NCBI RefSeq assembly: GCF_036850765.1
Contig: NC_089495.1
Span: forward strand, 119,931,033 to 119,995,032
Direction of reading: 5' to 3'
Length of the DNA: 64,000 bases
From: Saccopteryx bilineata
Taxonomy: Eukaryota; Chordata; Mammalia; Chiroptera; Emballonuridae
A program made the translations under genes and the position numbers. Below the pieces are notes generated by a model. That model saw only the letters and a list, made by a program, of their open reading frames with translations, did not search any database and had not been told where the DNA came from. Positions 1 to 64,000 of the stretch are shown one piece after another. How positions within the stretch are numbered: the first letter of the stretch is position 1; each line of letters opens with the position of its first letter.

Positions 1-846
1 GGAGAAAGAGATGCCGACCCTGGAGCTGGAGCAAGCACCAGAGAAGGAGGCTAACCAGGTTCGCGAGATTCGCTTGGAAATGAAGCAGCCACTGCAGAAG
101 GAATCAGAGGTTCGTGAGTTGCAGCTTGCCCTGGAGATTTCCCAGAGCCAGCTGCTGCAGGAGGCCGGGGCTGAGGCCAGGGCTGACACCACAAAGCCTA
201 TGGAGCAGAAGGCGGAAGCAGCCTGGGGCTCGAGCCCGGCAGTGAGAGCTGGTGTTTTCAGTTCCTCTTTGGAAGATGAAGAGAATCGGGCTAGAGTTGC
301 GATCTACAGTCTCCAGAAGGTGAGAGCCCAGCTGCAAGAAGTACTTACTATGCCCCTGATAGGTCTGCAATTTTGGGACATAAGGGTGAATGCCATCATG
401 CTCTCCAGAGCAGAGATGGAAATGCTAACTGCCATTGCCACATGCTCCTCTTTGGGACAGTGTAAGACCTTCCAGGACAGCAGGGATGAAGGGGGGTGGC
501 TGAGGCCCCATGTGTGTGGACTGATTTCCTGGACTACGACCAGAGTAGGCACTGGCTCCTTTGTTGGATGGACTTACGGATTTTGGACAATGTGAAATAG
601 CCTGATGGGGGTGGGGGACAGCTTTGCTGGAAGCACTCCCCTGCCCCGGTAAGCTTTTCCCATGGCTAGAAAGAAGGCCAAGGACATTTTGCACTTTTGG
701 CAAAGTGCTCAGAGACTGGTGAAGTGTACCTTATAATTGTTGAAATTGTATGATTTGTCATGCTTTTGTAATTGGTATAATGTGCCTAATTTCCTTGTGC
801 AGGAATACTTGTGCTTTAGATTGTGAAGCAAGCAAAAGGGGTGGAA
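1..846 (+). mobile_element. Internal 3' region of an endogenous retrovirus-like (LTR) element
   Basis: This stretch ends in a purine-rich tract (about 829-846, AAGCAAAAGGGGTGGAA) directly followed by TG of an LTR, which is the polypurine-tract/3'-LTR junction of LTR retrotransposons. The 5' part of the element lies outside the window. The body contains one open reading frame (11-595) and then about 250 bases with no coding signal. I see no recognisable protease, reverse transcriptase, integrase or envelope motif, so the element is either non-autonomous or only its 3' end is shown. The family is not identified; an ERVL/MaLR-type element is possible. Confidence 0.6.
11..595 (+). other. Unidentified coiled-coil-like ORF in the LTR-element interior (194 aa)
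   Basis: The first 75 residues are rich in Glu, Gln, Leu, Lys and Ala with leucines spaced as in a coiled coil (LELEQAPEKEANQVREI, LQLALEISQSQLLQE). A second charged stretch lies at residues 88-113 (LEDEENRARVAIYSLQKVRA). The C-terminal third is hydrophobic and Cys/Trp-rich and may be fortuitous. The first ATG follows GGAGAAAGAG, but the same frame is open upstream to the window edge, so the true start may be outside. It may be a gag-like remnant or a host coiled-coil fragment picked up by the element. I do not recognise the family. Confidence 0.35.
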
Positions 847-1481
847 TGTTGGTCAAATAAGTTTGTAAATATGATATATAGGTTTGCTGGCTTATAGTTT
901 GCATTGGGTGTGGGGGACAGGCTGTAAGCAGGCAGTGTCATTATAGCCTAAGGCTTAGTTTTAAGACTAAACCTTTCCCACCCTTAAGTGACTTTGTATC
1001 AGAGACTTCCTTGTTTGTATATTGGATTAAAGGTTTTCATTTCTACACTATAAAATGGTGCAGACCAGGAGCTTGCTCTCTCTGGGTTCCTGAGATTAGC
1101 ATTAGAGGAGAGAGCAGAGAAAGGAGAGCAGATAAAGGCCATGTAGAGGAGAGAAGAGGCAGCCAAGATGGTGGAGTGCTGAAGGAGAAGCCAGTTTGTG
1201 CAGAGTTTGTGCAGAGAGAAGGAGGTGGGAACAAAGGTGAATAAGGCTGGTGAGGTAGAAACCTTTGATTCTAGGAAACTTGGATAAGTCATTTGTGAAC
1301 ACTGAATGAGTGAGTTTGGAGCCCAGTGTGTGTTTTTACTTGCCTACCGGGTGCAAGCTAGGATTAAAGATGATGGCCCACCAGTTCTTGGCTCCATTGT
1401 TTCATTACTGACTGTCCGAATCAAATGTGAACCTGCATGGGCCAGGTGGCTGTGATGGTGACCGTGGCTACTGGCCTTACA
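847..1481 (+). mobile_element. 3' LTR of the retrovirus-like element
   Basis: The LTR begins TGTTGGTCAAATAAG immediately after the polypurine tract and probably ends TTACA (TG...CA). Inside are a TATA box (TATAAAA, 1049-1055) and a variant polyadenylation signal (ATTAAA, about 1363-1368), in the expected U3-R-U5 order. The stretch near 1420-1440 (AATGTGAACCTGCATGG) resembles the end of the LTR at 4348-5337. The last base is uncertain because the 5' LTR is not available for comparison. Confidence 0.6.
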
Positions 1482-3709
1482 ACAATGCAACCAAACCACT
1501 GTTCCATGACTAAAAAGAAATAAATCCATTGTAACTATGTAACTTGAAGAAATCTAAATTTTAAAAAGCTTATTGGTTTTTCAAAGCTATATTATTCCTC
1601 AACTAAATTATAAGGTAAGTTTTCTGTCCCTGCAGAGTGGAGGAACATGTCCTGAACCGCGAGTGTTTTATCTCAGATGCAAATGTCTGAAAATCTCAGG
1701 TGGGGACCAAAAGTTATTTCTGTACTAACCGCCTCTTAACAGAATGAGAATAAAACAAGGCTGGAAGTACAGAGATATGTCTTTTGTGTGTTGTGTCTTT
1801 AAGAACAGCTAAAATCTTTACAATGTTTGGAAGAGATTTAATATGAACAACACATGAGCAGCATACTGATAGAGGAATTTTGTGCATCCTACAGCAATGT
1901 CTTAAGTCCTCAGTACTTCAATAAGAGTCACAATTTAATACTACAGTATTCCATTTATTCAGAAGAGCATTAAGTCAGTGCTAGCAACAGTTCACTAATC
2001 TTTGCTGTCAGTCTTGGGAAATTAATTAAGAAACATTCAAGTTGAATTCATTTCTGCTTTTATGTGACAAGCCACAGGGCTTTAGCTAAAGAGCTAAAGT
2101 GGCTGACTTCCTTTACCATCCTAAAAAAATTACCATTCTAAATATGAGCCAGAGGCATGTAAAAGGCACATGGTGAGTAACCTGTGGTAACTATAAGTCA
2201 GTTCAGTGCTGTTCTTTAAAAGCTTATTAGCATCAGAAAAGCTTTCTCAATAGCAGGCATACCATAGAGAAGAAAACATTCTCAGTGCTAGGAAAATGTG
2301 CTGTGGTGTGGTGTGGGTGGAATCTGTTTTATTCATTTGTGCTGAGCCACAAAGCCTGGTCACCATCCTTTTTCTTCTTGAATACCATTATGTATTTGCT
2401 TGAGTGTGAACTCCAATTAAACTCCAAGTAAGCCAGGTCCATCATTGTAAGAACTGGCAAAATTCAATGAAAGTAACAATCTGACAAAATTACGTTTTGT
2501 ATTTTAGAATGCTTGAGTTAGAACCATATTAAAAAATCAATAAATGGAAAAATGAGCTTCTAACTGGGAAATATTAACACATTGCAGACGGTAACAGGCT
2601 AGAATATAGTAGACGGTACTAAGGCTTCGGTGAAAGCCAATGGAAGTTCAGTGAGTCTTACTCTGAGAGGCAGTGAGAGGGTGCACGGGATAATAAATAT
2701 TATATCAGTTTTTTTCACATGAGAAGGATATTAAATATAATGATGTAGATATCACATCACTTAAAAATAAAAATGAACTAAAGTAAAGCAGTATATAAGA
2801 AATGCCTTGCCGTTAGAACAACCTAATCACACATACCACACACACAGCACAAGTATTTGTTGTGCATCTACTAAGTGCAACAGATAGCAACTACAAAGCC
2901 ATTTAAGACTTCAACCAGGATGCTTAAAATTTATTCGGGAGGGAAAAAAGACAAGTGCATAAAAGGTTAAATAAGAACAATTTCTCTCAATAATTTGAAA
3001 TGATAAAAGTGAGACAAGGGAATAATGTGCTACGGTCATTCTGTGAATCATTGGTGGAACAGATAAAGGATTTAACAGATAAAAGGGTTTAGATGAATGG
3101 AGAGGAAGGCAAAGTATTCCACAATTGCATGAGGGAGAGAAGGGCTTTTGGGAGCAGTAGTCAAACCAGTTTGGCCAGCTTGCCTTTTCCAAGGAAGATT
3201 TAATGTCTGAACTTTTTGAGTGGGATGTTGGGAGACCTGGGCTATACAAACACTTTTGCTGCTTTATGTTCATGGAACCTTGACCAATCCCTTTTCTTCT
3301 TGAGTTTTCTTCCTCATTTGAAACATGAGTATATTATTACCCAAATTTATTTCTGACCACCAGAATTTTTTAAGGACCAAATAACATGAGCTGTGTGAAA
3401 AGCACTATAAAAACTAGCCGAACAAAAAAGTAAGGTGGATGTTGTTGGCAGTACAGGCGAGTTGAAGGACACACGGATGCCATTGAATGAGACAAGGAAT
3501 TCTTAACTGGATTTGATGGGGAGCACCAGGAAGTTTCTGAACAAGAAAGGATCAAAGTGGTGTTTGAAGGTTATTAACTAGACAGAAGTGCAAGGGAACG
3601 GAACTGGAGCCAGAAACTGCAGTGGAAATTAGAGTGGAGTTGAGGCTGAGACTAGAAGGGCCCGCTATTGAGAAAAACCTGTGGAAGGAGGATACAAGAA
3701 GGAAATTAG
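1482..3709. other. Non-coding, probably intronic sequence
   Basis: This stretch is AT-rich and has no open frame with recognisable protein similarity. A weak L2-like piece may lie near 2850-3030 and a weak MIR-like piece near 3340-3400 (AGCTGTGTGAAAAGCAC). No gene, RNA or young repeat is supported here. Confidence 0.5.
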
Positions 3710-3905
3710 GCCTGACCTGTGGTGGCGCAGTGGATAAAGCGTTGACCTGGAACACTGAGGTTGCCAGTTCAAAACCCTGGGCTTGCCTGGTCAGGGCACA
3801 TATGGGAGTTGATGTTTCCTGCTCCTTTCTCCTTCTCTTTCTTTCTCTCTCTCTATCTCTCTCTTTTTGAAAAGTGAATAAATAAAATCTAAAAAAAAAT
3901 TTTTT
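3710..3905 (+). repeat. tRNA-derived SINE, short type (GCCTGACCTGTGG head)
   Basis: The tRNA-like head (TGGCGCAGTGGATAAAGCG) carries an A box, and the B-box-like stretch reads AGTTCAAAACC. A pyrimidine-rich (CTCT)n body and an A-rich tail follow. The same family recurs at 21442, 29913, 33094, 55407 and 62082. It is transcribed by RNA polymerase III and mobilised by L1. Confidence 0.85.
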
Positions 3906-4347
3906 TAAAGGATTGGAAATTTGAAAAAAGAGATATAAAAAAAATCTTGTAGACAGGTTCCAAGAATGGAGGTGCAATTCATTATAGAAGATCAAGAGAG
4001 AGAACCAGTCTAGGGAAAGGAAGTTGGAAAAAATGAGGGAGTCAGTTTAAACACGCTGAGTTCAAGCTCCCTGGAAGATATACCAGGGAGCTGGGTAATA
4101 GGCCTCTGTAACTATGGAATGACTGAGCTGGAGCCAAGACTGAGCTGGTTGTGTTGGATGTCACACACCTGAAATCAGAAGGATGCGTGAGAACTAACGG
4201 GAGAGAGAGTGGAAAGCATAAATTATTGTGCAGTAGAACCTCACACACATTTATAATTCATCAGTTATGTCAAGTGGAATAAAGAAAGGTTACTAGAATA
4301 TCTTTCTGCTAAATATTTGTATAAAGTTTTTTTTGGCTCTTGGTTGC

Positions 4348-5337
4348 TGTAGGGAAAACAGCTGTGTTAGGCTTGCTCACTTGATTTCCAGTGGCAAGCA
4401 CTTCGCATGATTTGTGCATGAGCACGTGGCAGAAAACCATGTGTGTTTGAGTGTGTGTGTGTGTGTGTGCGCGCGCGCAGGTAGCCTATGTAAGGTTATT
4501 GGTACTTTCCCTCCGAATGAATTGCTTGCCCACTGTATGGCCAGCTGTTATGGCCATTCACATGCAGGTTCTCCCTGGATTCGGGCAGAGAGTAGAACAG
4601 TGGAGCCGCAGGATGATGGACCATTCCTTTACTAAAGTCTCGCACTGGCCAATGAGCAAAACACACAGGGAAAACACTTCCCTCTTCATTCAGAGCTCAC
4701 AAAGCCCTGACACATGATCCGGTTCCACAACCAGGAGAATCTTCTCCGGGTTCTTCTAGAATCAAAGTCCCCACCAGTCTCAGTGGAGCTCGCAAAAGCC
4801 CCTCAGTTCTGGTTCCCCATCTGTACACCTTCACTCTCTCTGCACATGGCTTCTCCTTCAGCACTCTGCTCTCACTCTGCAAACATGGCTTCTCTTCTCT
4901 TCCTCCTTCTCTCTCTGCAAAACGACCTGGGCCCACCAAGAGCCCTTCTCCAGCAAACATTAGCAAAACAATGGCCCTTACCAAGGAGGAGTGCAATCCA
5001 CGATTTACAACCAACTGCCCTGCTCTGAGGGCAAGCACACATGCAACTACCCAGCGCCATTTTTAACTCAAAAATTACAAATTTTACAAACTCATTTGCC
5101 CAACACTCAACACCAGGAGGGGGCAGTTTTCCTGATCACTGGCCCAGAACTGCAAGGGCTGGTTTTCCTGTTTGCTCACCTGCTGCCACAAGAAGCAGTT
5201 TTCCCCTACCTGTTTGCTTGTCCACTGTTGCAAGAACACAATAAACGAGAGTGGCCCAACGCCTTTTGACTCCACTGTTCTTCTGTGGTCTGCCCAAATC
5301 CAGTGTGAACCTGCCTGGCCTGACCACCAGCATTACA
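4348..5337 (+). mobile_element. Solitary LTR of an endogenous retrovirus (about 1 kb)
   Basis: The unit starts TGTAGGGAAAACAGC and ends CAGCATTACA. A canonical AATAAA (5240-5245) lies about 95 bases before the end, as in a retroviral R-U5 region. Its last 60 bases (CAGTGTGAACCTGCCTGG) resemble the end of the LTR at 847-1481, suggesting related families. No internal retroviral sequence flanks it, so it is read as a solo LTR. I could not find a convincing 4-6 bp target duplication, so the ends are approximate. Confidence 0.55.
4451..4479. repeat. (TG)n(CG)n microsatellite
   Basis: About 29 bases of uninterrupted alternating purine-pyrimidine, GT repeats passing into GC repeats. It lies inside the LTR. 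Confidence 0.95.
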
Positions 5338-5539
5338 CCTGACACTGTGAGCAGGAATCAGTTGTGACTGATTCACAGTTACAAATGGTTCACAGCATCA
5401 CAGTTACAAATACTAATTAAATATCATTTGTTACATAATTAGAATGTTATAGAAATGTACAAAATTAAGTACATTATTAGAGTTGTCAAATAATACATTA
5501 GGGCTTTTAAACAAATGGGTTTTAAAAGTTGCCTCTTTT

Positions 5540-5910
5540 GGCCCTGGCTGGTTGGCTCAGTGGTAGAGCATTGGCCTGGCATGCAGGAGTCCCGGGTTCG
5601 ATTCCCAGCCAGGGCACACAGAAGCGCCCATCTGCTTCTCCACCGCTCCCCCCTCCTTCCTCTCTGTCTCTCTCTTCCCTTCCCGCAGCTGAGGCTCTAT
5701 TGGAGCAAAGTTGGCCCGGGCGCTGAGGATGGCTCCATGGCCCCTGCCTCAGGCACTAGAATGACTCTGGTTGCAACAGAGCAACGGCCCAGATGGGAGA
5801 GCATCGCCCCCTAGTGGGCATGCCACGTGGATCCTGGTTGGGCGCATGCGAGAGTCTGTTTGACTGCCTCCCTGTTTCCAACTTCGGAAAAATACAAAAA
5901 AAAAAAAAAA
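5540..5910 (+). repeat. tRNA-derived SINE, Rhin-1-like
   Basis: The head GGCCCTGGCTGGTTGGCTCA has a Pol III A box (TGGCTCAGTGG) and B box (GGTTCGATTCC). A body with CAGAAGCGCCCATCTGCTTC and (CT)n follows, then a long poly(A). It is flanked by the 14-bp target duplication AAGTTGCCTCTTTT at 5526-5539 and 5911-5924. The SINE resembles the Rhin-1 family of rhinolophoid bats. Confidence 0.92.
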
Positions 5911-5924
5911 AAGTTGCCTCTTTT

Positions 5925-6749
5925 AAAAATAACTAATAACTAAAACAGGGTGGTTTAATTCCCTCATTTTGTGTGTCCTTTTAGTTGCTTTAAAGCATTT
6001 ACGATAAAGAGACACTTCACATCGTTTTTCAAAATTGTAATGGTTTCCGAGACAGAAGCAATTTATTTTCAGCAAACTCGTAAGTGGGAGAGGGTAGAAA
6101 GAAAGATAGCGTTTGTGAATGTTAATGAGTGAATCATTCACTAAGTATGAGTAGGAGGGTCTCCAGAAGTGCAAGCCAGCTGTTAACAGGGAACAGCTCA
6201 ACAAGGGGCTGGGATCCAGGGGGGAACATATTAAAATAAGGCAAATGAGCAAGGGTCCCAGGCTACTGGAGTGGGTTTATTAGCAGTAGGAGTACACTTA
6301 ACTTAATTTGTTATGGTCAGCCGCTCTTCAGGACCTTGCTGCTATTTTGTTGTGAATGCCCTGGTCTTTTTGAAACTGTTGCTACACGCACTGCCCCCAG
6401 AAGGACAAGCACTAAGCTCCTGTCCTTTGTCCCACTGCATAGATGCCCACTACTTAGCAAGTAGCCACTTGAGCCTCTCTGGCTAGTCACATAAAAACAT
6501 TCATCATTGTTACCAGAAAAGGTGAAAGCTCTAGAACTCCTTATGATCATCACATTGGATAGTTTGTGTTGAAGAACAACCTTGTGGCCCTCAAGGAAGC
6601 CATAGGGCCATTTCACCCAGAAATAAATTCCCAAATTCATGGAGTGTCTATTTGCAGGTGGCTTTAAACTATTAGGACCATACTGTTCATAATAGTAAAT
6701 TAACTCATGTCTTTATTCTTCAGAGCTTCATAGATATCACATATGTCAT
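5925..6749. other. Non-coding intronic-type sequence
   Basis: I see no gene, exon-like frame with paired splice sites or young repeat in this stretch. The minus-strand open frames here have no family resemblance and look like chance. Confidence 0.5.
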
Positions 6750-6962
6750 ATAATAATGACAGCTAATTTGAGTACCTTCTTAAGTATGGTAAGGCATTTT
6801 ACTTGAATTATTTAACACATAGAGACACAAACTGTTAACAAGGTTGTATTATGCCTCAGTTTCATCATCTGTGAGTGTTTAGGTAACTGATTCAAGGTCA
6901 AACAGCTGGTAAGGGTTTAGCCAGGCTGACTACAGAGCCCATGGCACTAACCACTAAGCGGC
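6750..6962 (+). repeat. MIR SINE relic
   Basis: The order of landmarks matches ancient MIR: a GACAGCTAATTTGAGTACCT-like core, CCTCAGTTTCATCATCTGTG, then TCAAGGTCAAACAGCTGGTA and a CACTAACCACTAAGC-like end. It is heavily diverged, as expected for a repeat shared by all mammals. Confidence 0.6.
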
Positions 6963-7426
6963 CCATATCCTATTACATCACACCTGCCTTCTGAGTCTAC
7001 ACTGTAACACTCAAAGATAGTAGTAGGTATCCTAATAGGGAACTTTGTTATATGAAACAAGTTATATACTTTTATATGCACACAGCACCTAAGGAGCCTA
7101 GAATAATTAAAATGGTAAGTTACAGAGATAGGCTAATGTATTCCTGAGAATTATTCTGATTCACCCTTACCAATTGTAATTCCTTGAAGATCATTCAGAG
7201 AGCTTATTACTGCAGTCTGGTATTTCATTTGGACAAGGAGCAGCATAGCTTTCCCCAAATCATTTAATGGACTGCCCTTGTGAAGCACTGAGTTTGGGCT
7301 CTCTTGTTAACTCCTTACAGATAAATGTTATGTTGTGTTTGATTGTCTTTTTCATGGTAACCCCATCTTCCTGAGTCCCAGGGAATGCTGGTTACATAAT
7401 ACTATTTTGTCAAAAAAGAAATAGTA

Positions 7427-7830
7427 GGCCCTGGCCGGTTGGCTCAGCGGTAGAGCGTCGGCCTGGCGTGTGGGGGACCCGGGTTCGATTCCCGGCCAGG
7501 GCACATAGGAGAAGCGCCCATTTGCTTCTCCACCCCCCCCCCCCTCCTTCCTCTCTGTCTCTTCCCTTCCCGCAGCCAAGGCTCCATTGAAGTAAAGATG
7601 GCCCGGGCGCTGGGGATGACTCCTTGGCCTCTGCCCCAGGCGCTAGAGTGGCTCTGGTCGCAACAGAGCGACGCCCTGGAGGGGCAGAGCATCGCCCCCT
7701 GGTGGGCAGAGCGTCGCCCCAGTGGGCGTGCCGGGTGGATCCCGGTCAGGCGCATGCGGGAGTCTGTCTGACTGTCTCTCCCCGTTTCCAGCTTCAGAAA
7801 AATACAAAAAAAAAAAAAAAAAAGAAAAAA
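7427..7830 (+). repeat. tRNA-derived SINE, Rhin-1-like (young copy)
   Basis: The head reads GGCCCTGGCCGGTTGGCTCA with intact A and B boxes, and the body and 3' sequence are close to consensus (TGTCTGACTGTCTCTCCCCG before the tail). AAATAGTA occurs on both sides (7419-7426 and about 7833-7840), part of a longer A-rich target duplication. Low divergence suggests recent insertion. Confidence 0.92.
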
Positions 7831-8031
7831 AAAAATAGTAATGACTTGTGATCACTAAAACCCTGGAAGTAGAATACTGAGCATTTATGAAAACCTCACA
7901 ATCTCAGTCACAGACCAGTTCCACTTTAGTGCTAACAATCACATAAATCTTTGGAGCCATTTCTTAGATGGTAGACTTCAGATTTTGTAAGCTTAAAATT
8001 TTTAAAAGACATGTCACAACAAAATAAAAAA

Positions 8032-8275
8032 CACTGCTCACAAAAATTAGGGGATATTTCAAAATGAATATGAAGGGATAAAAAAAAAGAAGCATTTGAT
8101 TTTTTATTAAACAAGAACATCAGAAAAGCAAACAACAAGTCAAAGAAAGTTGTTCAATTATGCAAATGAGATGCAAAACCAATTTTTGTTTCATAGGTGA
8201 AAATGCACTATACAAAAGGCTGAAAGTACTGGAGTATCTGCACGTTCCCTGATCCCTTAATTTTTGTGAGCAGTG
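8032..8275. mobile_element. Mariner/Tc1-type MITE, 244 bp
   Basis: The ends are inverted repeats: CACTGCTCACAAAAATTAGG on the left and the complement of CCTTAATTTTTGTGAGCAGTG on the right. TA follows the right end, as for mariner insertion; the left flank is AA. The interior has no transposase, so it is non-autonomous. The shorter element at 10191-10267 has the same ends. Confidence 0.75.
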
Positions 8276-9086
8276 TAATTATTTGCCAGCAACAGATAGG
8301 TTTATGTACCCTTTTCTTGAAACATAAAGCACAAAGAAAATGATGGTAACCAAACGCCACAACCTGGACGAAAGCAGAGCACTTTAAAATCTTGTCCTGC
8401 AGGCTCCAAGATGCAAAGCAAGGTCAGACTCTATGAAATATTACATGACCTTATGGAGCTATAATTATTTAGTAAGTCTGGACGACGTACAATCTGTTGT
8501 TGAAAGTGTCTGCTTCATAAAATCCATCACTAAGCAGGCAACAGTATCTCCTTCTATGATATTAGAATTTTTAAAAAATCAAGACAAAGCTTTAAATACA
8601 TGTACTATTTTCTGACACTGTTGCTATACCAATTGGTCAGTGTAGAAATGTGAAACCTATTGGTTTTCTTCCTCTAGGGGTTGTTCTCTTCTAGGGGTCC
8701 TTACAGTGTCACCAGATTCTGTGTCCCTTCCTTTCTCTTTACAGATAGATTATCTTCCACAGGATATAAACAGACTGAATCCTTTTCCTTTGTTCTTACA
8801 GAAGCAGACATTTTAATCTTTTTTTCTCTCTTTACTCTTGGTTTATAAATTACATACATACCTTTTTGTAATTGGCCTTAAATCATCTTTTATATGATGC
8901 AAGCAACTTGCTACTGACCTAGAGAGATACAAGCTTGCTCAATAAAGTATATGAGTAATATCATTTGAAAAAAACAGCGAATTATACCATGCTACAAATA
9001 ATTACAGTAATAATCTGCACTAGGGTTATAAAATGTAGCTAAACATAATATCTCTTTTTTTCAGGCCATTTTCTAACAATGTGAAA
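8276..9086. other. Non-coding intronic-type sequence
   Basis: AT-rich sequence in which I recognise no gene or repeat. The short + strand frame near 8433-8615 has no recognisable similarity. Confidence 0.5.
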
Positions 9087-9470
9087 GGCCCTGGCCAGTT
9101 GACTCAGTTGTAGAACATTGGCCCAGCCTGTGGATGTCCCAGGTTCAATTCCCAGTCAGAGCACACAGGAGAAGTGACCATCTGCTTCTCCACCCCTCCC
9201 CCCTCACTTCTCTCTCTTTCTCTCTCTCTCTCTCTCTTTTCACCTCCTGCAGTCATGACTTGATTAGAGTCAAGTTGGCCCCAGGCACAGGGGATGGCTC
9301 CATGTCCTCTGCCTCAGGCACTAAGAGGAGCTCAGTTGCTAAGCAATGGAGCAATGCCACAGATGAGCAGAGCATCACTCCCTAGTGGACTTGCCTGGTG
9401 GATCCCAGTTAGGGTGCATGTGGGAGTCTGTCTCTTTGCCTTCCTCCTCGCACTGAATAAAAAAAAAAAA
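9087..9470 (+). repeat. tRNA-derived SINE, Rhin-1-like (diverged)
   Basis: The head GGCCCTGGCCAGTTGACTCA has mutations in both Pol III boxes, so this is an older copy. The middle (GGGGATGGCTCCATGTCCTC) and the end (GTGGGAGTCTGTCT) still follow the family, before an A-rich tail. Confidence 0.85.
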
Positions 9471-9689
9471 TTTTTTTAATAATAAACACCTTCATCCTTT
9501 CTCTAAGAAATAGATCTTTATTCCGCCATATGAAAACAGACATTTGGAATAATACATAGCAGATGCTTATTTATTGATAATATTTGCTGAATCTCTCGAA
9601 TGTGCCACACACAATACTGTGGAGGATGGAAGAGACCTAGGATTTGTCCTGCCCTCACTTCCCATAGTCATATATCTTAGCACTGTGTA

Positions 9690-9800
9690 GCATCTTCATA
9701 GTGCTCCTGCTGGGTGGTGAGCCCTCCCGAAGGCACTGAGACAGTGGTGAACAAAACGGGCCCAGTCTATAGAGGGTTTCCATGAGGTAACAGGCAAACA
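9690..9800 (+). repeat. L2 LINE 3'-end relic
   Basis: The stretch GACAGTGGTGAACAAAACGG followed by a TTTCCATGAGGTAACAGG-like segment resembles the conserved 3' end of ancient L2 elements. Only about 110 bases are recognisable. Confidence 0.5.
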
Positions 9801-10190
9801 GATATACAGTGGCAGGAGATCAGACCAGGCTCCCTGGCAGTGGGAGATTTCAGAGTGGCATCCAGTGTGGCCTCAAGTTCCAGAAAGGCCAGGTCCATGC
9901 AAGATCTGAGAAGACCCAAGTCGTGGGAGTTGGCAGCTCACAAATTGTGCCTTGTCACGTGACCCCTTAGGCAGTGACAGTCTTTCAGTTGTGAAGACAG
10001 CCTCACTGTTTTGAGATGAGTCAAGTAACACACCATATATATGAGCAGTCCTGAATTTACTTACATCCCTGTGGAAAGAGATAAAACAGTTGGCAGAGCT
10101 TTATTAGTGAGTACTTAAAAAGAAAGTTAAGAATATAGGCATTGTGAGAGAAGAATAGCTTTCTTTTTTACACCTCATGGGGCTGAAATA

Positions 10191-10267
10191 TACTGCTCAC
10201 ACAAATTAGGGGATATTTCAAACTGAATATGAAGTGATGAACTAGCCCCTAATTTGTGTGAGCAGTA
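10191..10267. mobile_element. 77-bp mariner-type hairpin MITE with TA duplication
   Basis: Two perfectly complementary 22-base arms (TACTGCTCACACAAATTAGG plus GG) flank a loop of about 33 bases, and TA is present on both sides (10189-10190 and 10268-10269). The left 50 bases match the element at 8032-8275, so this looks like an internally deleted relative, comparable in size to the human MADE1 MITE. Confidence 0.85.
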
Positions 10268-10388
10268 TATGTCTCCACTTCAGTTTCCCTGGGGTGTCTC
10301 ATCAACACTCTATGTCACAGTCCCAGGAAGTATGTCACAAAGCTAATGCCCAGCCATCAAAGTGCCAACAAGCAGCTCATTTTATTTT

Positions 10389-10404
10389 CCTCTTCTTCTT
10401 TTTT
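10389..10404. repeat. Target-site duplication, left copy, of the intact L1
   Basis: CCTCTTCTTCTTTTTT, identical to 18243-18258. It directly abuts the poly(T), which is the complement of the L1 poly(A). Confidence 0.92.
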
Positions 10405-10658
10405 TTTTTTTTTTTAATTTTATAATTTTATTTTTTTAATGGGGTGACATCAATAAATCAGGATACATATATTCAAAGATAACAAGTCCAGGTTATCTTG
10501 TCGTTCAATTATGTTGCATACCCACCACCCAAAGTCAGATTGTCCTCTGTCACCTTCTATCTTGTTTTCTTTGTGCCCCTCCCACCCCCTATCCCTCTCC
10601 CATTCCCCCCTCCCCCCCGTAACCACCACACTCTTATCAATGTCTCTTAGTTTCACTA

Positions 10659-13600
10659 TTATGTCCCACCTACGTATGGAATAATACAGTTCCTGTTTTT
10701 TTCTGATTTACTTATTTCGCTTCGTATCATGTTATCAAGATCCCACCATTTTGCTGTAAATGTTCCGATGTCATCATTTCTTATGGCTGAGTAGTATTCC
10801 ATAGTGTATATGTGCCACATCTTCTTTATCCAGTCATCTATTGATGGGCTTTTTGGTTGTTTCCATGTCCTGGCCACTGTGAACAATGCTGCAATAAACA
10901 TGGGGCTGCATGTGTCTTTACGTATCAATGTTTCTGAGTTTTGGGGATATATACCCAGTAGAGGGATTGCTGGGTCATAAGGTAGTTCTATTTTCAGTTT
11001 TTTGAGGAACCACCATACTTTCTTCCATAATGGTTGTACTACTTTACATTCCCACCAACAGTGTATGAGGGTTCCTTTTTCTCCACAGCCTCTCCAACAT
11101 TTGCTATTACCTGACTTGCTAATAACAGCTAATCGAACAGGTGTGAGGTGGTATCTCATTGCCGTTTTGATTTGCATTTCTCTAATAGCTAAAGAAGATG
11201 AGCATCTTTTCATATATCTGTTGGCCATTTGTATTTCTTCCTGGGAGAAGTGTCTATTCATATCCTCTTCCCATTTTTTTATTGGATTGTTTGTTTGTTT
11301 GTTGTTGAGTTTTATGAGTTCTTTGTATATTTTGGATATTAGGCCCTTATCTGAGCTGTTGTTTGAAAATATCATTTCCCATTTAGTTGGCTTTCTGTTT
11401 ATTTTGTTATCAGTTTCCCTTGCTGAGCAAAAACTTCTTAGTCTGATGTAGTCCCATTCATTAATTTTTGCCTTCACTTCTCTTGCCATTGGAGTCAAAT
11501 TCATAAAATGCTCTTTAAAACCCAGGTCCATGAGTTGAGTACCTATGTCTTCTTCTATGTACTTAATTGTTTCAGGTCTTATGTTTAGATCTTTGATCCA
11601 TTTTGAGTTAATTTTTGTACAGGGGGAGAGACTGTAGTCCAGTTTCATTCTTTTGCATGTGGCTTTCCAGTTTTCCCAGCACCATTTATTGAAGAGGCTT
11701 TCTTTTCTCCATTGTGTGTTGTTGGCCCCTTTATCAAAAATTATTTGACTATATATATGTGGTTTTATTTCTGGACTTTCTATTCTGTTCCATTGGTCTG
11801 AGTGTCTATTTTTCTGCCAATACCATGCTGTTTTGATTGTCGTGGCCCTATAATAGAGTTTGAAGTCAGGTATTGTTATGCCCCCAGCTTCATTCTTTTT
11901 CTTTAGGATTGCTTTGGCTATTCGGGGTTTTTTATAGTTCCATATAAATCTGATGATTTTTTGCTCTATTTCTTTAAAAAATGTCATTGGAATTTTGATG
12001 GGAATTGCATTAAATTTGTATATTGCTTTGGGTAATATAGCCATCTTGATTATATTTATTCTTCCTAGCCAAGAACAAGGTATATTCTTCCATCTCATTA
12101 TATCTTTTTCGATTTCCCTTAACAATGGTTTATAGTTTTCATTATATAAGTCCTTTACATTCTTTGTTATGTTTATTCCTAAGTATTTTATTTTTTTTGT
12201 TGCAATCGTGAAGGGGATTATTCTTTTGAGTTCCTTCTCAGTTGTTTCATTGTTGGCATACAGAAAGGCTATTGACTTCTGTATGTTAATTTTGTATCCT
12301 GCGACCTTACTGTATTGGCTTATTGTTTCTAGTAGTCTTTTTGTGGATTCTTTGGGGTTTTCGATGTATAGGATCATATCATCTGCAAAAAGTGATACCT
12401 TTACTTCTTCTTTTCCGATATGGATGCCTTTTATTTCTTTGTCTTGTCTGATTGCTCTGGCTAGAACCTCTAGTACCACATTAAATAAGAGTGGAGACAG
12501 TGGACAACCCTGTCTTGTTCCTGATTTAAGGGGGAAAGCCTTCAGTTTAGTGCCATTTAATATGATGTTAGCTGATGGTTTATCATATATGGCCTTTATC
12601 ATGTTGAGATATTTTCCTTCTATACCCATTTTGTTGAGAGTCTTAAACATAAAATTGTGTTGTATTTTATCAAAAGCCTTTTCTGCGTCTATTGATAAGA
12701 TCATGTGGTTTTTGTTCTTTGTTTTGTTGATATGGTGTATTACATTAACCGTTTTACGTATGTTGAACCATCCTTGAGATTCTGGGATGAATCCCACTTG
12801 ATCATGATGTATTATTTTTTTAATATGTTGTTGTATTCGATTTGCTAGTATTTTGTTTAGTATTTTAGCATCTGTATTCATTAGAGATATTGGTCTGTAG
12901 TTTTCTTTTTTTGTGCCATCCTTGCCTGGTTTTGGTATGAGGGTTATGTTGGCCTCATAAAATGTGTTTGGAAGTATTGCTTCTTCTTCAATTTTTTGGA
13001 AGACTTTGAGTAGAATAGGAACCAAGTCTTCTTTGAATGTTTGATAAAATTCGCTGGTATAGCCGTCAGGGCCTGGACTTTTATTTTTGGGGAGGTTTTT
13101 AATGGTTTTTTCTATTTCTTCTCTACTGATAGGTCTGTTTAGGCTTTCTGCTTCTTCTTGACTCAGTCTAGGAAGGTTGTATTGTTCTAGGAATTTATCC
13201 ATTTCTTCTAGGTTGTTGAATTTAGTGGCATAAAGTTTTTCATAGTATTCTACAATAATTCTTTGTATATCTACGGTGTCCGTGGTGATTTCTCCTCTTT
13301 CATTTTGGATTTTGTTTATATGAGTTCTTTCTCTTTTTTCCTTGGTAAGTCTTGCCAAGGGTTTGTCAATTTTGTTGATCTTTTCAAAGAACCAGCTCCT
13401 TGTTCTATTAATTTTTTCTATAGTTTTTCTGTTCTCTAATTCATTTATTTCTGCTCTGATTTTTATTATTTCCTTTCTTCGGCTGGTTTTGGGTTTTCTT
13501 TGTTCTTCTTTTTCTAGTTCCTTAAGGTGTGAAGTTAAGTGGTTCACTTGGGCTCTCTCTTGTTTGTTCATATATGCCTGAAGCGATATGAACTTCCCTC

Positions 13601-14486
13601 TTATCACTGCTTTTGCTGCATCCCATAGATTCTGATATGTCGTATTGTCATTTTCATTAGTCTGTATATATCTTTTGATCTCTGCACTTATTTCTTCTTT
13701 GACCCATTCATTTTTTAAAAGTATGTTGTTTAGTTTCCACATTTTTGTGGGATTTTTTTCCTCTTTTTTGCAGTTGAATTCTAGTTTCAAGGCTTTATGA
13801 TCAGAAAATATGCTTGGTACAACTTCAATTTTTCTGAATTTGCTGATGTTGTTTTTGTGGCCCAACATATGGTCAATTCTTGAGAATGATCCATGTACAC
13901 TGGAGAAAAATGTATACTCAGTCACTTTGGGATGAAATGTCCTGTAGATGTCTATCATATCCAGGTGCTCTAGTGTTTTGTTTAAGGCCACTATGTCTTT
14001 GTTGATTCTCTGTTTGGATGACCGATCTAGAGCCGTCAGCGGTGTATTGAGGTCTCCAAGTATGATTGTTTTTTTGTCAGTTTTTGTTTTAAGATCAATA
14101 AGTAGCTGTCTTATATATTTTGGTGCTCCTTGGTTTGGTGCATATATATTAAGAATTGTTATGTCTTCTTGATTCAGTGTCCCCTTAGCCATTATGAAAT
14201 GACCATTTTTGTCTCTAAGTACTTTTCCTGTCTTGTAGTCAGCATTATCCGATATGAGTATTGCTACACCTGCTTTTTTTTGGATGTTATTTGCTTGGAG
14301 TATTGTTTTCCAGCCTTTCACTTTGAATTTGTTTTCATCCTTGTTACTTAGATGAGTTTCCTGTAGGCAGCATACAGTTGGATTTTCTTTTTTAATCCAT
14401 TCTGCTACTCTGTGCCTTTTTATTGGTGAGTTTAATCCATTTACATTTAGTGTAATTATTGATACTTGTGAGTTCCCTATTGCCAT
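10659..14486 (-). CDS. L1 ORF2 protein: endonuclease and reverse transcriptase (1275 aa, intact)
   Basis: The enzyme nicks target DNA and primes reverse transcription of L1 and SINE RNAs there. The 1275-aa length equals that of human L1 ORF2p. The N-terminal apurinic-type endonuclease shows Asn14 in LNVNGLNS, Glu43 in LQETHLS, GDLNTPL and the SDHKAL histidine motif. The reverse transcriptase has [29 protein letters not shown] and the catalytic FADD in [14 protein letters not shown]. The C-terminal zinc-knuckle-like motif is [18 protein letters not shown]. No stop or frameshift is present, so activity is plausible but untested. An in-frame ATG follows a 326-base spacer after ORF1. Confidence 0.97.
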
Positions 14487-14716
14487 TTTATATCTTGCTT
14501 TCTGTAAGTTTTGTGTCTTGTTTGATCCTTCTCTTTCGTTTTTCTATCTTTTGTTTTTATTTGGTTGTATTCCATACATCTTTCCTCTGTTGCTATCTTT
14601 TTTATCTCATGTGCTTCTGTGGTGGTTTTTTCAATGGTGGTTACCTTTGAGTAATGAAAAGGGTCCCTACCCTGTTCATTGTAGCGAACTATTTTGTGAG
14701 TACTTTTGCACTCCAT
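14477..14716 (-). other. Spacer ORF between L1 ORF1 and ORF2 (79 aa)
   Basis: A Lys/Glu/Thr-rich open frame fills most of the inter-ORF spacer. It terminates at TAG (14477-14479), seven bases inside ORF2, whose ATG is at 14484-14486, so the two frames overlap by 10 bases. I know of no domain for it. It could be a chance frame, or it could serve termination-reinitiation into ORF2. Confidence 0.35.
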
Positions 14717-14812
14717 CGTCCTTTGCTACTGTTAATCTCCGTCTTCTCCCCCTCTTTCTTTTTGTTGTTGTCACAGTTTAAATTTGGTTTTATTGTGTTC
14801 TTCTTGGAGCTT

Positions 14813-15808
14813 TTACTTGTGGCTCTGTTTTTTTTTGTTCTTTGTATCTGATTGGAGAACCCCCTTTAGTAATTCCTGGAGTGGGGGTTTTCTGATGATA
14901 AATTCCCTCATCTTTTCTGTATCTGTGAATGTTTTTATTTCTCCTTCATATTTGAAGGATAGCTTTGATGGGTATAGTATTCGTGGCTGAAAGTTCCTCT
15001 CTTTCAGGACTTTAAATATTGGGGTCCACTCTCTTCTAGCTTGTAGAGTTTCTGCTGAGAAATCTGATGATAATCTAATGGGCCTTCCTTTATATGTTGT
15101 ATTCTTCTTTTCCCTGGCTGCCTTGAGAATTTTTTCTTTGCTGTTGGTTTGTGTCAATTTCATTATGATATGCCTTGGAGTAGGTTTGTTGGGGTTAAGA
15201 AAACTTGGAGTTCTGTTTGCTTCTTGAACTTGAGGCTTTAGTTCTTTCCACAGGCTTGGGAAGTTCTCATCAATTATTTGTTTAAGTATGTTCTCCATTC
15301 CATTTTCTCTCTCTTCTCCCTCTGATATACCTATTATTCTTATGTTATTCTTTTTGATGGAGTCAGATAATTCTTGTAGGGCTATCTCATTTTTTTTAAT
15401 TTTTGAGTCTCTTTCTTCTTCTCTCTGTTGTGCCTCAAGTTGCTTGTCTTCTATTTCACTAATCCTCTCTTCTATCTGACCTGTTCTATTAGCTAAGCTT
15501 GTTACTTCGTTTTTCAGCTCGTGAATTGAGTTTTTCATCTCTGTTTGATTTGTTTTTATAGTTTCAATTTCCTTGGACATATATTCTTTGTGTTCATGGA
15601 GTTGTTTTCTGAGCTCCCTATATTGCCTTTCTGTGTTTTCTTGTATATCTCGGAGGATTTTTAGGATTTCTATCTTGAATTCTCTGTCATTTAGCTCCAA
15701 GGTTTCCAATATATTAAATTTTTTCTCCATAGATTTTTCCTCATCTAGCTGTGTTACCTCTCTTTCTTTTGTATCCATGATATTCGATTTTCTCTTCCTT
15801 AATGGCAT
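14813..15808 (-). CDS. L1 ORF1 protein, RNA-binding chaperone (331 aa, intact)
   Basis: ORF1p trimers coat L1 RNA in the ribonucleoprotein. Residues about 30-150 form a Glu/Lys-rich coiled coil (ISEIEDKQLEAQQREEERD). An RRM-like segment follows (NIRIIGISEGEE to IIDENFPSLW), then the C-terminal domain with the conserved LKAAREKKNTTYKGRPIRL and QARREW. The length is close to that of human ORF1p (338 aa). The frame is open throughout. Confidence 0.96.
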   Translation of the reverse strand: MPLRKRKSNIMDTKEREVTQLDEEKSMEKKFNILETLELNDREFKIEILKILRDIQENTERQYRELRKQLHEHKEYMSKEIETIKTNQTEMKNSIHELKNEVTSLANRTGQIEERISEIEDKQLEAQQREEERDSKIKKNEIALQELSDSIKKNNIRIIGISEGEERENGMENILKQIIDENFPSLWKELKPQVQEANRTPSFLNPNKPTPRHIIMKLTQTNSKEKILKAAREKKNTTYKGRPIRLSSDFSAETLQARREWTPIFKVLKERNFQPRILYPSKLSFKYEGEIKTFTDTEKMREFIIRKPPLQELLKGVLQSDTKNKKKQSHK

Positions 15809-18242
15809 CTGAGGGTGGTTTTGTTGATAGTATTATTGAGATTTAATAAAGAATAAAAAGTTAAAAAAAAATAAAAAAATAACAAATCGAAAAGAGTTGT
15901 TTTTTTTTAAAAAAAATTAATAATGAAATAAAGAAAAATAAAATCAAATAAAAATTTTTTAAAAAAGGAAATTATTCCCCCCCTCTTTTTTTCCTCTCCT
16001 CTCCTCTCCCCTCTTTCTTGAGAAAATCTTGTGGTGGACTGTGAGTTATAACAAACAATGCCTGTGATGGAGGGCCTGAATTGGGGAAAAGTAATAAAGG
16101 GGCAAAAAAGAGAGAAAGAAAAAAGAAAAAAAAAAAAAAAAAAAAGGAAAAAAAAAAAGAGCGTATGGACCCACAAAAAGCAAATAAGGAAAAAAGTTGG
16201 GTCAAGAATAAAATGATTTGCTTTTAGGTGTTGGTTTTCTAAGAGTTATGATGAGAGGAATAAGAGGAAAATGGAAAAATGGGGGGACAAATTAAAAACT
16301 TACTATTGTATTTAGTGGAACAAGAACTAGATAATATGGAGAGCCAGGGATGGGAGCACTGCTAGTGAGTTAAAAAGGTGAAGTAAAAACCCCCCAAAAT
16401 GCCACAAACATAGGTTTGAGTCCCAGATAAGATAATTTGTTTGTTATTGAGGTTTGAATGAGAGGAGATGTAAAGGAGAAAGGAAGAAACTAATATAGAG
16501 GGAGAAAAGAAAGAGAGAGAGAGAAAAAAAGAGGGAACCACTAAAAGAAGAAAAAAAAAAGGAGAGAGAGAGAGAGAGTTAAGGGTTTTGGAGTGCAACC
16601 CTCATAGAGAGAAAGGAAGAGAAGAGAAATGATAATGGGAGATGTAACACTTATGGGTAGTGTAGTTCAAGGAGAGGAGAGAGTAAGACCGGTAGAGAGT
16701 TAATCGGCCAAATTGGAGGAGGAAAAAAAAGTCTCAAGAATGAAGATAAGAGAAACAAACGAACAAATATAATAAAATGGGATAGGTTATAAAGTCTGCA
16801 GATTATTCTTGATTTTGAGAGGTTATCTTCTTGCTTTTTCTTTTCTCTCCCTCTTCCTGGTCGGTGACTCTGTACCCCGGGTTCTGCCCCTTTGGCACGC
16901 TCAGGTAGAGGTTTGCAGTTGATAAGTCTCTATGGCAATGTCATGTATTGTGCTTTATTCTCGTTGGGAGTCGAGGCTCATTAGCATTTATAGGCTCCGA
17001 CAGTGAGAGAGTCCGTGTTCCTGGAGCCTTTCTCCTAGTCTTTCCTTCCTCAATTAGTAGCCTGATAGTCCAGGTATGGGGTTGCTGCTGCCTCTGCCTG
17101 GATAGTAAGAGGCTCAAATTGCTGGCAACTCCCCACTCTATTTCCACTCAGCACAGGGCTCTGGGTAAGGCTCAGTCAGTCAGAGCTGCTAGCATAATCA
17201 GGCGGGCTTTCCGCCCACTCGAAGACCTCTGGCTCTGCCACTCTATCCGGTAACACAAGCGGGCGCCCACTTCCGGGGCGCTTGGAGGAAACTCTCACTC
17301 ACTGTCTGCAACCAGGATATCCGGCCAGCAGTCTCACGCTCTGAGTGAAACCCCCAACCGCAGGGAAAAGTTGCAGCGTTGGAATTGAGTCTCGCTCCGT
17401 CCCCGTGTGCGGCTTTTGCAAGGCGCTGGGGCGGCCTGAGATTCCGCTTTGGCCCACACAAAGGCCCCTGACTCTGCCCCTCTCTGCGATAACACGGGCG
17501 CACACTGCCGAGGCACTCGGAGGAATCGCTCACTCCTTATCTGCGCGCGCAAACCAGGATATGAGGCCGGCTGCGGTTCCCTCTGAGTGAAACAGCCTCC
17601 AGCACGGAAAATCTCCACCGTTGGGATTAGTTCTCACTCCCTCCCGTGCGTGGCTTTCCCAGGGCGCTGGGGCTGCCCAGAGACTCTGCCCTCAGCCCAC
17701 AGAAAGGCCTCTGACCCTGCCTCTCCGTGGGGCAACACGGGCACCCACTTCCGCGGCTTAGGAAGAAATCTCTCTTCCACTAACTGCGCACCGACCAGGA
17801 GACCGGGTAAAATGGCTGCTCCGCTTGTCTTTCTTTGTTTGGGTTTGGCGCGAGTGTTAGCTTGTATTGCCCGGGTTGCCACAGGATCAGATTTTCCTCG
17901 GCTAGGATCTCTGAGCCACAGCCTGGTTCGGCCGTTTTTGCTGCGGTGGCCTGGATCTATTCACCCCCTTTGCCCGCCTCAGTTTCTATATTCACAGTTA
18001 CCAGAGAAAGCCGCCCTGTTTAGGTTAGTGAGGAAGGCGGAGCATTTCTTACTCCCTATTTCCTTCGGGGTTTGGTTATATATTTAGCCAATTTTTCACT
18101 CAATCATACCTTTGGGTGTATTGCGAAGAATCTGGAAGCTCCAAGTATAGGTTTTTCTGTTTCTGGTTGAAGATCTTGTTGAGTTTTGGGGGAGATTTAT
18201 CGGTATCGCTTCCTACTCCGCCATTACTCTGACGTCATCTCC
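15809..18242 (-). promoter_or_regulatory. L1 5' UTR/internal promoter region (about 2.4 kb)
   Basis: It splits into a purine-rich part on the + strand (about 15850-16800, pyrimidine-rich in the L1 sense) and a CpG-rich part (16800-18242). The CpG-rich part contains tandem units of about 240 bp (17251-17489, 17490-17732, partial from 17733). A unique end (17811-18242) completes the 5' edge of the element. Mammalian L1s start transcription from internal promoters in this position; the exact start was not determined. Confidence 0.7.
17251..17810 (-). repeat. Monomer-like tandem repeats in the L1 5' UTR
   Basis: The units begin TAACACAAGCGGGCGCCCAC (17251), TAACACGGGCGCACACTGCC (17490) and CAACACGGGCACCCACTTCC (17733). 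Each carries a shared order of blocks: a ...GGAGGAA(A/T)C...CTCACT block, ACCAGGATAT, CTCTGAGTGAAAC, GGCGCTGGGG and CTGCC. Part of a further unit precedes 17251. Spacing is 239 and 243 bp. The arrangement resembles the promoter monomers of mouse L1, but the sequence is different. Confidence 0.85.
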
Positions 18243-18258
18243 CCTCTTCTTCTTTTTT
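18243..18258. repeat. Target-site duplication, right copy, of the intact L1
   Basis: CCTCTTCTTCTTTTTT, identical to 10389-10404. It is followed by AAAAG, giving the endonuclease consensus. Confidence 0.92.
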
Positions 18259-19508
18259 AAAAGAATCCCATTCCCTCAGAGGGATAACAGTCCAGACCAC
18301 ACGGACAGCTAGGGAAAGCCTGAGAACACCAGAGCCGCAGGTTCTCCACAGCTGCTGCAAGGCAACCCCGAGTACAAGATAAAACTGCACATAGCGCGGG
18401 AGTGGGTTTGCAGGTCTTGGGTACACAGTCGCCAGCCCAGAAAACTGGTAAAATACTCTCTACACTACACAACAGGCTCAACAGACACACAGAGTGTTAT
18501 ACTCACTTTCCAGAGGATCCCTGTGCTCCTGATGAACCTAGCTGGCATGTTTGAACTGACATTGAAGTCCTTTAAGATGTGTACTAGATCTGGTCCAGTA
18601 TACTTGAGGACAAAAAACTATTAGCAGAAGGTGTTGATTAATTCTCTGAGGAAACTTTACTACCTTGTTCAAAACATTGCCTCCCTTGACATTTCTGTAA
18701 AGAGAGAAACCCTGTCAAACTCTTGTGTTATCATTACAAAAGGTCTCATATGTTCTTATAGATGGATTCTGTTTGTTCTTTTCCTTTTTACCAGTGAAAG
18801 GGAAATAAAATAGGCATACAACTCGCCCTGGGCCTAGTGCCCCAGCTTCTGAATGAACTCAGCAGGAATCAGGAAACAGCAAACATGATAGAAGAGACCA
18901 GCAGGTCCCCACTCTCCCCGCTTTGAGCTGTGCTCCTAATCTTGATGAATAGTTGTTCTACCAGCACTAACCTCCTTTCTCTCATGTCTGCACCCACCCC
19001 AACTCCTTGATTCTCCTTTATGTCTCTAAATATTATATCCTCACTGTCTTCCACCCCTGAACTGCCACCCCCCATCCAAACGAGCTTCGTATCTTCTCCA
19101 GTTTCCTACAGTGGCTGTCCGACTAATCTCTCTGCCTGCAGTTTGCCTACCCCTCTGCCTGTCTGTCTTCCAGACCCCTTACATGCATATTTTATCACAT
19201 CCTTTCCCTTGTTAAAGTTGAGCACCCCTCTCACCTGATAACTTGCAGGATAAGGTTCCAAGGCTTAGCACACACGGTCCTGCGTGACCTGGTCCTTGCC
19301 TTATATTTTCCGCTGTTCCTCCTGCCCCATCTCCTCGCCCTGAGCAGCGGTCCACACTGGCCACACCGCTGCAGTCCCCACACAGGTGATGCTGCACACC
19401 CACCCATCTGGGTTCTAGCTCAGTGCTGCTGCTTCCGCTCGGGAAGTTCCCCCACTCCACCCCTCATACTTCATCTCCCTCACTCATATCAGGACCTCAA
19501 AATTCAAT
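18259..19508. other. Non-coding intronic-type sequence
   Basis: Pyrimidine-rich stretches (18900-19200) and moderately GC-rich sequence (19240-19460) give short open frames on both strands, none with a recognisable family. No gene is supported. Confidence 0.5.
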
Positions 19509-19625
19509 TGCTAATAATGATCCCTTACACTAACTGAGCACTCGCTGTATGCAGGTAATGCACTTTATGGTCATCTTATTATTTTTAAAAATACCCACAA
19601 TTAAGGAACTGAGGAGAGGAGAAAA
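19509..19625 (+). repeat. MIR SINE relic (fragment)
   Basis: CTAACTGAGCACTCGCTGTATGC-like sequence and an AATGCACTTTATGGTCATC-like segment match the core of MIR. The 3' part is lost. Confidence 0.55.
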
Positions 19626-19716
19626 CAGCCAGAGGAAATTTTAGGTGTCTTCCTGACACCTAAATTCTGCAGCGGAAAAAAAAAGAACAAAGACTCCCAA
19701 TATGCAGGTGGATTTT

Positions 19717-20080
19717 TTTTTTTTTTTTTGAGAGAGAGAGAGATAGAGAGAGGAAAAAGGAGAGGAACAGATGGACAGGAAGAGAGAGAGATGAGAAGGG
19801 TCAACTCGTAGTCGCGGCACCTTAGTTGTTCATTGATTGCTTTCTCATATGTGCTTTGACCAGAGAGCTCCAGCTGAGCCAGTGACCCCTTGCTTCAGCC
19901 AGTGACCTTGAGTTTAAGCTAGTGACCTTGGGCTTCAAACCAGTGACCTTGTGCTCAAGCTAAGGAGCCTGCAATCAAGCTGGATGAACCCACACTCAAG
20001 CTGATGACCTCGGGTTTCAAACCTGGATCCTCAGCATTCCAGATCAATGTGCTATCCACTGCACCACCACTTGGTCAGGC
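19717..20080 (-). repeat. tRNA-derived SINE, long type (CTTGAGC-repeat family)
   Basis: In + orientation it runs from a poly(T)/GAGA tract to the complement of the tRNA-like head, ending CCACCACTTGGTCAGGC. Its interior has repeated CAAGCTAGTGACCTTGGGCT-like blocks. TGGATTTT flanks both sides (19709-19716 and 20081-20088). Confidence 0.85.
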
Positions 20081-20183
20081 TGGATTTTGTAAAGAGAAGG
20101 GCACAGGCAACTTGGAGACAGTATTTCTAGACCATTTTGGAGGATGAAACCATGTACCAAAAAGTTTTAAAGTTAATAGGAGC

Positions 20184-20184
<1 letters not shown>

Positions 20185-20215
<31 letters not shown>
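20185..20215. repeat. (AAT)n microsatellite
   Basis: About ten uninterrupted TAA units, ending TAAATAATC. Confidence 0.95.
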
Positions 20216-20217
<2 letters not shown>

Positions 20218-20429
20218 TCTTTCAAGTTATTACCCAAGAGAAAGGAAGAAATGAGAAATTTTAAGATCAAATAGTGGTGCCGGTGGCAATGGACTGGTGT
20301 GGCAGTATTGAGGGAAATGTTTATTATGATGATTTTAAGTCCAGAAGAAAGAATAAGGAGATAGAAATTTGTAATGTAAATAATGTAGTTAAATTGGGTA
20401 GCACAATCTGGTCAATCAGGATACATTTA

Positions 20430-20615
20430 GGAAGTCATGCTGCCTGATGTCTAATCCTGGCTTCATTGTTTAAGGTAAGAATTGGGTGCCTTTGGTACCG
20501 AGTGTTACACAATAGCATCCACCTCATAGGGTCATTATTAAGAATAAATAAGTTAATATACGTAAAGCACTTAGAACATAAATTTTTGCTACCATTATTG
20601 TTGTCAGAAACAACA
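20430..20615 (-). repeat. MIR SINE relic
   Basis: In reverse complement the landmarks fit MIR: CTAATCCTGGCTTCATTG, then CACCTCATAGGGTCATTATT and GTAAAGCACTTAGAACAT. Confidence 0.65.
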
Positions 20616-21441
20616 GTGCCACGGTGGGATTACTCTCTGTTTCAAGTAATGGACCAGAAACTATTCACATAAACGGGCTACATCCTTATCAGTATGTCAG
20701 CACAGAGTGGTGCCTAGCCCGTAACAGCTGCTCAGTAAGCGTGCACTAAGAAGAAGGACTAATGCACGGAAGTGGGCCGGTCATCCAGGGCTACCTTTCT
20801 GAATATTAATATTTTTTATAACATACAAAGATATTTTTCAGGCAAAAATGTATAAAGCTCTATTTTTGAAAAACACATTCAGTGTGTTTACAAAATACCA
20901 AAACTTCTAAGAAGAGAATATGTGCCTTTTAGCCTAGTTGGCTTTTACCAGGTCCTTCTCTAGAGCCAGGCGGTTCGCTTCCACCTCATGGCTGCACAGA
21001 GGCACTGCCTGCTCCAGCTAGTAAGTCCAGCTGTCAGATAGCCTTTGTGACACTGTATCTATCCGCACACTAATAACCTTGAATTGGCTTTTAAGTTTCC
21101 CCATAGAAGCCATGTATTTAGCTGTCCACTTCCATCACCATCCTTCCCCCCTTGGGGCTACTTTCTAACCACTTACCTTGCTTGGCTCTTACCTCGCTTG
21201 GCTCAGACACAGCCATCCCTCAGCCCCGACTCCAATGTGCTCCTTTCACCCTAGGAGGTGACATGGCTTTATTGTTTAATGTTACTATTTCTTTTAACAA
21301 TATCAGGTAGCTTTTTACTCTGTACGAATTAAAACAAAACACAAGTGTCAATGGTTAAACAAGGTGATTTTTTTAGGAGCTGTGCATTTTAATGCATACA
21401 TTTTATCTGAATGCAAAAAGTTATATGAAAATCCTAATGCC

Positions 21442-21648
21442 GCCTGACCTGTGGTGGCGCAGTGGATAAAGCGTCGACCTGGAAATGCTGAGGTCGCCAG
21501 TTCAAAACCCTGGGCTTGCCTGGTCAAGGCACATATGGGAGTTGATGCTTCCAGCTCCTCCCCCCTTCTCTCTCTCTGTCTCTCTCTCCTTCTCTGTCTC
21601 TCTCTCTCTCTCCCTCCTCTCTAAAAATGAATAAATAAATAAATAAAT
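21442..21648 (+). repeat. tRNA-derived SINE, short type
   Basis: The head GCCTGACCTGTGGTGGCGCA and the body are close to consensus, ending in (TAAA)n. The target duplication AATCCTAATGCC is seen at about 21430-21441 and again after the tail. Confidence 0.9.
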
Positions 21649-21719
21649 TAAATCCTAATGCCTGCACTTTTATCGTCTTGGTTTATGGGTTCTGCTTCAT
21701 TTGCAAACCATTTTTCTTT

Positions 21720-22027
21720 TTTATAGCGAGACAGAGAGAGGGACAGACAGGGAGAGATAGGAAAAGAGAGAGATGAGAAGCATCAACTAATGGTTGAAGC
21801 ACTTTAGTTGTTCATTGATTGCTTTCTAATATGTGCCTTGACAGGGGGTAGAGGGCGTCCAGCTGAGCCAGTGACCCGTTGCTCAAATCAGCAACCTTGG
21901 GCTCAAACCAGCGACCATGGGGCCATGTCTATGATCCCACGCTCAAGCCAGCAACCTCAGGACTCGAACCTGGGTCCTCTGCATCCCAGACCGATGCTCT
22001 ATCCACTGCACCACCACCTGGTCAGGC
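21720..22027 (-). repeat. tRNA-derived SINE, long type
   Basis: It runs from a GAGACAGAGAGAGGGACAGA tract to ACCACCTGGTCAGGC, the complement of the tRNA-like head. The internal CTCAAGCCAGCAACC-type blocks mark the family. It faces the short-type SINE ending at 21648. Confidence 0.88.
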
Positions 22028-23074
22028 ACATCTATTTTCTTTTCAAAAAAAGAATGAAGTAAAGATAATTGGGTAGTATGGACTTTGGATAAGACAAATA
22101 GCTGCCAACTGGTGTCACAGTGCCCCATAATCCCCATCTCCAAGGGGGCACTGAGGATGTGCACAGACCGGGACGCTCATGTATTTCACAGAGGCCCAGT
22201 AGTGTTTCCCCGTATTACAGACAGAAATCCAAAGCCAAAAAATATGCTTTCCCCAGTGTCAGGCATTTCGGATGTGACTGAGAGGGGACCAGCACACATA
22301 GCTTACAGAACAGGTTGTGTGTGTGTGTTTCCCCCACAACAGCACAAAAATGGAAAACTCCTGGAACCCTTTTCCATGTAGTACTCACACTATGAAGCAA
22401 GGGAAGCAGCGTGAGCAGCTCTGAGTCACACTCACAAAGCGAGACAAAAATCCCTACAGGAAAGGGCACATTCCTCTTAGTCTCAAATAGAGTAGCTCCA
22501 CCTATTGATTCTGCTGTCCCTTTCTTTGCTGCCTGCAAGTGTGCTGCAGGTGTCGATTGTTGAGCAGTTCTGTGGTCAAGATTATTTATTTTTCGAGTGT
22601 TAGCCACGTGATCTGATTCCTGAGACCTTACACAGATTGTGTTTGAGATCATGTTGTTCATAATCTTTTCTTATTCATCTGTTGGGATTCCCACATAAAT
22701 CACCCTGATATTGAAGTCCCTATTGATTCCGAGATCTTACATATGAAATTCACACTAGTCAGAGGAAATAAAAATGTGCAATATATATAACTCCTGATTG
22801 GTGATTTTTTTTAGCAACAACAATTTTAAATGTATCAAGAGTTTAAGCATAAAAGGACATTTCATTTTCTATAACTCTTTCTACAATGATATATTGTTGT
22901 TGTTTTTAATGAAAAAAAATTCTCTTTACTGCTGAGGAATACACAGAATGTTGCCTTCCTCTCTTGTCATTCAAGAAAACTCCCATTACACATCTTTAAA
23001 TAAAATATTCTAAAACTTGTTCACTGAAAAGTGAACTTAATTATTTTCATAGAAAGTACTACTTAATGAAAAAG
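22028..23074. other. Non-coding intronic-type sequence
   Basis: No gene or recognisable young repeat. A minus-strand frame at 22215-22661 (148 aa) has no recognisable similarity or coding character. Confidence 0.5.
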
Positions 23075-23275
23075 TACAGACTTTGCAGTTATAAAGACTT
23101 ATGTTTGAATCCTGTGTCCCTAACCCAGTTATTTAACCTAAGTCTCATTTTCATTTTTTTTTTTGTAAGCACCAGATATAAATCATTGCCTTATAAGGTT
23201 ATTGTGAGCACTATATAACTAATATTCTAGGGACTCTGAGAGGGCTTGCAGAGGCAGACACCCAGGAAATATCAC
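23075..23275 (-). repeat. MIR SINE relic
   Basis: The reverse-complement order CAGTTATAAAGACTTATGTT, GTCCCTAACCCAGTTATTTA and CTTATAAGGTTATTGTGAGC matches MIR. A poly(T) run interrupts it. Confidence 0.6.
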
Positions 23276-24174
23276 GGTTGTATTATAATTGTACTATTGC
23301 ATTAACTATAATATTAACTTGTGTGTTCTTACAAGGTGAGTTTTACAGCCAAAATAATTATCTTTGATTTAAAAATCTGGAAGCAGTTACCAGTCTTAAC
23401 TTATATCTCCAGACATTGTTTTTTATGACTTCCCATATGGCAGACTCCATGCTTCTCACTGGAGTTTAGGGATAAATAGTACGTTCTTCTGCCCTTGGGG
23501 AAGTCTCTGTCTAATGAGGGAGATGAATGAGTGGATGAATCATTTGAATGCAGCATGAAAAGTGCAATGTGTGAGAAGGCAGGATCTGCTGAACAGCTGT
23601 CACCTGGGAGTAGGTTGCATGGAAGAGTGGAAAGGCAAACTTTGCAGCACCTTGGGACTCTTAGATAATAACTTTTTTGAAAGTGCAATAATTACTCGGT
23701 TCCCTCAAGGAGCATACTCATCCACAGAACCGTGAAATACTGCAAGAAATAAGTAAAGATGCCAGAGTCTGTTAAGAGTGAAAAAGGTTTTAAAGATTTT
23801 TTTAACAGGAGTAGAGAAACTTTCTGCTCTATAATTAATATTTTTCTTAACTGTAACATTTTGAGGTTATGTTTAAAGGAGGTAGGTTATGCAGATTGAT
23901 CCCTGTTTAATGTTGATATCTTTATTATAAAAGTATTATATGAGTACTAAACAGAAGTGCATGACTCAATGGCAACAGACTGGCCATGGCCCTCACCAAA
24001 TCCACACCTCTCCTTTTAGCTCACATCATATGGGATGCGTCCTTCCATACACACAGTTACATGCACAATTTTCTTTTGACTTTGATTAGAGGTAATTATT
24101 GCTATAGTAAAGTAGCAACTAGCACAGACAGTATGACTTCCTTTCAATTTATTGACTATTGATCTCCAATTTCT

Positions 24175-24320
24175 AGACTCCAGTTTCCTCACCTGTAAAA
24201 CAGAGATGATAATAGTACATACTTCAAAGGGCTGTTAAGGGGATTAATGTATGCTATCTATTAAGTGCTTAGAACAGTTCAGGCACATTGAAAATACGCA
24301 AAGAATGTTTATTTTTATTA
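24175..24320 (-). repeat. MIR SINE relic
   Basis: CAGTTTCCTCACCTGTAAAA, GGGCTGTTAAGGGGATTAAT and ATTAAGTGCTTAGAACAGTT are the hallmark blocks of reversed MIR. Confidence 0.75.
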
Positions 24321-24399
24321 CATGATCATATTATACATATTATCATGCTTATTTCATATAAGATATGTATCAAAAGTATTTTATATCAGTACATGTAAA

Positions 24400-24450
24400 C
24401 CTTGCTCATTCTTTTTAATGGCTGAATAATATTCCACAGTGTGGCTGTAT
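24400..24450 (-). repeat. Short ancient L1 ORF2 fragment
   Basis: TTTAATGGCTGAATAATATT followed by CCACAGTGTG is the complement of the conserved L1 ORF2 C-terminal stretch that encodes the YYSAI-like motif. The fragment is short and old, and its limits are uncertain. Confidence 0.5.
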
Positions 24451-24634
24451 CATATTTAATAATTTCCTATCAGTGAGCATTTAGGGGTTTTTTTCAGATC
24501 TTTTGCTGTAAAACACATGTAGGTAAATATCCTTTTTACATATATAAGATATCATTTATTTGCCTAGTATTTATCATTGTACCCAATTTTAGATGTAACA
24601 AAATATATATGATTAGAAAGTATCTGCATGATAT

Positions 24635-24860
24635 AATAACAATAATGATTAGCATTTATTGAAAGCCATTAACATGCCAACCACTGCTCCAAGCATTTTG
24701 CATACATGTTATCCTTCAGTATTTATAACAAATCTGTGAGGTCTTGTCATTGTCTCCAACTTTACAGGTGAAGAAATAAAACACCCATGTATTAGGTAAC
24801 TTGCCCAAGACTGCACTGCTTTAAAGTGATTCAGCGAGGGATGTAACCCAGGAAGTCTTA
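24635..24860 (+). repeat. MIR SINE relic, nearly full core
   Basis: The forward order is preserved: ATTTATTGAAAGCCATTAAC, AGCATTTTGCATACATGTTA, TTTACAGGTGAAGAAATAAA and GGTAACTTGCCCAAGACTGC, then a GGGATGTAACCCAGGAAGTC-like end. Confidence 0.8.
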
Positions 24861-25987
24861 AGAAGAAAATCTACTTAATTGTGGAAGGATAGACACAGTG
24901 GAATTCACTTATGCCATAACTTGTAATACCTGCTTGTCAAAAAGAAGAGGTGCCTATGACATTTCTTAGATGGCATCTGACGCTATGAGTCTTATCCAGA
25001 AAGGCGGCCCAGTCTGCCTGATTATAAAATAACCCTTCCTAAGTTTCCTTCTGACTGGACTTTGGAAGTAAATATATCACACTTTTTCATTAACTTGTGG
25101 AGACCTCAACCAATTTATCATTATCCCTTATTTCTGTCTTACAGAAAAGACAAATGTTTATAATTAACAATAGAGAAAGTGCAAACACTCTAGTACATAA
25201 CATAGCAGTTTTGGAGCCTGAGATGTCATTTGCCATATATAGGATAGGAACAAAGGCATTAGTAACATGACCACTTTTTCCTTCCCTCCCTTTTTTATGT
25301 AATATGATATCTTATAGGATTGAAACAAGAACAAAGAGTTAAAAAAATTCTCCTGGAAGGCAGAGTCTTCAACAATAATTATTGAATAAGAATATTCACA
25401 AAAACCTCCTTCAAATGCTACAGGATGGTGAAAACTGATAATTGCTTAATTTTTTTTAATTAAAAAAGTAAAACTTGCAGTGACCCTAAAAAAGACAAAA
25501 CCAGAGTTCTGAAATAAAATTGGTTGACAATATTATCTCTAATAACCTTACTTCTTAGAGAAAAGCTCATCATGAATTCTCAGCTGAACTCTTACAGAGA
25601 CAGCCCTTAAATTATTATCATTCTAAATGTGTACTGATTTTCCCTTATCCTCTCAGAAAATTATAGTTATCAAAAGAGAAAAAATGTCAAAACATACCTT
25701 TACTCTGATATATACCCTTAAACTTCTCCCTTAAATAAACATTTGAAGTTTGTTTTGCAACAAGAATTTTGGAAATGTGTTTTAAAACCTAAATATGAGC
25801 TCATTCTTAAGAATGTGTGTTTATGTATTTAAAGTATTTCTTGAAAGAGAAGTAAGGAAATGCCCAGTCAAAATTATTTAAAATTAATTTTTAAACATAA
25901 GAGGAAGTTTTACTTTTTTTTTCTTATTTACCAAAATAATAGATTCTATTGGGGGTGGGTTAAATGTATAGCAAACTAAATGTATGT
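24861..25987. other. Non-coding AT-rich intronic-type sequence
   Basis: No open frame with family resemblance and no clear young repeat in this stretch. Confidence 0.5.
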
Positions 25988-25999
25988 AAGAAATATATA

Positions 26000-26386
26000 G
26001 GCCCTGGCCGGCTGGCTCAGCGGCAGAGCGTCGGCCTAGCGTGCGGAGGACCCGGGCTCGATTCCCGGCCAGGGCACACAGGAGAAGCGCCCATTTGCTT
26101 CTCCACCCCTCCACCGCGCTTTCCTCTCTGTCTCTCTCTTCCCCTCCTGCAGCCAAGGCTCCATTGGAGCAAAGATGGCCCGGGCGCTGGGGATGGCTCT
26201 ATGGCCTCTGCCTCAGGCGCTAGAGTGGCTCTGGTCGCAATATGGCGACGCCCAGGATGGGCAGAGCATCGCCCCCTGGTGGGCGTGCTGGGTGGATCCC
26301 GGTTGGGCGCATGCGGGAGTCTGTCTGACTGTCTCTCCCCGTTTCCAGCTTCAGAAAAATGAAAAGAAAAAAAAAAAAGAAAAAAA
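26000..26386 (+). repeat. tRNA-derived SINE, Rhin-1-like (young)
   Basis: The head GGCCCTGGCCGGCTGGCTCA has A and B boxes, a near-consensus body and an A-rich tail. AAGAAATATATAG occurs at the left junction (25988-26000) and after the tail (26387-26399). The boundary G may belong to either. Confidence 0.92.
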
Positions 26387-26664
26387 AAGAAATATATAGT
26401 GAAGGAGGTAAAATTTTTTCATAAATTTATCCATAGGTAAATAACCAGTTACCAGCTTAACATATATTTTTTCTTATTTTTCTATGTTGTAAAAATATAC
26501 ACATAGATTTTAATAAAATGGATCATTTGATGTATACCATTTTATAACTACCATGTAAAAGTTTTTTTCTTTACAAAATTGTACAAAAAATAACAATACA
26601 ACATAATATCTGCTCTATCTAAAATGAACCAATGTTACTATTTTATAGTCGCTTCAGATTTATT

Positions 26665-27035
26665 TTTTAAGTGAGAGGAGAGGAGATAGAGAGACAGACT
26701 CCCACATGTGCCCCAACTGGGACCCACCTCGAGAGCCATCTGGGGCAGATGTTCTGCCCATATTGGGCCGTGCTCACAACTGAGCTATTTTTAGCACCTG
26801 AGGCAGAGGCTTCGCAGAACCACCCTCAGCACCAGGGACTGATGTACTCAAAGCAATCAAGCCATGGCTGCAGGAGGGGAAGAGAGAGACAGAGAGAAAG
26901 GGAGAGAGAGAAGTGAGAGGGGGAGGGGTGGAGAAGCAAATAGGCACTTCTCCTGTGTGTCCTGACTGGGAATCAAACCTGGGACATCGACACGCTGGGT
27001 GGACATTCTATCACTGAGCCAAACGGCCAGAGTCC
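26665..27035 (-). repeat. tRNA-derived SINE, Rhin-1-like (diverged, reverse)
   Basis: The reverse complement shows the family's 3' part (AGACTCCCACATGTGCCCCA) followed by the (GA)n body and the head, ending AACGGCCAGAGTCC. It is heavily substituted, so an older copy. Confidence 0.8.
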
Positions 27036-27194
27036 AAGGTCATCTTACTGCAAAGACTTTCACTAACTCCTCCTCCTCAGGCTGCCTCCCTCCCACCACC
27101 TGATGCTAACTAAGCATGGTCTTTTTTAACTTACCCACCACGAAGACATGTATTCACTCTGACAAGTAATTTTACTTTGCTTGGTGTACATTCA

Positions 27195-27310
27195 CTTTAC
27201 ACATGTCAACCGAGCACCTGCTGCTGGGCATTGATTATGCTAAGTGTTGAAGAAACACCATGAATAAAGAGGGCTGAATTCCTCCTCTTAAGAAATGCAG
27301 GAATGGGATA
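27195..27310 (+). repeat. L2 LINE 3'-end relic
   Basis: CCGAGCACCTGCTGCTGGGC, then AACACCATGAATAAAGAGGG and ATTCCTCCTCTTAAGAAATG, follow the conserved L2 3' end. Confidence 0.5.
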
Positions 27311-29171
27311 CAAGCCTGCATGACTGGAGAGAGGGAGAGCAGTGACAGGGAAGGCAAGGTGGCTTCTAAACAGAAGCCTGTAAGAGGCAGGAGGTACCCA
27401 GAAGAGGAGGAGGGAAGGAGTATTCAGAACTATGGTGGTAGTATGGCAATGACTGGAAGTGACACTCTTAAGACATTCAAGACACTGGATTACTGTTGAG
27501 TAGAGAGAGGGCGAAAATGAGATGTAAAAGGCCAGTGGAGACCAGATGTTTCAGTGTCTTGCAAACCATGCCACAAAGTTTGTGAACAATCTCAAGAACA
27601 CTGAAAAACATTCAAAGGTTTTCAGCAAAGGGACCACTGTATTGAGATTTGCTTTGGGAATGGCCTCTTGGATAAGTCCCATTAAATGGCTGTTGGGAGA
27701 CTTCAAATGACAGATGACACCAGCTGCCTCTTGGTAAGTGGCAGTGAGACAGAGAAAACAAGAGGTTGAACTTGGAGGTTACTCTGCAGACTCTGGGGAA
27801 GTTTACCTTGAGGTATCCATGGCACGGGGTTGAGTAGGCAGTTATCAAAAGGCATGGTTCAGAAGAGAGGTCTGAGTTGGAAATAATTTGAGGAGGTTCC
27901 TTTGTATTGTTTTCAGCACTGAACCAAGTCAGCGTAAAAGTTTATTTCATTCAGTTCTAAGCACACATGGTCCTTAGAGCTATAAAGCTTACTTGCCTGG
28001 CAGTCCATATACAAGTGCGTAGATAAGATTTGGCTCCAGATAACTGTTATGACTGGCACCTCTTCCTTTCATCTCATAAGATGCACGTAATTTTAAACAT
28101 CAATCTAGACATCTCAGACTCCACAAAAAATTTTAGAAGCTCACTTTTCCCCTGTGGGGGAGAAAGGTAAATTGTTTCTCCTTTGTTGCAGGTGTGTGCG
28201 TTCTATGGCTTGCCAAGCCTCCTCATCAACTGCATTTGTAAAAAACGTGATCCTGTCTGTGCTGTGTGTAGTGAAAGTATCCTCAAACTTGAAGATCATA
28301 TTAATGTTTAATGAGCTAAATACTCTTCTCTAGTCAACAGCTTGATCTCTGTGCTTTACTTCAAAGTGTATGACACAAAGGATTCAGAGAGTGGATAGAA
28401 TTTGGTTCCCCTTATGAATTGCATGCCATTGGACTGGCCAGCTCAAAACCTCCCTTGCATGGTTCATACACTATTTAGACATTACTTCTCTTTCTTCGCA
28501 GAGGGAATGAACAGGCATTCTGGAGTGTCGTTTGGATGCTGGAGTGTTAAGGAATGACTGTTTTATGGTATTAAGCAGGTGTATGCCGTGGGATACATGT
28601 TTGTTTTTTAATTATTATTTTCTCATTCCAGGTAATAATATTCAGCCACTGACTGGTTTCTTCATTAGACTGAATTTACAAAACACAGTGTGTATTTAAG
28701 ATCTTATTATAGAATTAAATAGGCTTTTTCTAACTTACTTTAAGTTGTAATGTGGGTATTTCCAAAACTAGTAGACAAAGCTCTATGGTTTACTTAACTA
28801 TAAACCAAGCTCCTAGACAAAAACAAACAAAAATGTTATCAAACACAGATGAGCTAAAATCTCAGCCGTAAATGATGATAATTTGTCAGGACTGGCAGTT
28901 CATGTGGGTTTTGTATGGGTATCCTTCAGTGGTTAACAGTCTTCATCATTCACCCTTTTCTCCCTTTGACTTGTTTAATACCAATGAAAAGTGTCCAGGA
29001 AAACCCCACCGTTTACCTTGAAAGAAACTGTAACTCAATTCACTGCTTGAAGAATTTTGAACTCATTCATATTACATAAGAATCTGACCAAATGGTGACA
29101 GTTATAAGCAATATTTAAATTGTAGATATTTTTGAAAATGTGTTGAGAAATGCAAATAACAATAATGATTA
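27311..29171. other. Non-coding intronic-type sequence
   Basis: No gene is supported. Single-copy-looking sequence with short chance frames only. Confidence 0.5.
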
Positions 29172-29183
29172 TGCTTTTTAGTT

Positions 29184-29552
29184 TTGTTCTTTTATATTTT
29201 CTTCTTTTCCAAGTGAGAGGAGGGGAGATAGATTCCCGCATGTGCCCTGACCAAGATCCACTCGCACCCCCCGTCTAGAGCTGATGATACTCTGCCCATC
29301 TGGGGCCATGCTCAGAACTGAGCTACTTCTAGCACCTGAGGCAGAGGCCCCATGGAGCCATCCTCAGCTCCCGAGGCTGATGTGCTCAAGCCAATCAAGC
29401 CATGGCTGCAGGAGAGGAAGAGAGAGAGAGAGAAAAAACAGAGGGGTGGAGAAAGAGATGGTCGCTTCTTCTGTGTGCCTTGACCTGGAATCAAAACCAG
29501 GACATCCACAAACCAGGTTGACACTCTACCACTGAGCCAACTAGCCAGGGCC
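29184..29552 (-). repeat. tRNA-derived SINE, Rhin-1-like (reverse)
   Basis: It ends in + orientation with AACTAGCCAGGGCC, the complement of the head. TGCTTTTTAGTT flanks it at 29172-29183 and 29553-29564. It is moderately diverged. Confidence 0.88.
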
Positions 29553-29912
29553 TGCTTTTTAGTTCTTCCTCTACACTGAGAAGATAGAAAGGTGCTAAGG
29601 TCTAGCCATTCCATTTTATTGCTGGTGTAAGAAACTAGGCAATTGGCAACACTGTTTTTCTTATAAAATGATTGGATTGTGTTTTAATCTCATCATAGTT
29701 AGTCACTTTATACTTTAATGGCAATGATTACAATTGATTTAATAGACCAATTTTTCTAGTCATCATGAGTAGAGCACAAAAGGAAAGAGAAATCACATAA
29801 ATAACTTAAATCTACTAATAATTAAAAATTCATCTTAAAGAAATATCTTTCTGATGCCTTCTATTATCTGCTATAGGGAAACTGAGGGATTTATGACTAA
29901 AACCCTTTTCTA

Positions 29913-30120
29913 GCCTGACCTGTGGTGGCGCAGTGGATAAAGTGTCAACCTAGAATGCTGAGGTCTCCGGTTCTAATCTACAGGCTTGCCTAGTCAAGGC
30001 ACATACAAGAAGCAACAATGAGTTAATGCTTTCCACTCTTCTCCCACTCCTCCCTCCCTCTCTTTTTCTCTTTCTCTCTCTCTCAAATCAATAAATAAAA
30101 ATTTTAAAACAGGAAAAAAA
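29913..30120 (+). repeat. tRNA-derived SINE, short type
   Basis: The head is GCCTGACCTGTGGTGGCGCA and the body ends in (CT)n and AATAAATAAAAATTTT. A CCTTTTC block appears on both sides. Confidence 0.88.
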
Positions 30121-31701
30121 AGCCTTTTCCATTTCTACTCTTTCTGCTGAAGATAACAAAATACTAATTAACAGGCAATATGATAATATTGCTGTGTCAT
30201 TCACATAACTCCTGTTACTTATTGCAGATACATGTGCCCTTTCCCTCACCTCTCTCCTTCTCTCCCTACATATGTATATAAAGCACGTGTCAGTCAGATA
30301 ATGAATGCTTTATGTACGGTAACTATTTATTACCCTGTTTTCTGAATGACAACCTGGATACAAATTTTCAGTCCTACATAGGAATCTTTTTTTTCTTACA
30401 GAACAACACATTAAGCTATAACATAAAAACACTTGATCTATAGTTGGCAGACTAAGTCTAAACGCACAAATGGAGAGCCCAATGTTGCCTCTGCTGCATA
30501 GCCCAACATGGTGTTGAAGGGTTATGCTCACTTCCACGATGTCACTGTGTTCCACTTCTAAGATGAATCTGTGAGGAGCAGAGAGCCAAGGAGAGGGGAG
30601 GTAACATTACACAAAAGGCAGCCCCTTCACCACATTGTTCAGCTCTCTCCCGTCTCTCAGAAACCTAATTTGTATGACAATGCAGTTTGAGAGGAATGTT
30701 TGGAGATAAGAGCATCATGTGTCAGGTGCAGATGATCAGGCCTCTGTAATAATGATAAGAGCCCCTTTAAAAGACATACCAATGTGCCTGGTGTTGGCCA
30801 CCTGCTCACAGCAAGAATTTTCAGAGCCCTGTCTTCACCTTTCCCCCCTACCTGGGAGTGAGAAATGTCAGGAATTTATAGGCTTGTGTTCAAGGTCTGC
30901 CCTGACAGAGGTTCATAAGCTAACACCTTAATCTGCACACCTACATACGCACATCCTACGACATAGGCGTGAGTATGCTGTAGGCAAATTGTCACCCTGT
31001 GAGCCAAATGTGCAAACAAAATTTCCAAGTTTGATTTTGTTTTACTCAAGAATGTAAGGGAGTTACATGCTTTTTATCATGCCCTTCATATGAAAAAAAG
31101 AAAACCCACAAAGAAAACACAATTTTCCAGTTTTAATAAAGATAATTTATTTGAGGGAAGTAAAAAATTCTTACTCAACTTAAACAATGCACAAAATGAA
31201 TTTTCTTTGATTGTAAGCCATGACTGTAGGGTTTTGTTTGATTGTGTGTGTTTGGTAATTCAGTTAGATTATCTAAAACAAGATGGTCATCTCTTTAATG
31301 GACTTGTGTTTTAAGGAACATTGGTGTGAGCTGCATGACAATTATGTCCTGGGCTCTCTAAAATCTCTCAACCTGATAATGGTATAGTATTTAGTCTAGT
31401 TACAACAACAGGTGCTAGCTCTGTAGTGGTTATTATACACCCAATACACTGGATGAAAGCTAAATCTAACAGAATAGATGTCATGATGCAAATAGTCTCC
31501 AGAGTAAAGACTTGGTAGAAGGTAAAATAAGCAGTAGGGCCAAACTCATAAAATTTTAGCCTTATGTGTTTTGTTTCATTTCGGTGCTATTTTTTTATTT
31601 TTACCAGCTAAGCTTCTGAGAAGTACATTATGAAGCCATTTCTATAGAGTTTGATACGGAAAAATAAAATGAATAAGTGGTTTTTGTTCTGTTCTTCACA
31701 G
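30121..31701 (+). other. FREM2: End of the FREM2 intron before the first visible exon
   Basis: No repeat or other gene stands out in this stretch. It ends in TTCTGTTCTTCACAG, a pyrimidine tract and AG acceptor for the exon at 31702. The rest of the sequence upstream is probably the same intron, but no upstream exon is visible to confirm this. Confidence 0.6.
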
Positions 31702-31851
31702 AACCCATCTTCTACTTTGGTGATGTCGAGTACTCTGTGGATGAGAGTGCTGGCGGTGTGGAGGTGCAGGTGTGGAGAACGGGCACTGACCTTTCCAGGT
31801 CTTCCAGCGTCACCCTGAGGTCTCAGAAAACGGACCCTCCGTCTGCCACCC
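31702..31851 (+). CDS. FREM2: FREM2 exon: N-terminal half of a Calx-beta domain
   Basis: The exon is 150 nt, with AG at 31700-31701 and donor GTGAGC at 31852. The acceptor leaves two bases completing a codon, and the exon ends after one base of the next codon (1-1 phase). It reads [19 protein letters not shown] then [20 protein letters not shown], the first strands of a Calx-beta fold that mediates Ca2+-dependent extracellular contacts. Splicing to 34094 gives [12 protein letters not shown] without a frame break. Confidence 0.88.
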
Positions 31852-32079
31852 GTGAGCGGTCTTCTATAATAATTCTTTCAGTTCTTGAATTTTCAATTTA
31901 CCATGACACAAAATACTTTAAAGCTAAAATACTTCACTCCTATTAAAGTAGTCTGATAGAATGGAATTTTCTTCAGAAATTATTACTTTATGGGAGGTAA
32001 ATCAAAGCTCTGTTTACTACTGTGAGAAAATGCACTTAAAGGGCATGATCATAGGCATAGACACATGCACAGACTGACA

Positions 32080-32384
32080 GCAGTCAGAGGAGAGGGGTTA
32101 AGGGAACACATGAAGGAAGGTGAAGGGATTAAACAAAACATATATATACATAACACATAGGTACAGGTGACAGTGTGGTGATAGCCAGAGGGAAAGGGGT
32201 TCAGGTGTAGGTGGAAGCGGGCAAAAGAGGGGGGGAATGAAGATGAAAAGAGATCTTACTTAGAGCGATGGGCACACAATACAGTGTGCAGATGATGTTT
32301 TATTGAGTTGTACACTTGAAACCTGTTTGGTTTTGTGAAACAATGTCACCCCAACAAATTCAATTTAAATTTTTTTTTAAAAAT
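32080..32384 (+). mobile_element. L1 3'-UTR fragment
   Basis: GAGTTGTACACTTGAAACCT and CAATGTCACCCCAACAAATT are the typical end of mammalian L1 3' UTRs, followed by an A-rich tail. The piece is 5'-truncated and carries no ORF. Confidence 0.75.
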
Positions 32385-33093
32385 ACACATTAGTCAGAGA
32401 CTTAATTCTAATGCCTATATTTGCATGAATTTGTTCTCTACCCTGGCAAATCTAACATTATTGACTATTATGACATCACATGCAACAAGAATCATCATGC
32501 CGGCCACCTCACAAAAACCTAATGGCATTTAAGTATCATACGGAAATGCATCTCTGATGTGGCTTCTACCTCAGTTTAAACAAATGTCCCCATATATATC
32601 GAAGATTCAGAAGGCTCTTTCCCACTTTATTATTCAAGCTGCCCTAGCTGCACATGGCTACCTTTTACTCTGGAGTCCCCAAGATGTTGATAATAACAGT
32701 TTAGGGCAAGCATAACATTAGAAATTTCCTTTTTTTCCCTTCTAAATTACCAATGGTACAAACTCTCTTTTACTCACAAGCACACACATGCATGCATATA
32801 TATACACCATACATACATTACACATTTATCACACAAGCAAGCAGAAGCCGTACATTACGAAAGTCACCCTTAAGTTTTAACTTTTTTAATGTAGTAGAAC
32901 CAGAATAGTGACTGTCCAATAAACATGTAGTCACTGTCTAATAAACATTTGTTTAGCCCAGTTGTCATTTTATAAGAGAAAAATCAAATCAAAGAAAGGT
33001 AGAGATGAAAATAAAGCTGAAGATGCAGAGAAAAAAATATAAGATGTACCACAGTGGATTCAGATACAGATATTTTTTTAAAAATGAATTACA

Positions 33094-33288
33094 ACCTAGC
33101 CCATGGTGGTGCAAAGGACAGAACATCGACCAGGAGTGCCAAGGTGACCAGCTCAAGTGGGTCCCACGTTTGATCCCCAGTCAAGGCACACATGAGAAGC
33201 AATTAATAGATGCACAACTACAGTGGAACAATGATTTAATGCTTCTCTCTCTCCCTCTACCCCTTCCTCTCTCTCACAAAAAATAAAA
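33094..33288 (+). repeat. tRNA-derived SINE, short type (diverged)
   Basis: Head CCTAGCCCATGGTGGTGCAA, (CT)n body and A-rich tail. Near-identical flanks AAAATGAATTACA and AAACTGAATTACA mark the target duplication. Confidence 0.8.
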
Positions 33289-34093
33289 AAACTGAATTAC
33301 AGACATACACATTCAAATATACGTAGTTGCATATGCATAGGTAAAGTAGATACAAACCGGAAGTCAGAAGTTATGAGAACAGAAAAGCAATGACATTGAA
33401 CTATCATCCTCTACTCTTAGTTTCTATAGATGTAGTGCCTAAGGTTAAATGAAAGTTTTTTTAAACGACTTTAGACACAAAAGAAGATGTCAACACTTGG
33501 TATGTACCCAATGGTCTGAAAAATAATAAAACCATAGACCATATATGTCTTAGAGAATAATGGATTGTTCTCCTTAACTAGGGTGATTGTGGGTGGAAAG
33601 TGTGAAACAACAGCTTATATCTGAATGTAACCAGCAGGCAACCACACACCTAAATAAGATGTTCCCTAGCTCACAAAAAGAATTCTAGATATTTAACTAA
33701 TGTCAATAAAATTTGAATGAAAATATTTATTTCATATATATAATTTATAATAATCATATTTGATGATATGCTGACTTTTAGACCTGATTTTTATTAGCTC
33801 CATTTCAGAATTCTAAACTAAAGATGAAGAAACTATAAGACACAAAGCAAAAATAACAAACTAAAATAACACATTAGACACAGAGGAAATGAAGTTCAGA
33901 ACCTAATCTTTGATCTACCGTCTCAACCAATGTAGATACCAATCTTTTCTATTTCATCAAATGTACTTTTCTTTAATGTTATTCTAGTCAATATTTTTTA
34001 AAGAAATGTAAATATACCTACATGGTTTGCTTATCATAATTTTGTTTAGCTATAGTTAGTCCCCGGTGAGTAATTCTTTTGTTACTATCATAG

Positions 34094-34303
34094 CTGGAAC
34101 AGACTATGTGGGAATTAGTCGTAATTTAGATTTTGCACCTGGAGTCAACATGCAGACTGTTCGTGTTATCATCCTGGACGATCTTGGACAACCAGTGCTA
34201 GAGGGAATTGAGAAACTTGAACTGGTGCTTCATATGCCTACGAATGCAGCCATCGGCGAGCCCAGCAAAGCCACTGTGTCCATAAATGACTCTGTCTCAG
34301 ACT
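34094..34303 (+). CDS. FREM2: FREM2 exon: C-terminal half of a Calx-beta domain
   Basis: A 210-nt exon with AG at 34092-34093 and donor GTGAGT at 34304, phase 1-1. It encodes [18 protein letters not shown], then [20 protein letters not shown], the DD...E..E.L..VL motif of Calx-beta domains, and ends SINDSVSD. With the preceding exon it makes one complete domain. Confidence 0.9.
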
Positions 34304-34954
34304 GTGAGTGTTTATTACTTTATAATAAGTAAAGTGATAAGCTAAGATTTATACAAATGTTAAGTAAAAAAATAAAAATAAACTAGGACTATATACCTGT
34401 ATTCATTTGCTAGAGCTGGCATCACAAAATATATCTGTCACAAATCTGTTGGCTAGGAGTTCAAGTTCAAGGCATTGACAGGGTTGGTTTCTCCAGAGGG
34501 CTGTAAAGAAAAGATTTGTTCCAGGCTTCTCTCTTTGGCTTGGATATAGCCATCTTCTCCCTGTGTGTCTTCACATCATCTTCTCTGTGTGTCTCTGTGT
34601 CAAAATTTCCCCTTTTTAGAAGGATACAAGTAATATTCAATAGGGCCCAAACCCAAATGACTTCATTTTTACTTGATCATCTCTGTAAAGACCCGATCTC
34701 CATAAAAAGTAACAGTCTCAGCTACTGGAGCTTAGAACTTCAAACAACAAATTTGCCAGGGTGGATGGGATGGGGAGATGGAACACAGTTTAACACCTAA
34801 TAATACCCTAGCCAATTATGTGTTCCTTTCTTCTACCAATTATTATGATAGAATAAGTTTTTCTCAGGAGAAAAATTTTAGTCTTCCTCTCAAGTTAAAA
34901 ATGTGGTGTTATCATCAATGTCTCAGCTGTATCTCAACAACTACCTCATCACAG

Positions 34955-35030
34955 ACTTCCAGTCAAAATGGCAGAGTAGGCAAATACTGTGCTAGTTTCC
35001 TTCCACAACCATATAAAAATTACAACTAAA
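34955..35030 (+). mobile_element. Older L1 5'-UTR fragment, left part
   Basis: CTTCCAGTCAAAATGGCAGA followed by GTAGGC is the start of an L1 5' UTR of another subfamily. It continues after the inserted array at 45053. The last 18 bases form the target duplication of the array. Confidence 0.65.
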
Positions 35031-36150
35031 GGAGGACTGAGAAGATGGCGACAGAGTAGGCGGACATTCCAACTCCCACCTCCCAGACCAAAGTGAATTA
35101 CAACTTAATGGCAACAATCATCTTGAAAAACCAACTTTGGCCTAACTAAGAGGAATCTATAACCACAGATCACCAAAGAAACCACACTGAGACTGGTAGG
35201 AAGGGCAGAGATACAGAAAGGGTTGCCCCGGTCCCAGAGGTGAGTGGCGGCCCAGAGGGACTCTCACAGTGAGGTGGGTGGCCCAGAGACTTTTGGGTCC
35301 TCAACCCCAGGACCAGAGCCCCAGCATAGAGCCCCAGAGACTAGAAGAGGCATACGGACAGTATTTAGCTGAGAGAAAAGCTGGATTACTGTTTGCAAGA
35401 AAGAGAAAGAACTCTCAGACCAAGGCTTCACCTTAAAGGGACCACACAGAAAACTTCATTCACAGCCAATTATCCAGGGCTCTGGGAGCAGGGAGAGCTC
35501 AGAGGACTGAAGTTGCAAGAGGAGAGTGTAATCTCAGGCATAGGGAGAGACACTATGGGGGACAGCCACCCTAACCCCTGTGCTGAGTCACTCCCCAAAT
35601 CTAAAGTGGCCATTTTTCCTGGGAGAAGCAACACTAGCAAAGGGAAGCAATTACTCTTCCCACCAGAGGCTCTCCTACTCCAGTCAGAGCAAAGAGTAAC
35701 TTGAAGTAGGGAGCACGTCAAGGACACAGGTTTTGAGTGCTGAGGTCTGGGCTACACTGCCCCCCCCCATGCTGCTGAGTACCACCAAAGGGCAGGCGGG
35801 CCCGGTTACAGTGGTGGGAGAGGCAATGGGCAGACCACACCTCAGGAACACAGAGGCCACACCCACTTTGCAAGAGTAAATAAGAGCCAGTGTAGGAGTA
35901 CGGCTGATATTTACAACGGCACTGGGGTCAGGAGAGGCAGCAACAAATTCTGGATTGCCTGTAGCTCCAAGAAGGTTGCTAAGGGCCAGTCATGGGCAGT
36001 GACTGCCACTGGTCTGCAGCAGGTTCTAGCCAGGAAGGTTCAGGGCTGGTACATCCAGCAAACAGATACGGAGAGCATCAGCTTAAGACTTAACAACCCT
36101 TGATAGAGTGGTGTCTTAAGGAAGGGCTCCTCACACCTGACCCAGCTAAG

Positions 36151-36158
36151 GCATAGAA
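36151..36158. repeat. 8-bp target duplication of the hAT MITE (left)
   Basis: GCATAGAA, repeated exactly at 36490-36497. Confidence 0.95.
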
Positions 36159-36489
36159 CAGGGGTCCCCAAACATTTTACACAGGGGGCCAGTTCACTGT
36201 CCCTCAGACCGTTGGAGGGCCAGACTATAAAAAAAACTATGAACAAATCCCTATGCACACTGCACAAATCTTATTTTAAAGTAAAAAAACAAAATGGGAG
36301 CAAATATAATATTTAAAATAAAGAACAAGTAAATTTAAATCAACAAACTGACCAGTATTTCAATGGGAACTATGCTCCTCTCACTGACCACCAATGAAAG
36401 AGGTGCCCCTTCCGGAAGTGCGGCAGGGGCCAGATAAATGGACTGAGGGGGCCGCATGTGGCCCACGGGCCGTAGTTTGGGGACCCCTG
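36159..36489. mobile_element. hAT-type MITE, 331 bp, in the L1 5' UTR
   Basis: The ends are inverted repeats (CAGGGGTCCCCAAAC and GTTTGGGGACCCCTG, one base different), flanked by a perfect 8-bp duplication (GCATAGAA), the hAT signature. The interior has no transposase. It inserted after the L1, so it dates hAT activity to after that L1. Confidence 0.93.
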
Positions 36490-36689
36490 GCATAGAAAAT
36501 GCCAACACAAAAAGGAAAAAGAAGAGTAGTAGCAGACAAGTAGCCCACAGCAGATTACAAACAACAGCTGGTGCCAACCCAAGAAGATCTAGAAACAACA
36601 CAACTGCAAGCTGGAGGCAGACAACACCAACCCTATACTCAGTTAGCTATACAAACAGCACACCCAAAGGAGTACTCTATACACAGACA

Positions 36690-37660
36690 AAATAGGAAGA
36701 CAGAGAAATGCAATCCAAATGTATCAAGAAGAGAAATCCCCAGAAAAAGAACTGTATGAGAAGGAAATAACCAAGGTACCATATGCAAAGTTTAAAATAA
36801 TGATTGTTAAAATGCTCAAGGATCTTAGAAAAACAATGGATGGACATAATGAGCACATAAATAAAGAGATAGCGAGCATCAAAAGGACATTGAAATCATA
36901 AAAAAGAATCAATCAGAAATGACAAATACAATGTCAGAAATGAAGACTACACCAGAAGGAATCAAAAGCAGGCTGGATGAAGCAGAGGATCAAATAAGCG
37001 ATTTAAAGGACAAAATAAATGAAAGCACAGAATCAGAACATCAAAAATAAAAGAGGCTCAATAAGTCTGAGGGAACTCTAAGAGAACTCTGTGAGAACAT
37101 GAAGAGAAATAACATTCACATCATAGGGGTTCCTGAAGAAGAAGAGAAAGAACAAGGGATAGAGAACCTGATTGAAGAAATCATAGCAAAAATTTCACTA
37201 AATTGATGAAGGAAAAGTCACACAAGTTCAAGAAGCACAGAGAGTGCCATTAAAGAAGAACCCAAGGAGGCCTACATCAAGACACTTCATAATTAAAATA
37301 CCAAAGTTAAGAGATAAAGAAAGAATACTAAAAGCTGCAAGAGAAAAGCAGTCAATCACCTACAAAGGAGCCCCCATAAGGATGACATCCGACTTTTCAA
37401 CAGAAACACTTGAGACCAGAAGGGAATAGCAAGAAATATTCAAAGTAATACAAAACAGGAGCCTACAACCAAGACTTCTTTATCCAGCAAGGCTATCATT
37501 TAAAATTGAAGGAGAAATAAAAAGCTTCCAAGACCCCAAAAAATAAAAACAAACAAACAAACAAAAAAACCCTTAAGGAATTTATTACAACCAAACCAAT
37601 GCTGCTGTAAACAGAACAAAGCGGAGGGGGAGACCTAGATAAAAAGGACTGCAGATTTAA
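36690..37660 (+). pseudogene. Degraded L1 ORF1
   Basis: The ORF1 frame is recognisable in pieces: KFKIMIVKMLKDLRKTMDGH, PEEEEKEQG-like sequence near 37130, RHFIIKIPKLRDKERILKAA and YKGAPIRMTSDFSTETLETR. The expected initiator codon is ATA, a stop replaces the Trp of the ARREW motif near 37430, and frames shift around 36900 and 37200. Confidence 0.85.
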
Positions 37661-38309
37661 AGAATAAAATGGCAATAAACAACTACATATCAAAAATAAC
37701 CTTAACCTTAAATAGATTAAATGCTACAATCAAAAGACATAGGGTAACTGCATGGATAAGAAAACAGGACCTGTACATATGCTGCCTACAAGAGACCCAC
37801 CTTAAAACAAAAGACACAAATAGACTGAAAGTGAAGGGAAGGAAAAAATATTTCATGCAAATGGAAATGAAATAAAAGCTGGAGTAGCAATACTTATATC
37901 TGACAAAATAGACTTTAAAACAAAGGCTATAGTAAGAGATAAAGTAGGTCACTACATAATGATAAAGGGAGCAATCCAACAGGAAGATATATCATTATAA
38001 ATAACTATGTACCTAATATAGAAACACCTAAATATATAAAGCAGATTTTGATGGACATAAAGGGCAAGATCAACAATACTATAATGGTAGAGAATTTTAA
38101 TACCCCACTAAAATAATGGATAGATCCTCAAGAAGGAAAAATAACAAAAAAACAGCAGCTTAAAGGACACACTAAATCAACTGGATTTAATAAGTATTTT
38201 CAAAACCTTTCACTCCAAAGCAGCAGAATATATATTTTTTTCAAGTGCTCATGGTACATTCTCTAGGATAGACCACATATTAGGACACAAAACGAGTCTC
38301 AATAAATTT

Positions 38310-38649
38310 ATTTATTTTTTATTCTTTTAGGGACAGAGAGAGTCAAAGAGAAAGGGATAGATAGGGACAGACAGACAGGAATGGAGAGAGATGAGAAGCA
38401 TCAATCATCATTTTCTTGTTGCAACACCTTAGTTGTTCATTGATTGCTTTCTCATATGTGCCTTGACTGCAGGCCTTCAGCAGACCGAGTAACCCCTTGC
38501 TCGAGCCAGCGACCTTGGGTCCAAGTTGGAGAGCTTTTTGTTCAAGCCAGATGAGCCCGCACTCAAGTTGGCGACCTCGGGGTCTCGAACCTAGGTCCTT
38601 CCACATCCTAGTCCAATGCTCTATCCACTGCACCACCACCTGGTCAGGC
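38310..38649 (-). repeat. tRNA-derived SINE, long type, inside L1 ORF2
   Basis: It runs from TTATTTTTTATTC to ACCACCTGGTCAGGC. The 16-base flanks GAGTCTCAATAAATTT and AAGTCTGAATAAATTT differ at two positions and mark the target duplication. Confidence 0.9.
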
Positions 38650-40683
38650 AAGTCTGAATAAATTTAAGAAGATTGAAATCATATCAAGCATCGACTCTGA
38701 TCACAATGGCATGAAACTAGAAATCAACTACAATAGAAAAACTGAAAAACTTTCAAACACTTGGAAACTAAATAGCATGTTATTCAATAACAAATGGGTT
38801 AACAATGAGATCAAGGAAGAAATAAAAAATTTTCTTGAAACTAATGAAAATAAACAAACAACTCAAAATTTATGGGACACCGCAAAAGCAGTCTTGAGAT
38901 GAAGTTTATAGCATTACAAGCATACCTTAAGAAGCAAGAAAAAGCTCATATATACAACTTAACCCGGCACCTAAAAGAAATGGAAAAAGAACAGCAAGTA
39001 AATCCCAGAGGAAGTAGAAGGAAAGAAATAATAAAGATCAGTATGGAAATAAATGACATAGAAGTTAAAAAAAAACAATACAGAAGATAAATGAAACCAA
39101 AAGCTGCTTCTTTGAAAAGGTAAACAAGATTGATGAACTTTTAACCAGACTCACAAAAAAAAGAGGACTCAAATAAATAAAATTAAAAATGAGAGTAGAG
39201 AAGTAACAAACTGACACAGCAGAAATACAAAGGACTGTAAGAAAATACTATGAAGAACTGTATGCCAAAAAATTAGACAACCTAGGTGAAATGGACAAAT
39301 TCCTTGAAACATATAATCTTTCAAAAATCAATCTGGAAGAATTAGAAAACCGAAACAGACTGATTACAACAAAGGAGATTAAAATAGTTATGAAAAAAAC
39401 TCCCAACAAACAAAAGTCCTGAGCCAGATGGCTTCACAGGCGAAGGAGAACTACCAAATATTCTATCAAATATTGAAAGGAGAAATAACTCTATCCTTCT
39501 CAAGCTATTTCAAAAAATTCAAGAGAAGGAAAGACTTCCAAGCTCCTTTTGTGAGGCAAGCATTATCCTCATTCCAAAACCAGGCAAAGACACCACAAAG
39601 AAAGAAAGCTATAGGCCTATATCCCTGATGAACTTAGATGCTAAAATTCTCAAAAAAATATTAGCAAACTGGATCCAACAATACATGAAAAAAATTATAC
39701 ATCATGATCAAGAAGGATTTATTCTGGGGAGGCAAGGCTGGTACAATATTTGCAAATCAATCAATGTGATTCATCACAAAAACAAAAGGAAAGAGAAAAA
39801 CCACATGATAATTTCAATAGATGCAGAAAAAGCATTTGATAAAATCCAGCACCCATTCATGTTCAAAACTCTCAGCAAAATGGGAATACAGGGAACATAC
39901 CTCAACATGATAAAGGCCATCTATGACAAACCCACAGCCAACATCATACTCAATGGGCAAAAATTAAAAGCAATCCCCCTAAGATCAGGAACAAGGCAGA
40001 GGGGAGGGGTGCCCCCTTTCACCACTCTTATTCAACATAGTTCTGGAAGTCCTAGCCACAGCAATCAGACAAGAAGAAGAAATAAAAGGCATCCAAATCG
40101 GAAAAGAAGAAGTAAAACTATCATTATTTGCAGATGGTATGATATTGTATATAGAAAACCCTAAAGTCTCAGTCAGAAAACTACTAGACCTGATAAATGA
40201 ATGGCAGGATATAAAATTAATACTCAGAAATCAGAGGCATTTTTATACACTGACAATGAACTGTCAGAAAGAGAAATTAAGGAAGCAATCCCCTTCACCA
40301 TTGCAACCAAAAAAGTAAAGTACCTAGTAATAAATTTAACCAGGGAGATTAAAGGCTTGTACTCAGAAAATTATAAAACATTGATTAAAGAAATCAGAGA
40401 AGGTACAAATAAGTGGAAGCATATACTGTGCTCATGGTTAGGAAGAATAAACATCATTAAAATGTCTATATTACCCAAAGCAATTTATTAATTCAATGCA
40501 ATACCGATTAAAATACCAATGTCTTACTTCAAAGATATAGAATACATATTCCAAAAATGTATATGGAACCAAAAAAGAACACGAATAGCCTCAGCAATCT
40601 TGAAAAAGAAGAATAAAGTGGGAGATATCACACTTCCTGATATCAAGTTATACTATAAGGCCATTGTACTAAAAACAGCCTGG

Positions 40684-41080
40684 GAACCTGGCCGGTTGGC
40701 TCTGCGGTAGAGCGTCGGCCTGGCGTGCGGGGGACCCGGGTTCGATTCCTGGCCAGGGCACATAGGAGAAGCGCCCATTTGCTTCTCCACCCCCCACCCC
40801 CTCCTTCCTCTCTGTCTCTCTCTTCCCCTCCCGCAGCCAAGGCTCCATTGGAGCAAAGATGGCCCGGGCGCTGGAGATGGCTCCTTGGCCTCTGCCCCAG
40901 GCTCTAGAGTGGCTCTGGGCGCGGCAGAGCGACGCCCGGAGGGGCAGAGCATTGCCTCCTGGTGGGCAGAGCGTCGCCCCTGGTGGGCGTGCCGGGTGGA
41001 TCCCGGTTGGGCGCATGCGGGAGTCTGTCTGACTGTCTCTCCCCGTTTCCAGCTTCAGAAAGAAAAAAAAGAAAAAAAAA
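40684..41080 (+). repeat. tRNA-derived SINE, Rhin-1-like (young), inside L1 ORF2
   Basis: Near-consensus copy with both Pol III boxes, flanked by AAAAACAGCCTGG (40671-40683) and AAAAACAGCCTGG ending at 41092. It splits the L1 ORF2 reading AIVLKTAW. Confidence 0.93.
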
Positions 41081-42189
41081 AAAACAGCCTGGTACTGGCA
41101 TAAGAACAGGCATATAGATCAATGGAACAGAACTGAGAACCCAGAAATAAACCCACACTTTTATGGACAACTATTTGACAAAGGAGGTAGAGTATACATT
41201 GGAGTAAAGACAGCCTCTTCAACAAATAGTGTTGGGAAAATTAGACAACTACCTGCAAAAAAATGAAACTAGACCACCAACTTACACCATTCACAAAAAT
41301 AAACTCAAAATGGATAAAAGACTTAAATGTAAGCCGTAAAACCATAAGCATCTTAGAAGATAACATAGGCAGTAAGCTCTCTGACATCTCTCACAGCAAT
41401 ATATTTGCCGATTTATCTCCACGGGCAAGTGAAATAAAAGACAGGATAAACAAATATATTTAACAATATGTCTGATTAGGGGTTAATAACCAAAATTTAT
41501 AAAGAACTTGTAAAACTCAATACCAGGAAGACAAACAATCCAATCAAAAATGGGCAAAAGAAATGAATAAACACTTCTCCAAAGAGGATATACAGATGGC
41601 CAATAGGCATATGAAAAAATGCTCAACATCACTAATCATTAGAGAAATGCAAATTAAAACCACAATGAGATATCATCTCACACCAGTCAGAATGGCGCTC
41701 ATCAACAAAACAACAGAATAAGTACTGGCAAGGATGTGGAGAAAAGGGAACCCTCCTGCACTGCTGGTGGAAATGCAGACTGGTGCAGCCACTGTGGAAA
41801 ACAGTATGGAGATTCCTGAAAAAATTAAAAATCGAACTGCTTTTGACCCAGCTATCTCACTTTTAGGAATATACCCCAAGAATACCATAGCACTGTTTGA
41901 AAAGAAGAAATGCACTCCCATGTTTATGGCAGCATTGTTCACAATAGTGAAGATCTGGAAACAGCCCAAGTGTCCCGTCAGTGGACAAGTGGATTAAAAA
42001 GCTTTGGTACATATACACTATGGAATACTACTCAGCCATAAGAAATGATGACATCAGATCATTTACAACAACATGGATGGACCTTGATAACATTATACTG
42101 AGCAAAATAAGTAAATCAGAAAAAACTAAGAACTATATGATTCCATACATAGGTGGGACATAAAAATGAGACTCAAAGACATGGACAAG

Positions 42190-42245
42190 AGTGTGGGGGT
42201 TATGGGGAGGGGGGGAGGGAGGGGGTTGAGGGAGGGGAGGGGCAC
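42190..42245 (+). other. G-rich tract in the L1 3' UTR (G-quadruplex candidate)
   Basis: Many runs of 3-7 G separated by 1-4 bases lie in the L1 sense strand. The intact L1 has the equivalent tract on its sense strand (complement of 10567-10620). Confidence 0.7.
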
Positions 42246-42397
42246 AAAGAAAACCAGTTAGAAGGTGACGGAAGACAAATGGACTTTGGGTGATGGGAAT
42301 GCAGCATAATCAAATGTCAAAATAACCTAGAGATGTTTTCTCTGAACATATGTACCCTGATTTATCAATATCACCCCATTAAAATTAATTTAAAAAA

Positions 42398-45052
42398 TTG
42401 GGAAAGTGGAAATACAGGGAACATACTTCAACATGATAAAGGCCATCTATGACAAACCCACAGCCAACATCATACTCAATGGGAAAAAATGAAAAGCAAT
42501 CCCCTGAAGATCAGAAACTAGGCTGGGGTGCCCCCTTTCACCACTCTTATTCAACGCAGTTCTGGAAGTCCTAGCCACAGGAATCAGACAAGAAGAAGAA
42601 ATAAAAGGCATCAAAATTGGAAAAGAAGTAAAACTATCATTATTTGCTGATGACATGATACTGTATATAGAAAATCCTAAAGTCTCAGTAAAAAAACTAC
42701 TGGACCTGAAAAATGAATTCAGCAAGGTGGCAGAATATAAAATTAATATTTAGAAATCAGAGGCATTTTTATATACCAACAGTGAACTGTCTGAAAGAGA
42801 AATTAAGAAAACAATCCCCTTCACTATTGCAATCAAAAAATAAATAAATTTATCCAAGGAGTAAATTTATCCAAGGAGATAAAATGCTTGTACTTGGAAA
42901 ATTATGAAACATTGATAAAAGAAATCAAGGAAGATACCAACAAGTGGAAATATATATCATGTTCATAGATAGGAAGAATAAACATTATTAAAGTGTCTAT
43001 ATTACCCAAAGCAATCTATAAATTCAATGCAATTTCTATTCAGATACCAACTGCATACTTCAAAGATATACAGCAAACATTCCAAAAATTTATATGGGCC
43101 CTGGCCGGTTGACTCAGTGGTAGAGCGTCGGCCTGGCATTTGGGGATCCCGGGTTTGATTCCCGGCCAGAGCACACAGGAGAATCGCCCATCTGCTTCTC
43201 CACCCCTCCTCCTCTCCTTCCTCTCTGTCTCTCTCTTCCCCTCCTGCAGCCAAGGCTCCATTGAAGCAAAGTTGGACCGGGCGCTGAGGATGGCTCTGTG
43301 GCCTCTGCCTCAGGCGCTAGAATGGCTCTGGTTGCAGCAGAGCGACGTCCCAGATGGGCAGAGCATTGCCCCCTGGTGAGTGTGTCAGGTAGATCCCAGT
43401 CAGGCACATGCGGGAGTCTGTCTGACTGCCTCCCCATTTCCAACTTCAGGAAAGAAAAAAAAAATTTATATGAAACTTAAAAAGATCATGAATAGCCTCA
43501 GCAATCTTGAAAAAGAATAAATTGGGTGGTATCACACTTCCTGTTATCAATTTGTACTACAAGGCCATTGTACTCAAAATAGCTTGGTACTGGCATAAGA
43601 ACAGGTATATAGATCAGTGGAACAGAACAGAGAACCCAGAAATAAACCCAGACCTTCTTGGACAATTGATATTTGACAAAGGAGGTAAGAGCATACAATG
43701 GAGTAAAGACAGTCTCTTTAACAGATGGTGTTGGAAAATTTGACAGCTACCTACAAAAAAAATGAAACTAGACCAACTTATACCATTCACAAAAAGAAAC
43801 TCAAAATGTATGAAAGACTTAAATGTAAGTCATGAAATCATAGTCATCTTGGAAGAAAACATAGGCAGTAAGCTCTCCGACATCTCTCACAGCAATATAT
43901 TTGCTGATTAATATCCAGGGGCAAGTGAAATAAAGGACAGGATGAACAAATGGGACTATATCAAACTAAAAAGCTTTTGCACAGCTAAAGACAGTATGAA
44001 CAAAATAAAAAGACAGCCCACTCACTGGGAGAACATATTCGCTGATATATCCGATAAGGTCTTGATAACCTAAACTTATCAAACTCAACAACAGGAAGAC
44101 AAACAATCCAATTTAAAAATGGTCAAAAGATCTGAATAGACACTTTTCCAAAGAGGACATACAGATGGCCAATAGGCAGATGAAAAAAATGTTCAACATC
44201 ACTAATCATTAGAGAAATGCAAATTAAAACCACAATGAGATACCACCTCACACCTGTCAGAATGGCACTCATCAACAAACAACACAGAATAAGTGCTGGC
44301 GAGAATGTGGAGAAAAGGAAACCCTCCTGCACTGCTGGTAGGAATGCAAACTGGTGCAGCCACTGCGGAAAACAGTATGGAGATTTCTCAAAAAATTAAA
44401 AATGAAACTGCCTTTGACCCAGCAATCCCACTTTTAAGAATATATCCTAAGAACACCAAATCACTGATTCAAAAGGAGAAATGCACCCCCATGTTTATTG
44501 CAGCATTGTTTACAATAGCCAAGATCTGGAAACTCCCAATTGTCCATCAGTGGACGAGTGGATTAAAAAGCTGTGGTTCATATACACAATGAAATACTAC
44601 GCAGCAGTGAAAAAGAAGAAAATTTTACCTTTTGCAACAACACGGATGGACCTAGAGACTATTATGCTAAGTGAAATAAGCCAGGCAGAGAAAAAAAAAT
44701 ATCATATGACCTCACTCATTTGAGGAATCTAATGAAAAGTGTGAACTGAGGAATGAAATAGAAGCAGAGGCAGGGTCAAAGGGACCAGAGGCAAAGTGCG
44801 GTCAGAAGGAAAGAAGATGGGATCAGAGAAGGGAAAGAGATTAGTAAAATTATATATACATAACACAGCGTTATAGAGAGCAAGAAAGCACATCTTGGAG
44901 GGAAAGGGGAAAGGCGTTGGGGGGGTAAGGGAGTGTCAAGGGTAGCACAGGGGGTTGGGAGGAGATATATTCAGTGGGACACTTGAATCTATGTAAATAC
45001 AATAAATTAAAATCAATAAAATTTAAAAAATTAAAGAAATAAAATAATAAAT
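42398..45052 (+). mobile_element. 5'-truncated L1 (downstream unit of the dimer)
   Basis: It begins inside ORF2 (GTGGAAATACAGGGAACATA), at the point matching 39876 of the upstream unit, and runs through the ORF2 end (WIKKLWFIYTMKYYAAVKKK), a 3' UTR and CTATGTAAATACAATAAATT to an A-rich tail. Its 3' UTR matches the family of the L1 at 51853-59357. It lacks the 7-nt insertion of its neighbour. A Rhin-1-like SINE interrupts it at 43097-43459. No target duplication lies at its left edge; the only one brackets the whole array. Confidence 0.85.
43097..43459 (+). repeat. tRNA-derived SINE, Rhin-1-like, inside truncated L1
   Basis: Head GGCCCTGGCCGGTTGACTCA, with the duplication AAAAATTTATATG at 43084-43096 and 43460-43472. 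Confidence 0.93.
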
Positions 45053-46080
45053 AAAAATTACAATTAAATTATGGAACAATCACTCTTGAAAATTACGTGA
45101 AGAGTAGATAATCAGAACTATTATAATTATAGATATAAAGAGGAAGCCATGTTCATCTGGTTAGTACAGGCAGAGAAGCATGATGGTCTGGTTCCACAAC
45201 CATGCTTAGCACTTAAGTATTAGATGGAATATCTCGGTTGCTCAGGTTCCCACTGAGGAATGAGGGTATCCAGTCTGACACTAGCTTCCTCAACCCAAAG
45301 CACCAGTGCCAGGAACAGGAGTTCCCACAACATCTGGCTGCGAAAATCAGCTGCAATTCTTTCTAGGTGAAATGGGGCTTCTGTAGACCAAAGCATCCTT
45401 TACCAGTGGTAGTCAACCTGGTCCCTACTGCCCACTAGTGGACGTCCCAGCTTTCATGGTGGGCGGTAGCAGAGCAACCAAAATATAAATAAAAAATATA
45501 TTTAACTATAGTAAGTTATTTTATAAAGATTTATTCTGCCAAACAGCGAAAATCCGACATAAAGTACTTGATAAGTAATTATTATTATTATATGCCTTAA
45601 CTTGCTATAACTCTGCTTTATAAATTTTATAAAGTAAATTTACTTCCCTACTTTATAAATCACCATTACTGTGGAACCGGTGGGCAGTTAGAAAATTTTA
45701 CTACTAACAGAGATACAAAAGTGGGCGGTAGGTATAAAAAGGTTGACTACTCCTGCTTTAAGGGGCCAGATCACAGATGCACTCACTACGATCACTCTAA
45801 GTTCCAACGAAGGGGCAGCAGCTTGAAAAGCTCTAGGGATGTACAGGGAGGACCTGACTTACCAGGCTTTGGAGCAAGGGCTGGACAGGTGGCTCTCTTC
45901 AGGACTGACATGCTGGCAGGCATGTTGTTCCTTCGTTGAGCCCACTCCCCAATCTCCCCAATCAACCTGCAGGTGCAGGTAGAAGAGCTAGCAGGTACCT
46001 TGTTCCTTTCTTGAGACCTCCACATCGGGTTGCTCAGACCCTTGAGTGTCAATAGTCTTTTTCCACTTCTGTCATCTCCT
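45053..46080 (+). mobile_element. Older L1 5'-UTR fragment, right part
   Basis: It continues the element started at 34955, with TTATGGAACAATCACTCTTG-type L1 5'-UTR sequence, and is interrupted by a hAT MITE. The right limit is a guess. No ORF1 follows, so only the 5' part of this L1 survives. Confidence 0.5.
45404..45755. mobile_element. hAT-type MITE, second family, copy 1 (352 bp)
   Basis: Inverted ends CAGTGGTAGTCAACC and GGTTGACTACTCCTG. The interior matches copy 2 (56031-56386) almost throughout (for example ACTGCCCACTAGTGGA and TTTATAAAGATTTATTCTGC). The flanking octamers do not match cleanly, so this copy is older or rearranged at its edges. Confidence 0.88.
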
Positions 46081-46266
46081 TATATTCAAGAAGGTCCTAA
46101 ATTTTCCCTAACGATGTGTCAGATACATTGTTCTGAGGCAACCAGTTATTGGACACATCACATGGCTTTTAACACATGATCACGGGAATTCTGAATAATC
46201 TTCTACCATAATTACCTTGGCAGTTTTTTGAGCAGTCTAACCCATAGTCATTAAGACCTGTAGTTA

Positions 46267-46695
46267 GCCTGACCAGGGGGTGGTGCAGTGAATAGAGTGT
46301 TGGACTGGGATGCGAAGGACCCAGGTTCAAAACTCTGAGGTCGCCTGCTTGAGCTTGGGCTCATCCAGCTTGAGCATGGGTCACCAGTTTGAGTGTGGGG
46401 TCACTGGCTTGAGTGTGGGATCATAGACATGACCCCATGGTCACTGGCTTGAGCCCAAAGGTCGCTTGCTTGAAGCCTAAGGTCACTGGCTTGAGCCCAA
46501 GTTTGCTGGCTTGAGCAAGAGGTCACTCACTCTGCTGTAGCCCCCTGGTCAAGGCATGTATGAGAAAGCAATCAATGAACAGCTAAGGAGCAACAAGGAA
46601 GAATTGATGCTTCTCATCTCTCTCCCTTCCTGTCTGTCTATCCCTATCTGTCCATCTCTCTGTCTCTGTCACACACACACACACACAAAAAAACC
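46267..46695 (+). repeat. tRNA-derived SINE, long type, expanded internal repeats
   Basis: The head GCCTGACCAGGGGGTGGTGC is followed by at least eight short blocks built on GGTCACTGGCTTGAGC (about 46340-46530), then GGTCAAGGCATGTATGAGAA, CAATCAATGAACAGCTAAGG and a (CT)/(CA) tail. The flanks CCTGTAGTTA and CCTGTATTTA suggest a target duplication. Confidence 0.9.
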
Positions 46696-46924
46696 CTGTA
46701 TTTAATTGATGTAGCTTAGCTGTCATCTAAATATTTTATATATGTCTAATATTATACTTATTGTCAATTTTACCAACATGAGCTGGGTAAACTATGCTTG
46801 TAATAATATGCACAATACTTAGTGATATATCAAAAAAGTCTGAGAAGCTGATGATTAAATAACACACAGAAATACAAATATCTTACAGTACCTAGTTTTA
46901 TTCACTTTGAACAGGTCACCAATT

Positions 46925-47060
46925 GGCGGAGCAAAATTTCAAAGATGAGGAAATCAAAGCATTTGATGTCTAGTCATGTGCTCAAGGCCAAAACACTGGC
47001 ACGTGATTGCTTAGGGACTGGGTTCCAATTCCTCTCACAGCTATTGTGTTCTTCGTTCCA
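46925..47060 (+). repeat. MIR SINE relic (3' part)
   Basis: AAGATGAGGAAATCAAAGCA, GTGCTCAAGGCCAAAACACT and a GGGACTGGGTTCCAATTCCT-like end match MIR. It lies about 80 bases upstream of the exon at 47143. Confidence 0.6.
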
Positions 47061-47142
47061 CTAAAACCATATTTCCTGAAATGCCATTTTTGTCAAGACC
47101 ATTTCTGTTCTTTTTGATCCATATGTTTATTTGTTTCTGCAG

Positions 47143-47340
47143 TGCCTAAGATGCAATTCAAAGAACGAGTATATACTGTCAGTGAAAATGACAGGCAGGT
47201 AGTCGCACTGATCCACAGGAGCGGAGATCTCCAGTATAGGTCCTCAGTAAGATGCTACACACGGCAGGGATCTGCACAGGTGATGATGGACTTTGAAGAA
47301 CGCCCAAACACTGATATCTCCATCATCGCATTCCTCCCAG
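47143..47340 (+). CDS. FREM2: FREM2 exon: N-terminal half of the next Calx-beta domain
   Basis: A 198-nt exon with acceptor TTTCTGCAG and donor GTAAGT at 47341, phase 1-1. Joined to the previous exon it reads [20 protein letters not shown], then [40 protein letters not shown] and IAFLPG. The open frame continues past the donor for 20 codons, which I read as intron. Confidence 0.92.
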
Positions 47341-48118
47341 GTAAGTTTGAACTAGAAATTCTTATTTGGAATTTGAGTAAACCAAGTGTTTCCAGTAAGT
47401 AATATATAACAGGGACATATACGTTCTTGATTTCAATAAGTTTATGACATAATTTTATGTGCACTGAATGATATTAAGTTGGGGTACAATGTAGCAGATT
47501 GAATGAATGTACTTTTTGGTTTCTGTATCAACTTATTGATTAGTTTCCAGAGATGTTTTACATTGTATATTCAAAACTTATTCAGCATTAGGGGCATAGG
47601 TATAGATTTCATAATACTAGGAGTTACTTAATGTTCAAATGGCAAAAATGGAAATAAATTAATGTCATATTTTTATATGTATCCAGATCCTTAAAATATC
47701 TGATCAATTTGATCCAGTAATCCTTCTAGAAACTAGTACTGTGGTCACATTAATAATGACCAAGGAGTACAGGCTATTAAATCTTACTTCTTGATTGTAA
47801 TGCTAGAAATTCACAAATAAAATTGGCATTTATTCTTTTTTTCTTGTTTTCTAAGATGAATGACAGGACTTACAGGCAGATGGTAAAGAAATCCCCTATA
47901 CAAGGAGCAGCCTGTCATCACAGTGAATGAACATTGAGTCATTCATTCAACAAATACATATTGAAGGCTCAGTACTGTATATATCAGAATACTATTATTT
48001 GCACTGTTGAAAAAGCAAGGAAAAAGAGATCTTCCTGCCCTCATGGTACTTATATTCTTGTCACAATTTTATCTCTTTTGGCATATGGTGTGTGATGGAC
48101 CTTCTGTCATTGACCTAG
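47341..48118 (+). other. FREM2: FREM2 intron (778 bp)
   Basis: Phase-1 intron with GTAAGT donor and GACCTAG acceptor. The last 180 bases hold an L2 relic. The remainder has no recognisable repeat. Confidence 0.9.
47935..48065 (+). repeat. L2 LINE 3'-end relic
   Basis: GTCATTCATTCAACAAATAC, then CTTCCTGCCCTCATGGTACT and TATATTCTTGTCAC are hallmark L2 3'-end blocks. It ends about 50 bases before the next FREM2 acceptor. Confidence 0.8.
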
Positions 48119-48283
48119 GTGAGACTGAGAAGCCCTGTACCCTTGAGCTGACAGACGATGGACTCTACGAGGAAGTGGAGGAGCTCCGCCTGGTTCTCGG
48201 CACCCCACAAAGCAACTCTCCCTTTGGGGCTGCAATTGGTGAACAAAATGAAACTCTCATAAGGATCCAAGATGATGCTGACA
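48119..48283 (+). CDS. FREM2: FREM2 exon: C-terminal half of a Calx-beta domain
   Basis: A 165-nt exon with AG at 48117-48118 and donor GTAAGA at 48284, phase 1-1. It reads [20 protein letters not shown], then [20 protein letters not shown] and [11 protein letters not shown]. The [15 protein letters not shown] stretch is the conserved acidic C-terminal motif of Calx-beta. Confidence 0.93.
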
Positions 48284-48850
48284 GTAAGAAGTCATTTCTT
48301 GCACTCAACTTTAAATGAGGACTGAAGTCCATCCATGTTAAAGTGTTAAGTGGCTTAGAAAACAGCCTGTACCTTCCTGACTAGGTTTTTAAAGTGATTG
48401 AGAAATAGGAAAAAGGTGAAGTAAAATATGACATGAAAGAAACCATTAAAACTTAAAGTTGATGTTAAAGAATATGGTTTATATCTAAATACTGAACCCC
48501 AAGCATTCATTCCTACTTTCCTTCTTCCCCTGTCACACACTTGGATGCAGGTAGTGCTGGGCCAACCATTTCCTCCCTCCCTTCCCACTCTGAGTGGCCT
48601 GCTCCCATAAAATTTTTGGTATATAGAAACTGCTCAGAGAATATGCTCTCTGGGGACTGGGGACATCCTAAGGAAAGAGCTAGGCTATGCACGCTGTGTT
48701 CTTTCTAAGACACTCACCAATAATACTAGGTGAGGAGACAGAGCCAGGAATGTTATAGTCATAAAGCTCTTCCCACATAGAAAGAAACATTACAAATGGA
48801 GAAAAAGATGTTCCTTTTGTAATTTGATTTACCTCTGTTTCCCACAATAG
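48284..48850 (+). other. FREM2: FREM2 intron (567 bp)
   Basis: Phase-1 intron with GTAAGA donor and CCCACAATAG acceptor, and no recognised repeat. Confidence 0.9.
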
Positions 48851-49033
48851 GAACTATTATTAAATTTGGAGAAACCAAATTTAGCATCCGTGAACCTAAA
48901 GAACCAGGACAGTCGGCAGTTATAAAGATTCCAGTGATTCGACAAGGAGACACGTCAAAGATTTCCGTCGTGAGAGTCCACACCAAGGACGGCTCCGCCT
49001 CCTCTGGAGAAGACTATCTCCCTGTGTCAGAAG
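48851..49033 (+). CDS. FREM2: FREM2 exon: N-terminal half of a third Calx-beta domain
   Basis: A 183-nt exon with donor GTACGG at 49034, phase 1-1. It reads [20 protein letters not shown], then [20 protein letters not shown] and [18 protein letters not shown]. The GSASSGEDY segment is the typical Calx-beta turn between the two halves. The donor has C at +4, a mild departure from consensus. Confidence 0.93.
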
Positions 49034-49934
49034 GTACGGGAACTCCTGGGGCCGGGCTCCAGAGGGCGGTGCTCAAGTGACCTTGAGAGAACTGAGAGAA
49101 ATATTGGGTTGAAATTAAAATATACACATTCCTGTAAATGTTATCTCCTTCAAAAAACAAAAGCAATGGTATTTATTCCCAGGGTTTTCCCTTCTGACTT
49201 AGAGGGTGCATGCATTAGAATGTAGGGAAATTTTAAGTAGACTTGCTAGATGACTTTCTGTTGTGAGCCTACTATAACTTTTGATGCATTTTAACCTTCA
49301 CCAGGATAAACAGATATTAAATAACTCTCCTGGAATATTCTATTACATTGAAAGTCCATGATACCAGAGACAGTAGTCTATTTTGGTTTATAGAGCACCC
49401 ACAACCTAATACTTCAAGCTAGAAATACCACAGAGACCATGGAGTTCTCTGGACCTTAAGGACCCATTGTGGATGCTTCTCATCATCTCTCTTCTTCTTC
49501 TTCAAGTTCATGGATCATTTTACCATTTGCTTCTATAAGTAATTAGGATGAATCAGTCAGCACTCCCCTCCCCTTCTCTCTTTGAATTGTTTGCTGATAG
49601 AACAAATAGAAATCGATGTCCCAAATTTAGCTTGTGAATTATCTGGGGTTCTCCTTCTCTACTCAGTCCCCAGTTTCCTGCCTCTTACTACCAACACCCA
49701 CCAGTTCCTGATGATCACAGAGCTTCGGGCACTCATTTTGGTCTCCTAACTTGCAAACATGCTTTAGAAAAGGATGGGTACTAATTACTGAGTCAAAAAT
49801 AAATTGAATGGGAGAATAAATAAAATAGCAATTTCTGCAGAGGAGCTTATGCTTTATCTGCATACAGGGTGGGGCAACAGTAGGTTTACAGTTATTTGTA
49901 TGGAAAATAATACAATCATTAATAAACAAGAATG

Positions 49935-50312
49935 TACCTTGGCTGGTTGGCTCAGCAGTAGAGCGTTGGCCCAGCATATGGAAGTCCCGGGTTTGATTCT
50001 CAGTCAGGGCACACAGGAGAAGCGCCCATCTGCTTCTCCACCCCTCCCCCTCTCCTTTCTCTCTGTCTCTCTCTTCCCCTCCGGCAGCCAAGGCTCAATT
50101 GGAGCAAAGTTGGCCCCGGCCGCTGAGGACAGCTCCATGGCCTCCACCTCAGGTGCTAGAATGGCTCTGACTGTAACAGAGCAACACCCCATATAGGCAG
50201 AACATCACTCCTGGTGGTCGTGCTGGGTGGATCCCAGTCGGGCACATGCAGGAGTTTGTCTGTCTTCCTGCTTCTCACTTTGGAAAAATATAAATAAATT
50301 AAATAAACAAAC
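49935..50312 (+). repeat. tRNA-derived SINE, Rhin-1-like
   Basis: The head begins near TGTACCTTGGCTGGTTGGCT with A and B boxes, and the body and tail follow the family. AATAAACAAGAATG at the left and AATAAGAATG after the tail mark the duplication. Confidence 0.88.
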
Positions 50313-50789
50313 AAATAAGAATGCAAGAATAAGCTCTGTGCTTCATGCCCTGCCCTGTATATGGTAAAAGTTTGATAAACTACTGCAGAACTTCAAAGTT
50401 ATCCTCAGATTATTCTCTATGTAAAGGATAATAATAGTTTTGAAATAAATCAGACACAATCAAAAATGAGAGGGAAAGCACTGCTTAGATACTAAATTAT
50501 GAAATCTAAAACGTCTTTCGATAAGCAGGTTTTACATGAGGGAAACACCTACTAAATATGCACAATATGACCTTCAGAAGAAAATGTTTTTCGTAGAAAT
50601 AATTCTTTTTTGCTAAAACAGAAACATATCTATGTCTATATTATAAAGTTATGCATACTATATCTCTGCATTAAACTGACAGATAAAGTCAGAAAAGTAC
50701 TAAGTCACATTAAAACAACCTCTTTTTATCCCATAAACATCATCATGCTGTTTAAAATGTTTATAATAAAAATTTAAATAATATTTTCT

Positions 50790-51770
50790 GATCCATCCAT
50801 GTTGTCACAAATGGCAAGATTTCATTCATTTTTATTGATGTGTAACATTCCACATCTTTATCTGCTCACCATTGATGGACACTTAGGTTGCATCCATATC
50901 TTGGTTGTTGTAAATAAGTCTATAGTGAACATAAGGCTACACATATCTTTTCAAATTAGTGTTCTTTGGATAAATACCCAGAAGTGAAGTTGCTAGGCTA
51001 TATGGTATATCTATTTTTAGTCTTTTGAGGAATCTCCATATTGTTATCTTTACGGGGCATAATTTGCAACAACATGGATGCATTTAGAGGGTATTATGCT
51101 AAGTGAAATAAGTCAAACAGAGGAAGACAAATACCATATGATTTCACCTACATATGGAATCTGAAAACAAAACAAACAAGCAAACAAAATAAAAACAGAT
51201 TCACAGAGGCCTGACTGGTGGTGGCACAGTGGATAGAGTGTCAACCTGGGGCACTGAGATCCCAGGTTCTAAACCCCGAGGATTTGAGTGCAGTCTGACC
51301 AGCTTGAGTGTGGGGTAGCTGGCTTGATCCCAAGGTCACTGGCTTGAGCAAGGAGTCACTGGCTTGGCTGAAGCCCCCAGTCAAAGGACATATGAGGAGC
51401 AACCAATGAACAACTAAAGTGACACAAGTAAGTTGATGCTTCTCATCTCTCTCCCTCTATCTTCCTCCCTTTCTCTCTCTCTCTTTCTCTCTCTCTCTCT
51501 TTGTTATAAAACAAAGTCATAGAAACAAAGACCCAAGGGATGGTCACAAGAGGAAAGGGTTGGGGAACTCGAGTGAAAAAACAAAGGGGGATATAGTTAA
51601 TAATATTGTGATGTTTGCACAGTGACAGATGATTAGTAGACTCAGTGGGTATAGTGTAGTGTAAGGTATAAAAATGTCTAATATTGTACACCTGAAACTA
51701 ATATAACACATATAAAAGGGTATATCAATGATACTTAAATAGAAAATATTGATAAATTTAAAATAATAAT
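50790..51770. mobile_element. Old L1 3' end with 5' inversion
   Basis: Bases 50790-51052 are the complement of L1 ORF2 C-terminal sequence (ATCCATCCATGTTGTCACAA to GAGGAATCTCCATATTG). From about 51058 the strand switches to forward L1 sequence (GCAACAACATGGATGCATTT to ATACCATATGATTTCACC), running through a 3' UTR to TACTTAAATAGAAA at 51745-51770. A long-type SINE interrupts the forward part at 51209. The head-to-head arrangement is the known product of twin priming. Confidence 0.75.
51209..51505 (+). repeat. tRNA-derived SINE, long type (short version)
   Basis: Head GCCTGACTGGTGGTGGCACA with three or four GGCTTGAGC blocks, GAGCAACCAATGAACAACTA and a (CTCTTT)n end. It sits inside the 3' UTR of the old L1. 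Confidence 0.85.
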
Positions 51771-52836
51771 TAAAATGAGATAAAGAGGAGAATCAAAGCA
51801 TACCAAAAAAGTAATCTTATTAGAAACACACTCTAATTTTATCTTATGTTTCTTTTTTCTTATTGATTTTAATTTATCGTGTTTACATAGATTCTAGTGT
51901 TGCCCCAAATGCATCCCCCCTCCCCCATATTCCCCTAAACATCTCCCTTGTTCCCCTTCCCATAGCACCCTCCCCCTTCCCTTCAGGTTTATCCCATCCT
52001 CTCATCCTCTTTCCCTCTGTCCTCTTTTCTTCTGGTCCCTTTGATCCCTCCTCTGTCTCAATTCCATTCCTCAGTTCACATTGTTCATTGGATTCCTCAG
52101 ATGAGTGAGCTCATATGATATTTTTCTTTTTCTGCCTGGCTTATTTCACTTAACATAATAGTTTCCAGGTCCATCCATGTTGTCGCAAAAAGTAACATTT
52201 CCTTCTTTTTCAAGGCCCAATAGTATTCCATTGTGTATATGTACCACTGCTTTTTAATCCACTCGTCCACCGAAGGGCACTTGGGCTGTTTCCAGATCTT
52301 CGCTATTGTGAACAATGCTGCCATAAACATGGGGGTGCATTTCTCCTTTTGAAACAGTGCTATGGTGTTCTTGGGGTATATTCCTAAAAGTGGGATAGCT
52401 GGGTCAAAAGGCAGTTCGATTTTTAATTTTTTGAGGAATCTCCATACTGTTTTCCACAGTGGCTGCAACAGTCTGCATTCCCACCAGCAGTGCAGGAGGG
52501 TTCCCTTTTCTCCACATCCTCGCCAGCATCTATCCTGTGTTGTTTTGTCAATGAGTACCATTCTGACTGGTGTGAGGTGATATCTCATTGTGGTTTTAAT
52601 TTGCATTTCTCTAATGATTAGTGATGTTGAGCATTTTTTCATCTGCCTATCGGCCATCTGTATGTCCACTTTGGAGAAGTGTCTATTCATTTCTTTTGCC
52701 CATTTCTTGATTGGATGGTTTATCTTCCTGGTGTTGAGTTTGATAAGGTTTTTATAAATTTTGGTTATTAACCCCTTATCAGATGTATTGTTGAGTATGT
52801 TCTCCCATTGTGTAGTTGTCTTTTTATTCTGTTCTT

Positions 52837-52852
52837 TAAAGTATTTTTCAAG

Positions 52853-52884
<32 letters not shown>

Positions 52885-53235
52885 TATTTATTTATTTATT
52901 TATTTATTACAGAGACTGAGAGTGAGTCAAAGCGAGGGATAGACAGGGACAGACAGACAGGAACGGAGAGAGATGAGAAGCATCAATCATTAGTTTTTCA
53001 TTGTGCTTGCAACACCTTAGTTGTTCATTGATTGCTTTCTCATATGTGCCTTGACCGTGGGCCTTCAGCAGACCAAGTAACCCCTTGTTGGACCCAGCGA
53101 CCTTGGGTTCAAGCTGGTAAACTTTTGCTCAAACCAGATGAGCCCACGCTAGAGCTGGCGACCTCGGGGTCTCGAACCTGGGTCCTCTGCATCCCAGTCC
53201 GACGCTCTATCCACTGCGTCATCGCCTGGTCAGGC
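52837..53235 (-). repeat. tRNA-derived SINE, long type, inside L1 ORF2
   Basis: It starts with a (TTTC)n(TTTA)n tail complement (52857-52907) and ends GCCTGGTCAGGC. TTTTTATTCTGTTCTT flanks it at 52821-52836 and 53236-53251 without mismatch. Confidence 0.95.
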
Positions 53236-55406
53236 TTTTTATTCTGTTCTTATTGTCTTTAGCTGTGCAGAAGCTTTTTAGTTTGATATAGTCCCATTTG
53301 TTTATCTTTTTATTTCCCTTGCCCATGGAGATAAATCAGCAAATATATTGCTGCGAGATATGTCAGAGAGCTTACTGCCTATGTTTTCTTCTAAGATGCT
53401 TATGGTTTCACAGCCTACATTTAAGTCTTTTATCCATTTTGAGTTTATTTTCGTGAATGGTGTAAGTTGGTGGTATAGTTTCATTTTTTCTCAGGTAGCT
53501 GTCCAATTTTCCCAACACCATTTGTTCAAGAGGCTGTCTTTCCTCCATTGTATGCTCTTACCTCCTTTGTCAAATATCAGTTCCCATAAAGGTGTGGGTT
53601 TGTTTCTGGGTTCTCTGTTCTGTACCATTGATCTATATGACTTTTCTTATGCCAGTACCAAGCTGTTTTTAGTACAATGGCCTTATAGTATAACTTGATA
53701 TCAGGAAGTGTGATATCTCCCACTTTATTCTTCTTTTTCAAGATTGCTGAAGCTATTTGTGTTCTTTTTTGGTTTCATATAAATTTATAGAATATGTGTT
53801 CTATATCTTTGAAGTATGTCATTGGTGTTTTAATTGGTATTGCATTGAATTAATAAATTGCTTTGGGTAATATAGACATTTTAATGATGTTTATTCTTTC
53901 TAACCATGAGCACGGTATACGCTTCCACTTATTTGTACCTTCTTTGATTTCTTTTATCAATGTTTCATAATTTTCTGAGTACAAGTCTTTAATCTCCTTG
54001 GTTAAATTTACTCCTAGGTACTTTATTTTTTTGGTTGCAATAATGAAGGAGATTGTTTCCTTAATTTCTCTTTCTGACAGTTCACTGTTGGTGTATAAAA
54101 ATGCCTCTGATTTCTGAGTATTAATTTTATATCCTGCCACCTTGCTGAATTCATTTATCAGGTCTAGTAGTTTTTTGACTGAGACTTGAGGGTTTTCTAT
54201 ATACAATATCATACCATCTGCAAATAATGATAGTTTTATTTCTTCTTTTCCCATTTGGATGCCTTTTATTTCTTCTTCTTGTCTGATTGCTGTGGCTAGG
54301 ACTTCCAGAACTATGTTGAATAAGAGTGGTGAAAGGGGGCACCCCTCCCCCCTGCCTTGTTCCTGATCTTAGGGGGATTGCTTTTAATTTTTGCCCATTG
54401 AGTATAATGTTGGCTGTGGGTTTGTCATAGATGGTCTTTATCATGTTGAGGTATGTTCCCTGTATTTCCACTTTGCTGAGAGTTTTGAACATGAATGGGT
54501 GCTGGATTTTATCAAATGCTTTTTCTGCATCTATTGAAATTATCATGTGGTTTTTCTCCTACCTTTTGTTTATGTGATGAATCACATTGATTGATTTGTG
54601 AATACTGTACCAGCCTTGCCTTCCTAGAATAAATCCCACTTGATCATGGTGTATGATTTCTTTCATATATTGCTGGATCCAGTTGGCTAATATTTTGTTG
54701 AGGATTTTAGCATCTAGATTCATCAGGGATATTGGCCTATAATTTTCTTTGTTGTGTCGTCTTTGCCTGGTTTTGGAATTAGAATTATGCTCACCTCATA
54801 AAAGGAGCTTGGAAGTCTTCCTTGGTCTTGAATTTTTTGAAATAACTTGAGAAGGATAGGAGTTAGTTTTCCTTTGAATATTTGGTAGAATTCACTTGTG
54901 CAGCCATTGGGCCCAGGGATTTTGTTTGTTGGGAGCTTTTTGATAACAGTTTCAATCTTATTTATTATAACCAGTTTGTTTAGGTTTTCTGATTCTTCCT
55001 GATTCTTTTTAAAATATTATGTTTCAAGGAATTTGTCCATTTCATCTAGGTTGTCTAATTTTTTGGCATATAGTTCTTCATTGTATTTTCTTACAATCCT
55101 TTGTATTTCTGTTGTGTCAGTTGTTATTTCTCCGCTCTTATTTCTAATTTTATTTATTTGAGTCCTCTCTCTTTTTTTCTTGGTGAGTCTGGTTAAAGGT
55201 TGATCTATCTTTTTTACCTTTTCAAAGAACCAGCTTTTTGTTTCATTGATCCTCTATTTTAGTTTCCAAGTGTATTGTTTCTTTAGCCTCTATGTCACTT
55301 ATTTCCACTCTGATCTCTATTATTTCCTTCCTTCTACTACCTCTGGACTTTACTTAATGTTCTTTTTCTAGTTCTTTTAGATGCAGGGTTAAGTTGTTTA
55401 TTTGAG

Positions 55407-55592
55407 GCCTGACCTGTGGTGGCGCAGTGGATAAAGCATCAACCTGGAAAAGCTGAGGTCGCCGGTTTGAAACCCTGGGCTCGCCTGGTCAAGGCACATA
55501 TAGAAGTTGATGCTTCCAGCTTCTCCCCCTTCTCTCTCTCTGTCTCTCCCTCTCCTCTCTAAGATGAATAAATAAAAAAAAATTTAAAAAAA
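55407..55592 (+). repeat. tRNA-derived SINE, short type, inside L1 ORF2
   Basis: Flanked by AAGTTGTTTATTTGAG at 55391-55406 and 55593-55608, both identical. Near-consensus head and (CT)n body; a young copy. Confidence 0.95.
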
Positions 55593-56030
55593 AAGTTGTT
55601 TATTTGAGCTTTTTCTAGCTTCTTAAGGTATGCCTGTAATGCTATGAACTTCCCTCTCAGGACTGCTTTTGCTGTGTCCCATAAATTTTAAGTTGCTGTA
55701 TGCTCATTATCATTCATTTCTAGGAATTTTTTTATTTCTTCTTTGATCTCATTGTTAACCCATTCATTATTTAATAACATGCTATTTAGTTTCCAAGTGT
55801 TTGAGTATTTTTCAGTTTTTCTGTTGTGGTTTATTTTTAGTTTCATGCCATTGTGATCAGAGAAGGTGCTCGATATGATTTCAATCTTCTTAAATTTGTT
55901 GAGACCGCTTTTGTGCCCTATCATGGTGTCTATCCTAGAGAATATATCATGAGCACTTGAAAAGAATGTATATTCTGCTGCTTAGGGTGAAAGGTTCTGA
56001 AGATATTTACTAAATCGAGTTGATCTAGTG

Positions 56031-56386
56031 CAGTGGTAATAAACCTGGTCCCTACTGCCCACTAGTGGAAGTTCCCGCTTTCACAGTGGGCAGTAGCAGA
56101 GCAACCAAAGTATAAATAAAAAGATAGATTTAACTATAGTAAGTTGTTTTATAAAGATTTATTCTGCCAAACTTATCGAAAATCCAACATAAAGTACTTG
56201 GTAAGTAATTATTATTATATGCTTTAACTTGCTATAACTCTGCTTTATAAATTTTATAAAGTAAAGTTACTTCCCTACTTTATAAATCACCATTACTGTG
56301 GAACTAACTGGTGGGCGGTTAGAAAATTTTACTACTAACAGAGATACAAAAGTGGGAAGTAGGTATAAAAATGTTGACTACCCCTG
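56031..56386. mobile_element. hAT-type MITE, second family, copy 2 (356 bp)
   Basis: Ends CAGTGGTAATAAACC and ATGTTGACTACCCCTG, flanked by the perfect 8-bp duplication ATCTAGTG (56023-56030 and 56387-56394). It lies within a dead L1 and has no coding capacity. Confidence 0.95.
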
Positions 56387-56975
56387 ATCTAGTGTGTCCT
56401 TTAAGTCTGCTGTTTCTTTGTTAATTTTCTTTCTTGAGGATCTATCTAGTGATGTTAGTGGGGTATTGAAATCCCCTACTATTATATTATAGTATTGCTG
56501 TTGATCTCGCCCTTTATATCCATCAAAGTCTGCTTTATATATTTAGGTGCTCCTATATTAGGTGGGTAGATATTTATGATGGTTATATCTTCCTGTTGGA
56601 TTGCTCCCTTTATCATTATGTAGTGACCTTCTTTATCTCTTAATATAGCCTTTGTTTTAATGTCCATTTTATCTGATATAAGTATTGCTACCCCAGCTTT
56701 TATTCCATTTCCATTTGCATGAAATATTTTTTCCATCCTTCTACCTTCAGTCTATGTGCATCTTTTGTTTTAAGGTGTTTCTCTTGTAGACAGCATATAT
56801 GTGGGTCCTGTTTTCTTATCCACACAACCACCCTATTTCTTTTGATTGGATCCTTTAATCCATTTACATTTAAGGTTATTATTGATATGTAGTTGTTTAT
56901 TGCCATTTTATTCTTTAAAGCTGTATTTCTCTTTTGCTATATTCTTTTCCCCCTTTGATCTATTTAGAACAGGCC

Positions 56976-57875
56976 CCTTAATATTTCTTGTCGCATTGGT
57001 TTGGTTGTACTGAATTTCTTGAGTTTTTTTGGTCTGGGAAGCTTTTTATTTCTCTTTCCATTTTAAACAATAGTCTTGCTAGATAAAGTAGTCTTGGTTG
57101 TAGACTCTTATTCTGCACTACTTTGAATATTTCTTGCCATTCCCTTCTGGCCTCAAATGTTTCTGTTGAGAAATTGGATGTCATTCTTATGAGGGCTCCT
57201 TTGTAGGTTATAGCCTTTTTTTCTCTAGCAGCTTTTAATATTTTCTCTTTATCTCTTAGCTTTGGTATTTTTATTATGATGTGTCTTGGTGTAGATTTCT
57301 TTGGGTTTCTCTTTAATGGAATTCTCTGTGCTTCTTGAACTTGTGTGACTTTTTCCTGCATCAATTTAGGGAAGTTTTTAGCTATGATTTGATTGAACAA
57401 AGTCTCTGTCCCTTGTTTTTTCTCTTCCTCTTCAGGAAACCCTATGATGTGGGTGTTATTTCTCTTCATGTCATCACAGAGCTCTCTTAGAGTTTCCTCA
57501 GACTTTTTGAGTCCCTTTTCTTTTTCCTGCTCTACTTCCATGCCTTCATTTATCTTGTCCTCTAACTCACTGATTCGCTCCTCAGCTTCATCCATCCTGC
57601 TCTTAATTCTTTACATTCTGATCTTCATTTCTGATTTTGTATTTGTCATTTCTGACTGAAACTTTTTTTTTATTATTTCAATGTTTTTTTATACTTGCTA
57701 TCTGTTTATTTAGTTGTTCATTATGACCATCTGTTGTTGTTCTAAGATCTTTGAGCATCCTCATAATCATTATTTTAAACTCTGCATCTAGTAATTTGGT
57801 TATATGTAACTCATTCAAGTCCTTTACTGGGGATTTCTCTTGATTCATTTGAGTTGCATTTCTCTGCCTTCTCAT
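56976..57875 (-). pseudogene. Degraded L1 ORF1
   Basis: The start region MRRQRNATQMNQEKSPVKD is present at 57875. A frame break near 57600-57680 separates it from EERISELEDKINEGMEVEQE, the RRM-like NNTHIIGFPEEEEKKQGTET and the C-terminal LKAAREKKAITYKGALIRM, ARREWQEIFK. The coiled coil is shortened by the break. Confidence 0.88.
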
Positions 57876-58150
57876 TTTGTCTATGTATAAGAAGGGTGTG
57901 TCCACTGGAGTCCAATGGGTGTGGCCTCTGTGTTCTCTAGGTGTGGTCTGTCTGTCGGCCCGCCTCCTCCTCTGCTGCTGCCTCAGGCATTTGTGTATAG
58001 GCATTGCCAGGGCCAGCCGCTGTCACTGTGGTTTCCACCTCTCCTCCACAGGAGAGGCTATGTTCACATGCCCGGGTCTACAACCTCAGCCATCACCCCG
58101 GCTGCAAGCCTCAAAACCATGGGCAGGGGTGAGCACATTTTCTCAACTGC

Positions 58151-58460
58151 AGGTCTCCCCCTATTCCCACATTTTCACCTTGCCCCCATGGGCAGAGCTG
58201 TGCTCACACATCAGGCTGAAAGCCCCAGCTCTGTGGGCCCAGCAGGGCTGTGTGCCTGCACTCAGCCATGGGTCTCTGCTGTTCATAGGTCTTCGCCACA
58301 TCCCCACAGGTGGAACTGTGCTCGGGAGTCAGGCCACAAGCCCTGGCTCTGTGGGCTGGGCAGAGTTCCATGCCTGCACTCAGTTGTGGGTCTCTGCAGT
58401 TCCCAGGCTTTCACCTTTCCCCTGCGGGCAGGATTGCAGGCAGCCATGCAGCCAGGCCGA
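58151..58460 (-). repeat. Tandem units of about 120-135 bp in the L1 5' UTR
   Basis: Two units (58151-58285 and 58286-58403) and part of a third share GTGCTC, CTCTGTGGGC, GCCTGCACTCAG and GGGTCTCTGC in the same order. They differ in sequence from the 240-bp units of the intact L1. Confidence 0.65.
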
Positions 58461-59844
58461 ACCGCTTTCCTGCACCCCTTTCACCCCCACCAGGCAAGAC
58501 TGAGCTCACACCAGGCCTCAGTTGTGGCTGGCCTGGCTTCCACCCCTGCCAACAGGACCGCACTTCCATGTCCTACCATCACCCGCCTTCTGGCGAGCCC
58601 TCAGCAGTGTGGGTGGAGACACTGCACCTCAGACCCTAGCACTCAATACTGTATTCCTTAAAGCTCCCTCCTTCTAGACGACTGTGCTCTCAGTGCCACG
58701 GGAGAGCTTGTTTGATTGGTGTCCTGCTTCCCTTTGCTGGTATTGCTGGATCCAGGGGAAATATTCACTTCAGATTTGGGGTGTGACTCAGCCCATGGGT
58801 TAGAATGGCTGTCTCTCAAAGTGTTTCTCCCTGTGCCTTCTAGATTACACTCTCTTCCTGCTACTCCGGTCCTCTCCTCTCTCCCCATCCCCCAGAGCCC
58901 TGGGTGAGTGGTTGTAAAAGAGGTTTCCTGTGCGGTCTCTTTAAGAAGAATCCTGGGTCTGAGAAATCTCTCTCTTTCTCACAAACAGTATCCTGACTTG
59001 TTTTGCAGCTAAATACTGTCCATATGCTTCTTCTAGGCTCTGGGGCTGCAGGCTGGGGCTTTGTTCCTGGGGCCCAGGACCCTCCCCTCTCTGCTAAACT
59101 CACTTCCATCCATGTGAGTCTCTCCAGGCTGCCGTTCACTCCCGGGAGCTGGGCAGCCCTCTCTGCATTTCTGCTTTTCCTACCAGTCTCAGTGTGGCTT
59201 CTTCAGTGTTCCTTGATTAAAGAGTCCTCTTAGTTTAGTCCAAAGTTGGTTTTTCCAGATGATGGTTCTTAAAATTAAGTTGTAATCCACTTTGGTTCTG
59301 GGAAGTGGAAGTTGGTACGTCCACCTACTCCATCGCCATCTTGCTACCTTTTCTTTCTCTTATGTTTCAGATTGAGGTCAGTCATTTACAAATAAACAGA
59401 AAAACTTAAATATAGAATAAAAGTTGAAGTATTTTGTGCTAAAAAGTGAAAGTGACAGTAAAAGACTAAAGTGATTGAGAAAATAACTATCACCTAGCAC
59501 ATGTACTCTAAGAGAACAACAATTTAAACATTTAAAATAACAAATACTTATGTTTTTAATTTCTTAGAAATTGAGTTTGTACAGTTGAGAGGGTTAGAAA
59601 GCTTGAAAGCTTCTAGGGCTGAGATAAGCTACGGAATCAGTGAAGCTGGAAAAGGTGTGGAGTGGGGGGGGTGAAGTGATGGGAGTGTTACTGAAATGGA
59701 AAGTCTGTTCCCTTCTGAGAAGCAAAAGCCTTTGCTGTCAGATAGCCAGATAACTTTCACAAGTAGAGAAGTTCAAAAGAACTCAAAAATCTATACTTTT
59801 CTATGAAATCCACAGTTTTTTAAGTGTTAGAAACTAATTTTTTT

Positions 59845-60180
59845 AAGTGAGAGAGAGAGAGAGAGGGACAAACAGACAGGAGGTGAGAGAAATGAGAAGC
59901 ATCAGTTCTTCATTGCAGCACCTTAGTTGTTCATTGATTGCTTTCTCATATGTGCCTTGACTGGGAGCGTCGAGCAAAGTGATTGACCCCTTGCTCAAGC
60001 CAGCGACCTTGGGCTTAAAGCCAGCAACAATGGGGTCATGTCTGATCCCATGCTCAAGCCAGTGACCCTGCGCTCAAGCTGGATGAGCCTGCGCTCAAGC
60101 GAGCAACCTTGGGATTTTGAACCTGGATCCTCAGCATCCCAGGTCAATGTTCTATCCACTGTGTCACCACCTGGTCAGGC
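59845..60180 (-). repeat. tRNA-derived SINE, long type
   Basis: (GA)n start, TTGTTCATTGATTGCTTTCT and repeated CTCAAGC blocks, ending CCACCTGGTCAGGC. AGAAACTAATTTTT and AGAAACTAATATTT flank it. Confidence 0.9.
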
Positions 60181-60561
60181 AGAAACTAATATTTTTAATA
60201 CAGTAATACACAGATCAAACCAAACAAGTTGGTGGGCCAGAAATAATCAGCTATTTTCTTCCCTGAGAACAAGAACCATGAGCTTTCTCAGGGAATGAGG
60301 ATTCTAGAGTCACAGAATGGGCTGACATGGCTAACGTGGGAAACAGTTACATCTGGAAATAGAACAGATTTGAAGAAAGGAGTCTGGCTTACAAACTCAA
60401 TATTTAACATTTTTTATAATTGACAATTTAAAAAAATAGAAGTAAAAAAATAAAAATACATTGGAGACACATTTTCTTTTGTCACATTTTAAAAGACTTA
60501 GCATTTTGAAGTGTAATGATTGAAAGCAGCATCTGTTATCTTCTTTAATTGCATTGTATTT

Positions 60562-60902
60562 TTTGTAACAGAGACAAAGACACAGAGAGAGGGACAGATA
60601 GTGACAGACAGACAGGAAAGAGGAGAGATGAGAGGCATCAGTTCTTCATTGTGGCTCCTTAGTTGTTCATTGATTGCTTTCTCATATGTGCCTTGACTGG
60701 GAGAGGGGTGCTACAGCAGAGTGAGTGACCCCTTGCTCAAGCCAGAGACCTTGGGCTCAAGCCAGCGACCTTGGGGTCATGACTTTGATCCCATACTCAA
60801 GCCAGCAACTCTGCGCTCAAGTCAGTTGCCTCAGGGTTTCAAACCTGGAACCTCTGTGTCCCAGTCTGACGCTTTATCCACTGTGCCACCGCCTGGTTAG
60901 GC
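60562..60902 (-). repeat. tRNA-derived SINE, long type
   Basis: GAGACAAAGACACAGAGAGA start, CTCAAGCCAGCGACCTTGGG blocks and CCGCCTGGTTAGGC end. TGCATT on both sides suggests a decayed target duplication. It ends about 365 bases before the exon at 61268. Confidence 0.88.
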
Positions 60903-61267
60903 TGCATTCTTCGGTGCCAGTTTTTCAAAAGGTCTGGTAAAACCACAAAATAGTTTATCCAACTTCCATAGCATAGTCAGATGCTTACTCATGAATTCAG
61001 TAAAAAATAAATTGATATTTAATATTTTCAGAATTTTAAAATGAATAGTTAAAAAATGCATAATTGGGTTTAATTTGCAAAAACAATGAAGCAATTCTTT
61101 TTAGTGAGGAAGGACCAGGATGAGAAGGGGGGAAAATGCCATTCATAGTTATCTTAAAAAAAAGGTGATGTTTCCAAGAATAACAACAACAACAAAAAGA
61201 AGTCTTTAAAGTATCATTTTCCTATTCCTATGTAAAAGATGTAAATCTCTGATTTTTGCATTTGTAG

Positions 61268-61398
61268 AAATTGAGTTTAAGGAGGGAGAGACCCAGCACA
61301 TTGTTGAAATTGAAGTACTCTCCGATGGGGTTAGAGAGATGAGGGAGGCCTTCACCGTTCACCTGAAACCTGATGAAAGTATGTTCACAGAGACACAG
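61268..61398 (+). CDS. FREM2: FREM2 exon: C-terminal half of the third Calx-beta domain
   Basis: A 131-nt exon with AG at 61266-61267 and donor GTGAGT at 61399, entering in phase 1 and leaving in phase 0. It reads [20 protein letters not shown], then [20 protein letters not shown] and [18 protein letters not shown] is the conserved C-terminal Calx-beta motif. Confidence 0.93.
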
Positions 61399-62081
61399 GT
61401 GAGTGATCAAATGCAGATACAAATTCACTGCCAGTATTTTGTAAGGAAAACTGCATCCGAGCATCACAGAGCATGCGATAAAGTCACTCCTGTCTTGCTT
61501 TCTTTGGAAAAATTACGTTTGGCTCTACATCTGACCACTTACCCTTCCCCTTCAATCAGTAACAACTGGATGTGGGATTCATCCCCAAAGAGGAAGCATT
61601 GTCTCAGCACAAAGATGACATCTCGGCATTGATTCCGGCAATGACTCATTAGAACAAACATTTTAACCCACAAAATATTCTGCTGAGCTTCAAAATCCAC
61701 ACCTTTTCAACTTTATTAAATTGATGTCCAGAACCTCAGTGACCAAAATGTTAAGGTTCTAACACTTCTCTCTGTTTATTTAATTTATATTGTATCAGCA
61801 ACCAAATTTTCTTGAAGATGAACATAATTTCCACAGATTTTTTTTTATCTTTAAGCCTAAAGACATTTTTAAAGCTAACTGAGTTTAGGAACAGACCAAT
61901 GTTTATAATATCTAGGCTCAAATTTACTCTAGTCCCTTGATTATTCATCTCACTATTAGTATGAGATCAAATTAGGGAGATTTTCTTCCTTAAGTATCGA
62001 TTATCATTTCATAATTTTTACTACTTCGTGAAATTTCTGCTACAGTGCCTTGCTTTACTTTAAAATCATATTTAAAATTTA

Positions 62082-62270
62082 GCCTGAACTGTGGTGGCAC
62101 AGTGGATAAAGCGTCAACCTGGAACGCTAAGGTCATCAGTTGGAAACCCTGGGCTTGCCTGGTCAAGGCACATACGAGAGTTGATGCTTCCTACTCCTCC
62201 CTGCCTTCTCTCTCTCTTTTTCTGCCCCTCTCATCTCTAAAATGAACAAATGAAAACAATACATTAAAAT
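62082..62270 (+). repeat. tRNA-derived SINE, short type
   Basis: Head GCCTGAACTGTGGTGGCACA, (CT)n body and A-rich tail. It lies tail-to-tail with the reverse Rhin-1-like SINE that follows, about 30 bases away. Confidence 0.87.
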
Positions 62271-62299
62271 TCAAGAAATATGGACAGAAAATCTTTTTT

Positions 62300-62674
62300 T
62301 TTTTTTTTTTGGTACTTTTCTGAAGCTGGAAACAGGGAGAGACAGTCAGACAGACTCCCGCATGCGCCCGACCAGGATCCACCCAGTATGCCCACCAGGG
62401 GGCGATGCTCTGCCCCTCCGGGGCGTCGCTCTGTTGCGACCAGAGCCACTCTAGCGCCTGGGGCAGAGGCCTAGGAGCCATCCCCAGCGCCCGGGCCATC
62501 TTTGCTCCAATGGAGCCTTGGCTGCGGGAGGGGAAGAGAGAGACAGAGAGGAAGGAGAGGGGGAGGGGTGGAGAAGCAGATGGGCGCTTCTCTTGTGTGC
62601 CCTGGCCAGGAATCGAACCCGGGACTTCCGCACACCAGGCCGGCGCTCTACCACTGAGCCAACCGGCCAGGGCC
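62300..62674 (-). repeat. tRNA-derived SINE, Rhin-1-like (young, reverse)
   Basis: Near-consensus from the poly(T) through GACTCCCGCATGCGCCCGAC to AACCGGCCAGGGCC. CAGAAAATCTTTTTT flanks it at 62285-62299 and 62675-62689. Confidence 0.94.
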
Positions 62675-62819
62675 CAGAAAATCTTTTTTATAAGCCTTGA
62701 TCACATAAAAATTAGTCTTTTGTTGTTATTTTTACGGAGCATTCTATTAAACTTTTTTGACTGAAAGAAACAGATTTACTCAAATCACTTCAAGTAATAA
62801 AAGTGTCTTTTTTTCTTCT

Positions 62820-63149
62820 TCTTCTTTTCCAAGTGAGAGACAGACTCCTGCATGTGCCTGAGCGGAATCCACTCAGCAACCCCCATCGGGGGCCGATGCT
62901 TTGCCCACCTGAGGCCATACTCATAACCAAGCTATTTTTAGCACCTGAGGTGGAAGCTCCATGGAGCCATCCTCAGTGATGCACTCGAACCAATTGAACC
63001 ATGGCTGTGGGAGGGGAAGAGAGGAAGTGAGGAGGGGGAGGGGTGGAGAAGCAGATGGGCAGTTCTCCTGTGTGCCCTGGCCAAAAATCGAACCCAAGAC
63101 ATCCACATGCCAGGCCAACACTCTACCACCTAGCCAACTGGCCAGGTCC
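62820..63149 (-). repeat. tRNA-derived SINE, Rhin-1-like (diverged, reverse)
   Basis: CTCCTGCATGTGCCTGAGCG through a GGGAGGGGTGGAGAAGCAGA body to AACTGGCCAGGTCC. The target duplication is decayed. Confidence 0.87.
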
Positions 63150-63817
63150 ATGAAAGCATCTTTTAAGAAGACACCTATCAATATAGGTTTGAAAACTATG
63201 ACAGTTGGATATTGGAAGCTTATTTAGGAGTTAAGGCAAATTTCGCAGCAAGGTGTTCTGGTCATCTTACAGCAGCACCTGTCCACAAGGCCCTCTCTTG
63301 TCATGAGACTTGACTTCTCCCTCTGCCTATGCCCAGGCTTCTGTGCCCCTGCCCACTGACAGCTTTGCTTTGTCACTGGCACCCACTTCAGTGCAGCCCA
63401 CAATGCTGCATAACCTCTAGGACCTGCTTCCTCTCAGGGTATCTGGAGAGCTTTCTTCCTACTATCAATTAGTTGACTTTTTCATGGCTTTTTTCCTTCA
63501 CAACCCCAAGACAGAGGTATCTATTTTCATCACCATTTGGAGAAAAAAATCAGAGCCCAACTATCTTGTGGATCACTAGCCAACCCAGGCTGGCCTGGGC
63601 TCAGGTACCCTCTCCTGGGATCATCAGAGATGGCCAAGGTGCCAGGGTCACATGGAGCAAACCACATAGGGCCTATCACTCTGCAGGGTCTCTGTGTGTG
63701 ACAATTTTATCATCATGAAGCCAAGGATTTGTTAGGCATCATGGCATTGTTCTGCATAGTAGAAGCACCAAACGTCAAACATTTCAATAATCATAGATAA
63801 TTATCTTTTCCCCCTAG

Positions 63818-63976
63818 GTGACCAAAGCCATTGTGTATATAGAAGAAATGAACAGCATGGCAGATGTCACATTTCCTTCTGTCCCTCAGATTGTGTCCTT
63901 ACTGGCATACGATGACACTTCCAGAGCTAAAGGCAGTGCTGGACCTGTGTCTGGCTATCCTGTCATCTGTGTCACA
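63818..63976 (+). CDS. FREM2: FREM2 exon after the third Calx-beta domain
   Basis: A 159-nt exon (53 codons, phase 0-0) with AG at 63816-63817 and donor GTGAGT at 63977. It reads [20 protein letters not shown], then [20 protein letters not shown] and [12 protein letters not shown]. It closes the last Calx-beta strand and starts the C-terminal region. An in-frame stop follows in the intron. Confidence 0.92.
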
Positions 63977-64000
63977 GTGAGTGGGAAATTGTGAAATATT

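What the first reader, a model, noticed from the sequence alone, without database searches (positions are those of the whole stretch)
10389..18258. Recently inserted, apparently retrotransposition-competent L1 in FREM2 intronic sequence
Seen: both ORFs open (331 and 1275 aa), catalytic motifs present (Glu43-type endonuclease motif, FADD, C-terminal CCHC), complete 5' and 3' ends, no nested repeats, a perfect 16-bp duplication and a TTTTTT/AAAA nick site. Established: such features mark young, possibly active L1 source elements. Inference: the insertion may be polymorphic in the species and could be a live source of L1 and SINE mobilisation.
Basis: partly seen in the sequence, partly recalled or inferred. 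Interest (0 to 1): 0.75.

Follow-up and report, generated by a model that had tools for sequence, protein, structure and literature searches.

The report
Young intact L1 with long spacer
This is a recently inserted, apparently intact copy of a common mammalian jumping gene (LINE-1) that has left thousands of similar sequences in this animal's genome; it is an ordinary kind of element, but its unusually long gap between its two genes makes an old puzzle about such elements testable.

Summary
Window 10389-18258 carries a full-length LINE-1 on the minus strand with a 16-bp target duplication, a TTTTTT/AAAA site, open ORF1 (331 aa) and ORF2 (1275 aa), and the canonical catalytic residues. It lies antisense between Calx-beta exons (FRAS/FREM-type gene). 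It belongs to a very large young family: 5,455 genomic sites match its 5' end and 16,785 its 3' end (60-mers, up to 3 mismatches). Five whole copies differ by 0.67-0.90%. Four of ten copies examined have both ORFs intact. Three private changes in 2511 sites suggest insertion about 0.5 My ago (0.1-1.5). Mobility, transcription and polymorphism could not be tested; the one assembly held has no empty allele. Additions: a 2.4-kb 5' UTR with degenerate 240-bp repeats; two further L1 lineages in the same genome with open ORF2 frames; and a 326-bp ORF1-ORF2 spacer, against a 63-bp median in 31 mammals (PMC4072516), which calls the persistence of long spacers hard to reconcile. The spacer carries a 79-codon frame ending on the ORF2 start: a lead only. 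Ordinary kind, worth knowing.

The parts
10389..10404 (.). target site duplication, 3' side of the element
   Evidence: identical 16 bases at 18243-18258
10405..10437 (-). A-rich tail (reads T on + strand)
   Evidence: sequence; tails follow the same 3' end in 7 other copies (L039-L042; L050-L052)
10438..10658 (-). 3' UTR, about 220 bp
   Evidence: between ORF2 stop and tail; a 60-mer of it has 16,785 genomic sites
10659..14486 (-). ORF2: AP-type endonuclease, reverse transcriptase, C-terminal CCHC; 1275 aa
14487..14812 (-). intergenic spacer (IGR), 326 bp, 51% A
14477..14716 (-). 79-codon frame in the spacer (called ORFi here); its stop TAG lies at +8 to +10 of ORF2
   Evidence: an open frame only, no proof of translation
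14813..15808 (-). ORF1p, 331 aa: trimerization region, RRM-like and C-terminal domains
15809..18242 (-). 5' UTR, 2434 bp (presumed internal promoter); GC 54% in 16801-18242, 33% in 15809-16800
   Evidence: 5' end shared with relatives; GC
17206..17800 (-). degenerate tandem units of about 240 bp (about 2.5 units, about 71% alike, GC 61%)
18218..18224 (-). ATGGCGG, YY1-like site near the 5' end (motif recalled)
   Evidence: sequence
18230..18237 (.). TGACGTCA, CRE-like palindrome (motif recalled)
   Evidence: sequence
17812..18087 (+). antisense 91-aa frame in the 5' UTR; tested as ORF0-like and not supported
18243..18258 (.). target site duplication, 5' side; nick TTTTTT/AAAA at 18258/18259

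Best explanation
A full-length LINE-1 (L1) retrotransposon of a large, very recently expanding lineage ('A', my label). It inserted by target-primed reverse transcription: its endonuclease nicked the + strand at TTTTTT/AAAA, the transcript's A-tail annealed and was copied, leaving a 16-bp duplication. It encodes an apparently intact ORF1p and ORF2p, so it is a candidate source of new L1 copies and, in trans, of A-tailed SINEs. The structure and the family's recency are shown; the insertion steps follow from established L1 biology; that this copy is transcribed and mobile is inferred. ORF2 is presumably translated by termination-reinitiation across a 326-bp spacer.
For: Both ORFs open with the canonical catalytic residues. 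TSD, nick site and A-tail; TSDs of 11-16 bp in 7 of 8 copies scored by the script, the eighth (L015) scoring 0 there although a repeat is visible by eye beside 10 extra junction bases. The 40 scored genomic hits to the 5' UTR, of 3905 candidates, are 99% identical (39) or the window itself. Pairwise 0.67-0.90% among five whole copies. 5,455 5'-end and 16,785 3'-end sites. Of 17 exact 5'-end sites listed on C1 below 50.27 Mb, 11 have an exact 3' end 7.7-8.1 kb away (read by eye). Both ORFs intact in 4 of 10 copies examined and ORF2 in 6 of 10. Private substitutions 3 of 2511 sites against a mean of 5.7 in 30 copies. Window-private ORF2 changes 7 synonymous, 3 not, P=0.004 under neutrality, not corrected for 9 copies tested, as if part of them were inherited from a selected source lineage. 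ORF2 between lineages A and B: 137 of 223 differences at third positions.
Against: No expression or mobility data. Three private non-synonymous ORF2 changes (K51E, N139K, Q331K) could lower activity. 6 of the 9 other copies have an altered or broken ORF1 or ORF2, or lack ORF2. The copies fetched whole or nearly whole were mostly chosen for likeness to this one.
Confidence: 0.88

Rival explanations
1. Intact in sequence but dead: a recent copy whose private changes (ORF2 K51E, N139K, Q331K) or silenced promoter leave it immobile.
For: Three private non-synonymous changes in ORF2; in humans a few copies do most of the jumping (PMC4072516, Discussion).
Against: Canonical catalytic residues intact; synonymous excess among private ORF2 changes.
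Confidence: 0.4
2. An older insertion kept similar to its relatives by gene conversion.
For: Conversion among L1 copies is known in general (recalled). Not tested directly here.
Against: The 16-bp TSD, which lies outside any converted stretch, is perfect; this is weak evidence because it is short. The three private sites (element positions 296, 339, 1686) are too few to judge.
Confidence: 0.04
3. Assembly artefact (misplaced repeat).
For: Young L1s are hard to assemble (general knowledge).
Against: Matching TSDs join element and flanks at both ends.
Confidence: 0.02

Closest known systems
Human L1 (ORF2p 8sxt, 8uw3; ORF1p 2yko)
   Same: Same two-ORF order; ORF2p aligns over residues 4-1274; ORF1p aligns over residues 103-330 of 331; A-tail, TSD, TT/AA-type site.
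   Different: IGR 326 bp (human 63 bp recalled); the 2.4-kb 5' UTR was not compared with the human one here; its 91-aa antisense frame shows no sign of being an ORF0.
Megabat L1 lineage 1 (IGR 445-481 bp) and lineage 2 (26-38 bp), PMC4072516 (abstract and sections 8, 10, 11 read, passages elsewhere)
   Same: This genome also holds long-IGR lineages (A 326, B 325 bp) beside a short-IGR one (C, about 54-69 bp in two copies), with open ORF2 frames in all three.
   Different: Extinct about 24 My ago in megabats by that paper, very young here. Window ORF2 lacks the two megabat-private residues L418V and V671T. Sequence kinship of the spacers was not testable here.
Mouse L1Md monomeric promoters (PMC6454616: passages read)
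   Same: Tandem units of about 200-240 bp in the 5' UTR.
   Different: Here the units are internal and about 71% alike, and the stretch matching element positions 1-2431 is 2409-2450 bp in 30 copies; mouse monomer number varies between copies (abstract of that paper).

Membership tests
LINE-1 (L1 clade non-LTR retrotransposon) | ORF1 with trimerization, RRM-like and C-terminal dsRBD-like domains | tested here: met
   (PF02994, PF17490 over cut-off; PF17489 at 22.0 bits against a cut-off of 22.2)
LINE-1 (L1 clade non-LTR retrotransposon) | ORF2 with AP-like endonuclease, RT and CCHC C-terminus | tested here: met
LINE-1 (L1 clade non-LTR retrotransposon) | A-tail, variable TSD, TT/AA-type insertion site | tested here: met
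LINE-1 (L1 clade non-LTR retrotransposon) | 5' UTR with internal promoter activity | not testable with these tools
   2.4-kb 5' UTR present; no expression data
Retrotransposition-competent ('live') L1 | both ORFs intact, no lesion in catalytic residues | tested here: met
Retrotransposition-competent ('live') L1 | mobility in a cell assay or de novo insertion | not testable with these tools
   none
Polymorphic insertion | empty allele in the population | tested here: inconclusive
   joined-flank 61-mer with up to 3 mismatches: 0 sites in the one assembly held
Megabat L1 lineage 1 | long IGR | tested here: met
   326 bp against 445-481 bp (PMC4072516)
Megabat L1 lineage 1 | private ORF2 residues 418V and 671T | tested here: not met
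   418L, 671V
ORF0-type antisense gene (primate L1) | antisense frame under coding constraint | tested here: not met
   differing sites at codon positions 1/2/3: 7/9/6 against L053 and 7/7/6 among 30 copies; frame broken in L053
Mouse-type monomeric promoter | variable number of near-identical 5'-terminal monomers | tested here: not met

The most novel reading that the evidence does not exclude
The long spacer of this L1 lineage is kept because it carries a translated bridging frame. A 79-codon frame (ORFi) starts at spacer position 97 and ends with TAG at +8 to +10 of ORF2, so a ribosome finishing ORFi lands on the ORF2 start and reinitiates. Frame and stop position would be selected while the peptide is free to change. 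That would explain why long spacers persist in some mammalian L1s although a megabat one was inhibitory in HeLa cells.
Probability: 0.15. Interest if true: 0.65.

Novelty: new member of a known kind. Interest (0 to 1): 0.4.

Why it matters
Active L1s are well studied in human and mouse and much less elsewhere (general knowledge; PMC4072516 says the same). This genome offers thousands of young 5'-complete copies of a long-spacer L1, with intact ones among those examined, so the question raised in PMC4072516 (how a long, inhibitory spacer persists) can be studied in a recently active family and not only in a reconstruction of an extinct one. The coexistence of three L1 lineages with open ORF2 frames would also let one test how L1 families share one host.

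Tried and rejected
Antisense 91-aa frame as an ORF0 analogue: 91 aa in 28 of 30 young copies (89 aa in L028; none of 70 aa or more in L036), but no codon-position bias, and broken in the older copy L053; rejected.

ORFi as a conserved protein: A against B shows 36 differences, at codon positions 1/2/3 17/9/10, about 4 synonymous and 27 non-synonymous; rejected as a conserved peptide, kept only as a frame. Random substitution would leave the frame open in 22% of simulations, so its survival alone is weak evidence. An out-of-frame ORF of at least 79 codons running into ORF2 occurs in 0.38% (A) and 0.18% (B) of 5000 dinucleotide shuffles, but A and B are related, so these are not independent, and the test was chosen after seeing the frame. 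The spacer folds better than shuffles (z -2.83, 1 of 100), so an RNA structure or IRES is not excluded.

L047 as a copy with a swapped promoter: it has no A-type 5' UTR before element position 934 and a SINE-like sequence adjoins; read as a plain 5' truncation and rejected. Rfam: 0 matches in 10300-18500 at gathering scores. ORF2 and ORF1 protein searches of the genome, a CSPG-domain search (PF16184) for an upstream FREM exon, a spacer DNA search, a B-lineage 5'-end count and counts of the two spacer types did not complete. (script) failed and was redone; one search failed part-way and was continued as 55; the ORF1 start of L014 was not found, so that row is void.

Full report
What is there. 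The minus strand of 10389-18258 carries a complete L1: 5' UTR 15809-18242, ORF1 14813-15808, spacer 14487-14812, ORF2 10659-14486, 3' UTR to about 10438, A-tail, and a 16-bp target duplication on both sides. ORF2 aligns with solved human ORF2p over residues 4-1274 (8sxt) and ORF1 with human ORF1p over residues 103-330 (2yko). The canonical endonuclease and RT residues are present, human numbering recalled. The departures GDLN and VGFIPESQ seen against human are not among the changes private to this copy in a 9-copy ORF2 alignment, so they belong to the lineage and are not lesions of this copy.

Where it sits. Five window frames on the + strand match the Calx-beta family, three of them at or above its curated cut-off (frames starting 31677, 34060, 47118, 48823, 61210; cut-off reached by 34060, 47118 and 48823); a sixth frame tried (47965) did not match. 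A further Calx-beta exon lies 30 kb upstream of the window on the same strand (C6:119900739). The element, at C6:119941421-119949290, is therefore most likely intronic and antisense to that gene. FREM2 is a plausible name (recalled domain make-up) but no call tested it, and no call named the host.

How young. A search with 1443 bases of its 5' UTR scored 40 of 3905 candidates: the window itself and 39 others, all at 99% over nearly the whole query. Five whole copies (window plus L039-L042) differ pairwise by 0.67-0.90%. Over 2511 sites of the first 2943 (positions 2000-2431, mostly low complexity, left out), the window has 3 substitutions private to it among 30 copies; the mean is 5.7, the range 2-13. 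At 2.366e-9 per site per year (rate used for bats in PMC4436864, passages read, where the unit is printed per my) this is about 0.5 My, Poisson 95% 0.1-1.5 My. The mean pairwise distance of the 30 copies is 1.05%. The 29 comparison copies were the best hits to this one, not a random sample.

How many. A 60-mer of the 5' end has 5,455 sites and a 60-mer of the 3' UTR 16,785, each with up to 3 mismatches; the reversed control patterns have 0. Of 17 exact 5' sites listed on C1 below 50.27 Mb, 11 have an exact 3' site at 7.7-8.1 kb (read by eye), so most of these are near full length. Of the ten A copies looked at, both ORFs are intact in four (window, L041, L042, L045/L004). L023/L051 and L014/L052 keep ORF2 but have extra A's in an A-run near the ORF1 end. 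L039, L040 and L015/L050 have a broken ORF2, and ORF1 is also frame-shifted in L039 and L040. L037/L049 lacks most of ORF2 and its ORF1 is broken too. In one search, which scored 150 of 72,847 candidates from all lineages, 34 of the 150 RT hits lie in a frame of at least 1275 codons (counted by eye). PMC10620060 (start of abstract, in the listing) gives about 2,800 intact L1s in mouse; a number for this genome could not be obtained.

Selection signature. Ten ORF2 substitutions are private to the window among nine copies: 7 synonymous, 3 not, against an expected synonymous share of 0.25 (P = 0.004, one of nine copies tested). The other copies: L042 6 of 10 (P = 0.02), L052 5 of 9 (P = 0.05), L041 2 of 8, L051 2 of 5, L004 1 of 3, and the broken ones L039 4 of 12, L040 2 of 10, L050 0 of 3. 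The simplest reading is that several of the window's differences arose in an active source lineage before insertion; the evidence is moderate.

Three lineages. Lineage B (five copies: L044/L002, L046/L006, L063/L003, L065/L059, L068) has ORF2 94% like A in the three measured (L002, L003, L006). In the two B copies scanned in 300-base bins, ORFs are 86-97% alike, element positions about 120-1040 of the 5' UTR are unrelated and the rest of the 5' UTR is 65-77% alike (L059 agrees). The promoter-proximal block was probably exchanged since they split. Lineage C (L001/L043, L007, L054-L056, L060, L061, L066; L048 is 88.6% like L043) has 74% ORF2 identity to A (L001, L007) and no match to the A 5' UTR (L007 and L066 not tested for that; grouping). 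L057 is a weaker match and was left out. All three lineages include copies with ORF2 frames of at least 1275 codons. B copies L044 and L046 are 96.5% alike; C copies L055 and L056 98.7% over 1.36 kb. PMC4072516 (abstract) reports two or more simultaneously active families in megabats before their L1 extinction.

The spacer. The IGR is 326 bp in A and 325 bp in B, and about 54-69 bp in the C-type copies L066 and L048; in C copy L043 the ORF1 frame overlaps ORF2. PMC4072516 (section 8) gives a median of 63 bp and a range of 18-580 in 31 mammals, 445-481 bp in megabat lineage 1 and 26-38 bp in lineage 2, so a long spacer is known in kind. [quoted passage not shown] In lineage A there is such a frame: ORFi, 79 codons, from spacer position 97 to TAG at +8 to +10 of ORF2. 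It reads 79 codons in 14 of 15 A copies by script; the fifteenth, L041, was missed by the search string and is open by eye in the alignment. The older A relative L062 has a 15-nt in-frame deletion and still reads to the same stop, although its ORF2 start codon reads GTG. ORFi is open in 4 of 5 B copies and broken in L065 by an 88-nt duplication. The A/B one-base indel lies upstream of it. The three C-type copies have no separate spacer frame of this kind, and L071 was dropped because no ORF2 start was found. The peptide is not conserved, so the case rests on frame and stop position only; it is a lead.

The 5' UTR. It starts with CRE-like and YY1-like motifs (recalled) and holds about 2.5 degenerate 240-bp units; GC is 54% in the distal 1.4 kb and 33% next to ORF1. 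The antisense 91-aa frame shows no sign of coding constraint.

Verdict. The element is a new member of a known kind. Mobility, transcription and polymorphism remain to be tested at the bench. The point of wider interest is a long-spacer L1 lineage that was active very recently and still has intact copies. Searches of the held library gave, in their listings, no paper whose title or abstract start describes this family: searches (bats, LINE-1, UTR, monomers, tandem; 3 papers; Emballonuridae, LINE-1, transposable elements; 2 papers), and the bat-related listings (20 shown of 24 and of 27). The library is partial.

Noticed in passing
L037 / L049 (C5:172075450 onward): An A-lineage copy with a complete 5' end that stops near element position 3825 without a tail yet shows a target-site-like repeat by eye: looks like internal priming at an A-rich stretch.
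   Followed up: partly
L014, L023, L040 near the ORF1 3' end: An A-run at the end of ORF1 varies by one or two bases between copies and shifts the ORF1 C-terminus; a possible slippage hotspot.
   Followed up: partly
L015 5' junction (C8:67506746): Ten extra bases between the target duplication and the L1 5' end; by eye the copy sits inside ORF1 of another L1.
   Followed up: no
window 7401-7860, 40687-41084, 62292-62674, 25988-26388, 43097-43464, 5540-5912, 49924-50217: tRNA-like SINE of about 400 bp with an A-tail; the longer copies are 79-93% identical to the 7401 copy.
   Followed up: partly
window 2-592 +: 197-codon open frame rich in glutamate with no Pfam match; possibly a processed pseudogene fragment.
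   Followed up: partly
window 36883-44695 and 52127-57718: Two older L1 remnants, 64-73% identical to the young element and broken into pieces.
   Followed up: no
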